Positions 1 through 64,000 of a DNA stretch of 64,000 nucleotides are shown in pieces. The first letter of the stretch is position 1, and the number at the start of each line of letters is the position of its first letter. The DNA is from a virus: IMG/VR virus record IMGVR_UViG_3300036766_001333, positions 1 through 64,000 of that record; one strand, written 5' to 3'. The notes beneath the pieces were generated by a model. The model was not told where the DNA came from, ran no database searches, and saw only the letters and a program-made list of their open reading frames with translations. The translations under genes were made by a program, and so were the position numbers.

Positions 1-598
1 CTTCTACCGAAATATTGATTTTCATTTCTGGAATTCTAAGATGATTAGCCAAATTGTGCTTTTTAGCATCTTTTGATGTAAGATACCAATCTGCATGTCC
101 ACGTTCATGAATTATGTCAAGAAAATAGCTTTCTTTCTGGCCACAATTTTTAGAAAGTAATTTAAAAACAAGGGTATTTAGCCTATCAGTTTCATCAGCA
201 TCGGCCTTCAAATCCTCTACTTTACCATATTGAAAGCTAGAAACTTCATGAATCATTAGGGTTGCGTTCGGGGCAATAAAGCGAAATCCTTCTTTGCCAA
301 AGCCAAAAAGTATAGCTCCTGCACTCATTGCTTTTGATTCACAAACAGTAGCAACAGGCAATTTTGAATTTTGGATTTCAGCATACAGGGATAAAAGACT
401 GTAAACTGATCCTCCATAACTGTCAACTACAATAGGGATTACGTTTTGGCCTGTTTCATGGGCTTTTGCCATGTTTTCGGCAAATTTTTCTACCGTTTCT
501 TCATTAAATTTATTAATTCTTATGACAACTGGCGGCTCAATTAAATCGGCATAATTCTTAATTTTAATTTTTGGATCAACATTTAAATATTTAAGCAC
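1..598 (-). CDS. ClpP-like serine protease (partial, runs off left edge)
   Basis: The reading frame is open from a GTG at 598 to the window edge, about 199 codons, so the C-terminus is missing. It shows the ClpP/crotonase fold pattern: a VVDSYGGSV segment, the nucleophile Ser in SKAMSAGA, the active-site His in LMIHEVS, and an Asp in HADWYLTS where the ClpP triad Asp falls. ClpP-family proteins cut peptides in a barrel chamber. In phages the fold is also used as a head-maturation protease, but here a separate gp21-type protease exists at the other end of the window, so this may be a regulatory or host-directed protease. The GTG directly follows the stop of the 60-residue upstream gene in the same frame, which suggests translational coupling. 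The family is clear; the role is inference. Confidence 0.82.
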   Translation of the reverse strand, partial: MLKYLNVDPKIKIKNYADLIEPPVVIRINKFNEETVEKFAENMAKAHETGQNVIPIVVDSYGGSVYSLLSLYAEIQNSKLPVATVCESKAMSAGAILFGFGKEGFRFIAPNATLMIHEVSSFQYGKVEDLKADADETDRLNTLVFKLLSKNCGQKESYFLDIIHERGHADWYLTSKDAKKHNLANHLRIPEMKINISVE

Positions 599-781
599 TT
601 AGATTATCTCCCAAATATTATTTTCTGAAATAAACCGTTCTTCTTGACGTTTAATTAATTCAGAACGAGCTTTTTGTAATTCTTCAATTAACGCTTGCAT
701 CATTATAGGATTATCATAAATTACTTTATTTTTCAAGCCCTCTATAGAAACACCCTCTGAAATTAATTTAATTTTAATCAT
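599..781 (-). CDS. Small hypothetical protein upstream of ClpP-like gene
   Basis: This is a 60-residue, mostly helical and charged protein. I chose the ATG at 781 rather than one eight codons upstream because AAGGA sits six bases before it. Its stop codon directly abuts the GTG of the ClpP-like gene, so the two look like a coupled pair. Residues about 34-54 (ALIEELQKARSELIKRQEER) would form an amphipathic helix. I do not recognise a family. It could be a small adaptor or assembly partner of the protease, but only the position suggests this. Confidence 0.5.
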   Translation of the reverse strand: MIKIKLISEGVSIEGLKNKVIYDNPIMMQALIEELQKARSELIKRQEERFISENNIWEII

Positions 782-893
782 ATTAGTCCTTATTTTATAA
801 TACACTCATCTTTTTTATCTATCCCTAAAGCCGTCTTGATTTTTTCAAGATCAGTATATAAAATAGTAACTTACTTATTTTGGTATTATAAAA

Positions 894-1481
894 ATGATAG
901 ATGCAACAAAAATCACAAACTATAATCTTGATACTTATGGATTACAGCAGCATATTCTTTTCTGGATTTGTGCATCAGGGAAAAACGGGGTTACTGCTGC
1001 TAAATCCCTTCATGGTCTATTACAAATACTAAAATATAAATGTAATATTGATACATTCCCTATAGTTAATGATTTGTCTCCTTTTGAAATGATTAAGCAG
1101 CAAAAAAGACATCTTGTTTATTTCATGAAGGCAGCAGGGATCGGATGTTATAATTTAAAATCAAAGACTTTTTTGGATTTAGCTTCTAGCAATCTTGATT
1201 TAAAGAATTGTACTTCTATTGATTTAGAGAACATTAAAGGAATTGGTCCCAAGACAGCGAAGTGTTTTATCATTCACACTCGGCGTGATGCTAAGTGTTC
1301 TGGTTTGGATAGACATATATTAACATTCTTAAGAGATAAGGGGTATAATGCTCCCCTTAGTACGCCTTCAAGTAAAAAAGAATATGGTCGTCTTGAACAA
1401 ATATTTCTAAATTTAGTACCTAAAGATAAAACAATAGCTGAGTTTGATTTGAGTATATGGCTAGAATACAGAAGTAAGTAA
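894..1481 (+). CDS. HhH-GPD DNA glycosylase / AP lyase (endonuclease III-like)
   Basis: This 195-residue protein has a helix-hairpin-helix at residues 112-124 (LENIKGIGPKTAK). Lys120 falls where the endonuclease III Schiff-base lysine lies, and Asp139 in GLDRHI matches the conserved catalytic Asp. The whole protein is about the size of the minimal HhH-GPD fold and lacks the C-terminal four-cysteine Fe-S loop of bacterial Nth. By family it should remove a damaged base and nick the abasic site. It could protect phage DNA or process modified bases; the substrate cannot be read from the sequence. It is the only plus-strand gene in the first 5 kb and has no obvious ribosome-binding site. Confidence 0.72.
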   Translation: MIDATKITNYNLDTYGLQQHILFWICASGKNGVTAAKSLHGLLQILKYKCNIDTFPIVNDLSPFEMIKQQKRHLVYFMKAAGIGCYNLKSKTFLDLASSNLDLKNCTSIDLENIKGIGPKTAKCFIIHTRRDAKCSGLDRHILTFLRDKGYNAPLSTPSSKKEYGRLEQIFLNLVPKDKTIAEFDLSIWLEYRSK

Positions 1482-1498
1482 TAGATCAATCATGAAAT

Positions 1499-1819
1499 TT
1501 AGTTTTTACAATTTTTCTCATTTTCTAGCCATTCTAGAAACTTTCTATACACTACACTATATGATTTTCCCCATATAATTCCATGAAAATCATATTCTTT
1601 TTCCCAGGATAAAACATGACTTATTTCATGAAGCAGCACGTCGATGGCATAATATTCAGGTAATTTTTTTTCAATTCTTATTAAAAACTTATTATTTTTA
1701 AATCTACAATCCCCATCAATTCCATTAGGAAGAGATGCTCTTTTTACTTGAATATTTAACAAAGGATTTAATGTTGATTTAAGAAACTTTGAAAGTTTAT
1801 AGAATCTAATAAGCTTCAT
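1499..1819 (-). CDS. SprT-like zinc metallopeptidase
   Basis: The 106-residue protein carries HEISH at residues 64-68 (HExxH zinc motif) followed by His79 in DFHGIIWG, the spacing and HG..W context of the SprT/Spartan and WLM zincin families. The protein is little more than the catalytic core: an N-terminal helix, a short sheet, then the zinc helices. SprT-like proteins of this class cut proteins crosslinked to DNA. Several phages encode small zincins, and here the neighbours (glycosylase, HAD phosphatase, CCA-transferase-like gene) suggest a nucleic-acid maintenance group. It lies about 10 bases downstream of the HAD gene on the same strand and is probably cotranscribed with it. Confidence 0.66.
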   Translation of the reverse strand: MKLIRFYKLSKFLKSTLNPLLNIQVKRASLPNGIDGDCRFKNNKFLIRIEKKLPEYYAIDVLLHEISHVLSWEKEYDFHGIIWGKSYSVVYRKFLEWLENEKNCKN

Positions 1820-1828
1820 TAATTATAT

Positions 1829-2464
1829 CTAGATTGTTTGATTTGTTCTTTTTACAACATCATGCACAATTACCGTTTGAAGATTAGGCCATTGAGTTTT
1901 TAAATTTTTACCAAGTTGCACAAATTGATTTATATGATCCTCTCTATCATCCCAAATTTCCAGGATTTTTATATTATTATTCATTAAATGACTGTCAATA
2001 GCAAAGGCTTTATATGAAAAAGTATCATTGCCTTTAGGATATCCTGATTTTTTTACCAAATTGAGATGATTTTTAAAAAAATAATCATCTGCGGTAATAC
2101 CATAAGCTTGTAAAATTTCTTTTACTCTAGGTTCCATTTTACTGTGCCGTCCAGTCATAACAACAACATGTGTAGTTGGATCAGCCTTATCTCTTTGTAA
2201 AGCTTGAAACACTTCCTGATTTAATTTGTCGGGAGTCGGTTCAAAAATAGGAGATCGCAAAGTCTCGTCTCTCCCATACCAGCCAACTCTCCTAAATTTA
2301 GGATCGAATCCATGTTTTTCTGCTGTTTCTTTATCTGGAATTTTCCAAGGCTTTCCCCCAGCTTCATATTTTGGAATTCCTTCTTCGGGAGTTGGAGTAT
2401 TAACCAAAGTGTTGTCGAAGTCAAAAAATAACCAGGCGAGTTTTGCCTGACCCCACTTCCTCAA
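1829..2464 (-). CDS. HAD-superfamily phosphatase (Swiss-army-knife RNA-repair type)
   Basis: Residues 13-19 read FFDFDNT, the HAD nucleophile motif with Asp15 and Asp17. A central VVVMTGRH segment gives motif II, and WDDREDHI gives the acidic motif IV that binds magnesium. Spacing and the long insert after motif I resemble the HAD domain of the Swiss-army-knife RNA-repair proteins. By family it would remove a phosphate from a small molecule or a nucleic-acid end. In T4, the unrelated HAD enzyme Pnkp repairs tRNA ends; given the CCA-transferase-like gene 0.7 kb away on the same strand, an end-healing role here is attractive but unproven. Confidence 0.66.
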   Translation of the reverse strand: MRKWGQAKLAWLFFDFDNTLVNTPTPEEGIPKYEAGGKPWKIPDKETAEKHGFDPKFRRVGWYGRDETLRSPIFEPTPDKLNQEVFQALQRDKADPTTHVVVMTGRHSKMEPRVKEILQAYGITADDYFFKNHLNLVKKSGYPKGNDTFSYKAFAIDSHLMNNNIKILEIWDDREDHINQFVQLGKNLKTQWPNLQTVIVHDVVKRTNQTI

Positions 2465-2489
2465 AGAATTTTTTAAAGTTTAACATATA

Positions 2490-3167
2490 TTAGTTACGTT
2501 TTCTATTTAAATTTCCTTCATATAGAATCCCATTTATTGTCCGTGTAGTTGCCCACATTGGACGCAAATTATTTAACGCATTAACTATTTTTACATTTGT
2601 ATTGGGGTCAAACGTGTGAACTTGACAAATATGATCGACATGCCATTCTTTTCCATAATTCTCCCAAGACATTTCAGGAGTCCACAGTTTTTCTAAATGC
2701 ACTTTTAGTTCCTCTGCATTATATCCTAACATTTCATATGTAGAATTGATTTTGGCTTGCTTTAACTTAAGCAAAGCAGTCCTTAATAAACTTCTCCATA
2801 AAACAATATGTTTATTTTTGTTTTTCCAATTTATTGATGCAGTATTTCTTTTAAGTTTAAATTCAGGAGATTCTTTGTTATCTTTATAAAATTTATTGGC
2901 TCTTGTCTTAATTTTTTCAGCGTTGTTGGCATAATGTTTTGTTTTATATTCCTTTACTATTTGTGGATTTTTGACAGCCCTTTCCCTAGACCTTTCTATG
3001 GTTATTTCCTTGTTTTCTAAATACCACTCATGCTGTCGAACTTTAATTTGGGGTTTATTAGCCTTAAGTTTTTTACATTCTTTGCAATAAGAATGAAATC
3101 CTTTGCCTCGTCTATGAAATTCAGTAACAGGTTTTACAAACTTACAAGAAGCACATGATTTTTCCAT
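2490..3167 (-). CDS. HNH endonuclease with N-terminal zinc finger
   Basis: The N-terminus has a four-cysteine zinc finger (Cys5, Cys8, Cys28, Cys31). A long lysine-rich helical linker follows, then a C-terminal HNH domain with WENYGKEWHVDHI, a further His, and N.LRPMWATT.N. This architecture is typical of free-standing phage HNH homing endonucleases. It lies between two enzyme genes on the same strand without disrupting either. The gene probably spreads by cutting genomes that lack it; a packaging-associated HNH is less likely because it sits far from the terminase. Confidence 0.8.
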   Translation of the reverse strand: MEKSCASCKFVKPVTEFHRRGKGFHSYCKECKKLKANKPQIKVRQHEWYLENKEITIERSRERAVKNPQIVKEYKTKHYANNAEKIKTRANKFYKDNKESPEFKLKRNTASINWKNKNKHIVLWRSLLRTALLKLKQAKINSTYEMLGYNAEELKVHLEKLWTPEMSWENYGKEWHVDHICQVHTFDPNTNVKIVNALNNLRPMWATTRTINGILYEGNLNRKRN

Positions 3168-3188
3168 GTACTAATTTAGTAATTTTCC

Positions 3189-4748
3189 TTAAAAGAAAGA
3201 TTCATTTGGCTTCCTGAGATTATTTTTGAATTTTTCAGTTTCAATATGCCTTATAGCATCACCAAATTCTACTCCTTGTGGAGTTTTTCCAAGATGCGAT
3301 ACTATATCAGGATTAACAACCCTATTGCCAAATTCATCTTTGACATAACCTTTTGTGTCCATCTTGTGATCTGCAAATGTATCAACTGCATCTTTATTAT
3401 GCTTATTCATTTCGCCCCATTGTTTTACCAAGCTAGGCACGAGACTAGTACGATCCATTCCAGATTTCATATCATAAAATCCACCTTTACCACGTTCCTC
3501 TTTCATGCCGTGGAAAAACTCATCATCGGCTTTTCCATGCTTAGAGAACCAGCGATGAAGTTTAATTAAATGCACAATGTCATTAATTTCATTATTTTGC
3601 CAAGTACCTTTAGCCAACACTTCTTTTACATCTTCTGGTTCATTGAATCTTAAAATCCAAGCGATAGCTAATCTTTTTTCTTTTTTGTCGCTAAAGTCCT
3701 TATTCGTGTCCAGTTTGAAAATCATATCTGGAAATACTCTGTTTAACAAACCTAGTTGTTTATAAAATTTAATATATTTGACAGCATCAATATCTGGATG
3801 CTCTAGTCCTTTAATAAATTCATCTCTAATACGTTCTTCACTAACTGATTTAAGGTCTTTAACTTCTTCAATAGCCTTTTTATATTCATCTGGAATCTTT
3901 TCCTCTTTGCCATATCTTGCTAAAAATCTAACATATCTCAAAGCTCTAAGTTGATCTTCTTCGAGGCGATCTTTTGGATTGCCGATAAATCTGACTTGTC
4001 CTTGTTTTAAGTGATGGATGCCGCCATGTGGATCAAGCAATTTATTGTTAGGACCATCTGGATTTGTCAATGGAATATACATTGCATTGATTGTCAAATC
4101 TCTTCTAGATGAATCTTCTTCTAAAGAAGGTGTAAATTCCATTTTATCTGGAGTCCTTCCATCACCTGATTTGGAATCTTTTCTAAAAGTAGCAATTTCA
4201 AATTCTCGACCCTTGCTACCAGGAGAAAGCTTGATTCTAGCACCAATTACGAATTCTCTTCCAGACCGATCCCAACCTTTTGCATAAAATATCTTACTTT
4301 TATCACCACCTTCTTCAAGTTTATCATATTTTTTATCTAGAGTCATATGTTTGCCAGTTTGCGGTTTGACCTCAGTAAACCCAGCGAACTTAAGAATTGA
4401 TCTAATTTCATCTGGAGTTGCTTCAGTAGCAAGGTCATAATCTTTTGGTTCTTGATTATTTAAATGTGCAACAGTTGCGCCACCTACTAACCTTAAGGTT
4501 TTCTTTTTCATCTTAGGTTCAACTTCACCACTTTTATCCATAGTTGTAGTATGATTAGGATAACCAACTGGTATATTTGGACTATCTTCAAAGGCTTTTA
4601 TTAAAATTCTCAAATCAGGATGATTCTGCCTGTCTACAATGAAAGGCTTATATGGAGAATCATCACTTAATTTAAGTTCTGATGCCACATGCTTTTCTTC
4701 TTTTTCTTCGCCTTCTCTAAACATCAAATATTCTGAAAAATTTTTCAT
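3189..4748 (-). CDS. CCA tRNA nucleotidyltransferase / poly(A) polymerase-like protein with capsid-targeting-like N-terminus
   Basis: The 519-residue protein has the class II nucleotidyltransferase motifs in order: LVGG at 87-90, the metal-binding DYD in KDYDLATEATP at 103-105, RRDLTINAM at 215-223, a DPHGG segment near 239, and EEDQLRALRYVRF at 263-275. The helical neck, body and tail follow. CCA-adding enzymes restore tRNA 3' ends; poly(A) polymerases share these motifs, so substrate choice is open. Two inserts (about 130-165 and 175-205) make it longer than bacterial Cca. The first residues (MKNFSEYLMFRE) resemble a T4 capsid-targeting sequence, so the enzyme may be carried in the head. 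A TAAATA motif lies seven bases before the ATG. Confidence 0.85.
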   Translation of the reverse strand: MKNFSEYLMFREGEEKEEKHVASELKLSDDSPYKPFIVDRQNHPDLRILIKAFEDSPNIPVGYPNHTTTMDKSGEVEPKMKKKTLRLVGGATVAHLNNQEPKDYDLATEATPDEIRSILKFAGFTEVKPQTGKHMTLDKKYDKLEEGGDKSKIFYAKGWDRSGREFVIGARIKLSPGSKGREFEIATFRKDSKSGDGRTPDKMEFTPSLEEDSSRRDLTINAMYIPLTNPDGPNNKLLDPHGGIHHLKQGQVRFIGNPKDRLEEDQLRALRYVRFLARYGKEEKIPDEYKKAIEEVKDLKSVSEERIRDEFIKGLEHPDIDAVKYIKFYKQLGLLNRVFPDMIFKLDTNKDFSDKKEKRLAIAWILRFNEPEDVKEVLAKGTWQNNEINDIVHLIKLHRWFSKHGKADDEFFHGMKEERGKGGFYDMKSGMDRTSLVPSLVKQWGEMNKHNKDAVDTFADHKMDTKGYVKDEFGNRVVNPDIVSHLGKTPQGVEFGDAIRHIETEKFKNNLRKPNESFF

Positions 4749-4763
4749 GATATATATTTATGG
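4749..4763 (-). promoter_or_regulatory. Putative T4-like late promoter of the CCA-transferase-like gene
   Basis: On the minus strand the bases before the start codon read CCATAAATATATATC then ATG. TAAATA matches the core of the T4 late promoter (TATAAATA), and it ends so close to the ATG that the transcript would have almost no leader. No Shine-Dalgarno sequence is present. Confidence 0.4.
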
Positions 4764-5159
4764 TCTAATTCCTAGTTTCCAAAGGATAATCCCGCCAATA
4801 ACAATAACAATTATATTAAATGCTATACTTATTAAGTTTTTCCATTTGTCTGTATAGTTAAGAGTCAGTACTTCCATTACGGCAACTTTTTGTTGAAGTT
4901 GATTAAAAAGTTTCATTCCTTGTTGTAATTCTTTAACATCTGCCGTTAAAACGGAAATATCTTTATATACACCATTCTTATTTTCTAAAATACTAATTCT
5001 AGAAGTTATACTTTCTTGACGTTCTATTAACTTATCAATTCTGTCATTTAGATCGCTATAAGTTTCTACAAGATTCTTGACACGTTCATCAATACGTGAG
5101 GTTAAATCATACATCATTTTCATAGAATCTGAAACTTCACAATAGAATTTGTCTTCCAT
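4758..5159 (-). CDS. Tail-anchored coiled-coil membrane protein
   Basis: I chose the ATG at 5159 (MEDKFYCEV) because it lies in a divergent AT-rich promoter-like stretch; an in-frame ATG exists at 5198. The 133-residue protein has a long heptad-rich coiled coil (about 15-95) and then one hydrophobic segment near the C-terminus (LISIAFNIIVIVIGGIILW) followed by a short basic tail. This is the layout of XhlA-like holin accessory proteins and other phage tail-anchored membrane proteins. A lysis or membrane-attachment role is inference. It is followed directly by the CCA-transferase-like gene on the same strand. Confidence 0.6.
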   Translation of the reverse strand: MEDKFYCEVSDSMKMMYDLTSRIDERVKNLVETYSDLNDRIDKLIERQESITSRISILENKNGVYKDISVLTADVKELQQGMKLFNQLQQKVAVMEVLTLNYTDKWKNLISIAFNIIVIVIGGIILWKLGIRP

Positions 5160-5177
5160 GAACTTATATATCATATA
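5160..5177. promoter_or_regulatory. Divergent AT-rich promoter region with abutting start codons
   Basis: Only 18 bases separate the two outward start codons (minus ATG at 5159, plus ATG at 5178). They read GAACTTATATATCATATA, which gives a TATA-rich element on both strands. The same very short AT-rich arrangement recurs between other divergent pairs in the window. Confidence 0.35.
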
Positions 5178-5660
5178 ATGAACGAACATAATAAGCAATT
5201 GGAAGAAAAAGAACCATCGGAGTTAATGGTTCCAGAAACTAAAGAGGTATCTGAGTTAGTGCCGCCAATGAATGTTAATTTGCCCGCTCAACAAACCCAG
5301 CAAAGCACAGAGCTTTCCAATCTAGTCCCTGATGAGAATTTAGTAGGAATGTTCGGAGAAATTATAGACGATTTAAGAAGCAATGAAAAAGAAATTGATG
5401 GATTAATTAATAATTTTTCAGAAATGGTTATGCATGAAGGGGATGCTACTAGTGCCAGTAAAGAAGCATTAGTTAATTTAATAAAAATTAAATCAGAATT
5501 AGCTGATAAAAAGACTAAAGTGGCAGATTTAATGACAAGAATAAAATTAAAATCCAGAGATACGTTCCCTCTTTATTTATCAGCAAAACAAGAAAATAGA
5601 ATTACTATAGATAAGAGGCAAATTATAAAGGACACAACAAAAAACGAAAAGAGTCATTAA
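5178..5660 (+). CDS. Hypothetical helical phage protein
   Basis: This is a 160-residue acidic protein. Residues 1-50 are rich in Glu, Pro and Gln and look disordered. Residues about 52-130 are helical (DLRSNEKEIDGLINNFSEMV, then EALVNLIKIKSELADKKTKV). I do not recognise a family. Size and helical content would suit a terminase small subunit or an assembly chaperone, but there is no DNA-binding motif and the terminase large subunit is 48 kb away. The last 38 bases overlap the convergent zinc-ribbon nuclease gene. Confidence 0.55.
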   Translation: MNEHNKQLEEKEPSELMVPETKEVSELVPPMNVNLPAQQTQQSTELSNLVPDENLVGMFGEIIDDLRSNEKEIDGLINNFSEMVMHEGDATSASKEALVNLIKIKSELADKKTKVADLMTRIKLKSRDTFPLYLSAKQENRITIDKRQIIKDTTKNEKSH

Positions 5661-6573
5661 AGTTAAGTCCATTTTTAACTCTATTTTTCATATAACAAAT
5701 AGCATGTCCTTTCCTGCCCCAATTCATATAAAATGTAGCCAAGGCTTCTTTAAATATCAATTTTAAATTATTTTCATCTATTAGTAATGATTTATGCGAA
5801 CTACTAAATTCAGTATACTTAATCATTGATTTTTTATATTTGTATCCTTTGACTTCTACCCATAAATTCAGCGTAGGCAGATAAAAATCTGGAATATACC
5901 AAACTTTTAATTTTCCAATGATTAATTTAAATTTTCTTGGCTCATATTTAAATGGAATATTGAGGTGTTCAAATGCTAGTGCTATAATTAATTCAAATCC
6001 TGATCTATAGTAAATGCCCTTGTACTTTAATTTTTTAATATTTTTTCTGCCTTGAATGCATCCACATGATCTAATTGTATTTCTTCTTAAGTGTTTTCCA
6101 TCCACAATAGTCATTGCATTACAATTATGACATTTACATTTCCAACGGGCTTGCCCAGATTTAGTGGAGCCTGCTCGACCTATAACTTCTAAATATCCAG
6201 ATTTTTTGCCAATCATATCAATGGCAAGTTCGCCTTTCAAACACCCACAAGATTTTGTATTTCCAGAGAGTAAGTTGTTACTTTTTACAGTTATATTATT
6301 ACCACAATTACACCTACAAAGGAAAATAAGGTTCTTTATACATTTAATAACTAATAATCTACCATATTTTTTACCAATCTTGATTTGTATACAATGTCCA
6401 CAAGATGTGGTGTGACCATTTTGCAAATTATTACTATAAGTTACAACTTCATTGCCGCAACTACACTTACATAAAAAACAAGAAGTATGGCCTTTATGTT
6501 TTTCGTATTTTAATACAATTAACTTGCCAAACTTTCTACCAGATAAATCTTTATAAAACCCTTTTTTCGGCAT
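5623..6573 (-). CDS. Zinc-ribbon PD-(D/E)XK homing-type nuclease
   Basis: The 316-residue protein starts with three similar zinc-ribbon repeats. Each opens with a C.C.CGN or C.C..CN knuckle and closes with a T.SCG(C/H) knuckle (about residues 33-60, 85-112 and 143-172). The C-terminal half holds a nuclease-like core: YRSGFELIIALAF, then WYIPDFYLP and WVEVKGYK, which fit the PD...ExK catalytic pattern. Ribbon arrays joined to small nuclease cores are common in mobile phage endonucleases. The reading frame continues 38 bases into the convergent neighbour, suggesting insertion at the end of that gene. Catalytic assignment is by motif only. Confidence 0.72.
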   Translation of the reverse strand: MPKKGFYKDLSGRKFGKLIVLKYEKHKGHTSCFLCKCSCGNEVVTYSNNLQNGHTTSCGHCIQIKIGKKYGRLLVIKCIKNLIFLCRCNCGNNITVKSNNLLSGNTKSCGCLKGELAIDMIGKKSGYLEVIGRAGSTKSGQARWKCKCHNCNAMTIVDGKHLRRNTIRSCGCIQGRKNIKKLKYKGIYYRSGFELIIALAFEHLNIPFKYEPRKFKLIIGKLKVWYIPDFYLPTLNLWVEVKGYKYKKSMIKYTEFSSSHKSLLIDENNLKLIFKEALATFYMNWGRKGHAICYMKNRVKNGLNFNDSFRFLLCPL

Positions 6574-6641
6574 GAAAGCATTGTCATAAATTATTTTAAA
6601 AATAGCAATGCTAATTTATTAAATTGGAAAGTAAATAAGAT

Positions 6642-7970
6642 ATGGCAACTATCAATTTAGAAGATTGGCTCTTTCATGAACAAGGAGCGTATGGCACAGG
6701 TACAGACACAATGGATACTCCAGGTGGACCTCCAACATCTGATCCTAATATGGGAGGCATGGCAGTAGCACCTTCCCCCGGAGGCGATCCAAATATAACA
6801 AATCCAGCGAAACAAATGGCAGGATCAGCGAAAGAAAAAGACCCTAACCAGGAACTCCCTGATGTAACCAATGATCCGCAAACTCCTGACATGCCAAGTG
6901 ATTCAGAAAAAGAATCTCTTGATTTTGAAAGATGGAAGAAAAATTTCATTGTTGAATCTATTAAAGGAGATGTTCAAACAATGAAAATGGCTCTTATGGA
7001 CGTAAGGGATCGTGAATTAGATACTTATCAACATAAATTTGTTGAAGATAACTATCAGATTATTCTTTTAAGAGAATCTTCAAACATAGAAAAAGCTTCA
7101 ACTGAGCTTAGGAAAGAAATAAAGAGCAATTTAGATCAAAATAATCCAGCCAGTTCAATTGTTAATCACATGATAACAGTATTGCAAAAACAACCATTGC
7201 TTAATAATTGCTTTATAAAAATGACTGGTTTACTTGGCTCAAAGTCTGATGCTCATCGTAAATTTATTGCTGGGTTGACTGGCAGTGTTCAAGTAGGTAA
7301 TGGAGCCATCAATGAAGATTTAATTTTAAATGAGAAAGAATATTCTGCTCGTATCTCTACAAGATTTAATTCAAGATTTGGTGAAGTTCATATAGGACAG
7401 TGGTGTTTAAGAACTGATGATCCAGCTAGATATTTAAAGCCTCCAGAGCTTAAAAGATTAGAGGATGGTTCTCCAGAAGAAAAAGACGTTCTTAGAAGAA
7501 GAATAGTCATGGAATCAATAGCCGACACCTTTAAGACTAGAGCTTTCATTATTAATGTGGTTGGAACAGATGGCACGATCTATACTTTAGGTTGGGATAT
7601 TGCTACATCTTTAAAAGAAGCTTATACAGAAGGCAAATTAGTAGTTAGAACTAAAAGTGATGATAGTAGTGAGGCTATGATTACTGATGACGGAGAAATC
7701 GTATCATTTGCTGAAATCAAGATAATGTATATCCAAAATACAAGAGAAGTTGATGAAGAAGGCAAACCAGAGAAAAAAGAAATAGAATTTATATCATCCA
7801 AATATGGCCAATTGTTCTTAACGGCACAGCTTCCGATACTAAGAGAAGCTTCTACTTCATTCCAAGGTATAATTTTAAAAGAAATGCCGTGGCAAGGTAA
7901 TCCTAGCGACCTATTAACCCTTAGAAGGTGTGTCCCAAGTTTGCTTGAATTGTTATTAAGAACTTGTTAA
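6642..7970 (+). CDS. Hypothetical phage protein, 3' end possibly altered by endonuclease gene insertion
   Basis: The 442-residue protein has three parts: a capsid-targeting-like start (INLEDWLFHE), a disordered Gly/Pro/Asp-rich linker (residues about 12-90), and a long mixed alpha/beta region. I do not recognise the family. It precedes the tape-measure cluster, so a virion or tail-assembly role is plausible. The last residues after PSDLLTLRR read like random sequence, and the stop lies at the start of the LAGLIDADG gene, so the original C-terminus may have been displaced. A GTAAATAAG late-promoter-like motif ends three bases before the ATG. Confidence 0.6.
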   Translation: MATINLEDWLFHEQGAYGTGTDTMDTPGGPPTSDPNMGGMAVAPSPGGDPNITNPAKQMAGSAKEKDPNQELPDVTNDPQTPDMPSDSEKESLDFERWKKNFIVESIKGDVQTMKMALMDVRDRELDTYQHKFVEDNYQIILLRESSNIEKASTELRKEIKSNLDQNNPASSIVNHMITVLQKQPLLNNCFIKMTGLLGSKSDAHRKFIAGLTGSVQVGNGAINEDLILNEKEYSARISTRFNSRFGEVHIGQWCLRTDDPARYLKPPELKRLEDGSPEEKDVLRRRIVMESIADTFKTRAFIINVVGTDGTIYTLGWDIATSLKEAYTEGKLVVRTKSDDSSEAMITDDGEIVSFAEIKIMYIQNTREVDEEGKPEKKEIEFISSKYGQLFLTAQLPILREASTSFQGIILKEMPWQGNPSDLLTLRRCVPSLLELLLRTC

Positions 7971-7978
7971 TCTATGGT

Positions 7979-9001
7979 ATGAATAAAATAAATCAAGAAA
8001 CAGCACAGCAAATAATAGATTTGTATGTTGGAGGGCAAACCTATAAAGGTCTTGCTTCGAAGTTTAATTTGTATTTTTCCACGATTGCCAAAATAGTACA
8101 TGGAAAAATTTGGAAACAATGTGTAAGACCAAGCAATATTAAAGAGATTACAAATCAAAGACAAAAAGAAACAGAATTTAAAATAGGCAGGATGGAACAA
8201 TTACACGCCAGTTATCCTCCTTTAACAACTTATCAAAAAGATATAATTAATGGCTCTTTGTTAGGAGATGGAACCATTAAAAAATTTGATGAAATTCATC
8301 CAAATTCAAATTTCTGCAAATTACAATGTGCAAGATTTAAAGAATACACTGATTGGCACTATGAAGTTTTAAAGCCTTATAGTTCTTGTATTGTGAAACA
8401 TTCTCAAGAAATCGAAGGAAGAATCTTTAAAGGATTTGCTACTATCACACACCATCATCCAGTTTTTACAGAATATAGAAAAAAATGGTATCCAAATGGA
8501 ACAAAGATCGTTCCCGAAGATTTAGAATTAAATCCTTTAATTATAGCAATATGGTTTTTTGATGATGGAAACAACTCCTATAGTAAAAGACAGGTTAGGT
8601 TTTACACTCAAGGATTTCAAGTAGATGAGGCTGATTTTTTGGCAGAAAAACTAAAATGTTTTGAAATTAAGTCTAGTGTATTAATAAGAATTTCACGTAA
8701 AACAGGGAAGAAACAACCGTACTTATCTGTAAATGGTCCAAGTTACGACAATCTTATTAACTTAATTGCTCCGCATTGCAAGTGGAAATGTTTTGAATAT
8801 AAGGTTAAACACAGAAAAGCTATTAAACAATGGGAACAAGATCAAGTCAAGTTATCAGAAGATAAAGTCAGAAAAATATTTTTACTTAAAAAAGATTATA
8901 CAAATAAAGAAATTGCCAGGAAATTTACCGTACATCACGGAACTATATCAAGAATTATCAATGGCGGGTCTTGGAAGCATCTCAATTTAGCAAATAAATA
9001 A
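7979..9001 (+). CDS. LAGLIDADG homing endonuclease with HTH domains at both ends
   Basis: The start at 7979 (MNKINQETAQQ) is preferred; an in-frame TTG lies 15 bases upstream inside the preceding gene. The 340-residue protein has two LAGLIDADG-like helices, GSLLGDGTI and AIWFFDDGNN, with their acidic catalytic residues. Both ends carry a helix-turn-helix of the same type (LASKFNLYFSTIAKIVHG near residue 28 and IARKFTVHHGTISRIINGG near the C-terminus). It probably cuts a specific DNA site lacking this gene. No self-splicing intron core was recognised around it, so it appears free-standing. Confidence 0.85.
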   Translation: MNKINQETAQQIIDLYVGGQTYKGLASKFNLYFSTIAKIVHGKIWKQCVRPSNIKEITNQRQKETEFKIGRMEQLHASYPPLTTYQKDIINGSLLGDGTIKKFDEIHPNSNFCKLQCARFKEYTDWHYEVLKPYSSCIVKHSQEIEGRIFKGFATITHHHPVFTEYRKKWYPNGTKIVPEDLELNPLIIAIWFFDDGNNSYSKRQVRFYTQGFQVDEADFLAEKLKCFEIKSSVLIRISRKTGKKQPYLSVNGPSYDNLINLIAPHCKWKCFEYKVKHRKAIKQWEQDQVKLSEDKVRKIFLLKKDYTNKEIARKFTVHHGTISRIINGGSWKHLNLANK

Positions 9002-9025
9002 AAATATAATTTCATACATATAAAC

Positions 9026-9529
9026 ATGAAACCTTTTAAGGCATTTATAGATCATAAACATCGAGAATCTAGAAAACAACTTAAGCTTATTGAGAAAGTG
9101 CTAGAATCTCAAGGAATGCAAGTTAAAGATTTTTTAAAAGAAGACGATCCATACATCTTTATTTTGAACCCTATTAAAGAAGCTGGGTTTGATGGCATAA
9201 GATTATATAAAATTGGCGAAACCATTGCATTTAGGGTTCAAAAGAGAGAGAAGACACATCCATTTGGTGCAGCTTATGAACTTCCTGTAGAAGAAATGTT
9301 TGATGATATCTTGACAGATGTAAGAAATCCAGAAAAAGCTGGCAAAGAAGTAATTAAATTTGTCACTGAAGAAGTCAAAAGATTTTTTAAGAAGAGTGCT
9401 GAAGCGGCAGAGCAAATCAGAGGCAATATTAACTTCGATAATGACCAACAGCCTTGGAATAATAAGATAGTAATGCGCACAAATGAATTGGGTATTGACT
9501 TTGCAAATATGGTTTACACAAAAGGCTAA
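9026..9529 (+). CDS. Hypothetical protein with capsid-targeting-like N-terminus
   Basis: This is a 167-residue protein of unknown family. It opens with MKPFKAFIDHKHRE, close in pattern to T4 internal-protein leaders. A mixed beta/alpha middle follows (YIFILNPIKEAGFDGIRLYK, IAFRVQKREKTHPFGAAYEL) and then a helical C-terminal part. The ATG is preceded by ATACATATAAAC without a Shine-Dalgarno. It directly follows the LAGLIDADG gene but has its own promoter-like element, so it is probably intact. A head-cargo or tail-assembly role is inference from the N-terminus and the neighbours. Confidence 0.55.
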   Translation: MKPFKAFIDHKHRESRKQLKLIEKVLESQGMQVKDFLKEDDPYIFILNPIKEAGFDGIRLYKIGETIAFRVQKREKTHPFGAAYELPVEEMFDDILTDVRNPEKAGKEVIKFVTEEVKRFFKKSAEAAEQIRGNINFDNDQQPWNNKIVMRTNELGIDFANMVYTKG

Positions 9530-9535
9530 ATTATA

Positions 9536-9549
9536 CTACATAAATCTAA
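9536..9549 (+). promoter_or_regulatory. Putative late promoter
   Basis: The bases CTACATAAATCTAA directly precede the ATG at 9550. The ATAAAT core matches a T4-type late promoter, and its distance to the ATG leaves no room for a normal leader. Confidence 0.35.
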
Positions 9550-10053
9550 ATGGCTACAGGAGAATTTAAACTACCTCCCAATTTAGAACCTTTATTCACT
9601 ACTTTAAAAGGTCAAGATAGAAGAACATTAAAAACAGTAGGTAAAGGGTCCGTTATTACTTTTAATTATATTGGTCAAACCAAGTATAGGATACATGATC
9701 CTTATCCTATGATTATAGTATCTGATATTTTTAATGAGATGATCCGTGGGGTTAACCTAAATTACCTCACGTTACCTTATATGAAAGGCTTAGTTGTATC
9801 GTATGCGGACAATCCAAGATTCTCGTATACATATATAAAAGGAGATCAATATATAGTAGGAGCCTTTCGAAGCTACAAACGTGCCGGTATTAGTCAGTTA
9901 AGAATACTCGATACTGGATTTCTTCGTGATTTGTTAAAAGTAGTGAGATCATTAGAGCCAGGAGAAATTGAACAGATGCGAGCGCAAGTAGAGAGATTAT
10001 TACAAGAAGGAATTAATCAGCCTCCAGCGCAAGAGGGGCCAGAAATTAAATAA
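9550..10053 (+). CDS. Hypothetical virion/tail-assembly protein
   Basis: This 167-residue protein has a beta-rich core (SVITFNYIGQTKYRIHDPYP, MIIVSDIF, RGVNLNYLTLPYMKGLVVSY) and a helical Pro/Gln-rich tail. I do not recognise a named family. It ends two bases before the tape-measure start, in the place where tail tube, assembly chaperone or baseplate genes usually lie. A tail role is therefore likely by context only. Confidence 0.55.
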   Translation: MATGEFKLPPNLEPLFTTLKGQDRRTLKTVGKGSVITFNYIGQTKYRIHDPYPMIIVSDIFNEMIRGVNLNYLTLPYMKGLVVSYADNPRFSYTYIKGDQYIVGAFRSYKRAGISQLRILDTGFLRDLLKVVRSLEPGEIEQMRAQVERLLQEGINQPPAQEGPEIK

Positions 10054-10055
10054 CT

Positions 10056-13000
10056 ATGGAAGCCCGTGATGGAATAGGTCGAACAGTTAAAATGCAAGAC
10101 AATTTAACTGTCGAAGATTTAGTAAAAGCATTAGATCAAAATGAAATCAGTGTCAAACCTAATGAAGCTGAATTAGAGATGGTCCGTAAACAAGAAGAAT
10201 ACAACAAAACAGGAGACATATTAAAGAAACATTTAGAAAAATTAGTCAAACAATCTGAAGGGCAACAAAAAGCCATAGACAAATTAAATGATAAGTTAGT
10301 TGAGGCTATGAAGCTCAATGAACAATACAGAGATAAAAAAGATAAGCAGACCCCAGAAGAAAAAGAATATTACAAGAAGGCTGTTAAAAAAGGTAGCATT
10401 TATGTCCATGATGAAGGGACACATAAATTATTAGAACAAATGATTCCTTTGTTGGGCGGGAAGGCTGCTGGAAATATAACTGGTGTTGCAGGATCATTTT
10501 CATCAGACCTTCAAAAAACTCTGGAACTGTTGAATAAAGTAGCAGTAAGTGGAACTCAGTTAATTGATAGTGTCACACTAATAAACAGAAAAGGCGAACT
10601 AGGAACAGGCACAGGGAATATTCCAGGAATACCTGCCCCACCGAATCCTGACCCTGAAGTATTAAAAGATATTGAGAAAGATAACAAAGCAAGCAAGGGA
10701 GTTTTTTCTGCCATGTTAGGTTGGTGGAAAAATTGGGGGAAAAAAGGAAATGATAAAGATAAGAGTAATCATGAAGATTTAAAAAAGATTTTCGGCATGG
10801 ATATTGGCACAAGAGCTAAAGAGAAATTTAGAAGTGTTGGAGCTACACTTGTTTCAGAAAAAGCAGGGGGAGTCGATGTAGCCGACAAATTAATACGTGC
10901 AATGAATTTAGAAAGATTAATTGGTGGAATATTTAATATTACTGGAGCCGTCATAGGAAAAGCATTAACGGCTTTTTTGCCGGAAGTGTTTAACAAAATT
11001 AGTAAAACAGTTGGTAAATTTTTTGGCGGTATTGCAGAAACAAGTGCAAGCATATTCCTAGAACCTCTTAAAAAACAACTTGAAACATATAGTGACATAA
11101 GACAAGTAATAGATCAGACAACCAGAGGATTAGGTCTAAACAATAAAGAAATTGAAAGTGGGTCTATTGGTATAAAAGAAATTCGTGAAACGGGACAAGA
11201 TATAAATACAATACAAAAAGAATGGATCAAAAACTGGAAAAGAGGCATTCAAGAAATAGGAAAGACAAAGAAAGTTTTAACAACCGGCTTATCTACAGCT
11301 TATTTAATAGGATCAAGTGCAAGTGAAACTTCTGATATGTTCTCAGATTGGCATCAAAACTTAAGACTATCAGTAGGGGATTTAGGCATTATGGGTAGAG
11401 GTTTAGTAGAAATATCTAAATCTACAGGAGTTACTGGAGACAATTTACTTAGAGTAGCCAAATCTGCCGGACAATTAATGCAGAATATGAAGGACGCTGG
11501 AACCTTTACTACGTCTTATGGGAAAATGATAACCAAAATTCTAGCTGAAGCTTCAAAAGTAGGGGCAGAAGATATAGGCAAAGAAGTTCTCCAAATGATG
11601 CAAGGAGGACTAGCTTTTGGTGGAGGAGATGAAAGTTTAAAAAGATTTATGACTATGGGTGCTGGTGCTGTTGGTCCTGCTGGTGGCATGTTGACAGATA
11701 AGTTATTTAAAGGGCAAAAATTATTACCAGAGGAAATGAAACAATTAGCTACAGGCATGGAGCGAGTTATTCAAGACATGATTGATGATATAGCACCAAT
11801 TGGAACAAATTTCAAAAATTTAAACGAGCAGCAAAGGGAAGACCTGAATTTTCAAATGAAACTTGCTTTTGGGGAAAAAATTAAATCAGAGAAAATGCTT
11901 GCCTTCATAGAATCTATGAGAAAAGGATCAAAAACTTTCGCTGAAACCTTAGAAGACTTAACTAAGGAAGGCGAGAAAAATATTTCGGCAGAGAAAACAA
12001 AGCAAATAGAACAAGAAAAAAGTAATCTTATTACAAGTGAATCTTTAGACCTTTTTTCAAAATACAATGACTTACTTCAAACAGAAGGACCAAATGCATT
12101 AAAAAAATTCATGGAAATGCCAGGAGTGAAAGAAAGTTTAACAGCCTTAAATGTAAAAGGCACAACAGAGCCAGAAGTTTTAAAAGGATTATTACAACCA
12201 GTAATTAATAATTTGAACAAAAAAATTACATCCGATCCAAAATTATCAAAAACCATGAAGCCTTTCGATAGTAATGTCATAAAAGATGCATTAGATAAAG
12301 GTGCTAAAGGCATCGAAGACTTATTTGAAAATATAAACGAAGTTCAAAACCAGATAATTATACAACAAAAAGCCAATCTCGATCCAGTTAAAGCTCTTGA
12401 ATTTGCGGTTAATCAGTTATCAGGATCAGTTCAAGAATTGGCCTCAAATTTAACATCAAAATTTCACGAGTCACTCACAAAACTAGTAGTTAATTTGGAC
12501 AATTTAATCACAGCATTTACACGTTTATCAGATGAAACTAAGACAGTAATAGGATTATTAGTTGGTGGAGGCGGATTGGTTTTGGCGCTTGCAACAGTTG
12601 CAGGTACAATAAAAAATACAATTGAAGTAATTAAAACATTACGAGGATTAGGAGCAGTTCCAGGAGCAGCAGGAGCAGTTCCAGGAGCAGCAGGAGCAGT
12701 TCCAGGAGCAGCAGGAGCAGTTCCAGGAGCGGTTCCAGGAGCAGCAGGAGCAGTTCCAGTTGCCGCAAGTCCGTTGGTTCTTGCTAGCCTCCCAACTGCA
12801 CTAGCAGGATTATTTTATGTCCTCAAAAAAGGCAATGATGCTACAAGTGAAAGAACAGATGCGTTGATGGCAGAAACCCCTAAATTAATTGCAAATTTAA
12901 AGCAACAAAACAAAAACATGGAAAGTAGCGTAGCCAAAGTAAATGCAGATAAAATTAAAGAGGAAATGCAAAACCTTAGTCAACAAACAATAGCTTTAGC

Positions 13001-14438
13001 AAAAGCTGCGCAGGAAGATATAAATAGTCTCAATAGTGCAAAAGCTAAAGTTGATGATGCATTTCAATCTTTCTTTTCAGCAAAATGGTTTAGGTCTAAC
13101 TATATGACAGAGAGAGATGCAGAAATTCTTCAGAATCAAATTACACAAGATAGAGTGCAAAGAGAATTAAATGACAGACAGAAAACCCTTGAAGAATCGT
13201 TGGCTAGAGCTTCTGCTAGAGAAAACATAGGCAAAACAACAACAGAAATTGGCGAACATGAGAAAAAATTAGCAAATGCTAGACAAGAAGAAAAAGACCT
13301 TAATAAATTATTGGCAGAAAAGAGAAAAGAATTTGATAATCGTGGGTTTTTTCAATCCAAGACAGACCTAAGAATAGAAATTAATGATATAAACGCTAAA
13401 ATTAAAGAAGCTACAGAACTTAGAATTGAAGAAGAAAAACTTGTTGATCTTAAAAAACAAGGTCTTTTAGCCAGTAAAGTAGACTATATGGTTGATGTTG
13501 GCGCTAATAAAGTTAAAGGAAAAAACTTAGGTTTATTAGAACAATATTCTGAAATATTTATGAAAATGCGACAAGCCAAAGGAACTGGTTGGGATGCCGC
13601 TACAGACCCAGAAGTTCAGCTTATGAATAAACAACTTGGCATAAATCTTGCTGACCTGGAGAAAGAATCTGCATTGCGACAAGAACTTTTTGGCAAAAAA
13701 AGTGCCGCTCAAGAATCACTTGGGATAAATAGAAAAAAAATGGAAGAATATCTCAACAAGTGGAAAGATAACAAAGATTGGAATAATTTCATGCGAGCTA
13801 GCATGAATGAACTTGGAAATACAAATTATAAAACCTTTGATGAAGCTATTACCAATGCAACTCCTGAAGTAATTGCTAAAGCGCTTCAGGCATATTCCAC
13901 CGAACGTCCTCAATATACTTTGAACACAGGTAAGGAAATAGCAAATGCACTTATTGAATCACAAAATAGACTTGGAAAAGCAGATGAAGACATAAAGAAA
14001 TTAGCCGATGCTGGTCTTAAAAAAGACAGTATTTATGTTTATGATACTCATGCTGAGTTAGTTTTAGCCAAAATTTCAGAAAGTATAAACAAGCTATTTG
14101 CAACACCAATATTGCCTGGACCTATAGACCCAGAGGCAGAAATAAAAAGAAGAAAACTAGAAGCAGAGGAAAGAAATAAACCTATAGTTATAGAAAATGA
14201 TGACCTTTCTTCTATAGAAGAAACCAATAGAACAGTTGCAGAAAAAATAGCTATTGTTGCTGATCTCCTAAAAGACATTAAGGAATCCTTAGCTCCAAGA
14301 AAAAGATATGCTGGAGATAGTGGCAGAGATGTAAGCGAAGAACCTTATAATGATGGAGTGTTAGATACAGAATGGGTACAGGCAAGATTTGATGAAATGT
14401 CTCCTGGACTCGGAGGAGAATACACGGATGGAGCTTAA
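10056..14438 (+). CDS. Tail tape measure protein
   Basis: This is the longest gene, 1460 residues. It combines long coiled coils (about 20-100 and 960-1170) with hydrophobic Gly/Ala-rich helical segments. One spans about 285-330. Another, at about 830-930, contains a GAVPGAA repeat flanked by VIGLLVGGGG and VLASLPTALAGLFYVL. This mix, the length and the position just before baseplate genes define a tape measure protein, which sets tail length and is ejected through the tube. T4 gp29 is far shorter (about 590 residues), so if length scales normally this tail would be much longer. It follows the previous gene by two bases. Confidence 0.85.
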   Translation: MEARDGIGRTVKMQDNLTVEDLVKALDQNEISVKPNEAELEMVRKQEEYNKTGDILKKHLEKLVKQSEGQQKAIDKLNDKLVEAMKLNEQYRDKKDKQTPEEKEYYKKAVKKGSIYVHDEGTHKLLEQMIPLLGGKAAGNITGVAGSFSSDLQKTLELLNKVAVSGTQLIDSVTLINRKGELGTGTGNIPGIPAPPNPDPEVLKDIEKDNKASKGVFSAMLGWWKNWGKKGNDKDKSNHEDLKKIFGMDIGTRAKEKFRSVGATLVSEKAGGVDVADKLIRAMNLERLIGGIFNITGAVIGKALTAFLPEVFNKISKTVGKFFGGIAETSASIFLEPLKKQLETYSDIRQVIDQTTRGLGLNNKEIESGSIGIKEIRETGQDINTIQKEWIKNWKRGIQEIGKTKKVLTTGLSTAYLIGSSASETSDMFSDWHQNLRLSVGDLGIMGRGLVEISKSTGVTGDNLLRVAKSAGQLMQNMKDAGTFTTSYGKMITKILAEASKVGAEDIGKEVLQMMQGGLAFGGGDESLKRFMTMGAGAVGPAGGMLTDKLFKGQKLLPEEMKQLATGMERVIQDMIDDIAPIGTNFKNLNEQQREDLNFQMKLAFGEKIKSEKMLAFIESMRKGSKTFAETLEDLTKEGEKNISAEKTKQIEQEKSNLITSESLDLFSKYNDLLQTEGPNALKKFMEMPGVKESLTALNVKGTTEPEVLKGLLQPVINNLNKKITSDPKLSKTMKPFDSNVIKDALDKGAKGIEDLFENINEVQNQIIIQQKANLDPVKALEFAVNQLSGSVQELASNLTSKFHESLTKLVVNLDNLITAFTRLSDETKTVIGLLVGGGGLVLALATVAGTIKNTIEVIKTLRGLGAVPGAAGAVPGAAGAVPGAAGAVPGAVPGAAGAVPVAASPLVLASLPTALAGLFYVLKKGNDATSERTDALMAETPKLIANLKQQNKNMESSVAKVNADKIKEEMQNLSQQTIALAKAAQEDINSLNSAKAKVDDAFQSFFSAKWFRSNYMTERDAEILQNQITQDRVQRELNDRQKTLEESLARASARENIGKTTTEIGEHEKKLANARQEEKDLNKLLAEKRKEFDNRGFFQSKTDLRIEINDINAKIKEATELRIEEEKLVDLKKQGLLASKVDYMVDVGANKVKGKNLGLLEQYSEIFMKMRQAKGTGWDAATDPEVQLMNKQLGINLADLEKESALRQELFGKKSAAQESLGINRKKMEEYLNKWKDNKDWNNFMRASMNELGNTNYKTFDEAITNATPEVIAKALQAYSTERPQYTLNTGKEIANALIESQNRLGKADEDIKKLADAGLKKDSIYVYDTHAELVLAKISESINKLFATPILPGPIDPEAEIKRRKLEAEERNKPIVIENDDLSSIEETNRTVAEKIAIVADLLKDIKESLAPRKRYAGDSGRDVSEEPYNDGVLDTEWVQARFDEMSPGLGGEYTDGA
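12651..12760 (+). repeat. 21-bp tandem repeat in tape measure gene (GAVPGAA units)
   Basis: About five copies of a 21-base unit beginning GGAGCAGTTCCAGGAGCAGC lie in tandem at 12651, 12672, 12693 and onward, with the last copies shortened. They encode GAVPGAA repeats between two hydrophobic segments. The near identity of the units points to recent slippage, so copy number may vary between relatives. Confidence 0.9.
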
Positions 14439-14450
14439 TGAAAGGTAATT

Positions 14451-15050
14451 ATGAGGGCAACTAATTCAGACGGAACCCTAAGAACATTAGAGAGATGTAA
14501 AATCATAACCCCCAATGGGACAGTTGACTTAAAAATACTCCCAGATATAAGCGATAGCAAATCGGCAAGTTGGGCCAGTGAACCCATTTTTGGTCGTTCG
14601 TCTCCTATGGTAACTTTTAGTTATTCTGATGCTAGAACCATACAGACTGATTTGCATTTTATGATAACTAAATGCACAGACATCAAAGATAATTTAAAGT
14701 ATCTAAGAATCCTACAAAGTTTAGTATATCCAGGAAAATCCACAGGGGATGTTCCTTTCACGCCGCCTCCTGTATCCAAAATAATTTGCGGACATCTGTT
14801 AGCTTCTCAAGGAGATGAAGGGAAGGGATGTACAGATGGCGTATGTGTAATTATGAGAAATTATAATGTAAGATATCCAACTGACGTGGCCTGGGACGAA
14901 AATGATCCTAATGGAGTCAGTCCTAGCTACTTGCCATATAGATTTACATTAAGCTGTTCTTGGGAAGTAGTTTATGCTTGCAAGGATTTACCAACTAATA
15001 ATATGATAGCAAAACAAGCATTAGATTGGTGTGGAATTGTAAAGGTTTAA
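14451..15050 (+). CDS. Contractile-tail tube / baseplate adaptor-like protein (tentative)
   Basis: The 199-residue protein begins with a beta-rich segment (CKIITPNGTVDLKILPDISD, then WASEPIFGRSSPMVTFSYSD, then TDLHFMI). The pattern resembles the tube-like adaptors of contractile injection systems that connect the tube to the LysM and hub proteins. It sits between the tape measure and the gp53-like gene, the position expected for such an adaptor. The match is to the general pattern only. Its end nearly touches the next gene. Confidence 0.5.
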   Translation: MRATNSDGTLRTLERCKIITPNGTVDLKILPDISDSKSASWASEPIFGRSSPMVTFSYSDARTIQTDLHFMITKCTDIKDNLKYLRILQSLVYPGKSTGDVPFTPPPVSKIICGHLLASQGDEGKGCTDGVCVIMRNYNVRYPTDVAWDENDPNGVSPSYLPYRFTLSCSWEVVYACKDLPTNNMIAKQALDWCGIVKV

Positions 15051-15052
15051 TT

Positions 15053-15370
15053 ATGGCTCTATATACAAGATACGCAAATATACCAGCATCTAGATTTGTT
15101 CAACCAACAAGCAGATACGCAAATTCTAAGACTATATTTTACACAGAGGATAAAAAAATAACATTTGATACTTATAAAAGAAAACCTTATGTTGGCGAGG
15201 GCAGTTGGCTAGAAATTACAAGTTCTGTTGAATATAGACCAGATTTAGTGTCTTTTGAATTCTATGGTGCCCCTGATTTTTGGTGGAAAATCATGGAAGT
15301 GAATGGGATGATGGACGTTTTGCAATTTAAACAAGGAATAAATATATTTTTGCCTAGTAATATTTTTTAG
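15053..15370 (+). CDS. Baseplate wedge protein, gp53/LysM-like
   Basis: I took the ATG at 15053, two bases after the previous stop. The 105-residue protein ends in a LysM-like pattern: YRPDLVSFEFYGAPDFWWKI, then EVNGMMDV, then GINIFLPS. This order (Tyr-Gly..WW.I...N.....G..I.lP) is shared by T4 gp53 and LysM-type adaptors of contractile tails, which link the wedge or hub to the tube. Its place directly before the hub and spike genes agrees. Confidence 0.7.
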   Translation: MALYTRYANIPASRFVQPTSRYANSKTIFYTEDKKITFDTYKRKPYVGEGSWLEITSSVEYRPDLVSFEFYGAPDFWWKIMEVNGMMDVLQFKQGINIFLPSNIF

Positions 15371-15379
15371 GACATCAAA

Positions 15380-17365
15380 ATGACTGTTTTTTCAACTACG
15401 TGTGGGCCTACTATTCCAAATGAAGTTTATTGTTCTTGTAGCACTCCATATATTACTGCTGGAGAGGGTGCGGATGCGGGCAAAACATTCGTTGGAAATT
15501 GTAAAACAGGCAATCCAAAAAGTAAATTTTTTGTTAAAGATTCGGTTAAATTAAAAACTTTATTAGCAGGAACAAGAATATCTCCGTGGGCTAAAATAGA
15601 ATTTATAGAACCTTGTAGTCACTTTTTCATAACTACAGGAAATGAATCTATGGAGTGGCAACTTAAAGGCGAGCCTGTAGAAAAGAATTGTCGTGCTGTA
15701 ATTAAATCATTCCAATATTCATGGGGAACCACAGGTCAAGGGAATACAGCTAAAGTTATAATTCATGACGAACAAGGAAGCTCTTTTAAGCTTTTTGTAG
15801 ATAGATTGTTCAAAAACTTACCGGGCGGAGCATTGCCACAACATGGTGTATATAAAGTAGTTGCAACTTGGGGATGGTTTGTTTCTGGAATGAATGGTTG
15901 CGATAGTGGCATTGCTAATGACGACCAAATCATATGTAGTCCGCAATGTTGGTTTATTCCAATGGGCGTTCAATCTAGTATCCAAAATGGTAAATTCATA
16001 TATGAAATAGAGTTAACTGATACTTTGCAAAGAGCACAATACTCAATAAATGAACAAACTATCGGCAAGCCATCTTTTCTTGGTATAACTCCTTTAACAT
16101 ATTTCACTGACGCTGTAGAACAATTAGGAAGAATTTCCAGACCTCAATTTAGAGCAGCATTTAAACAAGTTGATGATAATGGTGTAACTGTGCCGATGAA
16201 ATTTCATTTACAGTCCGGTACAACTCCAAATAAATTTCATCCAGATAAAGGGCTAGGAAAACAATCGTGGAAAACAGATAGTCGTGACCCTCTTAAAACC
16301 ATATGTAATTGGTTAAAAGAAGTATTAGCAGAGGGGGGGATTAAAGATCAAGGTCGTGGCATAACAATTAATTACGATCCTACGTATCATTGTAAATATT
16401 ATGATGGAGCATCTGATAACACTGATAATTATGGAAACCCATGTAAAGATGATAAAATTCCAGCAAACGGACAATTATTGTTTTGGGCCGATCCTCAAGC
16501 AGCAACCAATGGAAAAAATTTAAATGTAACTAATAAATGTAAAGCTTTATACATTGTAAATGGCGGTAATTGCTCATCAGTGCTAAGTTTCCAGCCAACA
16601 ATGAAATGGAATTTTCAAAGTGCCGTAAACGCTGGAGGTACAGCAACAACTAATTCGGGTGAAATGAGAAAACTATCAGCAGACAACCTTCTTAAATCTT
16701 TCGGGAATGTTATAAAATCTTATGTCCCCGTTACCGATGACGCCATAGATGCTTTGGGCAAGGAGGCTTTACCATACATATATAAATGTATATCAAATAA
16801 CCATAGGGCCAATTTTCCTATAGACTCTATAGAAGCCGAGTTAAGAGTCCAAGGCGATCCATCTCTATTTTTATGTACTCCCAGAGAAGGGACTGGAAGA
16901 ACTGTGGCAATCGTAGTAGTAAACCCCTTTTATCTAGATAGCGCCGATCCGCTCGTCAACCCAAATGATTGTTTGAAATGGACGCAAGGGCCAGGCACAG
17001 CATCCACTAATAGTAGCTCTTGCAATGAAATATTAACTAATAGAGCATGGTTTATTAGGTCAGTAGACCATCAAGTAAAAGAAGGGTCATATATAACTAC
17101 ATTAAAAGTATGGTTGCCAGTTCCAGGATCAGAATTAGCAACATTTGGTTCGCCGTTTACTCCTTTAGGCGGCGACGAACTTGGTTATACATTTGATGAC
17201 CCAACATCAGGTGGCGTACCTATAGGGTATGGGACACAAGAATGTATACATAGATATCCCGTAGGCGGAGAAGCTGTTGATTCACAAGGTTGTGCGTTAA
17301 TACCTGGCGATGGCGGATCGGAAGGATATGGAGACTTCTGCGATGGCGATCCTCATATACCATAA
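15380..17365 (+). CDS. Baseplate hub protein (gp27/gpD-like by position)
   Basis: The 661-residue protein lies between the gp53-like and gp5-like genes, where the hub (T4 gp27, P2 gpD) is expected. It is beta-rich with segments such as CRAVIKSFQYSWGTTGQ, AKVIIHDEQGSSFKLFVDRL and GVYKVVATWGWF, which fit the first hub barrel. The middle (about 215-330) is more helical. The C-terminal 60 residues are Gly/Pro-rich and probably disordered. It contains many cysteines for a cytoplasmic protein, as does the next gene. Assignment is by order and general pattern. Confidence 0.62.
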   Translation: MTVFSTTCGPTIPNEVYCSCSTPYITAGEGADAGKTFVGNCKTGNPKSKFFVKDSVKLKTLLAGTRISPWAKIEFIEPCSHFFITTGNESMEWQLKGEPVEKNCRAVIKSFQYSWGTTGQGNTAKVIIHDEQGSSFKLFVDRLFKNLPGGALPQHGVYKVVATWGWFVSGMNGCDSGIANDDQIICSPQCWFIPMGVQSSIQNGKFIYEIELTDTLQRAQYSINEQTIGKPSFLGITPLTYFTDAVEQLGRISRPQFRAAFKQVDDNGVTVPMKFHLQSGTTPNKFHPDKGLGKQSWKTDSRDPLKTICNWLKEVLAEGGIKDQGRGITINYDPTYHCKYYDGASDNTDNYGNPCKDDKIPANGQLLFWADPQAATNGKNLNVTNKCKALYIVNGGNCSSVLSFQPTMKWNFQSAVNAGGTATTNSGEMRKLSADNLLKSFGNVIKSYVPVTDDAIDALGKEALPYIYKCISNNHRANFPIDSIEAELRVQGDPSLFLCTPREGTGRTVAIVVVNPFYLDSADPLVNPNDCLKWTQGPGTASTNSSSCNEILTNRAWFIRSVDHQVKEGSYITTLKVWLPVPGSELATFGSPFTPLGGDELGYTFDDPTSGGVPIGYGTQECIHRYPVGGEAVDSQGCALIPGDGGSEGYGDFCDGDPHIP

Positions 17366-17369
17366 ATAG
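17361..17369 (+). promoter_or_regulatory. Putative late promoter overlapping the hub stop codon
   Basis: CATAAATAG overlaps the stop of the hub gene and lies nine bases before the spike ATG at 17379. It matches the TAAATA-type motif found before several other late genes in the window. Confidence 0.3.
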
Positions 17370-17378
17370 AGAACAAAA

Positions 17379-19550
17379 ATGAGACAAGAAATTGATAGAA
17401 TTTGGAATATTATAAGTAGACATGAAAAAAAATTGCGTGGCATGAATGTTAACAAAGCCATCAATAAATTTTTCAAAAGAAAACGAGGATATTTTAGACA
17501 ACAAGCTCCCCGTGGAGTTCATTTGGCTCTTTGCGTCGATACTCGTGATCCTTGGAAACAAAACAGAGTTAGATTTTTTAGCCCTGCTTTTAATCTTCCT
17601 AAAAATGCAATAGCTACTGTTGCTACTGCTCCTACTAGTCCTCAAAGTGTTACTACTAAAATAAGCCAATTAAGATGGGCATCTCCAATATCATCAATGG
17701 GAGGATTTGATGATTGTGGGATGACATGGGTTCCGCCTCCAGGATCAACTGTTTGCTTATTATTTCAAAATGGCGACCCAGAGACAGCTTTCTATATTGG
17801 CACAACTTGGCATAGAGATAGAGGGCCAGTAAATAATCATAACTGGAACTACGACATTGATGAATACCAAAAAATATTCGAAGGTCATAGGCATGGTTAT
17901 ATGGTAGGAAAAAATGATGAATCTCAAGTTCTACCACCATTTAATACAGATAATTATCAAGGGTATGACCTAGATACTAACTCTGATGTTAACTTAGTGC
18001 CAGATGCCCAAACCAAAACAACATGGCCGCACCAATACGGATGGAAAACTCCTGAAAAACATATGGTTCGTATGGATGATGGCGATCCAAAATGCAATCG
18101 TCGGTGGAAGCGATTTGAAATAATGTCAAGTATGGGTCATTATTTTTTAATGAAAGACGATCCGTATCATCATTGTGGAGAATGGACTAATCCAAATTGT
18201 AAAATATCTTATATAGACATTGTTCCTAGTGTGTGTATTGGAAGTTTTATATCAACTTCCTATATCAGTCCAGTATCTTCAAATATAGTTATCAGTATAA
18301 CGGATTTGCCTTATGTTTGCCTACAAGGACCAGAAAATTGTCCTACCTCACCAGAAGGATCAATAACTCCTGTAGAAGATGAGTATCTAGGAACGGAATA
18401 TCTTTGTCCAGGATTTTCTCCACCTTCAACTATTTCGACAATGCCCGTTGATTGTTTGGGAGTATTAAGAGGATTAACTGATTTTTGTTTTTCTTTCAAT
18501 AATCAAGGCAAGAATAGATATCACAAGCATAAGCAAGAATGTTTTCCATTTTTATGTAATAAATGTGCTTTACTTCAATCAGGAATGCAACTTCTATCTA
18601 GATCAGGTGCCACATTAGTTATGGACGATTCGGTAGAAGAACCTAGAGAAAGGCCAGAATGGGAAAGAGCACTAGAAGAATTTGACATGGATGGATGCAC
18701 TGGAAACTTTAAAGGAAGAACTTTTTTGAGATCAGCTACAGGTCATTACATAGAATTAAATGATACAGAAGATCAACCAAAAGTTAGAAGTATCAGAAAT
18801 GGTATAAACATTGTTACTGCAAGTGGCAACGAAATATGTTTAAACGATCATTCAAAGCCATGCTGTATTGCTGGAGAGCTTAGAGGAATTCATATAAAGA
18901 GTACAGCAAACCATACTCTCGACATGGTTGATGATACCAACAGACAATGTAGTGATGAAAGAAATGGTTGTTCAAAAACTGGCCCCTATGCAAAAAAGGC
19001 ATTTGTAAGACTTAGAAGCGGGTATGGAATAGCAGTAACATTAAGTGATTCTAATGACCAAACAAAAACAGATCAGCAGTATCTTCAATTAATGGCACCT
19101 CAAAAAGATAACCTTGTAAGAGGTTCACATATATTCCACATGCAAGAAAGACCTAGTGGGCCTGGGCAAATTTTTCTCCGAGCAGGCGGAGATTTCATAG
19201 TTCAAACTTATGATAGCATGGTAGAAGTAGTAGGAGATGAAAAAGATAATCCTGCTAATAAACTTGAATTTGTATCTAGGTCGAAAATAGTAAGTGTAAA
19301 AGATGTTTATTATAATAAGGCAAAAACTCATGTTTTTTGGGCAGATGATTATATATTATTATTAGCGGGCAAAGATTGCGGGCCATATGAAGGAGATGAT
19401 AAGGGGACGCCATGTGTGTTTCCAGTAGTTGTTGCCGTGCAGCCAATACCAGAGTTTGTTACTGCTGCAACAGGCATGAAAGCTTCCACACACGTTTTTG
19501 CAAGTTCTTTGCCATCAATACCATGTGAAGGCATAGCTAGTGATTTATAA
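17379..19550 (+). CDS. Baseplate central spike protein (gp5/gpV/VgrG-like)
   Basis: The 723-residue protein has the N-terminal OB-fold pattern of gp5, gpV and VgrG: RGVHLALCVDTRDPWKQNRV, RWASPISSMGGFDD, TWVPPPGSTVCLLFQNGDPE, FYIGTTW. The C-terminal half repeats a short beta motif of the type G-(H/N)-x-(I/L)-x-(L/M)-N/D-D (for example SATGHYIELNDTE, ASGNEICLNDH, STANHTLDMVDD), typical of the trimeric spike shaft. The protein would form the membrane-piercing tip below the hub. There is no lysozyme domain such as that in T4 gp5. The last 202 bases overlap an antisense zinc-ribbon nuclease gene. Confidence 0.8.
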   Translation: MRQEIDRIWNIISRHEKKLRGMNVNKAINKFFKRKRGYFRQQAPRGVHLALCVDTRDPWKQNRVRFFSPAFNLPKNAIATVATAPTSPQSVTTKISQLRWASPISSMGGFDDCGMTWVPPPGSTVCLLFQNGDPETAFYIGTTWHRDRGPVNNHNWNYDIDEYQKIFEGHRHGYMVGKNDESQVLPPFNTDNYQGYDLDTNSDVNLVPDAQTKTTWPHQYGWKTPEKHMVRMDDGDPKCNRRWKRFEIMSSMGHYFLMKDDPYHHCGEWTNPNCKISYIDIVPSVCIGSFISTSYISPVSSNIVISITDLPYVCLQGPENCPTSPEGSITPVEDEYLGTEYLCPGFSPPSTISTMPVDCLGVLRGLTDFCFSFNNQGKNRYHKHKQECFPFLCNKCALLQSGMQLLSRSGATLVMDDSVEEPRERPEWERALEEFDMDGCTGNFKGRTFLRSATGHYIELNDTEDQPKVRSIRNGINIVTASGNEICLNDHSKPCCIAGELRGIHIKSTANHTLDMVDDTNRQCSDERNGCSKTGPYAKKAFVRLRSGYGIAVTLSDSNDQTKTDQQYLQLMAPQKDNLVRGSHIFHMQERPSGPGQIFLRAGGDFIVQTYDSMVEVVGDEKDNPANKLEFVSRSKIVSVKDVYYNKAKTHVFWADDYILLLAGKDCGPYEGDDKGTPCVFPVVVAVQPIPEFVTAATGMKASTHVFASSLPSIPCEGIASDL

Positions 19551-20953
19551 AACTTATCAATCATTATTTCTACATTTTCATATTCCCAATATGGAATAAT
19601 TAATAAATGAATGTTATTTTTGACACACCAATTTTTCTTTATTTTATCTTTTAATTTAATTAATTTAAAATTATCAATAGCTTTTTTGTTGGTCCATTTT
19701 TTGCCAGCAAATTTTATAGGCTTGTAATGTTGTTCTCCATTGTATTCTATTAAAAATAAATTTTCTTCTTTTTGGTTTTTAATTAAAAAATCAAATGGCA
19801 ATTTGCGTTTGTATGTACATGATTTAAATGATGCCTGTCTTGTAAAAATTAAGTTTTTTCTGGACAAATGTTCTCTTATTTTTATTTCTCCTTTAGATTC
19901 ATTGCATATAGGACAATTTTCTCCGTTACCTTTATTTTGAGTTCTATAAGATATCTTGGCCGACCACTCATGTCCTTTATTGCATTGCCACCAAACCAGC
20001 TTTCCAGAATGGGCAGAATAATCATTAGGAGTAGAAATGCCATTTTTTTTAAGATGCCATTCGGCAGCTATTTTAGGGAAAATAACAGCAAGAGAATTTG
20101 TCATATTAACTCTTAATCCTCTGCAATATGGACAATCATTTTTACCACTAGTTCTAGTGTTAATTGTCGCATCCCATTCATGCCCACATATACCTAACCA
20201 CCAAACTTTTTTATGGGAACTAAAACTAACTTGATAAGGAGTTAATTTGTTTTTAATTGGATGCCATTGTTTAGCAATTTCGGGGCTTAAAGTAGCCAGA
20301 CAGTTAGATAAAACTACTTTTCTTCCACAACAACATGGGCATCCTCGATTCCCATTTTTTCTAGTCCTATCGTTAGGACTGGCTTCCCATTCATGGTCCG
20401 AGGCATCACCGCACTTCCACCAAAATTTCTTCATTGATCCAGAAAATATATCATATGGGGTAAATTTCCCATTCTTAGTTGGATGCCACTGCGATACAAG
20501 GCAGGGATATTTAGTTGCCAAACAATTCGAAATATCAATTTTCCTATTGGTACAATATGGACATTTTGAATCGTTAGCACTTCGCTCATAAACTGCCGCT
20601 TCCCATTCATGCCCACACATTCCCATCCACCAAACCTTTTTACTTGATTTAATAGAAATATTAAATGGATTTAAATTGTTTTTAGTTTGGTGCCATTCTT
20701 TAATAAGGTCAGGTCGTAAAATTGCCAAACAATTAGATAGTGAAACTTTATTTTTAGAGCAAAAAGGACAACCAGTGCCTTTCCCTATTCTTCCATCTGG
20801 TGTTGCTAGCCATTCATGGTCTATTCCATTAAAACACCGCCACCAGTATTTATTATTACTTCTATGTGCTATTTCTTCAAATTTTACATCACCATTTTTA
20901 GTAGGATGCCACTCTTTTAACAATTCTGGATAGTCATTTAATGTTTTTCCCAT
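19349..20953 (-). CDS. Penta-zinc-ribbon homing-type endonuclease, antisense to spike 3' end
   Basis: The 534-residue protein has five tandem repeats of about 65 residues. Each holds a EWHPTKN-like start, a WW.C and (D)HEW core, and a CP.C knuckle, matching the probable zinc-ribbon (DUF4379-type) domain. A Vsr/PD-(D/E)XK-like core follows: LPFDFLI, LFLIEYNGEQHYKP, then LIIPYWEYENVE. Such proteins are mobile endonucleases. The natural fold seems to end near DKFYKSL. The final ~65 residues are encoded antisense to the spike C-terminus and read like read-through. Insertion immediately after the spike stop codon would explain this. Confidence 0.75.
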   Translation of the reverse strand: MGKTLNDYPELLKEWHPTKNGDVKFEEIAHRSNNKYWWRCFNGIDHEWLATPDGRIGKGTGCPFCSKNKVSLSNCLAILRPDLIKEWHQTKNNLNPFNISIKSSKKVWWMGMCGHEWEAAVYERSANDSKCPYCTNRKIDISNCLATKYPCLVSQWHPTKNGKFTPYDIFSGSMKKFWWKCGDASDHEWEASPNDRTRKNGNRGCPCCCGRKVVLSNCLATLSPEIAKQWHPIKNKLTPYQVSFSSHKKVWWLGICGHEWDATINTRTSGKNDCPYCRGLRVNMTNSLAVIFPKIAAEWHLKKNGISTPNDYSAHSGKLVWWQCNKGHEWSAKISYRTQNKGNGENCPICNESKGEIKIREHLSRKNLIFTRQASFKSCTYKRKLPFDFLIKNQKEENLFLIEYNGEQHYKPIKFAGKKWTNKKAIDNFKLIKLKDKIKKNWCVKNNIHLLIIPYWEYENVEIMIDKFYKSLAMPSHGIDGKELAKTCVEAFMPVAAVTNSGIGCTATTTGNTHGVPLSSPSYGPQSLPANNNI

Positions 20954-21033
20954 AAGTATTTCTCAAATATAATCTATATTAACTAAATAGATTATATAAT
21001 AATATCTTTTAAAATCAAGAGAATTTAGGAAAA
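20954..21033. promoter_or_regulatory. Divergent intergenic region before baseplate wedge operon
   Basis: These 80 bases separate the outward zinc-ribbon nuclease and gp25-like genes. They contain CTAAATAG at 20983-20990 followed by ATTATATAAT, a candidate late promoter for gp25, and TTAGGA before the ATG at 21034. Unlike many genes here, gp25 would have a leader of about 35 bases with a Shine-Dalgarno. Confidence 0.35.
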
Positions 21034-21429
21034 ATGCAGACATTCAAAGGAATAGAATATCCTATAAAGAAACATCCACATGGTTATTTCCATAGCACTG
21101 ATGATATTTCTCAAATAAAATCTAATATAAAAACCATTATGTTAACTGCATTTGGAGAAAGGGTGCATGAACCTCATTTTGGAAATCCATTAAGTAGATT
21201 AAAGTTAAATGAACCTCCCGAACTTTTATATGATAAAATTAAAAATGGAATAGCTTTAGCCATTAAAAAATGGGAAAAAAGAGTTCAGGTTTTAGATATA
21301 GAACTAAGCACGGAAACTGCTGAAAAATTCGATTATTTAAAAATAGTAATAACATTCACTGATCCTTCCACATTACAAACAACACATAGCGTAACAGTGA
21401 ATATACCGCTTGGAGAAAATAATGAGTGA
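21034..21429 (+). CDS. Baseplate wedge protein gp25-like
   Basis: The 131-residue protein matches the gp25/GPW family in size and pattern: a DISQIKSNIKTIMLTAFGERV helix, the conserved EPHFGNPL turn, then a strand-helix region with KWEKRVQVLDIELS. This family forms the core wedge joint that initiates sheath polymerisation in contractile tails. It overlaps the next gene, whose GGAG lies within its last codons, so the two are translationally coupled. Confidence 0.9.
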   Translation: MQTFKGIEYPIKKHPHGYFHSTDDISQIKSNIKTIMLTAFGERVHEPHFGNPLSRLKLNEPPELLYDKIKNGIALAIKKWEKRVQVLDIELSTETAEKFDYLKIVITFTDPSTLQTTHSVTVNIPLGENNE

Positions 21430-23002
21430 AAATTGTCCATTTGATGTAACGCCTTATAAAAATGCTAAAGATGACAGAAATTCTGTTATTTATAATTTAA
21501 ACTACACTAGTCAAGATTATTGGTCGTTAAAGTCTAGAATGTTAGAAATGATAAAAGAAAAATTTTCAAATGATTTTAATGATATAACTGAAGCCTCATT
21601 AGGACTTATGATAGTTGAATTATATGCATTCGTTGCGGATTTATTATCATTTAAAATAGATCAAATAGCTAATGAAGTGTACATAGATTCGGTAACTGAA
21701 CTAGAAAATGCATTCAGAATATCAAAGTTAGTAGGATTTAAACCATTGCCTCCAGTACCAGCCAGAACAATGTTGGTTGCTAAAATAAACAATCCATATT
21801 CTCACGACATTATAATTAAAACTCCAATTTTATTAGGATACAATTTAGGAAGTGCTAATAATGACTTTACATTTGAGGCATATGCTGCTGACTCTAATGG
21901 CAATCCTATTTTTAATGAAGATATTATTATACTTTCTGGGCAGCTATCAAACAGATCAATAGTTGCAATTGAGGGACGCACTTTTACTTCTAATTTTGAA
22001 TCGACAGGCGAGCCGTGGCAACAGCATGAGATTTCAAGAGATTCAGTATTATTTAACTCTATCAGAATAATAGTCGATGGTCAACATTGGGATAAAGTAG
22101 AATACTTCTCAAACAGTCCTAAACCAGAATTCAGAATAGAATACAAATATGATTATAAACCTACAATTCTTTTGGGAGATGGATTAACAGGTCTTGTGCC
22201 CATGAAGGGATCAAAAGTATTTGTTTCTTATAGAACTGGTACGGGATCAAATGGCAATATAATTACAGGAGCAATTGACCAAAATGTTCATGTTAATGTA
22301 GATGGTCTAGATTTTCCAGTAATAGTAAATTTCAATAATTACACAAAAGGATTGTATGGATATGGCGGTGACACTATTGAAGACATTAGAAGAAAACTCC
22401 CTACATATCTTAAAACACAAGATAGGGCAGTTACAGGTGCCGATTACAAAGCTATAATAGAGCAATTTAGTACTCAAAACAATGGCACGGTGGGTAAAGC
22501 AACTGTATCTCTAAGAAATCATGGATGTTCTGGAAATATTATTGATGTTCACATATTAGCCAGAAATAACAATGAATTAGTTGAGCCTAATGAAAATCTT
22601 AAAAATGAATTAATTCAAGAACTTGAAACTAAAAAAATGTTTACAGATTTTATTTGTATAAAATCTGGAACCATATCCTTAGTAGATGTTCACATAGATA
22701 TATTTTTAGACCGATCTCTAAAGAAATATGAGGATAGTATCAAAGAAAAAACAGATAGGAGAATAAAGCATTTCTTTTCAATATATAATTGGGAATTTGG
22801 TCAGACTTTAAGAGAAGCAGATATTATTAAAATTTTAGCCGATATAAAAGAAATTAAAAGAATAGAGTTGAATTTTACTACTGCTAAAAACTTAGAATCA
22901 GGAGATGGTCACAGTCAAACAATAACCGCACATCATAATGAAATTATAAGGCCGGATAACATTAATATAGCTTTTAATTATCAAAATATTGGAGAAACAT
23001 AA
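21422..23002 (+). CDS. Baseplate wedge protein gp6 / baseplate J-like
   Basis: The ATG at 21422 with GGAG seven bases upstream is preferred to an in-frame TTG at 21410. The 526-residue protein has the gp6/J signature: an N-terminal helical region ending in EASLGLMIVELYAFVADLLSFK and DSVTELENAFRISKLVGFKP. A beta-rich middle (FVSYRTGTGSNGN) and a C-terminal DRRIKHFFSIYNWEFGQTL..ADII follow. These proteins form the wedge ring around the hub. The gene lies between gp25 and tail protein I, the standard order. Confidence 0.88.
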   Translation: MSENCPFDVTPYKNAKDDRNSVIYNLNYTSQDYWSLKSRMLEMIKEKFSNDFNDITEASLGLMIVELYAFVADLLSFKIDQIANEVYIDSVTELENAFRISKLVGFKPLPPVPARTMLVAKINNPYSHDIIIKTPILLGYNLGSANNDFTFEAYAADSNGNPIFNEDIIILSGQLSNRSIVAIEGRTFTSNFESTGEPWQQHEISRDSVLFNSIRIIVDGQHWDKVEYFSNSPKPEFRIEYKYDYKPTILLGDGLTGLVPMKGSKVFVSYRTGTGSNGNIITGAIDQNVHVNVDGLDFPVIVNFNNYTKGLYGYGGDTIEDIRRKLPTYLKTQDRAVTGADYKAIIEQFSTQNNGTVGKATVSLRNHGCSGNIIDVHILARNNNELVEPNENLKNELIQELETKKMFTDFICIKSGTISLVDVHIDIFLDRSLKKYEDSIKEKTDRRIKHFFSIYNWEFGQTLREADIIKILADIKEIKRIELNFTTAKNLESGDGHSQTITAHHNEIIRPDNINIAFNYQNIGET

Positions 23003-23003
23003 A

Positions 23004-24743
23004 GTGACTGTTAAAAAACTTACTGATAAGCCAACTATTAATGACACGATTGTAGTAGATTTATATACTCCTGGTCCATCTATAGATTCAAACCCGTACT
23101 CTATAGAAAGTGTATTAATTTATTTTATAGAAGTTGATAGAATTAATAATTATCAATTTATTAAAAATGAAAATGCTTTTTATTACAAAGACGCTCAACT
23201 TGTATGGCGAGCAAGTAAGCCAAAAACTATAGCATGGACTGTGGAAGAACCGTCAAAAGGTTTAACTAATTTACTTACAGAGAAAGGGCAGGCTAAACTA
23301 GGACATTTTGGATTCATATGGCAGCCAAAAACATTAAGAGAAGGAAATTATGTAGTTCATTGGACTTGGAAGCCTACTAATGAATCAAAAATTAAATCTG
23401 CTTATAAATCTTTTTCTTTATTTTCTGATCGAACTGCTAGAACAAGTTCCACTGGAAGGTATACCGTACCAGATAAATATGAAATGTTGTTAAGCAAATA
23501 TCTCCCAAATGTTTACAAAGTTCAAATAGTAAAAGATGACTTAACCCCATATGTTTTAAAAAATTTTAATGCCTGTGTAGCTCAAGGATTTACAGAATTA
23601 GAAGATTTGGCCAATCAATTAATTGAAATTCTTGATGCCGATTTAACTCATCATGTTTTTTTGCCTATATTAGCTAATATGTTTAACATAAGGCTGAAAA
23701 CCGATGACGTGTGTTTGTGGCGAAGACAAATTAGCCAAGCAATTCCTACTTTCAAGAAAAAAGGAACTTATGAAGGATTAAAGCAAGCATTAGATCAAAT
23801 TGAGGTCAGTTTAAACAAAATTACAAGGTTGTGGCAATGCGTTTCCAAATACTATTGGACTGAATCCTTTCAAATAACACAAGATACTGATAATAAATAT
23901 TCAGATGATTTCGGCTTTATTATTGGCACATTAATCAATAAACCTTTTGATAATGAAATAGAAGTATCAATTAGACCTTCAGGGGCTAAAGATTATACAA
24001 GAGTTTCAAAAAATTACATATCTTTCTTGCCATGCCTACAACCTACTGATCCTATTACAGTTATATGGCATAAAGAAGCTATTGATCCAGAAATTAATTT
24101 ATTTGCTGGAGATATTGTAAAAATTACTTATAAATTACAGGAAGTGCCACCACATTATGAAGATATTGAAAAATATATAAATGATCTTCCTACTGCCGAT
24201 CAAAGAGATGAATCATTACAAAAACATCCTATAAAAAATTGGAATATAAAATTAATTGAAGAAACTGATCCTATGTTCGAGAGAATTGTATCAGAGAAAC
24301 ATCCATTTCAACCAATTTTAACTTATGGCAAAATAAGAACTAAGTTTTTATTTAGTGAGAACACATATAACATGGATACATACAATGGAAGTTTAAGAGA
24401 CTCCCATATTCCATGCGATATAGACAAAGATTTCTTAGATTCTTGTTCTTTGTGTTTAAGCAGTAGTTTTAATGTAGATTTAGATGTAAAAAATTTAGAT
24501 GAAGATAAATTATTAGAAATTAAAAATATAATTCAAGAATATTCACCATTTCATGCAATTCTACACTCAATGTATATTAAGAACACAGTGAAGGAATTTG
24601 TTCTATCTCCCACTGAAGATATTAATTCGTCTATTAAAGCAAATAACCGACCTGATGAGTTCAAAGAAGTCATTAAGCAAGAAGAAACCATAAGATTTAA
24701 AATAAAATACAAAGATGGACGAGTAGAAGAAGGTAAAATATGA
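23004..24743 (+). CDS. Tail protein I-like baseplate component
   Basis: I chose the GTG at 23004, because GGAG lies nine bases upstream, over a TTG at 22989. The central region (YLPNVYKVQIVKDDLTPYV, then ELEDLANQLIEILDADLTHHVFLPILANMF, then RRQISQAIPTFKKKGTYEGL) matches the P2 gpI family, which links the wedge to fibers. An N-terminal beta domain (about 1-150) and a long C-terminal part extend it well beyond P2 gpI. The final codons carry a 24-base sequence repeated at the start of the next gene. The genes overlap by ATGA. Confidence 0.75.
   Translation: MTVKKLTDKPTINDTIVVDLYTPGPSIDSNPYSIESVLIYFIEVDRINNYQFIKNENAFYYKDAQLVWRASKPKTIAWTVEEPSKGLTNLLTEKGQAKLGHFGFIWQPKTLREGNYVVHWTWKPTNESKIKSAYKSFSLFSDRTARTSSTGRYTVPDKYEMLLSKYLPNVYKVQIVKDDLTPYVLKNFNACVAQGFTELEDLANQLIEILDADLTHHVFLPILANMFNIRLKTDDVCLWRRQISQAIPTFKKKGTYEGLKQALDQIEVSLNKITRLWQCVSKYYWTESFQITQDTDNKYSDDFGFIIGTLINKPFDNEIEVSIRPSGAKDYTRVSKNYISFLPCLQPTDPITVIWHKEAIDPEINLFAGDIVKITYKLQEVPPHYEDIEKYINDLPTADQRDESLQKHPIKNWNIKLIEETDPMFERIVSEKHPFQPILTYGKIRTKFLFSENTYNMDTYNGSLRDSHIPCDIDKDFLDSCSLCLSSSFNVDLDVKNLDEDKLLEIKNIIQEYSPFHAILHSMYIKNTVKEFVLSPTEDINSSIKANNRPDEFKEVIKQEETIRFKIKYKDGRVEEGKI
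24711..24728 (+). repeat. 18-bp direct repeat, copy 1
   Basis: AAAGATGGACGAGTAGAA occurs here, in the last codons of the tail protein I gene, and again 80 bases downstream. Both copies are read in the same frame as KDGRVE, and the identity extends upstream to AAATA(C/T). Confidence 0.95.
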
Positions 24744-25183
24744 TAGATAAAGCTCAAATTCTTGGATCAATTAAAAAAACTACCAAATATAAAGATGGAC
24801 GAGTAGAAATAGACCAATTTTGGAATATGATATTAAAAACTGGCAAAAATACAATGGCTAATCTTTTGACGAACCAAGAAGATAATTTATTCATTACCAA
24901 TATGCTTTTTGGAGATGGAGGAGTAGACCAAGAATTAACGCCTGACCAAACAAGTTTATTTGGAATCACAAGAGTTAATAAAAAGGTAATAGCTCAAGTG
25001 GCAGACGAAACGAGTGCTAGTTTTACAGCAACTATCGGATTTAATGATGCAAATGGTTATACTTTGAATGAAATGGCTTTAATGTTGAATAATGAACGGT
25101 TATACAGCATGGCCCTATTCCCAGGTTTCACTAAAACGGAACAAATAGAAATAATTTGGGAATGGCAGTTGTTAATGCTATGA
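24740..25183 (+). CDS. Short tail fiber / baseplate-attached protein
   Basis: The 147-residue protein begins with a KYKDGRVE segment shared with the end of the preceding protein. It continues with FWNMILKTGKNTMANLLTN and ends in a beta-rich module (ASFTATIGFNDANGYTLNEM, then FPGFTKTEQIEIIWEWQLL). That module resembles the C-terminal pattern of many phage tail fiber and appendage proteins (a final F/W-x-W-x-L strand). It overlaps the tail protein I stop by four bases. A receptor-facing or connector role is inference. Confidence 0.58.
   Translation: MIDKAQILGSIKKTTKYKDGRVEIDQFWNMILKTGKNTMANLLTNQEDNLFITNMLFGDGGVDQELTPDQTSLFGITRVNKKVIAQVADETSASFTATIGFNDANGYTLNEMALMLNNERLYSMALFPGFTKTEQIEIIWEWQLLML
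24791..24808 (+). repeat. 18-bp direct repeat, copy 2
   Basis: This is the second copy of AAAGATGGACGAGTAGAA, near the start of the short fiber-like gene. See 24711-24728. Confidence 0.95.
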
Positions 25184-25208
25184 ACTCTCACATAATATCG
25201 CCGATTAA

Positions 25209-25751
25209 ATGAATAATTCATATAAGCAAAAAAATATTAAGTTCGGATTTGTCGTTCTATCGCCAGAATGTAATATAAAACCTTTAATTACAACTATTAA
25301 TTCTATAAAAACTTATTCTTCTACCAGCAAATCAATTTGTGTGTTTTCTAAAAATTGCTCCCCAAAAATTTTAGAAGATGCAAAACAATATTGCCCTGCA
25401 CATATAAGCGAAAACTCCATTACATCTATGATAAATTATGGACTCAATAATGCTCCATGCGAAGAATGGAATTTTATTATAATAAGTGGGAGTTGGCTGA
25501 CGAACCGTTTTACCGATAAGTTTTCTTGTTTTATAGAAAATTCCAAAGATATATTATTTCCTTTGGTTAATAAAAAAATGAATTTTGTAGACGGAACTAT
25601 AAATGGGATGCTTATACAAAAAAGTGCTTTTAAAGATATAGGAGAGTTTCCAGAAGAGGGTTCATTGGAAGTTAATAAATCATTTTGGGGATCAACAGCA
25701 GTAGTAAAAGGATATAAATTCAAAGCAATTTTAGGAATAAAACTAAATTAA
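25209..25751 (+). CDS. Glycosyltransferase-like (GT-A) protein
   Basis: This 180-residue protein has the N-terminal pattern of family-2 type glycosyltransferases. It shows a first strand and helix (KFGFVVLSPECNIKPLITTI), then SICVFSKNCSP, then a helix with MINYGLNNAPCEEWNFIIIS where the DxD strand normally lies. The acidic DxD itself is replaced by SGSW, and the protein is shorter than a full GT2 domain. It may therefore be degenerate, non-catalytic or metal-independent. It sits in the fiber region near other sugar-related genes. Confidence 0.5.
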   Translation: MNNSYKQKNIKFGFVVLSPECNIKPLITTINSIKTYSSTSKSICVFSKNCSPKILEDAKQYCPAHISENSITSMINYGLNNAPCEEWNFIIISGSWLTNRFTDKFSCFIENSKDILFPLVNKKMNFVDGTINGMLIQKSAFKDIGEFPEEGSLEVNKSFWGSTAVVKGYKFKAILGIKLN

Positions 25752-26258
25752 ATTATAAGTATACCACCAACGATTATTGCCTTTATGTTGACCTGAATTT
25801 ACTTCTCGTAAATAAGAATACAAGCATCCCCAATTATCAAACATAAAATCTACAGGAATAAATCCATAAAACCACACAGGAATTTTTTCCTTGCCACCAT
25901 CTGAAACCAGAAGGACAGGTTTTTTGGCATTATTACTTTGAATAATCTCATGAGTAGTACCGAATGTTGAAACCTTATAAGGGAGATAAGCTACAAGAAA
26001 ATCAGCACGATCACACATTGATAAATCCTTTCTGACAAAGGATTTAGCTATTTTAGCCAAAACATCATAGTCTTTCTTTTCCTGTGCGTCTTTTATTGGT
26101 TGCCGCCATTGTTGCAGAGGATCACTAAATGGGTCATATAAATTTAATTTAAATTTTTTAGTTAAAACCTCTGTGGGAGCAGTACGCCAATTGCGATTGG
26201 TACTATCGAATTCGATTGGGCCAGATAAATAGCATCGCTTGCCTTCTAAAATAGTCAT
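25743..26258 (-). CDS. Nucleoside 2-deoxyribosyltransferase-like protein
   Basis: The 171-residue protein shows the family pattern: CYLSGPIEF at residues 9-17, a D.SMCDRADFLVAYL segment with the acidic residues of the active site, and STFGTTHEI with the catalytic-type Glu. Enzymes of this family cut or exchange the base of deoxynucleosides or nucleotides. A phage copy could salvage or alter the nucleotide pool. AGGAG precedes the ATG. Its stop overlaps the end of the convergent glycosyltransferase-like gene by nine bases. Confidence 0.72.
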   Translation of the reverse strand: MTILEGKRCYLSGPIEFDSTNRNWRTAPTEVLTKKFKLNLYDPFSDPLQQWRQPIKDAQEKKDYDVLAKIAKSFVRKDLSMCDRADFLVAYLPYKVSTFGTTHEIIQSNNAKKPVLLVSDGGKEKIPVWFYGFIPVDFMFDNWGCLYSYLREVNSGQHKGNNRWWYTYNLI

Positions 26259-26299
26259 TTTTTAACTCCTATAGATCAATATTAATAAAAGGAGGAATT

Positions 26300-26995
26300 A
26301 TGTCAATAGATGTGGTTAAAATAAACAAGATGCTTCAAAAGCTGCCAGAGGCCAGGCACAGTTATTTCCAGATGAAATATTTTATCATAGGTAAGGAGCC
26401 TACAGTACAAGCTCAATTATGGAAATGTCTAAGAGAACTTAAAGTAAAAAAAGATGCAATGGATTCTATCTACTTAGAAATGGAGGACTTAAAGGATCAA
26501 ATAGAATTATTGACTATTCATATAGAGAGAGAAGAAATTCAATATACATTCACAGATGTAAGCAATACCAAATTAATAGACCTTGCAAATCAAGAAAAAG
26601 CTATAAAAATTAGACAAAATCAAAGAAAAGAAAGAATTTTAAAATCCGCACTGGCTAAATGTGAGGAAAATTTGAAATATCTAGAGCAAGAAACTAGATT
26701 TTTCATTCAAACATATGAGGCTTTAGAGAAAATAGAGCCACTCAAAGATTACGATGATGAAATAGCCCAAAAAGAGTATTGGAATGAAAAACTTTCACAA
26801 GAAGTTGGACTCAAAATCTTATTACAACAACCCATAGATATAGAAGTAGCCAAAACAGTGCTTGCCTTGCATGATGATGCCCCAATTAAATTACGAGTAG
26901 TTAAATTGTTGAATGACACTCATGCTAGGCTAGAAAAAAATAATGCAATTAAAAAGGAGGCAAATGTATCGAGCATCGAATCTAAAAGGAGTTAA
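26300..26995 (+). CDS. Hypothetical coiled-coil protein
   Basis: This 231-residue, highly charged, almost entirely helical protein has coiled-coil segments at about 40-80 and 95-150 (KAIKIRQNQRKERILKSAL, then CEENLKYLEQETRFFIQTYE). A perfect AAGGAGG lies shortly before the ATG, the strongest ribosome-binding site I noticed in the window. It stands directly before three appendage genes and nearly touches the first of them, so it may be an appendage chaperone or a structural rod. No family recognised. Confidence 0.6.
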   Translation: MSIDVVKINKMLQKLPEARHSYFQMKYFIIGKEPTVQAQLWKCLRELKVKKDAMDSIYLEMEDLKDQIELLTIHIEREEIQYTFTDVSNTKLIDLANQEKAIKIRQNQRKERILKSALAKCEENLKYLEQETRFFIQTYEALEKIEPLKDYDDEIAQKEYWNEKLSQEVGLKILLQQPIDIEVAKTVLALHDDAPIKLRVVKLLNDTHARLEKNNAIKKEANVSSIESKRS

Positions 26996-27000
26996 AATCA

Positions 27001-27984
27001 ATGGTTAACAAAGTTTCTTCACACACACCAGGATACAAACACGGTATCCTCTCTGTATTTCCGCATGGTAAAGACAGTAAACTAACTTTATACGAAGCCA
27101 AAAATAATGCTGAAACCACTTTAAAACAAAGTCTATCCTTAAACAGTAAATATATAATTTTAGAAGACGCCAATAACTTTCCAGACACAGGATTAATTAA
27201 AATAAATTTAGATAATAAAGAGTCTTCAGAGGTAGTATATTATGCAAGGAAAATAGGAAATCAACTTCACTCACTTCACAGGGCATTCAATGGATTCAAG
27301 CAAAGTAACTGGCCTGCTGGCAGTAAAGTTTCATGCCCTGTAATGGCTGACCACCATAATGCTCTAAAAGATGCCATTATAAAAATTCAGAAAACCTTAG
27401 GATTAGCAATAAATCCAGACTCAGAATCAATAAACAGACATTTAAAGAAGTTAGAAAACAAATGGTTGTCTCCAAAAATTGCTTTTAAAGCCTATCCAAC
27501 ATCAGGATCAGCACCATTAACTGTTAGATTTCAAAATTTTTCTGGAGGCTATGGCACGAAATTCTTATGGGATTTTGGAGACGGACAGACCTCCATAGAG
27601 AAAAATCCCACTCACATTTTCGAAAATGAAGGTATTTATAGAATTAAATTAAATCTAATGTCGGCAAACAACGCACATGGATTAGCAGAAAAGCCAAATT
27701 ACATAGAAGTAAATAATTCAATATTTCCATCATATTTCTATGGTTATCCGAAAGAAGGACAAATTGGAACAGAATTCACTTTTGTAGATCAAACTCAAGG
27801 AGATGTGCTTGAAAGACATTGGTTTTTTACAGATGGATGTGACGAAACAGTATCAAATCCAGATATCCATACTATAAATCATATTTTTAATAAGACAGGC
27901 TTTTATATGCCTCAATTAATGGTCAGAATGAAAAATGGAAAAATAAGAACAATAAATATATTAGAAGGAGTAAATGTATTATGA
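27001..27984 (+). CDS. Virion appendage protein with PKD domain (paralogue 1 of 3)
   Basis: The 327-residue protein has an N-terminal module of about 130 residues (LNSKYIILEDANNFPDTGLI..., SLHRAFNG, ADHHNALKDAIIKIQKTLG) that recurs in the next two genes. It is followed by a PKD-type immunoglobulin-like domain (APLTVRFQNFSGGYGTKFLW, then DFGDGQTSIEKNPTHIF) and a second beta domain. PKD domains are common surface modules on phage tails and capsids. The module's HHNALKDAI helix is probably the attachment part. The gene overlaps the next one by four bases. Confidence 0.72.
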   Translation: MVNKVSSHTPGYKHGILSVFPHGKDSKLTLYEAKNNAETTLKQSLSLNSKYIILEDANNFPDTGLIKINLDNKESSEVVYYARKIGNQLHSLHRAFNGFKQSNWPAGSKVSCPVMADHHNALKDAIIKIQKTLGLAINPDSESINRHLKKLENKWLSPKIAFKAYPTSGSAPLTVRFQNFSGGYGTKFLWDFGDGQTSIEKNPTHIFENEGIYRIKLNLMSANNAHGLAEKPNYIEVNNSIFPSYFYGYPKEGQIGTEFTFVDQTQGDVLERHWFFTDGCDETVSNPDIHTINHIFNKTGFYMPQLMVRMKNGKIRTINILEGVNVL

Positions 27985-30008
27985 TGCCTCAAGGAAGTAA
28001 TTATCCAAGTCAATTCGATGATGAAAAAAATTTGCTTATAGCACATGATTCTTTACAAGTAACTTTAAAAAGAGATCATTACATAGGAGAAAATTTTGTT
28101 TTAGTGGATGGAGATACAAATAAATTTCCTGAAAATGGAATTATAACTTTAACAGACCAATGCAGTGATCCAAATGACCGATCAGTATCTTTCTATTATG
28201 GTAAAAAAAACAAAGAAGGATTCTTTGAATTAGAATTACTTCCAGAAAGTAGAGATGTTTTTAAATCCAAAAAACTCACTACTGTTTCTCAGCAAGTAAT
28301 GGCCGAATACCATGAAATCATTAAAAATTCAATTATAGCTATTGAAGAATTCATGGGGACAAGAAACACTATAGATACACAACCTAATGGCTCAACTATA
28401 TTTGGCAGGATTAATTTCTTAAGAAATCTTCTGTATGCACCTAAAGCATGGTTTGAAGCAGACAAAGTATTAGGACTTGCTCCATTAACAATCAAATTTA
28501 AAAGTGTGAGTAGTGGAAAAGATATTATATGCGACTGGAATTTTGGAGATGGCACTGAAGATCAAACAATAAATCCTGAAATTATTAAAATATATACTGA
28601 GCCTGGAATATATGACGTTAGTTTAACTGTAAGTAATGCATTTGGATCAGATAATGTAATATTTCAGAAAATGATACAAGTTAAAGCAGAAGCTCCTGAA
28701 GAGGCTTTTATTGAATTTACTCCTAGCGAAAATCAAATATTAGATGCTCAACAAAAATTAAGAACTTCAATAAATGAAATTATAAATCTAGAAGTTCCAC
28801 AAGGCATAAGCCCCAAAAATGCGACAAAAAGATATTCGGGAGAGGCAGTTAATGATGAACAACAACCTTTAAATGCCATTACTAAATACACTTGGAACCT
28901 GAGTGATGATTTGCCACATGATAATCTTCCAAAAACTGTAGCATCTTATAGTATAGGCGGATTATATGATGCCATATTAAGAGTAGATACTAAATTTGGG
29001 ACTTATAGAACTACAATAATGCCCAAGTCTATTGACGTTATTGAATTTATAAATCTATGGCTGTGGACAAAAACTGACAGTGCCTATTCCGCACATGAAT
29101 TTGGCCTTATATGTGAAACTTTTAAATCAAATTATAATATACCACTAATTATAAATAGAAATAATGATTCTTTAATTTCTGACAGGTCAAAAAAAGAGTT
29201 TCAATTTAACAATGGTTTTGCTCCTAAAAATAATTCTTCTGGACACAAAGGTAATGTTTTACTTTTTTGGGCTAGCGATGAGAACAAGATTGAATTTGTT
29301 GAATATAACGCTTTTTTAGATACATATAATTTTTCAATAAATCCAATGACTCGACCTTGGAATTGGGTGTCCCTAATATCCCCAACCACCATATATTTTA
29401 TATTAGGAACGACAGAAGGATTGCCGCCACCAACGACTTCTCCTACAAATCAAACCAAAACCTGTTTTAGTATAGGAGATGGATTTACAAAAAATGAACC
29501 GCTTACTTATCTAAACGGGGCACATGAATTAGGTAAAAATGCAGTTACTTATGATAAATATGGTGAACCAACTGAGGGGCATTTTAGTATCTATAGAACT
29601 GCTTGGAAAGATCAATCTGGCTATCTTTTAAGAAGTAGCGATCAAGGAAACTTAAGTAATTTTTATAAGACAGAAGGAACTTTAGGCTATCCTTTTATAA
29701 ATTTAACAAAATTAGTAGACATGCCACATCTAAATAACAAAGACGGCCAAATGGTATCTTTAAGTGAGGGCATATATTTCTTTGGCAGTACAGGTACAGT
29801 AGCCGCTTTTAAAGATACAACCGGAACTTGGGAAGTCGGACCACAAGCTAACATAAATAATGAATTTATATTGGCTACATCAGACGGAGATAAAAGGGCT
29901 TATTTAACTACTAAGGATAAATTAATAAAATTTAATGAAGTAGATTTAACATTTACAACAATAGCGTCAATTCCTGGAACGGAACAATGGTTAATTGGCG
30001 TGTATTAA
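27981..30008 (+). CDS. Virion appendage protein with PKD domain and long C-terminal beta region (paralogue 2 of 3)
   Basis: The 675-residue protein repeats the N-terminal module (FVLVDGDTNKFPENGIITL, then MAEYHEIIKNSIIAIEEFMG). A clear PKD domain follows (APLTIKFKSVSSGKDIICDW, then NFGDGTEDQTINP), then a second PKD-like stretch (about 285-355) and about 320 further beta-rich residues. The C-terminal part has repeated short blades (for example GTLGYPFINLTKLVDMPHL, then GIYFFGSTGTVAAFKDTTG) and could be a beta-propeller. It is likely a receptor-binding or decoration protein. Confidence 0.7.
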   Translation: MMPQGSNYPSQFDDEKNLLIAHDSLQVTLKRDHYIGENFVLVDGDTNKFPENGIITLTDQCSDPNDRSVSFYYGKKNKEGFFELELLPESRDVFKSKKLTTVSQQVMAEYHEIIKNSIIAIEEFMGTRNTIDTQPNGSTIFGRINFLRNLLYAPKAWFEADKVLGLAPLTIKFKSVSSGKDIICDWNFGDGTEDQTINPEIIKIYTEPGIYDVSLTVSNAFGSDNVIFQKMIQVKAEAPEEAFIEFTPSENQILDAQQKLRTSINEIINLEVPQGISPKNATKRYSGEAVNDEQQPLNAITKYTWNLSDDLPHDNLPKTVASYSIGGLYDAILRVDTKFGTYRTTIMPKSIDVIEFINLWLWTKTDSAYSAHEFGLICETFKSNYNIPLIINRNNDSLISDRSKKEFQFNNGFAPKNNSSGHKGNVLLFWASDENKIEFVEYNAFLDTYNFSINPMTRPWNWVSLISPTTIYFILGTTEGLPPPTTSPTNQTKTCFSIGDGFTKNEPLTYLNGAHELGKNAVTYDKYGEPTEGHFSIYRTAWKDQSGYLLRSSDQGNLSNFYKTEGTLGYPFINLTKLVDMPHLNNKDGQMVSLSEGIYFFGSTGTVAAFKDTTGTWEVGPQANINNEFILATSDGDKRAYLTTKDKLIKFNEVDLTFTTIASIPGTEQWLIGVY

Positions 30009-30036
30009 ATCCAACATTTGTTTTTATATATATTTT

Positions 30037-32256
30037 ATGCCAGCAATCCCAGAATTATTATACCCTGTAGATTTAGATTCAGACTATACATTATTCAAAG
30101 CGTATAATAGTACGCAAGGCATCCTTTCTAAAAACATAGACTTAGAAACAGATGAAATTGAACTAATAACCAAAGATGATTATAATTGGCCAGGTAACGG
30201 TTTTGTAACCATAGAAGAAGAGTTAATTTATTACGATCAGACTGAAAGAAATGACTTTGGAAAATTAATAAAATTAAAAAAGTGCTTAAGAGCCATAGAA
30301 GGAAAAAGAGCAGCACATTTAGCTGGATGTCCCATATATGGAAATGTAGTGGCGCAACATCACAATCGCCTAGTTGATTCAATAGTTCAAATAGAACATA
30401 CAATAGGAGATTTAAGAGAATTATTAAACACGCCAGAGCAAATGTTAATTGCAAATGTAGATATGGGATTTTCGGAATCTCTCCATGCTGCTTTAGGGAA
30501 TTTAACATATTGCGCACCTGTTGGAGATGATGCGTGTCCAGATGTAGAATTTGAATTTAATTTTTTGTCTCCAACAGAAGCAGAATTTTGTTTAAGAATA
30601 TTTGGAGAATATACATCTTTTAAAATAGATTTTGATGATGGTAATTTTACTACAACTGAATTTGCTGGAACGCATACTTATAGCGGAGCAGGAACATATA
30701 GTCCCACAGTTACAGTGGAATCACTAAAATGTTGTATTTTACAACAACCAACAACCCCTACAGAGGGATGTGAAGCCCCAATATTGCCAACACCTTCAAT
30801 ACCGTTTTCTGTAAAAATACCAGACGTTCCAGAATTCCCATCTTTTATTAGGCCAAGTCAAACATGCCCAGGACAATTATTTAATTTGCCGCCTATATTA
30901 ATTCCGTCGATGACTGCATGTGAGCCAAGTTCTACTTTTTTATGTACTCCTATAGATTGTCCAGAAAACAGTCAAATATGCAGTTTTATAATAAGTGTTA
31001 TTGGAGATGTCTTCCCAAGTATAATAAGCATAGAAGGCTGTTGTCCTCCAAGCATTATTTCAATAATTAGTTGCACTTTTCCTAGTGAAATATCAATAGT
31101 TGGCTGTTGTCCTCCTAGCGTTATTAGCATAGAAGGCTGTTGTCCTCCTAGCGTTATTAGCATAGAAGGCTGTTGTCCGCCTAGCATCATTAGCATAGTT
31201 GGTTGTTGTCCGCCTAGCATCATTAGTTTTAATTGTTGTGTCCCAAGTGAAATAACTTTCAATTGTTGTCCTCCCAGCGAAATATCAATAGTTGGCTGTT
31301 GCCCTCCTAGTGTCATCAGTTTTGATTGTTGCAATTTCCCAAGCATAATATCTTTTGCAGATTGTTGTAATTTCCCAAGCACTATTAGCCTTATTGCAAA
31401 ATGTTGTGAATTCCCTAGCGTTATTAGCATGACATGTTGTGATATACCTAGTGAAATCAAACTTGTCGGTCCTAGTGAAATCAAACTTGTCGGTCCTAGT
31501 GAAATCAAACTTGTCGGTGCCCCTAGTGAAATCACCATTGTTGGGACAATACCTAGTGAAATTACACTTACTGGCACAGCAGCAATCCCTAGTGAAATTA
31601 AAATTATATGTTGCACTATACCTAGCGAAATTAAAGTTACTTGCTGCGAAAATCCTCCAAGTTTTGATTGTATTAAATTCTGTGACCCTCCAAGTTTTTC
31701 GCCTATACAGTTTGGTACACCACCTACAGTTAATGTTAATTGGGGAAGTCCGCCAACATTGTCTTGCATTGTTAGTGTGAATTGTCCATCCACATCAAAC
31801 ATGGCTGGTCCTCTTGAAGAGTTTGAAAATGCAATAGGGGGAGGAGAAATTCCTAATATACCTGTAGCTTATGAAATACCAGAAGTAATAAAACTGGTAC
31901 ATAATCTACCTAGAGAATTAACCCTAAAGGTTCCTGAGAACATAGTTATAAAAACAGACATGCCTACCTCGATAAAATTAGAGGCAGCAGATTTGCCCAA
32001 AAGTATAAAGCTAGAACCGGCACCTAATTTTCCAAGTGTAATAAGGGTAGTGGATATGCCGGATACTTTGTCTGTAACTGGAATACCTAAATCAATTGAA
32101 ATTATTGGTTTCCCAAGTTTTATTCAAATGGTTATGCCAGAGAATCCAGTTGTTGAAATGAAATACATGGGAGGTGCAATGCCTCTTGATGTAAGAGTTC
32201 ATCTAACAATAGACAAAATCCTTAGTGATATCATTATTGCCAATCCAGCTAACTAA
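30037..32256 (+). CDS. Virion appendage protein with Cys-rich PS-x-I-S repeat array (paralogue 3 of 3)
   Basis: I took the ATG at 30037, after TTTTATATATATTTT; an in-frame ATG exists 42 bases upstream. The 739-residue protein repeats the shared N-terminal module (YNWPGNGFVTIEEELIYY, then VAQHHNRLVDSIVQIEHTIG) and a shortened PKD-like domain (FKIDFDDGNFTTTEFAGTHT). A long array of about 11-residue repeats then appears (GCCPPSVISIE and variants, later PSEIKLVG). The C-terminus is beta-rich without cysteines. The periodicity suggests an elongated beta-solenoid or fibrous stalk. About 40 cysteines, many as CC pairs, are extraordinary for a phage fiber. Confidence 0.72.
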   Translation: MPAIPELLYPVDLDSDYTLFKAYNSTQGILSKNIDLETDEIELITKDDYNWPGNGFVTIEEELIYYDQTERNDFGKLIKLKKCLRAIEGKRAAHLAGCPIYGNVVAQHHNRLVDSIVQIEHTIGDLRELLNTPEQMLIANVDMGFSESLHAALGNLTYCAPVGDDACPDVEFEFNFLSPTEAEFCLRIFGEYTSFKIDFDDGNFTTTEFAGTHTYSGAGTYSPTVTVESLKCCILQQPTTPTEGCEAPILPTPSIPFSVKIPDVPEFPSFIRPSQTCPGQLFNLPPILIPSMTACEPSSTFLCTPIDCPENSQICSFIISVIGDVFPSIISIEGCCPPSIISIISCTFPSEISIVGCCPPSVISIEGCCPPSVISIEGCCPPSIISIVGCCPPSIISFNCCVPSEITFNCCPPSEISIVGCCPPSVISFDCCNFPSIISFADCCNFPSTISLIAKCCEFPSVISMTCCDIPSEIKLVGPSEIKLVGPSEIKLVGAPSEITIVGTIPSEITLTGTAAIPSEIKIICCTIPSEIKVTCCENPPSFDCIKFCDPPSFSPIQFGTPPTVNVNWGSPPTLSCIVSVNCPSTSNMAGPLEEFENAIGGGEIPNIPVAYEIPEVIKLVHNLPRELTLKVPENIVIKTDMPTSIKLEAADLPKSIKLEPAPNFPSVIRVVDMPDTLSVTGIPKSIEIIGFPSFIQMVMPENPVVEMKYMGGAMPLDVRVHLTIDKILSDIIIANPAN
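31005..31660 (+). repeat. Degenerate ~33-bp tandem repeats (PSxIS..CC array)
   Basis: About 20 units lie in tandem. The best copies are near 31105-31200 (GGCTGTTGTCCTCCTAGCGT and close variants). Three almost perfect 24-base copies of CCTAGTGAAATCAAACTTGT with the following GGT(C/G) lie near 31449-31520. The protein unit is (CC)PPS-x-I-S-I-x-G. The mix of perfect and diverged copies shows several rounds of expansion. Confidence 0.88.
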
Positions 32257-32293
32257 GTTAAAATGTGGCACAAAATATAAAAGGAATCAATAA

Positions 32294-33127
32294 ATGTTAG
32301 GAGCTATTAAAAAACATAGAAATAAAAACGATTATTGTCTCGTAGATGGCGGATTGTGGATCAGAAATTTTACTAAGAGTTCGGTAAAAGAAATTGACAT
32401 TAACAATTTAATAACATCTAATGATATGGAACTGATGCTTAATAATGAAATACAAAATCATCAGAAGATATTGCAAAAAATAGAAACAGAGTCTTTCAAT
32501 CACCCAAATATTATTATAATAAGTAGCGGGTTCAAATTCGAAGAAGAACAGCATCTTCTTGAATCACTTAAAGACAACACCATTGTTATAGGGGTTAATG
32601 AAACTTTAGATAAATGGAATGTTCCAGTTAAGATGTTTTATTATGTGATTAATAATCCATATGAAGAATGTTTAAATTTTATTCCTAAAAATCAAAAGGT
32701 TTGGCCAAGATACATATGTTCTTCAAGGACTAATCCAAAATTTATAGAAAAAACTAAAGGACTTATTTACACATATGCTCCAGTATGTGATGAAAATTAT
32801 AGTGGATTAAAGTCAGAAGCAGATTATTATATAGATGATTATAGAAATCCTATTGCTGCCGCTATCTGTTTGGCCTATAAGTTTAACGTAGAAAAGTTAA
32901 TGTTACTTTTTTCAGATGAAATTTACGAAGAACAACGTCCGGCAACTGTTGAAATTTCAAAAGGAATATGGACATATCCTCAGCAAAAAATAGCACATTC
33001 AATTATAGATGGTAATTTACATTGGTTAAAAACTAAAGAAATAAAAATAAGTTATTATCCAAAATGCATAGAATATAAAAATGCAGAATATATAGACAAA
33101 GAAGGGTTGAAAGACTTTTTTAAATAG
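32294..33127 (+). CDS. Rossmann-like protein of the DUF115/MptE type (tentative)
   Basis: The 277-residue protein has alternating strands and helices: HPNIIIISSGFKFEEEQHLL, then NTIVIGVNETLDKWNVPVKM, then MFYYVINNPYEECL, then NPIAAAICLAYKFNVEKLML. The order of a glycosyltransferase-like Rossmann core with a V-x-N-x-T-L segment resembles the DUF115 / 6-hydroxymethylpterin pyrophosphokinase-like group, some members of which act in flagellin glycosylation. I am not certain of the family. It follows the fiber genes and lies near the GT9-like gene. Confidence 0.42.
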   Translation: MLGAIKKHRNKNDYCLVDGGLWIRNFTKSSVKEIDINNLITSNDMELMLNNEIQNHQKILQKIETESFNHPNIIIISSGFKFEEEQHLLESLKDNTIVIGVNETLDKWNVPVKMFYYVINNPYEECLNFIPKNQKVWPRYICSSRTNPKFIEKTKGLIYTYAPVCDENYSGLKSEADYYIDDYRNPIAAAICLAYKFNVEKLMLLFSDEIYEEQRPATVEISKGIWTYPQQKIAHSIIDGNLHWLKTKEIKISYYPKCIEYKNAEYIDKEGLKDFFK

Positions 33128-33140
33128 TCTTTAGATTAAA

Positions 33141-33446
33141 ATGAATACAGAACCATCTTTTTCATTAAATAATTTCAAAAAATGGATGTCAACACAAAAA
33201 GAAATATTTTTAAAACGTGAAACTATCACCAACAGTTCCAATTTAGTTGGATTACATGTAGAATCTAGACTCAGTGCCAAAAAACTACAAGACAGAATAT
33301 TTAGTGAAGAAGGAAATATCCATGCTATGGCTAAGAATTTTAAAAAAAATGGAGGATTAGTAACTAACATTGATGAAGATCACAATTTATTCATAAAAGT
33401 AGACGGTGGCACTTTCCGTATTCATAAAATATTCGTTAAAATTTAA
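33141..33446 (+). CDS. Small hypothetical protein with capsid-targeting-like N-terminus
   Basis: This 101-residue protein opens with FSLNNFKKWMSTQKE, very close to the FKKWLEASGAE start of the small protein at 44365. The rest is basic and mixed helix/strand, ending in a beta hairpin (NLFIKVDGGTFRIHKIFVKI). No family recognised. If the N-terminus is a head-targeting signal, it is an internal head protein. Confidence 0.5.
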   Translation: MNTEPSFSLNNFKKWMSTQKEIFLKRETITNSSNLVGLHVESRLSAKKLQDRIFSEEGNIHAMAKNFKKNGGLVTNIDEDHNLFIKVDGGTFRIHKIFVKI

Positions 33447-33591
33447 TTTTAGACTTACTCACATAAAGTATATCAAGCAAGACATTGATAAAGTCAATCG
33501 TTTTCTTATCAATGGGTTGAAATTGATCTAAAAATTGAGCTATTGCCTCAATTCCAAGTTTAGTTTTTTCTGAATCGGATAATTCAATCAT
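33436..33591 (-). CDS. Small 51-residue hypothetical protein
   Basis: A short frame from ATG at 33591 to TAA at 33436 encodes a 51-residue helical protein (MIELSDSEKTKLGIEAIAQF..., TIDFINVLLDILYV). AAAGGAA lies six to seven bases before the ATG on the minus strand, which supports translation. Its start overlaps the start of the plus-strand gene at 33590 in the palindrome CATG, and its end overlaps the previous plus-strand gene by 11 bases. It fills a gap that is otherwise non-coding. No family recognised. Confidence 0.5.
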   Translation of the reverse strand: MIELSDSEKTKLGIEAIAQFLDQFQPIDKKTIDFINVLLDILYVSKSKIKF

Positions 33592-33913
33592 GGCTATTCC
33601 TTTCCCAAGATATAAAAAAATAAAAGATAGATATTGTATTGGATACTATGGTTATGACAAATCCATAGTATCCAAATTAATCAAAGCAAGACCTATAATA
33701 GAAAATCAACTTCCAGGAATTATTATTTATTTATCATTTCAAAATGAAATGTATGATTCATTAAGCGAAGAAAAAAATATAATTTATGTAACAGATTTAT
33801 CTAAACATAGCGGCGAGCTAGCTTGCTTTAGAGAAATTCATGATAATATTGTCAATCCTGTAGAAAAGTTACTAGAAGAATCAAATATTACATTTACTTT
33901 TGAAAATTTATAA
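33590..33913 (+). CDS. Hypothetical protein
   Basis: The 107-residue protein has an alternating strand/helix pattern (CIGYYGYDKSIVSKLIKARP, then GIIIYLSFQNEMYD, then NIIYVTDLSKHSGELAC) that suggests a small Rossmann-like fold. No catalytic motif is visible. Its start codon overlaps that of the divergent 51-residue gene. It precedes the gene for a probable abundant virion protein. Confidence 0.5.
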   Translation: MAIPFPRYKKIKDRYCIGYYGYDKSIVSKLIKARPIIENQLPGIIIYLSFQNEMYDSLSEEKNIIYVTDLSKHSGELACFREIHDNIVNPVEKLLEESNITFTFENL

Positions 33914-33967
33914 GAATCTGCATAGATATAAATGACAGGGACGAGTATTCACAAGGAGTGTTTAAAA

Positions 33968-34552
33968 ATGAGCGTATTTAGAGTTAAATTACAAATGTTA
34001 CCAAATCAAGGTCAAATGGATATTAATCCAACTACAGGATTGCCATTTACCACAAGTATTCAACGTACTATGTACGTAGCTGGCCCAAGGCGTATTTATC
34101 GTAAGTTATTTGATGGTGAAACTTTCACTGATTGCAATTACTGGAAGCGATTTGCACAACCTCAGGCTTCCGCAGACACCGCTTTTATTGAAGTAGTAAC
34201 AGACGATGGAAGTGTTTATTCTGATATAGAAGAAGAAAATACTTTCCCAAGAAGCTACTCAGTATCCGTACTTTCCAGTGATACCTTTGACACTAACTTC
34301 ATTGATATCCTTGGCGATCTTGGTGGTGCTGCTAACTTCGTTCAGATCACGAATACAGGCACGTCTTCACCTAGCCAAGACGTAACAATAGAACTCAACG
34401 GTTCCTCTGATGCAACATTCGTATTAAAGGCAGGCGATACTCAGGTATTCAATGCTGGCGATCTTGCAGTCACAGCCCTTGCTTTTGATGGAGGATCATC
34501 TACCGCAGTAGTTAACATCCTCTTGGGCGTACACGTTCAATGTGCTAGCTAA
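33968..34552 (+). CDS. Probable abundant virion (decoration/structural) protein
   Basis: I chose the ATG at 33968, with GGAG nine bases before, over one at 33932. The 194-residue protein is beta-rich with an Ig-like C-terminal half (SPSQDVTIELNGSSDATFVL, then AGDTQVFNAGDLAVTALAF). Codon use is visibly richer in C-ending codons than in its neighbours, and a strong GC-rich terminator follows at once. Both features point to very high expression, as for a major structural or head-decoration protein. The major capsid protein itself is expected just beyond the right end of the window. No named family recognised. Confidence 0.62.
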   Translation: MSVFRVKLQMLPNQGQMDINPTTGLPFTTSIQRTMYVAGPRRIYRKLFDGETFTDCNYWKRFAQPQASADTAFIEVVTDDGSVYSDIEEENTFPRSYSVSVLSSDTFDTNFIDILGDLGGAANFVQITNTGTSSPSQDVTIELNGSSDATFVLKAGDTQVFNAGDLAVTALAFDGGSSTAVVNILLGVHVQCAS

Positions 34553-34569
34553 ATTTAACGACTTTCAGG

Positions 34570-34606
34570 TTAAGGCCGGGTTTTCGCCCGGCCTTAACTA
34601 TTTTAA
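34570..34606 (+). terminator. Strong intrinsic terminator
   Basis: TTAAGGCCGGG and CCCGGCCTTAA flank a short TTTTCG loop, giving an 11-bp stem that is the most GC-rich element in this AT-rich window. It is followed by CTATTTT. It ends transcription of the abundant virion protein gene. Confidence 0.88.
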
Positions 34607-34609
34607 GAT

Positions 34610-35626
34610 ATGCTATTAAAAAGAACACTCTCAAAAAGAAATTTAGTTAAAGCCCCAGAAATATCCTTAAAAGATTTCCACCGAAAAAGAAATTCAATAT
34701 TGATAATAAGAAATGCCAGAGGTATAGGCGACATTCTAATGCATAGAATGATGTTTGAAGATTTTAAGCGTATTATGCCTGAATGTCGTTTAATTTTTGC
34801 TTGTCCTAAACAATATCATGATTTAGTTAAAGATCACCCTTATGTTGATGAAGTAGTAGATTCCGCAACTGTTAATCGTTTCAATTATATTGTATCTTAC
34901 GATACTAGTTATTGTGATATAAGATATGAGTGTAGTATGGCTCCCTATATAGATAAACATCGAGCAGATATATGGGCAGAGCATTGTGGTGTTATTCTTA
35001 CTAAACATAACATGCATTTATCATTTTTAGATGCCGAGAGTCTTCAATTTGGTATTTTACAAGTTCGACAAGCCAAAAATATGAACATGCAACTATATGA
35101 CAAAAATAGTCCAAGCGTATTATTCTGTCCTATTGCTTTTGATAAATTGAGGTCTTTAACCAACAAACACATAGAGGATGTGGTTTCGTACTTAAGAGAA
35201 AAAGGAGTCTTTGTTTATAGTACTCACCAAACTAAGATTCCAATATTAAATGATCTTAATGTCCCAACATTTACAGGCTACAGTACTAAAGAATGGCTAA
35301 GTTTTATTCATGCAGCAGATTATGTAATATCAGTAGATACAGCATCTTTTCACTATGCAGGGGGCATTAAAAAACCATTAGTTGGAATTTTCACTTACGC
35401 AGATGGCAAATATAGAGGCAAATACTTTGATTTTACATTGGTACAAAAGCATAGAGATAATGGGGATTGGCCATGTGGTCCATGCTATAATCATACAATG
35501 TGTACCCATCCAAAATGTAAAAATCCAAGTTCGTTAACCGAAACTAAGCCATGTTTGACAGAATTGAAATCCAGTGAGATTATTGATGGTATAGAAAAAA
35601 TGTTTGAAAAACATCCTTTTGGTTAA
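34610..35626 (+). CDS. Glycosyltransferase family 9-like (heptosyltransferase-type) protein
   Basis: The 338-residue protein matches the GT9 layout. The N-terminal Rossmann half has RNARGIGDILMHRMMFEDFK (nucleotide-sugar enzymes of this family have G-x-G-D near the start) and DEVVD. The C-terminal half has YVISVDTASFHYAGGIKKPL and VGIF. GT9 enzymes add heptose to lipopolysaccharide. A phage copy could modify virion proteins or the host envelope. The C-terminus carries an unusual Cys cluster (PCGPCYNHTMCTHPKC). It starts just after the strong terminator, so it needs its own promoter. Confidence 0.72.
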   Translation: MLLKRTLSKRNLVKAPEISLKDFHRKRNSILIIRNARGIGDILMHRMMFEDFKRIMPECRLIFACPKQYHDLVKDHPYVDEVVDSATVNRFNYIVSYDTSYCDIRYECSMAPYIDKHRADIWAEHCGVILTKHNMHLSFLDAESLQFGILQVRQAKNMNMQLYDKNSPSVLFCPIAFDKLRSLTNKHIEDVVSYLREKGVFVYSTHQTKIPILNDLNVPTFTGYSTKEWLSFIHAADYVISVDTASFHYAGGIKKPLVGIFTYADGKYRGKYFDFTLVQKHRDNGDWPCGPCYNHTMCTHPKCKNPSSLTETKPCLTELKSSEIIDGIEKMFEKHPFG

Positions 35627-35638
35627 AAATTAACCAAA
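35618..35638 (+). other. Perfect 9-bp inverted repeat over GT9 stop codon
   Basis: TTTGGTTAA and TTAACCAAA flank a three-base AAA loop; the stop codon lies in the left arm. There is no T tract after it. It may stabilise the 3' end or act as a weak terminator before the promoter-like ACTATATAT at 35648. Confidence 0.5.
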
Positions 35639-35647
35639 TGAGTAATA

Positions 35648-35657
35648 ACTATATATT
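35648..35657 (+). promoter_or_regulatory. Putative promoter of the actin-like operon
   Basis: ACTATATATT lies directly before the ATG at 35658. The same ACTATATAT string occurs between the divergent genes near 49850. No Shine-Dalgarno precedes the ATG. Confidence 0.33.
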
Positions 35658-35861
35658 ATGGCATATTTAATAAAAGCTCCTATCTCAACTCAAGGAAATG
35701 AGTGTATTATTCATTTAGAAATTTCTTTAAATGTTAATGTAAATGGACAAGAACAAAAACCAGGACAAGTTCTAGAAGAAAAAAAAGAGGAAGAACATAA
35801 TTGGCCAATGCCTGAATTTGATTCATCCAACAAAATAAATTTTGGAAAGGAAAAATCATGA
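35658..35861 (+). CDS. Small hypothetical protein, first gene of actin-like operon
   Basis: This 67-residue protein has a beta-strand N-terminal half (MAYLIKAPISTQGNECIIHL) and an acidic, probably disordered tail. It overlaps the actin-like ATPase gene by four bases (ATGA), so the two are translationally coupled. No family recognised. Its position resembles that of small regulators or adaptors in actin-like partition operons, but it has no DNA-binding motif. Confidence 0.5.
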   Translation: MAYLIKAPISTQGNECIIHLEISLNVNVNGQEQKPGQVLEEKKEEEHNWPMPEFDSSNKINFGKEKS

Positions 35862-36889
35862 GTATATCTGTAGATTGTGGTACTTATAATTTAGTAGCTT
35901 GCACCAGGGACGAAAACAATGGCTTCAAAAAGAAAAGAGAAGTAAATGCATTTGTTCAACTTTCATTAGAGGATAAATTTCTTTTTAATATGATGCGAGG
36001 CAAAAATGTACCAATTTTAGAAGAAAAAAGAAAAGATGGACAAAAAAATAAAGTAGGCTACTTATTAGGAGAATCAGCAATTAGCATGGCCCTTGCATTT
36101 AATCAAGTTGAACTAAAAAGACCAATGCGTAGTGGATGTGTTAATCCTAAAGAATCAAATGCCTTTGAAATATTAAAGGTAATGATCCATAGCTTGCTTG
36201 AAGGCATGGTAAAACATGATAAAGAAATACTTTATTATACCATTCCCGCTGAAGCTTTAAACGAAAAAACTAACGTTGAATATCACTCTAAAATACTTGA
36301 ATTAATATTTAAGGCTTTTGAATCATCAGAAGGCTATAAAGTAACTCCAAATCCAATAAATGAAGGATTAGCACTTGTATACGCAGAATTAGAAGCTAGA
36401 AATTATACTGGATTCTCAGCTTCTTTCGGGAGCGGTATGGTAAATGTATGTTTCGCCTTATTTGGAGTGCCAGTTTTTAGTTTCGCATTAGTTAATAGTG
36501 GAGATTGGATAGATGAAACATGTGCAGAAGCAACTGGCGAATCAATAGCTTTTATTAACAAGGCTAAAACAGAAACAAGCTTAATAACTACTCCTACAAA
36601 TCTAATAGAACGTGCAATTCAAACTCAATATAAAATAATGATAGAAAAAACGGTTGTAGGCATTAAAAAAGGATTAGAAAATTCAAACAAAAAAGCTAGA
36701 GTAGACCAAGATGTTGATTTTGTTATAGCTGGGGGCACTTCTATGCCTGAAGGATTTGATACTTTATTTAAGGAAGTTATAATGCAAGTTGACTTGCCTA
36801 TAAAAATTGGAAACATTGTTAGACCGCCTGATCCTCTTTACAGCGTAAGTAGAGGGGCATTATTGGCTGCTGAGGCCGCTTCAAGGTAA
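35858..36889 (+). CDS. Actin-like (ParM/MreB/Hsp70-fold) ATPase
   Basis: The 343-residue protein has the actin-superfamily nucleotide-binding signature. Phosphate loop 1 is SVDCGTYNLVAC at residues 4-15. A GYLLGESAI segment and the INEGLALVYAELEA helix precede phosphate loop 2, FSASFGSGMVNVCFA (about 186-200). The adenosine motif is DFVIAGGTSMPEGF near 287-300. The length equals a bare actin-like core, and the Hsp70 substrate-binding domain is absent. ParM-like proteins polymerise to move DNA; phage actins can position virions or genomes. Function here is open. It lies in a tight operon with two small proteins. Confidence 0.8.
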   Translation: MSISVDCGTYNLVACTRDENNGFKKKREVNAFVQLSLEDKFLFNMMRGKNVPILEEKRKDGQKNKVGYLLGESAISMALAFNQVELKRPMRSGCVNPKESNAFEILKVMIHSLLEGMVKHDKEILYYTIPAEALNEKTNVEYHSKILELIFKAFESSEGYKVTPNPINEGLALVYAELEARNYTGFSASFGSGMVNVCFALFGVPVFSFALVNSGDWIDETCAEATGESIAFINKAKTETSLITTPTNLIERAIQTQYKIMIEKTVVGIKKGLENSNKKARVDQDVDFVIAGGTSMPEGFDTLFKEVIMQVDLPIKIGNIVRPPDPLYSVSRGALLAAEAASR

Positions 36890-36906
36890 TTTATAAAGGA
36901 GACTAC

Positions 36907-37554
36907 ATGGATAATAATCATTGTGAAGGGTGCAATTGTACTTATTGTGACGAAGAAAAACAAAAAGAATTTAAAATTCTTTTAAATGACAAAAAACAAA
37001 CAATTCCTGAATTAATGTGTTGTAGCGAACAGACAATTCATACATTCATCAATCAATCTAAGGATGATGTAAAAAAACTATTAGAGGATGAAATTAAACG
37101 TAAGACTGAAGATAAAGCAGGATTATTAATTTTAAACGTCAATAAAGAACCTAAATTAGCTTATGAAAAAGAATCTTCTGAAGTTGAAGTAAAATTAAGA
37201 TCAGTTGACGGCTTAGTAAAATCTATAGAGGATACAACAACTGAACACTTAAAAGCCACATGGCGAAAATTATCTGGAGTTCTTCCAGAAAGCTATGGTA
37301 TGGATGATACTAAGAGTATAGATTTAATGGCTGATGTATTAAAAGCCATACAAAAGAAATTTGCCAGTCTAAAACTTGACTGGTCGGATGAAGGATTCTT
37401 CAAAGTATTGTTAATAAATCAAGCTAGAACCAATATAAAACAAGAATATGTTTATGACTTATATGGTTCCCTTAAATTAATGTTTGGGGAGCATGAGTCT
37501 ATAGATTTTGTAGCAGAGATAATTGGTAAAAAACTAGCATCTTTATTCTCATAG
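36907..37554 (+). CDS. Cys-rich-headed helical protein, partner candidate of actin-like ATPase
   Basis: The 215-residue protein starts with CEGCNCTYC (a likely zinc knuckle), followed by an EEKQKEFKILLNDKKQTIPE helix and a further CC pair. The rest is helical and acidic. It begins 17 bases after the ATPase stop, with AAAGGAG nearby upstream (TTTATAAAGGAGACTACATG context). No family recognised. Its operon position makes it the best candidate for a filament-binding or cargo-adaptor protein. Confidence 0.55.
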   Translation: MDNNHCEGCNCTYCDEEKQKEFKILLNDKKQTIPELMCCSEQTIHTFINQSKDDVKKLLEDEIKRKTEDKAGLLILNVNKEPKLAYEKESSEVEVKLRSVDGLVKSIEDTTTEHLKATWRKLSGVLPESYGMDDTKSIDLMADVLKAIQKKFASLKLDWSDEGFFKVLLINQARTNIKQEYVYDLYGSLKLMFGEHESIDFVAEIIGKKLASLFS

Positions 37555-37600
37555 TGTACTATTATAAGTATAGTCAAATTAACAATTTAGGGAAAATACT

Positions 37601-37834
37601 ATGGAATCAGATTTAGTACATAAATCCGTATCAGATTTAGGTGCAGCCGCTTACGTTATGATGCACAAGTATAAAGTAATCGGCAGACAAGGAAAATCTA
37701 TATATTTTGAAGTAGAAGAAAAAGAACAAGATGCATTTGATAATTTAGTGCTAGAATATCTATCAAGTGAATTTCACCGATTTGATTCATGCTTAATGTC
37801 ATTGAAGAAAATCGGTGAATTTATGCCAAAATAA
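37601..37834 (+). CDS. Small hypothetical protein
   Basis: The 77-residue protein has a helix, a short hairpin (YKVIGRQGKSIYFEVEEKEQ) and a helical C-terminus. It is preceded by AGGGAAAA. No family recognised. It is 46 bases downstream of the Cys-rich protein and may belong to the same transcript. Confidence 0.5.
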   Translation: MESDLVHKSVSDLGAAAYVMMHKYKVIGRQGKSIYFEVEEKEQDAFDNLVLEYLSSEFHRFDSCLMSLKKIGEFMPK

Positions 37835-37835
37835 A

Positions 37836-37846
37836 CTAAATAAATC
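37836..37846 (+). promoter_or_regulatory. Putative T4-like late promoter
   Basis: CTAAATAAATC runs directly into the ATG at 37847. It is one of the clearest TAAATA motifs in the window, and there is no Shine-Dalgarno. Confidence 0.42.
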
Positions 37847-39124
37847 ATGCAACCACAATATGAGCCAGCCGACGCACAATCAATAGATTATTTAGATAAA
37901 CAAATAGATTCTTTATTTGATGAACTTAAAAAAAGAATCTATGATTTAACGGCACCTCGTAGCACTTGGTTCGATAAGATGAAAGGCTGGACTGGCAAGC
38001 AAATGAGAACATTTGCGGATCGTTTACAACAACCCAAACAAAATCCATTATTTGCCAAAGGACCAACTCAAGAAAACAATTTATCACTTAATTTAGAACA
38101 ATATGCTCAAATTAAGGTTTTAGTTGAAGAATTAGAAATTAAAATAAACGAAAACAATGGATTTATTGATAATATTTTAGATCAATATAAAACAAGATTG
38201 AAAAATTTAATAAAATCGTATGTTGCAAGACCTAAAGTAGTTCCAAGAGTTATTAAAAGCGAACCTAATGTAGAAAAGTCATTTACAGGAAGTGAGTTTG
38301 ATGAAAGAATTCCTGGCGGCTATGTTCAGCATGATCCTTGGACGTTAGAGCCGCATAAGGAAGAACCAGAAGCAGAAGAACCCCCTTCAAAAATAGAGCC
38401 TAAAGCAGAACCTACACCTATACCTAAAATAGAACCAGAAAAAACTACTCAAGCACCTACAGAACCTAGAAGAAGGAAAAGGAGAGAACGAATTCTTCCA
38501 CAAACTCAAGAAGAAGCTCCTAAAGTAAGGCAAGTATCGCCAGAAGATGTAGAAAACATTAAATTAGGCTATGCTCTTGATCTTGCCAAGCATTTATTTG
38601 GGACGCCTTCAGAAAGCGACCTTAAAATGGCAATTGAACAAACAAAAGATCATGATATAGGTCAAATTGATGCAAGTCGTTATAATGATTTTATAAAGAT
38701 TGCAAAAGAATTTAAAAATAAGAATTCTGCACAACCAATGGCGGCATCAGAATCACCAACTCAACAGCCTCAAATTGGCCCTATGGACGTTCCCCCTGCA
38801 CCTGCATCAAACGAAAAAACCAAAGATCAATTGCTTGCAATGACCGGAAAAGAATTAAAAGATTTCTTAAAAGATCATGATCCAGAATTAGTAGATGCTT
38901 ACAATGATAGAGAGTGGCACAGTAAACATTTAAGAAAAGAAATAGTTTTAAGTTACCTAGCTTCTAAAAATCACAAAAGACAATCTGAATCTTTCGAAGG
39001 AAGAATTCAACTATATAAAACATTACTTAGGGAAGATGTCAGGCCCAAATTAATTCATTATCAATTACAAAATATTCCATTTAATGAAAAACTATCTATG
39101 ATTTTAAAAAGGATTAAAGATTAG
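37847..39124 (+). CDS. Hypothetical virion-associated protein with disordered centre
   Basis: The 425-residue protein has a helical N-terminal third (YLDKQIDSLFDELKKRIYDL; LVEELEIKINENNGFIDNIL). A Pro/Glu-rich disordered middle (about 150-235) contains RRRKRRER. A helical region follows, then a short SAP-like helix pair near 325-365 (LLAMTGKELKDFLKDHDPEL) and a basic C-terminus. Segmented, charged proteins of this type are common in virions and as DNA-associated proteins. No named family recognised. It begins at a late-promoter-like motif. Confidence 0.5.
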   Translation: MQPQYEPADAQSIDYLDKQIDSLFDELKKRIYDLTAPRSTWFDKMKGWTGKQMRTFADRLQQPKQNPLFAKGPTQENNLSLNLEQYAQIKVLVEELEIKINENNGFIDNILDQYKTRLKNLIKSYVARPKVVPRVIKSEPNVEKSFTGSEFDERIPGGYVQHDPWTLEPHKEEPEAEEPPSKIEPKAEPTPIPKIEPEKTTQAPTEPRRRKRRERILPQTQEEAPKVRQVSPEDVENIKLGYALDLAKHLFGTPSESDLKMAIEQTKDHDIGQIDASRYNDFIKIAKEFKNKNSAQPMAASESPTQQPQIGPMDVPPAPASNEKTKDQLLAMTGKELKDFLKDHDPELVDAYNDREWHSKHLRKEIVLSYLASKNHKRQSESFEGRIQLYKTLLREDVRPKLIHYQLQNIPFNEKLSMILKRIKD

Positions 39125-39494
39125 CCTTTTTAAGCATTTTTTGAATATCTGAAGGGTTCACATAAGGAGTTTTTACAGTTTCGGGAGGTTTGTCTATAAT
39201 TTTTAGTTTTTCTGCTGTTAGTGGCTTTTCTTTTTCATAATCATCAATGATTTTAGCATGATTTGGATTATCCTTATATAAAACCTGTTCTTCAGCTATA
39301 GAAACAACATGCGAAAGAAAAATATAGTTTTTGCAATTGGTAATATGATGTGTCATTAAAATCCCATCATCATCTATTGAATCAATTTTCCCGGTAAAGT
39401 AATCCACCATTTGTTCATATTGAAATTTAAAATTTATAGCTAGTGTTGTAACAGTACAAACTTTGTTGATAAAGTATTTTAAATTTTCTTTCAT
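39114..39494 (-). CDS. Hypothetical protein cotranscribed with primase
   Basis: The 126-residue protein has an SH3-like beta segment (QMVDYFTGKIDSIDDDGILM, then NYIFLSHVVSIAEEQVL) similar in pattern to Sm/SH3 barrels, then an acidic tail. Its ATG overlaps the primase stop by four bases, so the two are coupled. The stop overlaps the convergent gene by 11 bases. A nucleic-acid-binding helper role is a guess. Confidence 0.5.
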   Translation of the reverse strand: MKENLKYFINKVCTVTTLAINFKFQYEQMVDYFTGKIDSIDDDGILMTHHITNCKNYIFLSHVVSIAEEQVLYKDNPNHAKIIDDYEKEKPLTAEKLKIIDKPPETVKTPYVNPSDIQKMLKKANL

Positions 39495-40486
39495 TTCAAT
39501 AAAAACTCCTCTATTGCATCATTTATGAATTTTTCACTTTTAACAACCCATGCCTTGATTATATCAGAGTTAAGTTTAATCAACATTTCATTCCAATCTT
39601 TAAATCCAAAGGGCGGACGTACATATGTAACTCTAATTCCACTACGTATTAATTTATCACTCATCTCTTTTAGGCCAAGCAATCCTGCCCTATCTTCATC
39701 TAAACTTAAACAAATTTGATATCCTTTTAGCATTTCTATTTGTCTTTCTGAGAGAATCTTGCCACCGCACGCAGCACTATTAAAGCCACACAATTTAAGA
39801 GTCAAAGCATCAAATTCACCTTCAGTCAAGTAAACTTTACTTCCAGCTTGTGGCCATGAAGGGAAATAAAGAACATCGCCCTTACCAACTCCTGTAGTTT
39901 TTTCTGGGCCAAAGTATCTTAATTTAGATTTCCCGATAGCTCTGCCATTAAAATAAATCAATTTTCCAGCTATGTCATAATAAGGGATAATTATTCTATC
40001 CCCATAATCGCCGGAAATACAATAATACAATCCATCAATAGGTAACTTCCTTCCCTGTAAATAATTTACAGGTTTACTTCTGATTTTTTCTTCTAAGTCA
40101 TTAATTAGAAAGGAGTTAAGAGGCAAGGCTAATCCGATTTCTTTTTTTTCAGATTCGGCTTTCTTAACAAAGAAGTCATCTAATTTTTCTTCTAATTCTC
40201 TCATGCATATAAATTCACCTGAAAGTACCCCTTTTGCTTCATGATAAGTGCAATTGTCTACCAGCATAATCAAACCTATCAAGGTTCCTTTTTTATCTGT
40301 TTTAAAACAGTGGTAACAACCTCCTTTCCTCTTATATTTACCCCCAGATGGAGAACACCACAGATGATGGCCTTTATCCTCTGCAAAGACAGAATTTATG
40401 CGGACTTCATCACCTTTTGCAAGAACATCGCCAAATTTATCTTTGGCCCAACGCAAAAAGGAATCATAAGAACAATCTTTAGACAT
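39491..40486 (-). CDS. DNA primase (zinc finger + TOPRIM)
   Basis: The 331-residue protein has an N-terminal zinc-finger region (HHLWCSPSGGKYKR, then GGCYHCFKT, with Cys44, Cys57 and Cys60). A primase core follows (DRIIIPYYDIAGKLIYFNGR) with the TOPRIM glutamate in VYLTEGEFDALTL and the acidic motif in CLSLDEDRAGLLGL. This is the DnaG-type order in a compact form without a helicase domain. It would make RNA primers for phage DNA replication. It is the only clear replication gene in the window and is transcribed divergently from the Cas4-like nuclease. Confidence 0.82.
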   Translation of the reverse strand: MSKDCSYDSFLRWAKDKFGDVLAKGDEVRINSVFAEDKGHHLWCSPSGGKYKRKGGCYHCFKTDKKGTLIGLIMLVDNCTYHEAKGVLSGEFICMRELEEKLDDFFVKKAESEKKEIGLALPLNSFLINDLEEKIRSKPVNYLQGRKLPIDGLYYCISGDYGDRIIIPYYDIAGKLIYFNGRAIGKSKLRYFGPEKTTGVGKGDVLYFPSWPQAGSKVYLTEGEFDALTLKLCGFNSAACGGKILSERQIEMLKGYQICLSLDEDRAGLLGLKEMSDKLIRSGIRVTYVRPPFGFKDWNEMLIKLNSDIIKAWVVKSEKFINDAIEEFLLK

Positions 40487-40711
40487 TTAAGCCCATTTTA
40501 GAAAAATGTTATACAGATTACTACTCTATAATAGCATAAAAAGGAAATAATATCAATGTTTAGGAATTATTCATTACTTTTCCAAGAGTATTCTACAAAA
40601 AACTAAAAGCAATAATATAGCTTCCACCTCAATTATACAAAATCCTCTATAGATTTTAAAGCTAACTTTCTATATGATATGTAAATTAAATTAAATAAGA
40701 AATGGGAAATA
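40487..40711. promoter_or_regulatory. Divergent intergenic region between primase and nuclease genes
   Basis: This 225-base gap is the longest non-coding stretch in the window. It holds a TATAAT at 40527-40532 that could be a host-type -10 box, but no good TTGACA at the right distance. An AAAAGGAAATAATAT stretch and further AT-rich sequence precede the nuclease start. I see no open frame or strong hairpin in it. It probably contains early or middle promoters for both genes. Confidence 0.4.
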
Positions 40712-41473
40712 ATGGAAATAGAACATATTAGCGTAAGTAGGAAGTCGATTTTTGATTTATGTGAACAAAAATACAAATTCAGGTATCATGTAAAAGCAAT
40801 CTCAGATGGGCCTGAGCCTTTTTATTTTACTTATGGGAAAATTGTTCATAAGGTAGCACAAGTTTATGTTGAAAATAAAGGCAAAAATTCAATCAATAGT
40901 ATTGCCAAAGATGTATTAAGTGGTAAGATAGAGTTAGAGGATAACAGAAAAGCACCACCACTTGAAGACGAATATAAATCAAAATTTCCAAATCATTTAA
41001 GGAATGTTGTAAAGATTACTGATAAGCTAGGATTTGAAGGGGAAGTTGAATATCCTTTTAAATATGATCTTGATCCACCTAATGAAAGGTATGTCAAAGG
41101 AGTTATAGATCGTTTAATTATCAAAAATGACAAATATTGGATTTTAGATTACAAAACGACAAAAAAAGGAAAGTTTAGAAAATCGGCAAGAGATATAACT
41201 GAAGATATACAGTTAAGATGTTATGCAAAAGTAGTGCAAAAAGAGTTCGGAGCAAAAGCTGAAGATATAAAAACTGCACTTTATTACTTAGATGATAATG
41301 AAATGGTAGGAGCCTGCTTTGGACAATCTTCATTAGATCAAGCTGAACAAGAACTTCTGCAAGCTTATATGGTCATCAAAAGCACTGATCCAAGTAAAGT
41401 TTTTGGAAGAACTGGCGATCACTGCCGCAGATGTGAATATAAAAACCAATGTCCTTTTTACTCGTTAACATGA
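40712..41473 (+). CDS. PD-(D/E)XK nuclease with Fe-S cysteines (Cas4/RecB-like)
   Basis: The 253-residue protein has the Cas4/AddB-type layout. A first Cys lies in IFDLCEQKYKFRY, then a His in TYGKIVHKVAQ. The catalytic core is KGVIDRLIIKNDKYWILDYK with the following TTKKG, and QLRCYAKVVQ follows. The last three cysteines are in HCRRCEYKNQCPF, which with the first would hold a 4Fe-4S cluster. By family it is a 5'-3' or single-strand exonuclease. Phage copies act in recombination or DNA processing. It overlaps the next gene by ATGA and is divergent from the primase. Confidence 0.8.
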   Translation: MEIEHISVSRKSIFDLCEQKYKFRYHVKAISDGPEPFYFTYGKIVHKVAQVYVENKGKNSINSIAKDVLSGKIELEDNRKAPPLEDEYKSKFPNHLRNVVKITDKLGFEGEVEYPFKYDLDPPNERYVKGVIDRLIIKNDKYWILDYKTTKKGKFRKSARDITEDIQLRCYAKVVQKEFGAKAEDIKTALYYLDDNEMVGACFGQSSLDQAEQELLQAYMVIKSTDPSKVFGRTGDHCRRCEYKNQCPFYSLT

Positions 41474-41940
41474 AAAGACTAACTATCTCACATAGCATAT
41501 ATCTGACCAGTGAACAGGTATATTCCCTTTATGAAGGGGGAGAAATTAGAGTTATAGGAGTCAATATACCGATATGGATTATAGAAAATAAAACAACGGA
41601 ACCAGCAAAAGAAGTGTTTGCAAAATATACAATAAGTAATCAAAATAAAGGAATTAGTATAAAATATAATGAAGAAGGATACGAGATAACGCTTCCAAAA
41701 CACCATATCCCAAAGGGACATCTAATTCTAAAGGAAGTATATAACTCTCTTTCCGAAGAAAATCAAATTAAATATCAAGAACCAAGATTATGTATTGAAA
41801 ATTTATTAGATATTCCAGACGGATCGGGATGGCTAGCTTTTAGACAATTTAATAATATTAAAGTAGAAGATAAACTAGCAGACTTAGTACATTATGTGGA
41901 AATTAAAAAAATGAATGATTTATTAGAAAGTCTTTGTTAA
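41470..41940 (+). CDS. Hypothetical protein
   Basis: I took the ATG at 41470, which overlaps the nuclease stop (ATGA), over one 21 bases upstream. The 156-residue protein is mixed alpha/beta (GGEIRVIGVNIPIWIIENKT; GYEITLPKHHIPKGHLILKE; DGSGWLAFRQFNNIKVEDK). No family recognised. Coupling to the nuclease suggests a shared DNA-metabolism role. Confidence 0.5.
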   Translation: MKRLTISHSIYLTSEQVYSLYEGGEIRVIGVNIPIWIIENKTTEPAKEVFAKYTISNQNKGISIKYNEEGYEITLPKHHIPKGHLILKEVYNSLSEENQIKYQEPRLCIENLLDIPDGSGWLAFRQFNNIKVEDKLADLVHYVEIKKMNDLLESLC

Positions 41941-41957
41941 CTGCTAAATATAGCAGA
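41941..41957 (+). promoter_or_regulatory. Palindromic late-promoter-like element
   Basis: CTGCTA-AATA-TAGCAG is a perfect 6-bp inverted repeat with a 4-base loop at 41941-41956. It embeds CTAAATA and is followed one base later by the ATG at 41958. It could be a promoter, an operator or a small hairpin just at the start codon. Confidence 0.4.
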
Positions 41958-42788
41958 ATGAATTTCTATCAGTTAAATTTATTTATAGAAGAAAATCCAA
42001 TTCAGGATACGCCATCTCAAACAAATGTTGATGTAAATTTCAGACAATTGAGAAAACAAGGGATATTACATGCCAAAGACCCTTTAAATAAATATAAAAT
42101 AAATCAAGATATAGAAGAAGGAATAAATGTAGTTTGGATTACTGGAATGTATTCTGGAATGTGGCCTGGAACTGGAAAATATGGACCATTACTAAAATCA
42201 CTAGGGTATAATATTAAAGTAATAAAAACGGCTGCTGACCCCGTGGCTGCTGCGACCGGGAGAATATCAAATACTATTGATTGGGAGCCACTTACAAGAG
42301 CAAGTCAATATTTTGCATCTAGAATAGTCAACAGAAATCAAGATAAAGTAGGAAAAGAATTAGGTGGAGTAATTCCAGATTTAATTGTAGGAAGCAGTCA
42401 AGGAGGGGCAATTGCATTATCTTTAGCACCTAATTTTCCAGAAATTCCCATGATATTAGTAGCTCCAGCATGGAAAATTTTTCATATTAAGCCAACATAT
42501 CTCAACCCAAAATCAATTATCATTCATGGCAAAAGAGACGTTTCCGTTCCAACTAATGATAGCTTAGAGTTAGCCGAAATAACTGGTTTATCCCCTAGCA
42601 GAATCATACTAACTAACGATGGTCATATTATATCAAATGGTTTTTCTAGAATAATTGAAGCAATTTTTAATCTTACTAAAAACTTATTACATCAAAAAAA
42701 AGTAAATGCAAAAAGAAGATATGCTTTAGAAAATAAAGAAATATCAATTCATGTGCCGAAATTTAATTTTTATATGTTTGAAGCCTAA
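41958..42788 (+). CDS. Alpha/beta hydrolase with capsid-targeting-like N-terminus
   Basis: I chose the ATG at 41958 after the CTAAATA element; an in-frame TTG lies 24 bases upstream. The 276-residue protein has the hydrolase triad in order: nucleophile Ser147 in VGSSQGGAIAL, Asp194 in HGKRDVSVP, His223 in NDGHII. It lacks a signal peptide, and the substrate cannot be told. The first 25 residues (MNFYQLNLFIEEN) fit the FxxYLxxE-type leader seen on other proteins here, weakly. A virion-carried esterase is possible. Confidence 0.72.
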   Translation: MNFYQLNLFIEENPIQDTPSQTNVDVNFRQLRKQGILHAKDPLNKYKINQDIEEGINVVWITGMYSGMWPGTGKYGPLLKSLGYNIKVIKTAADPVAAATGRISNTIDWEPLTRASQYFASRIVNRNQDKVGKELGGVIPDLIVGSSQGGAIALSLAPNFPEIPMILVAPAWKIFHIKPTYLNPKSIIIHGKRDVSVPTNDSLELAEITGLSPSRIILTNDGHIISNGFSRIIEAIFNLTKNLLHQKKVNAKRRYALENKEISIHVPKFNFYMFEA

Positions 42789-42800
42789 TAAATAATTATT
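42785..42800 (+). promoter_or_regulatory. Putative late promoter
   Basis: CTAATAAATAATTATT directly precedes the ATG at 42801 and overlaps the stop of the hydrolase gene. AATAAATA fits the late motif, and no Shine-Dalgarno is present. Confidence 0.38.
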
Positions 42801-43607
42801 ATGTTGAGATTTAAAGAATATTTAGCTATTGAAGAAGTTAGTGAAAACTTATTTGAATCCGACAGAGAAGGGATTCGTATCAAAGGAATTTGGAAGCCCT
42901 CAGAAGAACCAATGCAAAAACCTCCTTTTCAACCTGGAGTTATCGACAAGGCCGCAGATATTATAATTAACCCTATATCCAGTGCTTTTTATGAAACAGG
43001 CAAATTATATAAAGGATTATTTAACACAGCAATAAAAATGGTGTTTAGAGGTATAGGCGAAGTCTCAAAACCTTTAATAAATCCAGTTGTTGCAGCCATA
43101 GGCGGAGCTTTAAAGATAGTTTTCGATCCGGCAACAAGGTTAATCCAAACACAAGCAAACTTTGCTCATACTACAGGCACAGATGAAATGATGCAAATTG
43201 AAAATGAAATTAAATCTAGATTTCCTAATAATCCACAATTACAACAATCAATTATGAGAAGTATTTCCAATAACTTAAAACAAATACAATCTCAAATTCA
43301 ACAAGTTCAAAGTTCGACAAAAAATAATCCAGCATTAAATAACATCAAAAATACAATAATTCAACATTTAAATGCTACTTGGAAGGCTTTTGCAAATGAA
43401 ATTAAAAATTATCCAATGGCTATTGCAAATGCCTTTACTCATAGCTTTAAATCGGAAGATTTCCATTCAAGAAGGATTCCTCAAGAATTTCAAACACAAA
43501 TAGAATTTTTAGCTAGACAAATTAAAAATCCAGATAAACAACGTCAGTTTTTACAATCTATGATTGAATTAGCAAACAGAATAATTCACGAAATTCCCAA
43601 TAATTAA
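42801..43607 (+). CDS. Hypothetical head-cargo candidate with capsid-targeting-like N-terminus
   Basis: The 268-residue protein opens with MLRFKEYLAIEE, the best match in the window to the T4 internal-protein leader pattern (M.xFxxYLxxE, with I-x-E as a possible protease site). A Gly/Ala-rich, partly hydrophobic helical region follows (about 60-110: GLFNTAIKMVFRGIGEVSKP, VVAAIGGALKIVF), then a Gln/Asn-rich helical C-terminal half. No family recognised. The amphipathic middle could interact with membranes. It overlaps the convergent glycosyltransferase by four bases. Confidence 0.52.
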   Translation: MLRFKEYLAIEEVSENLFESDREGIRIKGIWKPSEEPMQKPPFQPGVIDKAADIIINPISSAFYETGKLYKGLFNTAIKMVFRGIGEVSKPLINPVVAAIGGALKIVFDPATRLIQTQANFAHTTGTDEMMQIENEIKSRFPNNPQLQQSIMRSISNNLKQIQSQIQQVQSSTKNNPALNNIKNTIIQHLNATWKAFANEIKNYPMAIANAFTHSFKSEDFHSRRIPQEFQTQIEFLARQIKNPDKQRQFLQSMIELANRIIHEIPNN

Positions 43608-44350
43608 ACATATTTTATTTTTTTAATTCTAAATTTTTCTGGATTGTCATCACCCATCCACCCAAAACCATATCTGTCTCTTGAATTGTAATAATCCCAA
43701 AATCCTTGTCCTAAATTCATTTTTGCAACCATTGTTCTCCACTGACGATCAGCAGTTCCCCTATTATAAGCAGTAGCTTTTGGGTGCGCACATCTTATCC
43801 CATAATCTCTTGCAACAATTTTACCCTCTAATGCACAATAATATGCTGCTATTACCTCAATACCCCAGCCAAATAAATTGATGTTTAAATCCATTGGCCC
43901 AACTTTGTTAGAAATACTTGTTGATAAGCTCCAAATAGTACTATCAGTTGCAGGAACTTTTTTAACCCCGTCTCCCAAATCTTCTAACATATATGGATTA
44001 TAAGTCCAAGGTGTCCAATGAAAGTTAGGAGCATATATGCCTGCTTTATCACCATGTTTTTTATAAAAGTCTGTTAATCGAACCATCAATCTATTGTAAT
44101 CGAAAATAGTCACATCAGAGTTAATTAGTAAAATAACATCAGCATCGGATAATTCAAGAGCTTTATTCCAAAGACCAGAATAATAAATATTACCATATTT
44201 TTTAATTCTATCTGTTTCTTCAAATTCAGGATCATCTTTATGATGACAATTTAATAAAAATGTATCAGCCCCAATGTTAGTTAAATTTTCATATAAATCA
44301 TATGCTTTTCTAAAAATAGCATAATTAAAAATAAAAACTTGGATTCGCAT
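43604..44350 (-). CDS. Glycosyltransferase family 2-like protein
   Basis: The 248-residue protein has a GT-A start (MRIQVFIFNYAIFRKAYDLY), a strand ending in the metal-binding-type motif in DVILLINSDVTIFD, and a later acceptor region with NLFGWGIEVIAAYYCALEG, where the catalytic-base Glu would lie. Length and motifs fit a single-domain GT2 enzyme. It could glycosylate virion proteins or host surface structures. It starts 14 bases from the divergent small gene at 44365. Confidence 0.68.
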   Translation of the reverse strand: MRIQVFIFNYAIFRKAYDLYENLTNIGADTFLLNCHHKDDPEFEETDRIKKYGNIYYSGLWNKALELSDADVILLINSDVTIFDYNRLMVRLTDFYKKHGDKAGIYAPNFHWTPWTYNPYMLEDLGDGVKKVPATDSTIWSLSTSISNKVGPMDLNINLFGWGIEVIAAYYCALEGKIVARDYGIRCAHPKATAYNRGTADRQWRTMVAKMNLGQGFWDYYNSRDRYGFGWMGDDNPEKFRIKKIKYV

Positions 44351-44364
44351 AATATAAATATAGT
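44351..44364. promoter_or_regulatory. Divergent late-promoter-like spacer
   Basis: Only AATATAAATATAGT separates two outward start codons. TATAAATA is an exact T4 late-promoter core on the plus strand, and the minus strand reads TATATTTATATT. The plus-strand motif ends three bases before the ATG at 44365. Confidence 0.45.
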
Positions 44365-44523
44365 ATGAATCTAAAGCTCTCTTTTAAAAAATGGCTAGAA
44401 GCTTCAGGAGCCGAAAGGATTAATCCAGATCAAACTCCAGACCCCGATAGTCTAGGTAAATTTAGATTGGACTTAACTCCTCTGCCTGGAAATAAAAAAG
44501 GTATGAAAAAAACCAAAAATTAA
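44365..44523 (+). CDS. Small 52-residue protein with capsid-targeting-like N-terminus
   Basis: The frame from ATG 44365 to TAA 44521 encodes a 52-residue protein beginning LSFKKWLEASGAE, like the start of the protein at 33141. The rest is Pro/Asp- then Lys-rich and looks disordered. It starts right after an exact TATAAATA. Very small, basic-ended internal proteins are typical head cargo in T4-like phages. Its stop overlaps that of the convergent repeat protein. Confidence 0.5.
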   Translation: MNLKLSFKKWLEASGAERINPDQTPDPDSLGKFRLDLTPLPGNKKGMKKTKN

Positions 44524-45074
44524 CAATTCCCTTTCCCTGTATTCTTGTTTCTAAATTTCCTAACCCTTTGGTTTTTAGTTTTAATGACCTCTTGTCCTCC
44601 AGTTTTAAGGTCATTAGTCCCTTGACCTTCAGTTTTAACAATGCCTTGTCCTTCAGTTTTAAGGTCTTTAGTGCCTTGCCCTTCAGTTTTAGTAGGGGTT
44701 TGCCCTTCAGTTTTAAGGTCTTTAGTACCTTGCCCTTCAGTTTTAGTAGGGGTTTGACTAACATTCAATTCTTTATCTTGTCCTCCTAATTTAAGTTCAT
44801 TTGTAGATTGACCTTGAACTTTACCTGGAGTTCGAGCAGCACTTAAATCTTTAGTGTTTTGTCCTTTAATCTTTGAAGTTTTAGTCCCTTGTCCTTCAGA
44901 AATTATAGATGTTTGATTACTTATACAATGTGGAAGTGAAGCGGTATTTAGTGGTGGCGCAGTGCTTCTAAGCTCTGCAAAGGCAGAAGCATTGAAATGT
45001 TCATTTATCTTTGCAGAGCCATCAAATATTGGAATCGTCTGCAAATTCTGCATCCTTAACTGAATTAATGGCAT
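44520..45074 (-). CDS. Repeat-rich hypothetical protein (EGQGTKDLKTEGQ repeats)
   Basis: The 184-residue protein has a unique N-terminal part (MPLIQLRMQNLQTIPIFDGS) and, from about residue 60, a run of degenerate repeats such as TKTEGQGTKDLKTEGQ and QGTNDLKTGGQ, ending in a basic tail. GAAGAG precedes the ATG. The repeats are hydrophilic and probably disordered or beta-fibrous. The frame is supported by its length and the conserved protein-level repeat, but a second frame in the same region is also open, so this is less certain. It sits beside the right end of the TnpB element. Confidence 0.45.
   Translation of the reverse strand: MPLIQLRMQNLQTIPIFDGSAKINEHFNASAFAELRSTAPPLNTASLPHCISNQTSIISEGQGTKTSKIKGQNTKDLSAARTPGKVQGQSTNELKLGGQDKELNVSQTPTKTEGQGTKDLKTEGQTPTKTEGQGTKDLKTEGQGIVKTEGQGTNDLKTGGQEVIKTKNQRVRKFRNKNTGKGNC
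44530..44760 (-). repeat. Degenerate tandem repeats in hypothetical gene
   Basis: Units around TTTTAAGGTCTTTAGT(G/A)CC and TTGCCCTTCAGTTTTAGTAG (plus-strand reading) recur five to six times. Two copies near 44650-44755 are almost identical over about 50 bases. The period is 24 to 54 bases depending on the unit counted. Confidence 0.75.
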
Positions 45075-45172
45075 AAACTCTTCAAGTATATATCAATATC
45101 TGAAATGGTTTAGTGAATTGCCCTACCCTAAAAGTAGATGGCTTCGTATATCATCCTTAACCAACTGAAAGT
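45075..45172 (-). ncRNA. Putative right end / omega-RNA segment of TnpB element
   Basis: Downstream of tnpB on the minus strand lies GAAGCCATCTAC TTTTAG GGTAGGGC AATTCAC (hairpin at plus 45121-45143, element end near 45113). CTAC pairs with GTAG and GCC with GGC around a short bulge. Terminal hairpins of this kind ending in (A/G)TTCAC mark the right ends of IS605/IS1341-type elements, and the omega-RNA scaffold overlaps the end of tnpB and this region. The adjacent flank on the minus strand, TAAACCATTTCAGATATTGA, would then act as the guide. Inferred from structure only. Confidence 0.5.
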
Positions 45173-46312
45173 TCAATCGGGTTTCCTAAGTCCATACGCT
45201 TTAATTCCCGTAATTCCTACGGTACTCATTCCTTGTTTCAATATCATTCTAGATGCATTGTAATCACGGTCATGTACTTTACCACAAACGCATGTCCAAG
45301 TGCGATCTTTAAGTTTTAGATTTTGATTTATCCATCCACAATCCTCACAAGTTTTACTAGATGGAAACCAACGATCTACCCTTCCTATAATGCGTCCGTA
45401 CCAATTAGATTTATATTCTAATTGACGATTAGTTTCATAGAAGGCGGCATCTTGTATCGCTCCTGCTAGACAATGATTTTTCATCATGTTCTGCACTGCC
45501 AAATCTTCAAGAATTATTACTTGATTTTCGTTAATAATCTTTCTGGTTATTTGGTGCAGATGGTTTGTTCTGATATTCTTGATTTTCTGATGTATCTTTG
45601 TTAATTTTTTTCTTATTTTTTCTCTATTTTTGCTCCCTTTCTTTTTCCTGCAAAAATTTCTCTGGAGACGTTTCATCTTTCTCTGTAAAGTTTTATATGG
45701 TTTGATATTTTCATACTTTGTGCCATCTGAACACGTTGCGAGTGTTTTTATCCCTAAATCTATACCTACTGCTTTATCGGTTTTTGGCAACTCTGGAATT
45801 TCTCTTTCTACAGTAATACTAACATAATATTCTCCACTTTTATTTTTGCTAACCGTAGCAAATTTGATTTCTCCTTCAATATTACGGTGTTTGACCATTG
45901 TGATGCCTTCAAGAAACTTCGGAATATAAAGTTTATAATCGTCTACCTTGACCGATTGTGGTACTCGAAACGATTGGTATGAGTGTTTGGACTTATATTT
46001 AGGAAACCTAGCCCTACCTGCGAAGAAATTGTTATATGCACCATCCAAACACTTCAGAGAATACTGTAAACTCTGACTACCAACTTCTTTTAGCCACACC
46101 AAAGACTTCTTCAATTCTGTTAATTCCTTAGCATTGTCATAGTAATTGAGACTGGTCTTGTCGGCAAGGTAGGCATTTTTTCTTCTGGTCAAAAAGTAAT
46201 TATAGAGATATCGTGTCGCTCCAAAGTGTTTAGCTAATAAAATACATTGGGCTTCTGTAGGATAAAGTCTAAAACGGTAAGAGCACATGAACATTCTTAT
46301 GCTAGTTTCCAT
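45173..46312 (-). CDS. tnpB: TnpB RNA-guided endonuclease (IS605 OrfB family)
   Basis: I took the ATG at 46312; ATGs at 46294 and 46288 are alternatives because the family usually starts near YRFRLYPTEAQ. The 379-residue protein has an N-terminal helical region, then a RuvC core: Asp185 in VGIDLGIKTLA, Glu269 in VIILEDLAVQ, a zinc finger of Cys322, Cys325, Cys341 and Cys343, and Asp350 in HDRDYNAS. All three RuvC acidic residues are present, so it looks active. TnpB cuts DNA next to a short motif guided by RNA from its own right end. It is uninterrupted. Confidence 0.92.
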   Translation of the reverse strand: METSIRMFMCSYRFRLYPTEAQCILLAKHFGATRYLYNYFLTRRKNAYLADKTSLNYYDNAKELTELKKSLVWLKEVGSQSLQYSLKCLDGAYNNFFAGRARFPKYKSKHSYQSFRVPQSVKVDDYKLYIPKFLEGITMVKHRNIEGEIKFATVSKNKSGEYYVSITVEREIPELPKTDKAVGIDLGIKTLATCSDGTKYENIKPYKTLQRKMKRLQRNFCRKKKGSKNREKIRKKLTKIHQKIKNIRTNHLHQITRKIINENQVIILEDLAVQNMMKNHCLAGAIQDAAFYETNRQLEYKSNWYGRIIGRVDRWFPSSKTCEDCGWINQNLKLKDRTWTCVCGKVHDRDYNASRMILKQGMSTVGITGIKAYGLRKPD

Positions 46313-46314
46313 TC

Positions 46315-46334
46315 TAGTATAATATAGTATACTA
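46315..46334 (-). repeat. Left-end inverted repeat of TnpB element
   Basis: TAGTATA and TATACTA flank a 6-base ATATAG loop, a perfect 7-bp stem three bases upstream of the tnpB ATG. Subterminal hairpins like this are recognised by TnpA in IS605-type elements. Confidence 0.6.
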
Positions 46335-46353
46335 ATAAGTTTTTTTGCTGTAT

Positions 46354-46371
46354 ATGATAAATACAATAGTT
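46354..46371 (+). promoter_or_regulatory. Putative late promoter
   Basis: ATGATAAATACAATAGTT precedes the ATG at 46372. GATAAATAC fits the TAAATA motif, ten bases from the start codon. Confidence 0.35.
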
Positions 46372-46938
46372 ATGAGCGAAACATTTACAGAGCTAAATCC
46401 TGGTAGTGGCGGTGACGTATTTGATGAAGAACTGGTTTCCGGGTTCCCTGTCGCTCCAATAGACAGAAAAAGAGAAAGAGTTCAAATAGCTGGAGCCACA
46501 AGATTTGAAATAGCTCGTGTAATTAATACTAATCCAACTGGCACCGAATATGCAGTTGTAACACGAAATATAGCTTCTGGCATTCAATCAATTTCTTTGC
46601 CTGGTACTCCCGTAGTAGAATTTGGAACAATAGCTTTAGTTCCAGCTTCAACGGAGACTACCGTAGTTTCTTATGTTGTTCCGGCCCTTAAAGTATTTTA
46701 TGGCATGGGATTTATTGCATCTGGCGACGTAGATGGCAGATATGTTTTTTATATAAATGCAACAGCAAAGATTGCAGCGAGATCATCAGTAGCAGAACCT
46801 ACTGCAAACATTGATTTTAAATTTGTCTCACCAATAGCAGTGGCAGGACAAACAATAACTATAAAAGCAACCCACTATGCTACAGGAATTTTAGCAGAAT
46901 TTGAAGCTACTATTTTAGGTTACTTAATAGATGTTTAG
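46372..46938 (+). CDS. Probable virion structural protein
   Basis: The ATG at 46372 is used rather than an in-frame one 27 bases upstream that lies inside the TnpB element flank. The 188-residue protein is beta-rich with a repeated short-strand pattern (GATRFEIARVINTNPTGTEY; VVSYVVPALKVFYGMGFIAS; RYVFYINATAKIAARSS; QTITIKATHYATGILAEFEA). The jelly-roll or Ig-like look suits a decoration or fiber-tip protein. No named family recognised. Confidence 0.52.
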   Translation: MSETFTELNPGSGGDVFDEELVSGFPVAPIDRKRERVQIAGATRFEIARVINTNPTGTEYAVVTRNIASGIQSISLPGTPVVEFGTIALVPASTETTVVSYVVPALKVFYGMGFIASGDVDGRYVFYINATAKIAARSSVAEPTANIDFKFVSPIAVAGQTITIKATHYATGILAEFEATILGYLIDV

Positions 46939-46977
46939 ACTTGATTTAAAAGTGAAAATGAAGTACAAGATTAGATT

Positions 46978-47895
46978 ATGGCTTATCGTATTCTAAGCAT
47001 TGATGGCGGAGGAATTTATGGTGCAATTTCAGCCACATTAATAGAAAGAATTCATAAAAAATACCCAAATTTCTTAAACAGTGTAGATTTATACGCAGGA
47101 ACTTCTATTGGTGGCGTAATTTCTCTTTTAATTGCAAACGATTTTCACCCTAATGAAATCAAACAATTCTTTCTGAGATATCCACCAATTATTTTTGAAA
47201 ATAATTTCTTAAGAAGAATATTAAATTATTTTGGCATCACGGCAAAATACTCTAACAGAAATTTAACTTATGTGCTTTCTAAATATTTTGGTGATAAAAC
47301 GTTAGGCAATTTACACAAAAAAGTTTTAATTCCTGCTTTTGCAATAAATTGTTGTGCAGGGCCGTCACAATGGCGAGCAAAAATATATCACAATTTTGAA
47401 GGATCGGATTCAGATAAAAATGAGAGCATAGCAAAAGTTGCATTAAGAACCACTGCTGCTCCTGTGTATTTCCCAATATTTGAAAACTATATTGATGGCA
47501 CTCTAGTAGAAAATAATCCATCAATGTGTGCGATTGCTCAAACTCAAGATAATCGTGCCATAATAAATCCTCGGCCTGCCTTGAAAGATATAAAGTTAAT
47601 TTCAATTGGAAGAGAACAAACGAACCATTATATCCAAGGGAAAAATTTAGACTATGGTTTCTTAAGATGGGTGAAGCCATTAGTTCAGATGACTTTAGAT
47701 AGGGATTGTAGAGTTGTACATTATCAAGTTGAAAAAATATTAGAAGAAAATAATTATTACAGACTTGCGCCAGTCCTTTCTCCAACCTTAGATAAAGGAA
47801 TTGATAATTGGAGAAAAACAAATAGTATAATAAATGTTGCAAATCAATTTAATTTGGATGATGCATTCCAGTGGATTGAAAAAAATTGGTACTAA
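46978..47895 (+). CDS. Patatin-like phospholipase
   Basis: The 305-residue protein has the oxyanion loop DGGGIYG at residues 9-15, the nucleophile Ser43 in GTSIGG, and the dyad Asp173 in YIDGTLVENNP (DGG/A in most relatives, here DGT). These fit the patatin family, which cuts fatty acids from membrane lipids. There is no signal peptide. A phage copy might act in lysis, on the host membrane during infection, or as a virion enzyme. Bacterial patatins of this size also serve as CBASS effectors, but no cyclase is nearby. Confidence 0.85.
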   Translation: MAYRILSIDGGGIYGAISATLIERIHKKYPNFLNSVDLYAGTSIGGVISLLIANDFHPNEIKQFFLRYPPIIFENNFLRRILNYFGITAKYSNRNLTYVLSKYFGDKTLGNLHKKVLIPAFAINCCAGPSQWRAKIYHNFEGSDSDKNESIAKVALRTTAAPVYFPIFENYIDGTLVENNPSMCAIAQTQDNRAIINPRPALKDIKLISIGREQTNHYIQGKNLDYGFLRWVKPLVQMTLDRDCRVVHYQVEKILEENNYYRLAPVLSPTLDKGIDNWRKTNSIINVANQFNLDDAFQWIEKNWY

Positions 47896-48323
47896 CAACC
47901 ATCTGGCTTAATTTGAATTTGATTAGGTTGAAATCTTACAATGTACCCAGCTAACGCCGGAATTGGTACTAATAAAGCCCCAAAAAATAACATGTTGCCT
48001 TCACCATAATTACCATCATCTATAATGGCAATGTCAGTAATTGTTCCCCAAGTTTTTTTTGCCATAGGGAAAGAAATAAAATTTTTATTAGTTACAAGCC
48101 CTGCTAATCCTAAATTCCAATTAATATCACCGGGATTTATTACTTGCCTGGAATAATTATTTCCAGGCTCATTTAAAACTTCTGGTATTGTAGCTCCAGT
48201 GTTACTTTTATTAGGGGATGAAGTGCATAAAGCAATAGCTATATTATTTGGTTTCGGCAAATGACCGTGTTCAAAAATATGAGACATTACCTGATTTTCT
48301 AAATAACTACTCATTCCAGACAT
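47892..48323 (-). CDS. Phage tail/appendage protein, YLENxxLxHxF type
   Basis: The 143-residue protein starts with SSYLENQVMSHIFEHGHLPK and then NNIAIALCTSSPNKSN. It continues with NYSRQVINPGDINW, a WGTITDIAIIDDG segment and GNMLFFGALLVPIPALAGY. This order is shared by a widespread family of small phage virion proteins (Gp80-like), often annotated as tail fiber or minor structural proteins. Its ATG overlaps the stop of the upstream metallopeptidase gene (TAATG), so they are coupled. Confidence 0.62.
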   Translation of the reverse strand: MSGMSSYLENQVMSHIFEHGHLPKPNNIAIALCTSSPNKSNTGATIPEVLNEPGNNYSRQVINPGDINWNLGLAGLVTNKNFISFPMAKKTWGTITDIAIIDDGNYGEGNMLFFGALLVPIPALAGYIVRFQPNQIQIKPDGC

Positions 48324-49843
48324 TAAAATCTTACCTTTTTAGAAACAATAGTCATCGGAATTGGATTTCCGCATTTAGAAACAGATGCAGTCGAACAAAC
48401 AGGTTTTTTCTTGCCACTACAGCTACAACCTCCATTATTTTCTGGTTTAAAAGCTTTAAGATATTCTGGCTGTCCTGGAAGTTGATTGTTATTGAAACAT
48501 TTTGAAAAATGACTTCTTATCAAGTTACCATCATTTGTTAATTCAAATGGACTTAATTTATCAGGACGAATCATATCATGATGCTTAAGAAACTCAACGC
48601 AACAATGTGCATGTTCAATTAATTCTTCAATATCAGAAGATATAATACCAACACATTCTCCAGTTCCATTGAATTCATAAAATGTATCATTGGGAGCTTC
48701 TACATTCATCATGAAATGTGGCAATGGCAATAATTCCGTTTTCTTGTTACGCACTGCAATAACATTACTTTCTTCCATAATTTCATCTGAAGCTTCAATT
48801 GATGGTTGAAACAACATCCAATTCAAATCTATCATTGGTTTAACAGGCTCACGCAAAATACCTCTTTTAATAAACGCTTGATTCATTATGGAATTATAAG
48901 AATAATTATTGCCTTTGTCTACAACTAACATAGATTTTGCAATTGAATCATAAAACCTAATATTTGCAGGAGCCATTCTAAGACTTCTAAAAGTATATCT
49001 GGCCATCGTATCTCTTGCCTTAATTAAAGCAGCTTTAGGAGGTAAAGTTTGTTTTTCTACTTCGTATATGCCAACTAGAATGTCATACCATACCCCTGTA
49101 AAAACTCTACTAAAATTATGTGGCTCTGATGTTAATTGATCGTCTCTGCCTTGACGTGGTAAAGTTTCAGGCTGACTATAATTAAAATCATTAACTGCAT
49201 TCCTTAAAAACCCAGCAGAATAACCCATTCTACCTCCAGTCATATGATAAATAGCAGCACCCATTTCTTCGGCAAGACGAGTTGCAACATTAGGCTTACG
49301 CAAATCACCAGCAGTTTCTTGAATCATTGTGTCTAAAACAAGATCATGTTGAAGAAGGTTAATAATTGCATGAATGTCACCAAATGATTCATGAAATGCC
49401 CATATTTCCATAGCTTGCACATTGTATAAATCAGGACGTAAAGCATCTAATAAGGCATGACCTAATTCATGTGCCACAACATCTGTTGAATTTGAAGCAT
49501 AAACCATATTTTTAGTTACTGGATCGGTTGCATAAAAGAACTTTAAACCCATACGATCATAATAAGCATTTAATTGCTTGCCTGCCCTTGGCTCTACAAG
49601 CAAAGTTTGTACAGATGACCATTTCTCTACAGGTTTTAGTAAAGTTGCATTAATTAAATTAATAGCGTTAACTATAGTATTATAACAACATGCAGCTTGA
49701 TGTTCTAAAGAATAAAGAACAGTTGTAGCACCTCTATATCCATCTACTTTAAAATCTAATACGCCAGGTCTAGCTGGTAGTTGCACTTGTTCAACAAGAT
49801 TAGGAGTACTAGGATCATTAAGAATATAAGTTATGTCTGCCAT
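48323..49843 (-). CDS. M4/thermolysin-like zinc metallopeptidase
   Basis: The ATG at 49843 (MADITYIL) is preferred over one 18 bases upstream. The 506-residue protein has HELGH at 125-129 in VVAHELGHALLD. After a 20-residue spacer comes HESFGDIHAI at 151-160, where the third zinc ligand Glu152 and the following Asp fit the M4 gluzincin pattern (NE.x.SD). No signal peptide or propeptide is seen. A Cys-rich C-terminus (GGCSCSGKKKPVC) ends the protein. It is coupled to a tail-type gene, so a virion-borne protease acting on host surface proteins is a reasonable guess. Confidence 0.7.
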   Translation of the reverse strand: MADITYILNDPSTPNLVEQVQLPARPGVLDFKVDGYRGATTVLYSLEHQAACCYNTIVNAINLINATLLKPVEKWSSVQTLLVEPRAGKQLNAYYDRMGLKFFYATDPVTKNMVYASNSTDVVAHELGHALLDALRPDLYNVQAMEIWAFHESFGDIHAIINLLQHDLVLDTMIQETAGDLRKPNVATRLAEEMGAAIYHMTGGRMGYSAGFLRNAVNDFNYSQPETLPRQGRDDQLTSEPHNFSRVFTGVWYDILVGIYEVEKQTLPPKAALIKARDTMARYTFRSLRMAPANIRFYDSIAKSMLVVDKGNNYSYNSIMNQAFIKRGILREPVKPMIDLNWMLFQPSIEASDEIMEESNVIAVRNKKTELLPLPHFMMNVEAPNDTFYEFNGTGECVGIISSDIEELIEHAHCCVEFLKHHDMIRPDKLSPFELTNDGNLIRSHFSKCFNNNQLPGQPEYLKAFKPENNGGCSCSGKKKPVCSTASVSKCGNPIPMTIVSKKVRF

Positions 49844-49863
49844 ATAACTATATATCCACATCT
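49844..49863. promoter_or_regulatory. Divergent promoter-like spacer
   Basis: Twenty bases (ATAACTATATATCCACATCT) separate two outward start codons. They contain ACTATATAT, also found before the actin-like operon at 35648. The minus strand reads GGATATATAGTTAT directly before its ATG. Confidence 0.36.
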
Positions 49864-50400
49864 ATGTTTGAAGAAAAAGAAAAAATCATAAAAGAAAAAA
49901 GACTAGCTGAAGTCGTTGATAAAGACTTTTTAGGCTTAAGTGGCAAGTTCGGATGTATTCTTAGACATTTAGGGCATCCTGTTGTAGAACAAGGCAGTTC
50001 ATGGATTACAAACTCGCCTCCAATTGATGTATGGGCGATTCCAGGGGAAGAAGAAATACCAACTTTAGATAGATATGAATCAACAACAGAAGTAGGGAGA
50101 TTCTTTGATGGCTTACCTTATGGAATGCATTTAGAAATAAAATATACAGAAGAAGAAAAAACATTGACAGTATATTACAAAGGTTATATGGTGTATTGCG
50201 AAGAAGCAAGCGATCTTAAGTGTTTTGTTCCCCACAAAGAATGGGAAGAATTAATAGAAAGATTATATCGAATAGCAAAGAAAGAAGAACCACAATACAA
50301 GGAAGATGCAGCTTTAGAAAAGAAAATGGAAGATAAAAGGGATAAATTAAACTTCTTAGAAAAGCTTAAAAAAGAATGGGGATTTAATATATGGAGCTAA
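49864..50400 (+). CDS. Hypothetical protein
   Basis: The 178-residue protein has a beta-rich core (MHLEIKYTEEEKTLTVYYKG and YMVYCEEASDLKCF) between two charged helical ends. No family recognised. It overlaps the next gene by 10 bases and starts from the divergent spacer. Confidence 0.5.
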   Translation: MFEEKEKIIKEKRLAEVVDKDFLGLSGKFGCILRHLGHPVVEQGSSWITNSPPIDVWAIPGEEEIPTLDRYESTTEVGRFFDGLPYGMHLEIKYTEEEKTLTVYYKGYMVYCEEASDLKCFVPHKEWEELIERLYRIAKKEEPQYKEDAALEKKMEDKRDKLNFLEKLKKEWGFNIWS

Positions 50401-50669
50401 AAATTCTATTAAAAGAACTTGCAAAATATGGGGTTCCAGAAAGCGAAGTTCTTAAGCTTATTAAACCAAAAACTCCAAAATTCAAAGCTATTGTTAGATA
50501 TAATAGAGGATTAGGTCCAGAATTCACTAATCTTAATATAATAGAAGCAGAAAACTTAACTGAAGCCAATAGATTAGCAGTTGAAGAAGCAGAGCTTTTT
50601 TTCAAAACCAAAGAAGGATTTGAAAAAGCTGTAATTATAGAAATTAGATTACAGCATGTTAAGGAGTAA
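50391..50669 (+). CDS. Small hypothetical protein
   Basis: The 92-residue protein has a helix (LKILLKELAKYGVPESEVLK), then a strand-helix-strand unit (FKAIVRYNRGLGPEFTNLNI, EAENLTEANRLAVEEAELFF, KAVIIEIRLQHV) resembling a small ferredoxin-like fold. It overlaps the preceding gene and, at its 3' end, the convergent virion-type gene by 11 bases. No family recognised. Confidence 0.5.
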   Translation: MELKILLKELAKYGVPESEVLKLIKPKTPKFKAIVRYNRGLGPEFTNLNIIEAENLTEANRLAVEEAELFFKTKEGFEKAVIIEIRLQHVKE

Positions 50670-51483
50670 CCAAATCTAAACTTGTCAAAACGTAAGGTTC
50701 TTCAGTAATTTGATCTGGACTTGAGTTCATGCCCGTATAAACGTATTTAATCTTTTTAGCCAACCAACCTTCCATAGCTCCTGCTGGATATTCTATAATC
50801 TCCGTTATTCTTCCTGACATATCTAATGTCATTTTTCTAAAAGTAAAGACTTCAGAACGACCACGTAACATTTGCCAATCTTCTTGAGGAGATGTATAAT
50901 CAAATCCAGCATCAGTAATAATAGCTTGGTCAACAGCATCAGATGTATCCAATCCAATCAACATCCCAACGGAATCTGGAAACACAAACCGATTCGCTAT
51001 TGTATGTCTTGAAAAATATACTGGTAATTCAGCAACACCAGCTTTTTTATTAAATCTTAACTTTTCTTCTGCTCCTGGATTATCAATATAAACCCTAACC
51101 ATTGGTTTTGGACGACCAGCCTTAGATTTAATTAAAACGGTCGCAGGACCAGTCGAACGAAATCGAGTAACTTCAGCAACAAACATTTCAGAAAAAGTAA
51201 GATCAGCATTTAAAAGTGTAACTACTTCAAAAGCTGTTGTTGTTCCTGGAGAAGCACCGGCAACATTAACCGCTAATGCAGAATAATTCTTGAATTCAGT
51301 ATCATAAGCATAATTTAAAGTTAATGTGGTAACTACAGAAAAATCATATGGCTCAGTATTCCAAGCTACCATAGCGTTCTGATAGTTTTTACTTCCTGGG
51401 ACTATGAAGGTTAAAACGAACTTGTTATCGCCTAATATTAAAGTTCCTCTGAATTCTGAGTCAAATGGGTTCATGTAGAACAT
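50659..51483 (-). CDS. Probable beta-rich virion protein
   Basis: The 274-residue protein is almost all beta strands (FRGTLILGDNKFVLTFIVPG; YDFSVVTTLTLNYAYDTEFK; PATVLIKSKAGRPKPMVRVY; LPVYFSRHTIANRFVFPDSV). AAAGGTAA precedes the ATG. It resembles phage surface or receptor-facing proteins in composition. No named family recognised. Confidence 0.52.
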   Translation of the reverse strand: MFYMNPFDSEFRGTLILGDNKFVLTFIVPGSKNYQNAMVAWNTEPYDFSVVTTLTLNYAYDTEFKNYSALAVNVAGASPGTTTAFEVVTLLNADLTFSEMFVAEVTRFRSTGPATVLIKSKAGRPKPMVRVYIDNPGAEEKLRFNKKAGVAELPVYFSRHTIANRFVFPDSVGMLIGLDTSDAVDQAIITDAGFDYTSPQEDWQMLRGRSEVFTFRKMTLDMSGRITEIIEYPAGAMEGWLAKKIKYVYTGMNSSPDQITEEPYVLTSLDLVTP

Positions 51484-51558
51484 AACATTACCTTTTCTAA
51501 CAAATTACGAATAAAATTACCATTCCATTTATAATCAACTTCAAATATTATTTAGCAA

Positions 51559-51855
51559 TCAAATACCAGTTTTTACTAATTCTAATAAATTAAATCTTTG
51601 TAACGTAGACCAGTTAGGACCAGGAACACGATGTTTATTTCTACCAAGCTGACTCCATCTTGCTATTCTGGCACGATTGTAGCTTTTAACAGGAGCTACG
51701 TCTAACTTTCTAGTAATACTACCTTCCCTTAATTCGTATCCAGTAACAAAGTCTTTGTTGGACTCAATAATTAATATGGTACGTCTTACAGGGTGGGAAT
51801 GATTTCCTTTGTAATAAAACTTAGCGATTGGCGAATTTTTAACTATATCATACAT
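51559..51855 (-). CDS. Small hypothetical protein (SH3/WYL-like pattern)
   Basis: The 98-residue basic protein has a strand-rich core (HPVRRTILIIESNKDFVTGY, ELREGSITRKLDVAPVKSYN) that resembles the WYL or SH3-type sensing/nucleic-acid-binding barrel. AAGGAG lies eight bases before the ATG. The gene is only 10 bases downstream of the LAGLIDADG gene and could belong to the same transcript as the ferritin-like and CYTH genes. Confidence 0.52.
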   Translation of the reverse strand: MYDIVKNSPIAKFYYKGNHSHPVRRTILIIESNKDFVTGYELREGSITRKLDVAPVKSYNRARIARWSQLGRNKHRVPGPNWSTLQRFNLLELVKTGI

Positions 51856-51865
51856 TCTAAACTCC

Positions 51866-52735
51866 TTAAACAGTAATTTTATATGATAAACAATACCAAG
51901 GTATGCAAGGACGTATTATATCCAATAAATTATAATAAGACCTGCCCGATAAAACAAGCACAAATTGATTTTTATTATACGTCTGCGGCTGTACATGGCT
52001 TTTTAACACAAAAGATGTATACAGTATATTTGACAAAAATTCTACCTCTCTTTTTGTAAACCCTTGAGTGCATAACGTACAATGCTTTTGTCTTTTTTGA
52101 GGACAATTACTCCCGTCATCTAAGAACCACATTGCCAATGTTTCAGGATTTATAGTGATATCTTTGGGAACTATTTTAATATATTTCTTGTCGCCAGGAA
52201 TATACCATTTTTGCCATAAATTTGTAAATATTGGATGTGTTATTGTATTTACTACATAACCAGATTTTTTTAAATTTCCCTTTTCGTGTGTAATTTTACC
52301 TTTTGTTAAATTTATGATTTTTGAACGGCGTTTAACCAAGTATACTTTACAATTTTTCGTATACGGTAGCAATTGATCGTGTAACCATCTGATCGGCTCT
52401 AAGTATTTTTGTTGCTTTTTAAATTTACTATCACTCCATTTCCCGTTAGGTTTTTCTAACCATGCATCGCCAAGCATAGAACCTAAAATTAAACTTTCTT
52501 GAAATGGAGTAAAAGATGGCAAGCTCAATTTATGAGTATTTTTATAATATCTTAGATCATTTAATTTCTTATAAAGTTCTTCAGGCCGAACTATATCTTT
52601 ATAAAATACTCCATTTAAAATTCTACTGACAGTTGCAGCACTTATTGAATATTTTACAGAAAGTTCAACTTGTGAATATCCATTTAAATAATCATAAATT
52701 AATTTTTTAGCTTCATTTCTTCCTATTTTTATCAT
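51866..52735 (-). CDS. LAGLIDADG homing endonuclease (second copy)
   Basis: The 289-residue protein has an N-terminal helix-turn-helix (LSVKYSISAATVSRILNGVF) and two catalytic helices, ILGSMLGDAWLE and AMWFLDDGSN. It is the same class as the gene at 7979 but lacks that gene's C-terminal HTH, and the two are clearly diverged. Its start overlaps the end of the CYTH gene by 23 bases. It is free-standing; no intron is recognised. Confidence 0.86.
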   Translation of the reverse strand: MIKIGRNEAKKLIYDYLNGYSQVELSVKYSISAATVSRILNGVFYKDIVRPEELYKKLNDLRYYKNTHKLSLPSFTPFQESLILGSMLGDAWLEKPNGKWSDSKFKKQQKYLEPIRWLHDQLLPYTKNCKVYLVKRRSKIINLTKGKITHEKGNLKKSGYVVNTITHPIFTNLWQKWYIPGDKKYIKIVPKDITINPETLAMWFLDDGSNCPQKRQKHCTLCTQGFTKREVEFLSNILYTSFVLKSHVQPQTYNKNQFVLVLSGRSYYNLLDIIRPCIPWYCLSYKITV

Positions 52736-53300
52736 TTAATTCACAATAAATATTTGTGGCATAGCTAGGATTTCCTAAGAGTTTACTAGAAAATCTAGAA
52801 TCAGACAAGGGAACTTCAAAAAGTAAATTATTTTTTATAAAATTTGGCAAACTATTGGGATAGGCTTTAGACTCTGGCATTTCTATCTCGGCCATAGCAA
52901 AATAAGTCTTATTTGTATAATCTTTAAAATAATCAATTTCCCACAATTCATCAGAATTGTGAATTAAATATCGTATTTTATCTAATTTATTAAGGCAAAA
53001 TGGCCAAATATCATTAAAATCTCGTTTTCCTATTTTTTTCTCTATTTCTACCGTTCTTCCTCCTCCATTCACCGTAGTTTTAAAAGTCATATAAAAACTA
53101 ATTTTTTTATAATTCTTTACCTTTCTAAACCTTAAGGAAATGCCTCTTCCTGCCAGCAGATATCCTTGACTTATTAATAATTTAGCCTCTGCCATTCTTT
53201 TTATAGAAGATTCAGAGGCTAAATTTAATATAAATTTTAATTCATTTTCTGTGGGAATTTTAGGCTCCAGATTTAATAAGTTGTTTAAGATGATCGACAT
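52713..53300 (-). CDS. CYTH-domain triphosphatase-like protein
   Basis: The 195-residue protein has the CYTH tunnel pattern: the E-x-E-x-K strand in TENELKFIL near residues 17-25, then ISLRFRKV, then a FYMTFKTTVNGGGRTVEIEK strand pair, then WEIDYFKD, then AMAEIEMPES. These alternating charged strands bind triphosphates and metal. CYTH enzymes act on thiamine triphosphate, inorganic triphosphate, RNA ends or as adenylate cyclases. A phage copy could be an RNA triphosphatase or a nucleotide-signal enzyme. It overlaps the ferritin-like gene by 41 bases. Confidence 0.75.
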   Translation of the reverse strand: MSIILNNLLNLEPKIPTENELKFILNLASESSIKRMAEAKLLISQGYLLAGRGISLRFRKVKNYKKISFYMTFKTTVNGGGRTVEIEKKIGKRDFNDIWPFCLNKLDKIRYLIHNSDELWEIDYFKDYTNKTYFAMAEIEMPESKAYPNSLPNFIKNNLLFEVPLSDSRFSSKLLGNPSYATNIYCELNDKNRKK

Positions 53301-53694
53301 CTTTTCTGCTTTTCATCAGTTGGTCTTCTAAAAAGATTTCAATCCACTTTCCATCAACGCCGCCAAGCAATGCTGCATCTGCCATCCTTTGAACATAATT
53401 TTTAGTAACTTCTTCTTCCATACTTAAAGCATATGATAAAATATCTGTAGGAAAAGTAAAATCGGTACGAAATTCTTTGACATCTGTACTTGGGATGCCG
53501 CCTAACCCTAAAATCAAATCCCCAAACTGCTGAACATGCTGCATTTCTCCTTGAGCTTCCTCCATTAGAAACTCTCTTAGTTCCTCTCGATGCAGTCCAT
53601 TTATAACAATTGCACTATATAAATAAAAGTGCATATGTTTATATTCGTTCCCTAAATCAGAATTCAAAAGATCAATCATTTTTTCTTTATTCAT
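53260..53694 (-). CDS. Ferritin-like diiron protein
   Basis: The 144-residue protein is a four-helix bundle with ferritin-type iron ligands: Glu17 in LGNEYKH, Glu50 and His53 in GEMQHVQQF, a Glu in SMEEEVTKNY, and Glu123 in FLEDQL. The length fits bacterial bacterioferritin/ferritin-like proteins, and the spacing Glu17-Glu50-His53 is the classical one. GGAG precedes the ATG. Phage ferritin-like proteins are rare. Possible roles are iron storage, oxidative protection or DNA protection during infection. It heads the minus-strand operon with CYTH. Confidence 0.84.
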   Translation of the reverse strand: MNKEKMIDLLNSDLGNEYKHMHFYLYSAIVINGLHREELREFLMEEAQGEMQHVQQFGDLILGLGGIPSTDVKEFRTDFTFPTDILSYALSMEEEVTKNYVQRMADAALLGGVDGKWIEIFLEDQLMKSRKDVDHLKQLIKSGA

Positions 53695-53724
53695 TATTTC
53701 TCCAACTAAAGTAATATTAAATAA

Positions 53725-53740
53725 CTAAATATAAAATAGT
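53725..53740 (+). promoter_or_regulatory. Putative late promoter of terminase gene
   Basis: CTAAATATAAAATAGT runs directly into the terminase ATG at 53741, one of the best TAAATA-type matches. There is no Shine-Dalgarno before this ATG. Confidence 0.45.
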
Positions 53741-55528
53741 ATGGCAGATTCAATTTGGCGTGGTAAGTATAGTACTTTGAAAGAATATTATAAAAACGAA
53801 TATCCTGAGGAATATTTCGAATTAGATGCTTTCCAGCTAGAAGTTGATCCTGATGAAACTGTCGATGAGATGTCAGCATATGATGCCGACAAACAACGAC
53901 TTGAATACAGAAGGTGCATGGCAAGTTTCCCTTATTTTGCTACCAAGTATGTTAAAATTCTCCATCCAAAAAAAGGATTAGTACCCTTTATCCTTTATAA
54001 ATATCAAAAAAGAGTACTTGGTTTTTATGACAAACATAGGTTTAACATTATTTCCAAATTTAGACAAGGTGGATTAACCTCATTGACAGAACTATGGGGA
54101 TTATGGTTATGTTTATTTAAATTAGACCAGCAAATTCTATTCTCATCTAAAACTGATAGTGAAGCTATTACAGCCGGTGAAATAGTTAACACCGCAGAAA
54201 AATATATGCCAACTTGGATGAAACCTAATAAACAAGATGGAAAATGGAACGATCACCAAAAACACTTCCCAGAAACGGGCGGGAAAATGGTCTTCGGTAC
54301 GCCAGAACGTGCTAGAGGTCTTGCCATAACCTATCTAATTTTGGACGAAGCAGCATTTATTCCAGAAATGGAAAGACATTGGAAAAGCTTGTATCCAACA
54401 CTTTCTTTAGGTGGTAATTGTATTGTTATTTCCACCGTTAATGGTTTAGGTAACTGGTATGAAGAAACATTCCATGCTGCCCAAGCTGGTAAAAATAAGT
54501 TCCATGTTATAGAATTAGATTATTGGGAACATCCTGATTATAATGATCCTTTATGGGTCAAAGAACAAAAAGCACAATTACAAGAAAAAGGATGGCTTCA
54601 GGAAGTTTTACGAAAATTCTTGGGTTCAGGTAATACTTATATTCCTTCAGACAATTTAGAATCTTTACTGAAATCAACCAAAGAAAGAATTCCAAAAAAG
54701 AGATTGTATAGGCAGCTTACTAACAAGTTTATTACAAGTTCAGAAGAAGATGCTTGGGAAGCTGAAGGAGCGATGTGGGTTTGGCAAGAACCTTTAGATG
54801 GCCACGAATATATTATGGGCGTAGATTGTGCTGATGGTGGCGGCGATGAATGTGATAACAGTTGTTTCCAAATATTCGATATAAATACCTTAGAACAGGT
54901 TGCAGAGTTTTACAGCAATAAAGTTTTATCTCATAAGTTTGCAGAGCTTATTACTGCTGTAGGCGCAACTTATAATCATGCTCTTGTTGTAGTAGAAAAC
55001 AACGTAGGCGGAGCAGTTATTAATAACTTAGAACACAAATATTATTACGATAATTTATTTTATGATATTTCATCAAAAAGATCAAAAGTAGGCATTAAAT
55101 TAAGTTCAATTAATAGACCAGTAGTGTTAGAATCCCTTCAAAATAGAATTATTAATGGTTCTATAAAAATTAACAGCAAAAGATTAGTAAAAGAATTAAC
55201 TACATTTATTTATAATGGGGCAAAAGTACAAGCAATTAAAGGGAAACATGACGATGCTATTTTGGCTGCTGCTCTTGCAATGTATGTCAGAGATACTATT
55301 TTAAGAGATGTCCCTGTAGGCGCACAATTAACTAAGGAACAAGAGGCTCCATTAAAATCAGTATCCTATGAAGAAATTAAAAGAGAATTAATGGAATTAG
55401 TTAATGAAGAGATGGGAAAAGATAATTTCGACCCTCTTCAACTTACCGCTGAAGAGGAAACCTCTTTAGGAATGGCTTATTCTTTCCGAAGAAAAAATGA
55501 AAAAATACTCTCTGAGTTTGGATGGTAA
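53741..55528 (+). CDS. Terminase large subunit (gp17-like)
   Basis: The 595-residue protein has a packaging ATPase half and a nuclease half. The Walker A region reads ISKFRQGGLTS, a deviant loop without the usual GKT lysine; the Lys before FRQ may take its place. Walker B is LILDEAAF, followed by a coupling motif VISTVNGLG. The nuclease domain begins EYIMGVDCADGGG and continues with VVVENNVGG and KHDDAILAAALAM, giving the acidic metal-binding residues. It translocates DNA into the prohead through the portal encoded next to it. It overlaps the next gene by TAATG. Confidence 0.92.
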   Translation: MADSIWRGKYSTLKEYYKNEYPEEYFELDAFQLEVDPDETVDEMSAYDADKQRLEYRRCMASFPYFATKYVKILHPKKGLVPFILYKYQKRVLGFYDKHRFNIISKFRQGGLTSLTELWGLWLCLFKLDQQILFSSKTDSEAITAGEIVNTAEKYMPTWMKPNKQDGKWNDHQKHFPETGGKMVFGTPERARGLAITYLILDEAAFIPEMERHWKSLYPTLSLGGNCIVISTVNGLGNWYEETFHAAQAGKNKFHVIELDYWEHPDYNDPLWVKEQKAQLQEKGWLQEVLRKFLGSGNTYIPSDNLESLLKSTKERIPKKRLYRQLTNKFITSSEEDAWEAEGAMWVWQEPLDGHEYIMGVDCADGGGDECDNSCFQIFDINTLEQVAEFYSNKVLSHKFAELITAVGATYNHALVVVENNVGGAVINNLEHKYYYDNLFYDISSKRSKVGIKLSSINRPVVLESLQNRIINGSIKINSKRLVKELTTFIYNGAKVQAIKGKHDDAILAAALAMYVRDTILRDVPVGAQLTKEQEAPLKSVSYEEIKRELMELVNEEMGKDNFDPLQLTAEEETSLGMAYSFRRKNEKILSEFGW

Positions 55529-55857
55529 TGAAAAATAATACAAATCATTCTAAAGACTGTTTAATAAGAGCTTTAAATAACTTGCCTCAAGATTTTGCCC
55601 TGCAAGAAACTAGAATTTATATCAATAAGGCCATTCAAGCAATCCAAAAAGTAGAAGAAAAAAGAAACAAACATAATGAAGCAACAAAATCAACACCTCT
55701 ACAAAATTGGAACAACATGCTTAAAACCAGTTTATATAATGTTCAAACTCCAATAACTTCAAAAAGAACTCTTGATATTATCAATCAAATGCTTGAAGAA
55801 GAAAAAAATACATTAAAACAACTAGATGACCAAACGGATCAAACTTTATTGGATTAA
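55528..55857 (+). CDS. Small hypothetical protein coupled to terminase
   Basis: This 109-residue helical protein starts on the last base of the terminase stop (TAATG), so translation is coupled. It has two charged helices (FALQETRIYINKAIQAIQKV; TLDIINQMLEEEKNTLKQL). No family recognised. A packaging accessory or core protein is plausible. It overlaps the convergent sulfotransferase-like gene by 12 bases. Confidence 0.55.
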   Translation: MKNNTNHSKDCLIRALNNLPQDFALQETRIYINKAIQAIQKVEEKRNKHNEATKSTPLQNWNNMLKTSLYNVQTPITSKRTLDIINQMLEEEKNTLKQLDDQTDQTLLD

Positions 55858-56424
55858 ATTATTGGCTTGCAAGTAAAACAGATGTCGCTCATATGATTCT
55901 TGAGCAGCATCTATTAAATCAGAAGTCACTAAGGGATTATATTTAGGAATGTAAAATGACTCTAACTTCAAATCATCTCTTAGACTTAAATAATCTTTAA
56001 TAACATGTAGCCCACGTCCCTCAGAAAGTGAGTTCCATGTTAAGCATAATCCATTAGTTAATTTAGCCATTTCACAGATTCTTCTAAGTCTATAAACATA
56101 ATACCTAAACATACTATCAGCGTCTTCTTTGTTTTTAACTATAGCATTTAAAGAAGATTTGGCATCTCTTAACACAAATATAAACTTAACAAATTTATAA
56201 ACCGATTTATTTGTCAGATAATAATTTTGTAAAAGATGGTCCATCCAAATAGCAGAAGAATCTCTTAGCTTATGCAAGTTGCCAGTAAGCGTTTCTAATT
56301 TAAAAGGATGATCGTATACAACATTAGGATGAAACCATTTAATTCTAGAATTTTTATCTAGAATGTTACATAATACATCACTTCCTGAACCTAGATGACT
56401 AACTATAAACAGTATTTTATACAT
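55846..56424 (-). CDS. Sulfotransferase-like P-loop protein
   Basis: The 192-residue protein starts with ILFIVSHLGSGSDVLCNIL, a loop in the position of the PAPS phosphate-binding loop. It later has KFIFVLRDAKSSLNAIV, matching the second PAPS motif (R-x..S). The C-terminal part (LCLTWNSLSEG, then LKDYLSL-like helices) also fits. It is smaller than most sulfotransferases and lacks an obvious acceptor domain. It might sulfate a surface sugar or peptide. It faces the portal gene across a 40-base divergent spacer. Confidence 0.58.
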   Translation of the reverse strand: MYKILFIVSHLGSGSDVLCNILDKNSRIKWFHPNVVYDHPFKLETLTGNLHKLRDSSAIWMDHLLQNYYLTNKSVYKFVKFIFVLRDAKSSLNAIVKNKEDADSMFRYYVYRLRRICEMAKLTNGLCLTWNSLSEGRGLHVIKDYLSLRDDLKLESFYIPKYNPLVTSDLIDAAQESYERHLFYLQANNLIQ

Positions 56425-56464
56425 GGTTAACTAATATATAATGAGTTAGAAAATAAGGATAATT

Positions 56465-59400
56465 ATGGCGTGGACAGATTTTTTTAAGCTTTTTAATAGT
56501 ACCTTTACATTAGACCCATTATCTAAAAAATCAGATAGAAAAAATCTACCAAGCGCAGGCGTATCATCAAATGATGTTTTTCCTGATCCTAGAAATACTG
56601 ATAGCTTATCTTCTGGGACAGGCGGCTTCATAAGAGTACAAAACGATTTAGTCGATCTTACAACTACAACTAATCGAGTAAACCGATATAAAGAATATGA
56701 TAGATTAGTTGCAAGTATATCTGAAATTGAAATGGCAATGACAGTATTTGCCGATGAAGCTTGCGTATATGAAGATACAATCATAAATACAGTCTTTCAT
56801 GGCCCTAAAACCATTAAATGGCTACAACAAAATAAAACAGATGATAAGTTTCCAGTATATTGTTATGACTTTAAAAAAGAAGATTATACAGTTGGATGGT
56901 CCTATGCTCCAAGATTTGTTAAAAAAGCAAAAACCGTAAGGGTTATTCTTGATAATGGAGAAATAGAAATAGTAACTCCAGATCACAGAATACTAAGAAA
57001 AGATGGCGAATGGATAATGGCAGAAAATTTAAAGTTTGGTGATAAATTAATGCCATTTTACAAAATAAAAGCAAATCAAAATTTAACTAAAGTTAAAACT
57101 AAACAATTTCCAAGAATTTTTACACATAATAAAGGCTGGATACATGAACGTCAATTTTTAGATGAATGGAGAAGTGGGAAAGATTTACCAGAATATGAAA
57201 AAGTAAACAAATTAGGCAGATTGCTAGCCCAAAAACTTCATGTAAAAGATATCGCAAAATTAATGGGAGTCGCAGCACCTACCCTTGAATACCAGTTATC
57301 AAGTGAAGGATTTAGCTGTAAAGAATTCAGGTTATTATCTAAAAACTTATCTTACAGAAGGGTAATCAAAGTAGAACCCTGGCATGAATTAGATGTATAT
57401 GATTTGTCTGTAGAAGATCATAAAAACTTTTGCACTCAGTCTTTAGTAATGCACAATTGTCAAAAAGATGAAGATGGACAAGTTTTCAAAATAACATGCA
57501 AAAATCAAGATGTAAAAGAAGAATTAGAAACTTTATTCTTTAAAGTCCTAGAATTCGATCAATTGAATATTTGGGATAAAGCTAAAAGACTATTCATAAA
57601 AGGAGATGCATTTTGGGAAATAGTAGTAGACCCGGATAATCCAAAAGATGGAATTCTAAAGATTGCCGATTTGCCCCCAGATAATATGTATAGAATCGAA
57701 TCGACTAAAGGCAAAGTTCTTGAATATCAACAAGCAAAAGAAGGTCCAGATTATCAGGCTTTACTAAAAGCTCCATTAGGAATGGCTACTGATAATGAAT
57801 TAGCACAGTCTATGGCCATTAGATTTACCCCTGACCAAATCATACATTTAAGAATTGGAGATTATAGAAAATCCTTTTATCCATATGGCGTTAGTTTAAT
57901 AGAACCAGCCAGAGGACCAGCCCATCAATTAAAAATGATGGAAGATAGTATGGTCGTATATCGACTTTGCCTTGCTGGTAATACTAGAATTAGAACGGCA
58001 GATTATTATAAGTATATTAAAGATTTAGATATTGGCGATATTGTTTATAGTTTCTCCGAATCTGGCAAACAAATGCCAACGACAGTAGAAGCTGTTAAAA
58101 ATAATGGAAAGCAAAAAGTTTATGACGTTATTTCTAGGCATGTAAGTATTCGTGGTAATGAAACGCATCCAATTTTAGTTAACAGAGATGGCGTCTATCA
58201 ATATGTTGATGTTAAGAACTTAATTCCTGGTAAAGATAAATTTATATTAACCACTAAAGATGTTGGATTTATTCCTAGTATTCCAAGGATTTACGGACCA
58301 ATGTGGGCTAAGCTTAATGACGAAGCTAGAAAAGAATTTAAAAATAAACGCTTTAAAAACAAATCTCAACTAATGAGGCAATGTTCTTCTGAATTTGGAA
58401 GAGTAAGACAATTCTTATATACTAAAGGTAAAGCATTGCCTTTAGAAAGAGCCAAAGAAATATGTAATATATTTGGCATAGATGAATCCAAATTATTGCT
58501 AGTTAATAAAGGGGAAAATAATTCTGAAAGAATAAGTTTACCTGAGCGAGTCACTGAAGAATTTGCTAAGTTATTTGGTTTTATTTGTGGTGATGGGTCT
58601 ATTCATAACAACAATCAAATTTCATTTTCTTCTTCAGAAGACGACCAAATAAATCAATATTATTCTGGACTACTTCAAAAGTATTTTGGAAAGGTAAGAT
58701 TCGAGTTAGATAAAAGATCAAAAAAGAAATTAGGCAAATTTGTATCTGATTCTACAACTGCATGTAAAGTATTTGGTGCTATGGGATACATTCATAATCA
58801 CCACAACACGAGAATACCAAAATGGGTGTTTAATTCTCCTAAAAATATTCGACGAGCATTCGTTGAAGGGTTGTCAGATGCAGATGGATGTGAGCGATTT
58901 ACCAAGAAAGGCACTTGGTTTTCTACAATTGAATTGTGTAATGAGAAACTAATAGAAGACATTAAAGAATTATGGTCTTCTATTGGGCTTTGTTCAGGAC
59001 AGTTAAAGAAAAGGACAAGAGAAAATAAGCACTTATTACTTGGTAGAAAGCTACCTGTAAAAACCACTTCTTATTTGGTTACTATTAGTGATAATTTATT
59101 ACCTAAAGAAGAAAATATAACAAAAGTAGTAGAGGTTGGAGAGGAAGATGTATATGACATCACTGTGAATTCTAATTATCATAATTTTATAGCTAATGGC
59201 ATTCCAGTTCACAATACAAGAGCGCCTGAGCGTAGAATATTTTACATAGACATCGGTGGTCTTCCCAGCTTTAAAGCTGAAGCTTTCATTAACAGAATGA
59301 AAGATCAGTTTAGGAAGAAGAAGATGACTCATAATATGAATAATAGTACGACTGGAGCTTCGGCTGTAGATGAAAGATGGCACGCTCCAGCCGTAGATGA

Positions 59401-60244
59401 GGATATTTGGATTCCAGTAAGACAAAATTCAACTACAAGAATAGACACTTTACCTGGCGCACAAAACTTAGGAGAAATAGATGACACAGTTTATTTCAGA
59501 ACCAAGTTATTTGCCGCACTTAACTTTCCACCTAACTACTTCTACTCACAAGATGCAAATGCTACTAGAATTACACTTTCAGCGAATGATGTAAAATTTG
59601 CCAAGTTAATAGAAAGATTACAAGCTTATATGGAATATGGCTATAAAGAAATAGCCATAAGACACTTAAAATTAATAGGTTATCCAGAAAATACATTTGA
59701 AGACATAAAAATAAAGATGACGCCACCTTCTGATTGGCGAGAATTAAGTCGAGCAGAAGTCATAACAAATAGAATTAATAATGCTAATTCTCTTAAAGGC
59801 TCCCAATTGTTATCTGATTATGATATCTTAACAAAATGGATGAAATACCCAGAAGATGAAGCAAAAGAAATGATAGCTAGAATGAAAATTCAAAAATTAG
59901 AAGACTTAAAGCTTCAAGTTCTAGCTCAAAATCCTCAATTGCTTGGCGTTGGCATTCCAGGTATGGGCGAACAAGAAATTTCAGCACAGCCAGGCGGTCC
60001 TAACCCAATGCTAGGTCCAGATCAACAAATGCCACCAGGAGGTCCACCAGCAGGCCCAGAAGGTCCGCCACCTGAAGTTGCACCACAATCAATGGAGAAG
60101 TCTGAACCGGCACCTGAACCGCAATCTCAGGCCAAACCGTTACCTAATCCAACAGATGATGATATTATTAAATACGATCTTGAACTTCAGGACTACGATC
60201 AGGATCAAGATTATGAAGAACCTGACTATAGTGAAGGAGAATAA
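56465..60244 (+). CDS. Portal vertex protein (gp20-like) interrupted by two inteins
   Basis: The frame is 1259 residues, but residues 100-331 and 502-917 are inteins, leaving a 611-residue portal. Extein signatures are gp20-like: YKEYDRLVASISEIEMAMTV before the first, IWDKAKRLFIKGDAFWEIVV and GVSLIEPARGPAHQLKMMED between them, and RRIFYIDIGGLPSFKAEAFI after the second. The C-terminal 100 residues are Pro/Gln/Asp-rich. The portal is the DNA gate and head-tail joint. AAGGA precedes the ATG. Both inteins lie in conserved parts, as usual for protein-splicing elements. Confidence 0.92.
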   Translation: MAWTDFFKLFNSTFTLDPLSKKSDRKNLPSAGVSSNDVFPDPRNTDSLSSGTGGFIRVQNDLVDLTTTTNRVNRYKEYDRLVASISEIEMAMTVFADEACVYEDTIINTVFHGPKTIKWLQQNKTDDKFPVYCYDFKKEDYTVGWSYAPRFVKKAKTVRVILDNGEIEIVTPDHRILRKDGEWIMAENLKFGDKLMPFYKIKANQNLTKVKTKQFPRIFTHNKGWIHERQFLDEWRSGKDLPEYEKVNKLGRLLAQKLHVKDIAKLMGVAAPTLEYQLSSEGFSCKEFRLLSKNLSYRRVIKVEPWHELDVYDLSVEDHKNFCTQSLVMHNCQKDEDGQVFKITCKNQDVKEELETLFFKVLEFDQLNIWDKAKRLFIKGDAFWEIVVDPDNPKDGILKIADLPPDNMYRIESTKGKVLEYQQAKEGPDYQALLKAPLGMATDNELAQSMAIRFTPDQIIHLRIGDYRKSFYPYGVSLIEPARGPAHQLKMMEDSMVVYRLCLAGNTRIRTADYYKYIKDLDIGDIVYSFSESGKQMPTTVEAVKNNGKQKVYDVISRHVSIRGNETHPILVNRDGVYQYVDVKNLIPGKDKFILTTKDVGFIPSIPRIYGPMWAKLNDEARKEFKNKRFKNKSQLMRQCSSEFGRVRQFLYTKGKALPLERAKEICNIFGIDESKLLLVNKGENNSERISLPERVTEEFAKLFGFICGDGSIHNNNQISFSSSEDDQINQYYSGLLQKYFGKVRFELDKRSKKKLGKFVSDSTTACKVFGAMGYIHNHHNTRIPKWVFNSPKNIRRAFVEGLSDADGCERFTKKGTWFSTIELCNEKLIEDIKELWSSIGLCSGQLKKRTRENKHLLLGRKLPVKTTSYLVTISDNLLPKEENITKVVEVGEEDVYDITVNSNYHNFIANGIPVHNTRAPERRIFYIDIGGLPSFKAEAFINRMKDQFRKKKMTHNMNNSTTGASAVDERWHAPAVDEDIWIPVRQNSTTRIDTLPGAQNLGEIDDTVYFRTKLFAALNFPPNYFYSQDANATRITLSANDVKFAKLIERLQAYMEYGYKEIAIRHLKLIGYPENTFEDIKIKMTPPSDWRELSRAEVITNRINNANSLKGSQLLSDYDILTKWMKYPEDEAKEMIARMKIQKLEDLKLQVLAQNPQLLGVGIPGMGEQEISAQPGGPNPMLGPDQQMPPGGPPAGPEGPPPEVAPQSMEKSEPAPEPQSQAKPLPNPTDDDIIKYDLELQDYDQDQDYEEPDYSEGE
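56762..57457 (+). other. Intein 1 in portal protein (mini-intein, 232 residues)
   Basis: The intein starts at Cys100 (CVYEDTIIN). Block B is VTPDHRIL. The C-terminal blocks are VYDLSVEDHKNF and SLVMHN followed by Cys332 as the +1 residue. The LAGLIDADG endonuclease is absent. Instead a short helix-turn-helix-like stretch lies in the middle (LGRLLAQKLHVKDIAKLMGV), perhaps a remnant. All splicing residues are present, so it should splice. Confidence 0.93.
57968..59215 (+). other. Intein 2 in portal protein (LAGLIDADG intein, 416 residues)
   Basis: The intein starts at Cys502 (CLAGNTRIRT). Block B is GNETHPIL. It contains LAGLIDADG helices at LFGFICGDGSI and FVEGLSDADG with intact acidic residues. 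The C-terminal blocks are VYDITVNSNYHNF and GIPVHN followed by Thr918 as +1. It is a full-length, probably mobile intein, different from intein 1 in size and +1 residue. Confidence 0.95.
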
Positions 60245-60615
60245 TGAATAAAAAATTTCTAGATGAAGCGATGCAACTTGAAAAACATTGGGCAAAATTC
60301 CCAAATTTATTCCCAAAAATGAAAGAAGGCCAAGTTCTTTTAGAGTCACAAAGACTTCGTAATGAATTTGATGTAGGCCATGCTGGATTCTATGCAATTC
60401 ATAATAGACTAAATCTAGAAAAAGTTAATAAATGTGGATGCTATCACTGTTTAACCATGTTTGACCCAAAAGAAATCAAAGAATGGGTTGATAATGATGA
60501 CACAGCTATGTGCCCTTATTGTGAAATAGACTCAGTTATTCCAGAAAATACAGATTATTTTTTAAGCAAAGAACTTTTGACCAAAATTAATGAACATTAT
60601 TTTAAACAGGATTAA
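60244..60615 (+). CDS. Zinc-ribbon protein
   Basis: The 123-residue protein has a zinc-ribbon pattern: CGCYHCLTMFDPKEIKEWVD in the middle and AMCPYCEIDSVIP near the C-terminus, with two CxxC knuckles. The N-terminus is helical. Proteins of this kind are common, mostly unnamed, in phage genomes. The ATG overlaps the portal stop by one base (TAATG), so it is coupled to portal synthesis. It could be an assembly factor, but no function is known to me. Confidence 0.62.
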   Translation: MNKKFLDEAMQLEKHWAKFPNLFPKMKEGQVLLESQRLRNEFDVGHAGFYAIHNRLNLEKVNKCGCYHCLTMFDPKEIKEWVDNDDTAMCPYCEIDSVIPENTDYFLSKELLTKINEHYFKQD

Positions 60616-60874
60616 TTGTATCAGCAGCAGCAGGGACAACAATATCTGCCTCTTTATCTGAATCCGGCTTGTTGCTTACCGCTCCCTGATCCCTATATTT
60701 CTTCAATTCTTCGGCAATTTGCTCATCTTTTCTAGCCAAACTTCTAAAAAGCTCCACTATTGCATCTCGGTGACGCATAACTGCCATCTGCGCAATGTTA
60801 TTCAATATTTCATCTGATTCAAGATCGGCACAGGCTTCACTTCTTTGTTGATAATATTGCCGAAAACTTTTCAT
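60602..60874 (-). CDS. Small protein with capsid-targeting-like N-terminus (core candidate)
   Basis: The 90-residue protein opens with MKSFRQYYQQRSE, another leader of the FxxYLxxE type, then a helical core (DEILNNIAQMAVMRHRDAIV; LARKDEQIAEELKKY) and an acidic Ala-rich tail. AAGAGGAG lies shortly before the ATG. It is encoded antisense among head genes in the place where T4 has its small core proteins gp67 and gp68, although orientation differs. Its start is divergent from the next gene. Confidence 0.52.
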   Translation of the reverse strand: MKSFRQYYQQRSEACADLESDEILNNIAQMAVMRHRDAIVELFRSLARKDEQIAEELKKYRDQGAVSNKPDSDKEADIVVPAAADTINPV

Positions 60875-60970
60875 TTTTTAACTCCTCTTGCATATCTATA
60901 AGATAGACTCATATTTTTAAGAGTCACTGTATTAATAATTGTAAGAATTCACTATAGGAGTTATCAAAAT
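60875..60970. promoter_or_regulatory. Divergent intergenic region with ribosome-binding sites on both strands
   Basis: Ninety-six bases separate the small minus-strand gene and the large plus-strand gene. The region holds AGGAG ten bases before the plus ATG (60956-60960) and AAGAGGAG before the minus ATG. A short GACTC...GAGTC repeat lies at 60906-60925. Unlike many genes here, both have normal leaders. Confidence 0.4.
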
Positions 60971-62737
60971 ATGAAGAGAAAATTAATCAGTCATGAAGGT
61001 TTTGACAAACTTAATGAAGGTTCATTTTGTGTTGTAGAAAACGAACTCGCCCAAGCTGAAGATGTTATATCTAAAGTAGTAGGCGTTAAAGGTTTGAAGC
61101 TAAATTGCTTCAACGAATCAACCGTAATCTATGAAACCCCAAGTAAAACTTTCTTACATGCTAATTATAAAATGAATGATAAGAAAATTGTTTTGGAGAA
61201 CATAGAAGAATTAATTATTGACGAACAATCAGCAAAACAAAAATCTAAAGCCATTGTTTCGAAAATGGTTGAAGAAATGTTACAGAAAAATGATGCAAAG
61301 GCAAATGATTTATTTAAAGAATATCTCTCATTGCCAATGGTTCGCAAAAATCTTTTAGAGTCAAAAGCTCCGCCATTTGTTAAGAAAGATAAGAAAGATG
61401 GCAAAAAAGATGACGAAGACAAAAAAAATGGCTTCTTTGGCAAAAAAGATGACGACAAGAAAGATAAGAAATTCAAATTCAAGAAAGTTGCCAAAAAGAA
61501 AATCCAAGAATGGTCAACTCTTTCTGAAAATGTATTAAATTATGTTGATTTTCATAATTTCAGCCCAACAATGAAAGATACAAAAGCCTCCCATGATGAA
61601 AAAGGCAATGTGGTAGCTTTAAGTATTCCTAATTCACATCTTCGTAATGAAGGCAAGTTACTTTCTTTCAATTGGAAGGTTTTAGACACAGAAGTTAAAG
61701 TTCTTCGTTCAAAGGCAATGAATGTGACTGAAGATACTAACTTTAGTCGTGCTATGTCTGATCTTAAGAAATGCAATAATCTCTCAGATAATAAAGCACT
61801 TGAAACAACTCTTGCTAATGTAGTTCAAGCTTGGCCACACTTAATTTACTTAACGCAATCAGAATTGGCAGCTAAAATTAGTGAGGCTCTTGAGACAGCA
61901 GGCGAAACTAATTACGACGATCAAACTTGCGAATTTATGGCAGAAGCTATTCTCCGTACAGTAGTAGAAGCCTATTCAGAAAGAGCAAGTAAAATCATTC
62001 GTCTGTCAGGTACAACAATCAAAGATAAATCAGATGACTTCTATGAAGATTTCCAAAGAGTAACTAAGGATTTCTATAAGTCAATTGATGAATCTATGAA
62101 AACTGAAATGCAAGTATTTACTGACCTTTATAACGCTTTAGTAGAAGTTTACAGGACTGCTCAAGGCGAAAGCAATGAAGTAGTTCGCAGTGAGGCCAAT
62201 GGATTCTTACATGAACTTAAATCAGTTCTTGAACAGGAATCTAAACCAACATTAGAACTTGCAGAACAAGTTGCAAGTTGGTTGGTAAATCTTGTCGAAA
62301 CTAATCTTGAAGGAAATGCATGGGATGTTTCTAACTCCCCTCACATGACAATTGTAGGCGATCATCCCCAAATGGCTAAGAATGCCAGCAAGGGTTATAC
62401 CCCATCATCTGACTTCTCTGGAGATTGGGGTGACAGCGCTCCAGTAAGTGACGGCAAGAGCTACAAAGGTAACTTAGCCAATGTAATGAGAAACGATAGC
62501 TGGGGTAATTGGTCAAGCGAAGAAACTTATCCTGGCCTTACTAATCCTTATGCCAAGGGCGTTGATGCAACTTGGACTATGAAGGGAGAAAAAGGCGTAG
62601 ATAAAGAAACTGATGGTTTGGTATTCGATGCCGAAGGCGATAAGACATGGCCTGGCTTAACTAATCCATATTGTCCAAAAGCCGAAACGCCACAAAGCTA
62701 CAAAGCAAAAACTGATAACTTAGTTATAGATCAGTAA
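60971..62737 (+). CDS. Probable abundant head/core structural protein
   Basis: The 588-residue protein has a helical N-terminal domain and a Lys/Asp-rich linker (about 140-180: KKDGKKDDEDKK, KKFKFKKVAKKK). A helical middle (about 250-460) follows. The C-terminal tail has two related units, ETYPGLTNPYAKG and KTWPGLTNPYCPKA. Codon use is richer in C-ending codons than average, and a strong terminator follows, both signs of high expression. It lies between portal and protease where T4 has core genes. No named family recognised. Confidence 0.55.
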   Translation: MKRKLISHEGFDKLNEGSFCVVENELAQAEDVISKVVGVKGLKLNCFNESTVIYETPSKTFLHANYKMNDKKIVLENIEELIIDEQSAKQKSKAIVSKMVEEMLQKNDAKANDLFKEYLSLPMVRKNLLESKAPPFVKKDKKDGKKDDEDKKNGFFGKKDDDKKDKKFKFKKVAKKKIQEWSTLSENVLNYVDFHNFSPTMKDTKASHDEKGNVVALSIPNSHLRNEGKLLSFNWKVLDTEVKVLRSKAMNVTEDTNFSRAMSDLKKCNNLSDNKALETTLANVVQAWPHLIYLTQSELAAKISEALETAGETNYDDQTCEFMAEAILRTVVEAYSERASKIIRLSGTTIKDKSDDFYEDFQRVTKDFYKSIDESMKTEMQVFTDLYNALVEVYRTAQGESNEVVRSEANGFLHELKSVLEQESKPTLELAEQVASWLVNLVETNLEGNAWDVSNSPHMTIVGDHPQMAKNASKGYTPSSDFSGDWGDSAPVSDGKSYKGNLANVMRNDSWGNWSSEETYPGLTNPYAKGVDATWTMKGEKGVDKETDGLVFDAEGDKTWPGLTNPYCPKAETPQSYKAKTDNLVIDQ

Positions 62738-62751
62738 TAAACGTTAAATAG

Positions 62752-62785
62752 AAAAGCCAGGAGTACTCCTGGCTTTTTTTATTTT
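62752..62785 (+). terminator. Intrinsic terminator after abundant head protein
   Basis: AAAAGCCAGGAG and CTCCTGGCTTTT form a strong stem around TA, followed by TTTATTTTTATTT. It separates the head protein gene from the prohead protease gene, so the latter must start from its own promoter or from read-through. Confidence 0.9.
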
Positions 62786-62841
62786 TATTTCAAAAAACAA
62801 CTATATAACCAATAGATATTTTGTTGCAAAGGAATCAATAT

Positions 62842-63522
62842 ATGAATCAAACTGTAATGTTATTAGAAGATTGTTGCGACGGCACTTGTTTATTTGTAGA
62901 CCTTAATGAATCCAATGTTGAAAAAGGTTTAATAAAATTTAGAGGTAAATTTCAAGAAGCCGAAGCTGTAAATAAAAACAAAAGAATGTATCCGTTTGCT
63001 GTTCTCGATGAGAATGTGCAAAAATTAACAGAGGTTGTAAAAGCCCGTGGATTAGTAGGCGAACTCGATCACCCAACTGATTCTATTATCCATTTCAAAG
63101 AAGCATCACATATTATTACGAAATTAGTATGGGAAGGAAATATTCTTAATGGCGAAGGAGAAATTCTTAATACAGCACATGGCAGACAATTAAAAGCATT
63201 AATTAGTGATGGAGTAAGAGTTGGTATTAGTAGTCGTGGTGTTGGTAATGGAAAAGTTAATGAAAATGGAATCCTTGTAATTAGTGAAGGTTATAAATTA
63301 ATTACATTTGATGCTGTAGCTGATCCCTCAACATTTGATGCTTATCAGCAACGTGTAACTGCTGCTAAAAGAGAAAATGTAATAGTTCCAAAAAATTTTG
63401 AAGATTATGTTACAAAAAATGAAACTAAGCGCATAGATAAAATAAGTAAAGAAGCAGTAGTAGCTGCTTTTAGTGGAATTATTAAAGAACACAAAGATAA
63501 AATTTTAGAGAGGTTAAAATAA
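62842..63522 (+). CDS. Prohead maturation protease (gp21-like)
   Basis: I took the ATG at 62842, with AAAGGA nine bases upstream, over a TTG at 62821. The 226-residue protein has the gp21/S80-type layout: FRGKFQEAEAVNKNKRMYPF, the catalytic His77 in VGELDHP, and the Ser in VGISSRGVG (Ser130/131), then an AVADPSTFDA segment. In T4 this enzyme cuts head proteins and internal proteins after an I/L-x-E site. Its presence makes the FxxYLxxE leaders in this window meaningful. It is immediately followed by the scaffold. Confidence 0.88.
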   Translation: MNQTVMLLEDCCDGTCLFVDLNESNVEKGLIKFRGKFQEAEAVNKNKRMYPFAVLDENVQKLTEVVKARGLVGELDHPTDSIIHFKEASHIITKLVWEGNILNGEGEILNTAHGRQLKALISDGVRVGISSRGVGNGKVNENGILVISEGYKLITFDAVADPSTFDAYQQRVTAAKRENVIVPKNFEDYVTKNETKRIDKISKEAVVAAFSGIIKEHKDKILERLK

Positions 63523-63523
63523 A

Positions 63524-64000
63524 ATGAGTAAAGTTATCGAAGCCCTTAAGAAACTCCTTCCTGAAGAAAATCTTACTGAAGTAGCTTCTACAGTTGAAGG
63601 CATGCTGTCTGAGGCTAAGCAAGAATTAGAAACCGAGTTTAATAAGAAACTTGAAGAAGCTTACTCAGAATTAGCAAACGAATTAACCAACGCAGAAAAA
63701 ACTGCTGTTGAAGGTTACGAACAAGCCTTTTCAATTATAACCGATCTTCGTAATCGCATTGATACTCAGAAGACCGAAATGGAAAAGGTAATGTACACAG
63801 GTTTCGAAGAAGCATATCAAATGATCGAAACCGAAAAGAAAAAGACCAGTTCTCTTGAAGTAGATGTATATGACGAATATGACAAGAAACTTCAAGAAAT
63901 GACAGAATATATTGTTGATCGTGTTGACGCTTTCTTGCAAGAGAAGGGCGCTGAAATTTATGAACAAGCCAAGAAAGACGTTCTTAATGACCCACGTATG
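63524..64000 (+). CDS. Prohead scaffold/core protein (gp22-like), partial
   Basis: The frame begins at ATG 63524, two bases after the protease stop, and runs off the right edge after 159 codons. The protein is almost entirely helical and acidic (VIEALKKLLPEENLTEVAST; LETEFNKKLEEAYSELANEL; EMEKVMYTGFEEAYQMIETE). This is typical of the T4 gp22 scaffold, which fills the prohead and is degraded by gp21. The order protease-scaffold fits T4, so the major capsid protein should lie just beyond the window. Confidence 0.78.
   Translation, partial: MSKVIEALKKLLPEENLTEVASTVEGMLSEAKQELETEFNKKLEEAYSELANELTNAEKTAVEGYEQAFSIITDLRNRIDTQKTEMEKVMYTGFEEAYQMIETEKKKTSSLEVDVYDEYDKKLQEMTEYIVDRVDAFLQEKGAEIYEQAKKDVLNDPRM

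Follow-up and report, generated by a model that had tools for sequence, protein, structure and literature searches.

A volactin-family actin gene with conserved small partners, a cytoskeleton candidate in T4-like phages

The locus lies in a 64-kb window (64,000 nucleotides, the whole stretch of DNA that was analysed), part of a 77,880-base virus record that is probably a fragment. On the forward strand, an operon comprises a small upstream gene of 67 aa (35658..35861, +), a gene for an actin-fold ATPase of 343 aa (35858..36889, +), and a gene for a variable partner of 215 aa (36907..37554, +). These open reading frames stand exactly as delimited in an earlier note on this DNA, and the stop of the 67-aa gene and the start of the 343-aa gene do overlap in ATGA, the coupling described there. 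Just outside this three-gene unit is a downstream gene of 77 aa (37601..37834, +), and a putative promoter-like element, CTATATAT (35649..35656, +), sits just upstream of the 67-aa gene. The operon is preceded by a 206-aa gene (33932..34552, +), for which family searches returned no match and no function, and a glycosyltransferase family 9-like gene (34610..35626, +; PF01075, E=5.7e-5, just over the cut-off).

The window encodes a portal of T4 type (PF07230, E=1.9e-65) as well as baseplate genes, from which the earlier label of a T4-like phage is fair. The actin gene is located between the baseplate and portal genes, co-directional with virion-type genes, with the glycosyltransferase among its near neighbours and primase and exonuclease genes slightly further out; the adjoining virion genes indicate shared expression at most, not cargo. 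Elsewhere in the window, the portal gene (56465-60244, 1259 aa) contains intein splicing and homing-endonuclease domains, and there are genes for an IS605 OrfB/TnpB-like protein with a Cas12f1-like TNB domain (45173-46366, −), a patatin-like phospholipase (46978-47895), and a tRNA nucleotidyltransferase-like protein (3189-4748, −), yet no tRNA genes were found in the window. Tandem repeat arrays occur within large genes at 31080-31534 and 12650-12754, and the gene at 29995-32256, with a weak PKD-domain match below the cut-off, may encode a fibre or adhesin.

Its sequence assigns the 343-aa protein to the volactin family of actins, as a phage-encoded member that matches Pfam Volactin (PF25216) over positions 1-321 of the 321-position profile (E=8.5e-58, 196.8 bits; curated cut-off, 35 bits). 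Among 14 control genomes, the cut-off was exceeded in Haloferax volcanii only, and a Haloferax homologue is 32% identical to the phage protein over 343 columns (BLASTP). An AlphaFold2 model (66 sequences; pLDDT, 92.3; pTM, 0.89) placed MamK, MreB, and F-actin at the top ranks of a Foldseek search of the PDB (MamK filament 5ljv, TM 0.69/0.73), with a fold-match identity of about 14–17% to MreB or MamK, and a sequence-profile search from the actin family likewise returned MamK (E=6e-9) and MreB (~3e-5). The “actin-core ATPase” of the earlier note therefore holds, with its nucleotide-binding motifs present, a full-length PF25216 match, and a predicted actin fold; the idea of a filament system holds up as well, the predicted fold being nearest to MamK, MreB, and F-actin, which form filaments, and not to Hsp70 or sugar kinases, the placement that the note had named as telling against it. 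Distant actin-fold proteins also turned up in a viral structure library, Gp506 of Bacillus phage G and Hsp70 homologues of plant viruses among them. PHROGs contained no family for the phage actin, the Pfam search gave no ParM family match, and a search for Alp6A found nothing. Membership of the ParM family was rejected, the Pfam family being Volactin and the top fold and profile matches MamK and MreB, as was an Hsp70 chaperone, since the 343 aa form a single actin domain lacking a substrate-binding domain.

The ATPase motifs comprise DxGT (D6-G8-T9), a glutamate at the catalytic position (E169), and GGTSxPxGF (G292, G293, G299, F300), with D6, G8, T9, E169, G292, G293, and F300 invariant or nearly so across the family alignment. 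The phosphate-2 motif, SFGxGMxN, is non-canonical, with a serine where MreB and MamK have an aspartate; this serine is invariant in the aligned family (79/79 rows, viral and cellular alike), and the loop is also that of a Haloferax homologue. With the aspartate replaced by serine throughout the family, turnover by the phage actin may be slow. The Haloferax protein, the one volactin for which filaments have been characterised, forms dynamic filaments in vivo and affects cell shape (PMC10869688). Since a Haloferax homologue shares the loop and Haloferax volactin is dynamic, the serine is a family signature, not proof of a dead enzyme.

Relatives were collected in a degenerate-pattern scan that used a mixed alignment and returned 435 viral contigs, the best 80 of 435 being kept, and a second query returned 425 viral contigs with a volactin relative, a set that may overlap with the first 435. 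Contigs bearing a relative reached 595 kb (LR756511), followed by 533 kb, 527 kb, 485 kb, and 427 kb. Conservation was counted over 82 loci besides the window, one of which (L004) belongs to a second group and lacks window-type partners. In some 80 viral loci, what stays constant is a set made up of a ~70-aa gene (79/82), the actin gene, and the 77-aa gene (77/82); homologues of the 206-aa gene and the glycosyltransferase-like gene were present in 76/82 (median offset, −1.9 kb) and 62/82 loci, respectively. All genes of the three-gene unit first proposed are real, but conservation singles out as partners the ~70-aa gene upstream and the 77-aa gene downstream, the latter left out of the note, and not the Cys-rich 215-aa gene.

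The 67-aa family has 14 residues that are invariant among 16 sequences, with the pattern ECxLxIxIDLNINLN in the N-terminal half and a C-terminal tail of W.IPDF....K.NFGK. The 77-aa protein (DLGAAAYVMMHKY...FHRFDSCLMSLKKI) was found in 77 of the 79 loci with sequence at the corresponding offset, in the same orientation each time, and in most relatives the homologue is a ~150-aa protein made of two tandem copies of one domain. Its AlphaFold2 model (pLDDT, 93; beta-alpha-beta-beta-alpha-alpha) had no convincing structural match in the PDB, and DUF5659 (PF18903), a family considered for it, had no match above the cut-off in nine records. The 215-aa protein, which starts with MDNNHCEGCNCTYC, is present in about 21/82 loci and shares with its relatives a conserved C-terminal domain of about 75 residues alone, the N-termini being unrelated. 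The cysteine cluster CEGCNCTYC at its N-terminus is private to the window phage and missing from relatives, so the Cys-rich head on which the earlier note had built is not borne out as a functional feature. At one locus (L075), a terminase large-subunit-like protein (607 aa, 5536-7359) directly downstream of the actin gene has an N-terminal ATPase match only (E=8e-12) and a long C-terminal half with no match; a candidate copy of the 215-aa C-terminal domain on this T4-type terminase-like protein is weak (profile E=0.6).

The motif CTATAT[AT]A occurred within 60 nt upstream of 44 genes compared to 5.2 expected (pooled related loci, near-copies included), and many of these matches precede the first gene of the operon at a distance of 11–43 nt; the window copy has a mismatch at the last base. 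Among relatives, a Shine-Dalgarno-like sequence preceded the actin gene in 40/51 cases and the small upstream gene in 8/51. Together these patterns suggest that the operon starts at the small upstream gene, with the element as its putative promoter. Shine-Dalgarno-like motifs lie ahead of 12 of the 33 window genes checked. Neither the T4 late promoter (TATAAATA) nor a Bacteroidota-type promoter showed an excess over shuffles in the window, and both were set aside.

Trees divided the viral sequences into two well-supported groups. In the free tree, cellular sequences fall between both viral groups, suggesting two separate viral acquisitions, but a single viral clade was not rejected (AU p = 0.61), which leaves the number of acquisitions unsettled at one or two. 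In the second, LR745208-like group, the volactin-family gene resides in another conserved, structural-looking cluster, again co-directional with virion-type genes, with a gene for a 462-aa protein upstream (60 loci), one for a 372-aa protein downstream (63 loci), and after the latter a gene for a long protein with a weak sheath-domain match (E=0.14); none of the small partners of the window was detected in this clade.

Cellular matches to the phage actin came mostly from haloarchaea and from a few bacterial metagenome contigs. Bacterial volactin-family genes (L090:389-4679; L089:5923-11252) adjoin an ArsA-type ATPase gene on two contigs; on the one, from Patescibacteria, gas-vesicle GvpL/GvpF genes are also adjacent, and on the other, from Desulfobacterales, an Hsp20 gene. 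A link between bacterial volactin-family actins and gas vesicles is possible. An Omnitrophota contig (L157:5980-8452) carries two tandem volactin-family genes near a ParA-like gene.

From the family, fold, motifs, and conserved operon, as read from sequence or structure prediction, we infer that the 343-aa actin would use ATP to assemble dynamic filaments in the course of infection, and we lean, by a little, towards a cytoskeleton of the phage's own that positions virion parts or genomes. The filaments would position or carry virion parts or packaging-ready genomes within the host cell, as PhuZ does. The upstream ~70-aa protein, made in step with the actin, is probably an obligatory cofactor, with its W-IPDF-KxNFGK tail as a candidate binding motif, while the 77-aa, often tandem, protein is a likely adaptor or regulator of the filament and the 215-aa protein may act as a variable cargo adaptor. 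The main argument for a virion-related role is indirect, namely that both clades keep the gene among late or structural-looking genes.

A filament could instead move or tether phage DNA through a DNA-binding adaptor on a repeat array, as a partition or replication-site system of the ParMRC or AlpAC type, which we consider unlikely. There is precedent in prophage CGP3, where AlpC and the adaptor AlpA do so, the adaptor binding DNA and 24 alpS repeats lying in the promoter region (PMC4446434); that system is also phage-encoded, with an adaptor gene adjacent to the actin-like gene, and the operon described here has small conserved partner genes with primase and exonuclease genes nearby. It differs in having no alpS-type repeats: as the earlier note had observed in finding no repeat-rich centromere, no tandem repeats or repeat array were detected in or near the window operon, and a crude repeat scan of the relatives flagged two loci only, neither compelling and both chance-looking. 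The window operon leaves almost no intergenic room, gaps between adjacent operon genes in the relatives are mostly <70 nt, and neither the 67-aa nor the 77-aa partner matched a known DNA-binding family. The likeness to a ParM-type operon that the note had drawn is therefore lost, with the repeat array absent, intergenic space scant, partners without a match, and an actin that is Volactin and not ParM.

It is likewise improbable that the protein is a non-filamentous actin-fold ATPase that chaperones virion assembly, at steps such as building the tail or joining it to the head. The conserved structural-looking cluster around the second-clade gene and the viral Hsp70 homologues among the viral fold matches are consistent with such a role, to which the non-canonical phosphate-2 motif, suiting slow ATPase use, would lend itself. 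However, fold and profile searches both led to filament formers, the protein has no Hsp70 substrate domain, and the sole characterised member of the family forms filaments (PMC10869688). Least probable of all is host manipulation, in which the phage actin would copolymerise with or disturb host MreB, MamK, or volactin and so change cell shape or growth: Haloferax volactin does affect cell shape (PMC10869688) and there is profile similarity to MreB, but 14–17% identity to MreB and MamK in the fold match makes copolymerisation unlikely, and the conserved phage-specific partners, together with a gene orientation shared with virion genes, point to a part in the programme of the phage itself.

What is known of phage cytoskeletons comes mainly from tubulins, PhuZ and its relatives, with PhuZ acting in nucleus-forming jumbo phages; AlpC is the phage actin that has been studied. 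Like PhuZ of the Pseudomonas jumbo phages, the phage volactin would be a cytoskeletal gene of a large phage's own, for which a similar job is proposed here, whereas PhuZ has a tubulin fold, uses GTP, and shares no homology with it. MamK and MreB, the closest solved structures by fold and matched by sequence profile, differ in their identity (about 14–17%), their phosphate-2 motif, and their functions in bacterial cells. Volactin VolA (HVO_2015) of Haloferax volcanii is alike in the full-length PF25216 match, the SFGxGMxN phosphate-2 motif, and the 32% identity to a Haloferax member, but the archaeal gene belongs to cells, on a chromosome or plasmid, and has a tie to cell shape, whereas the phage gene falls in a deep clade apart and has conserved partner genes that are specific to phages.

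No Pfam Tubulin match was found in nine records (eight volactin-bearing phage records and that of the window), a sequence-profile negative from records that may be incomplete and in which divergent tubulins are possible. The identical search recovered PhuZ in two controls, each time with a score under the curated Tubulin cut-off (phiKZ, E=2.6e-8; 201phi2-1, E=4.4e-7); PhuZ alongside volactin in the same phages was thus looked for and not found, though the control search worked. More tentatively, huge T4-like phages may have acquired a volactin-family actin once or twice and built around it a distinct virus cytoskeleton, with a co-translated small cofactor and an often tandem adaptor of unmatched sequence, that would do the PhuZ-type job, such as capsid or tail trafficking, in phages that lack tubulin.

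In the literature searched, a partial coverage, phage volactins were not found to be described, and the volactin papers, judged from their titles and abstracts, do not involve phages; a 2020 survey of huge phages mentions tubulins and not actin, and the text matches from a 2026 jumbo-phage review include no phage actin. Hundreds of viral contigs carry, together with conserved small partners, an actin whose family was described from a single cell-shape protein of an archaeon. The factors that bind volactin were, according to its authors, as yet unknown (PMC10869688), and the ~70-aa and 77-aa partners are candidate regulators for the family. The phage volactin provides a testable cytoskeleton candidate for uncultured huge phages, which form a large class.
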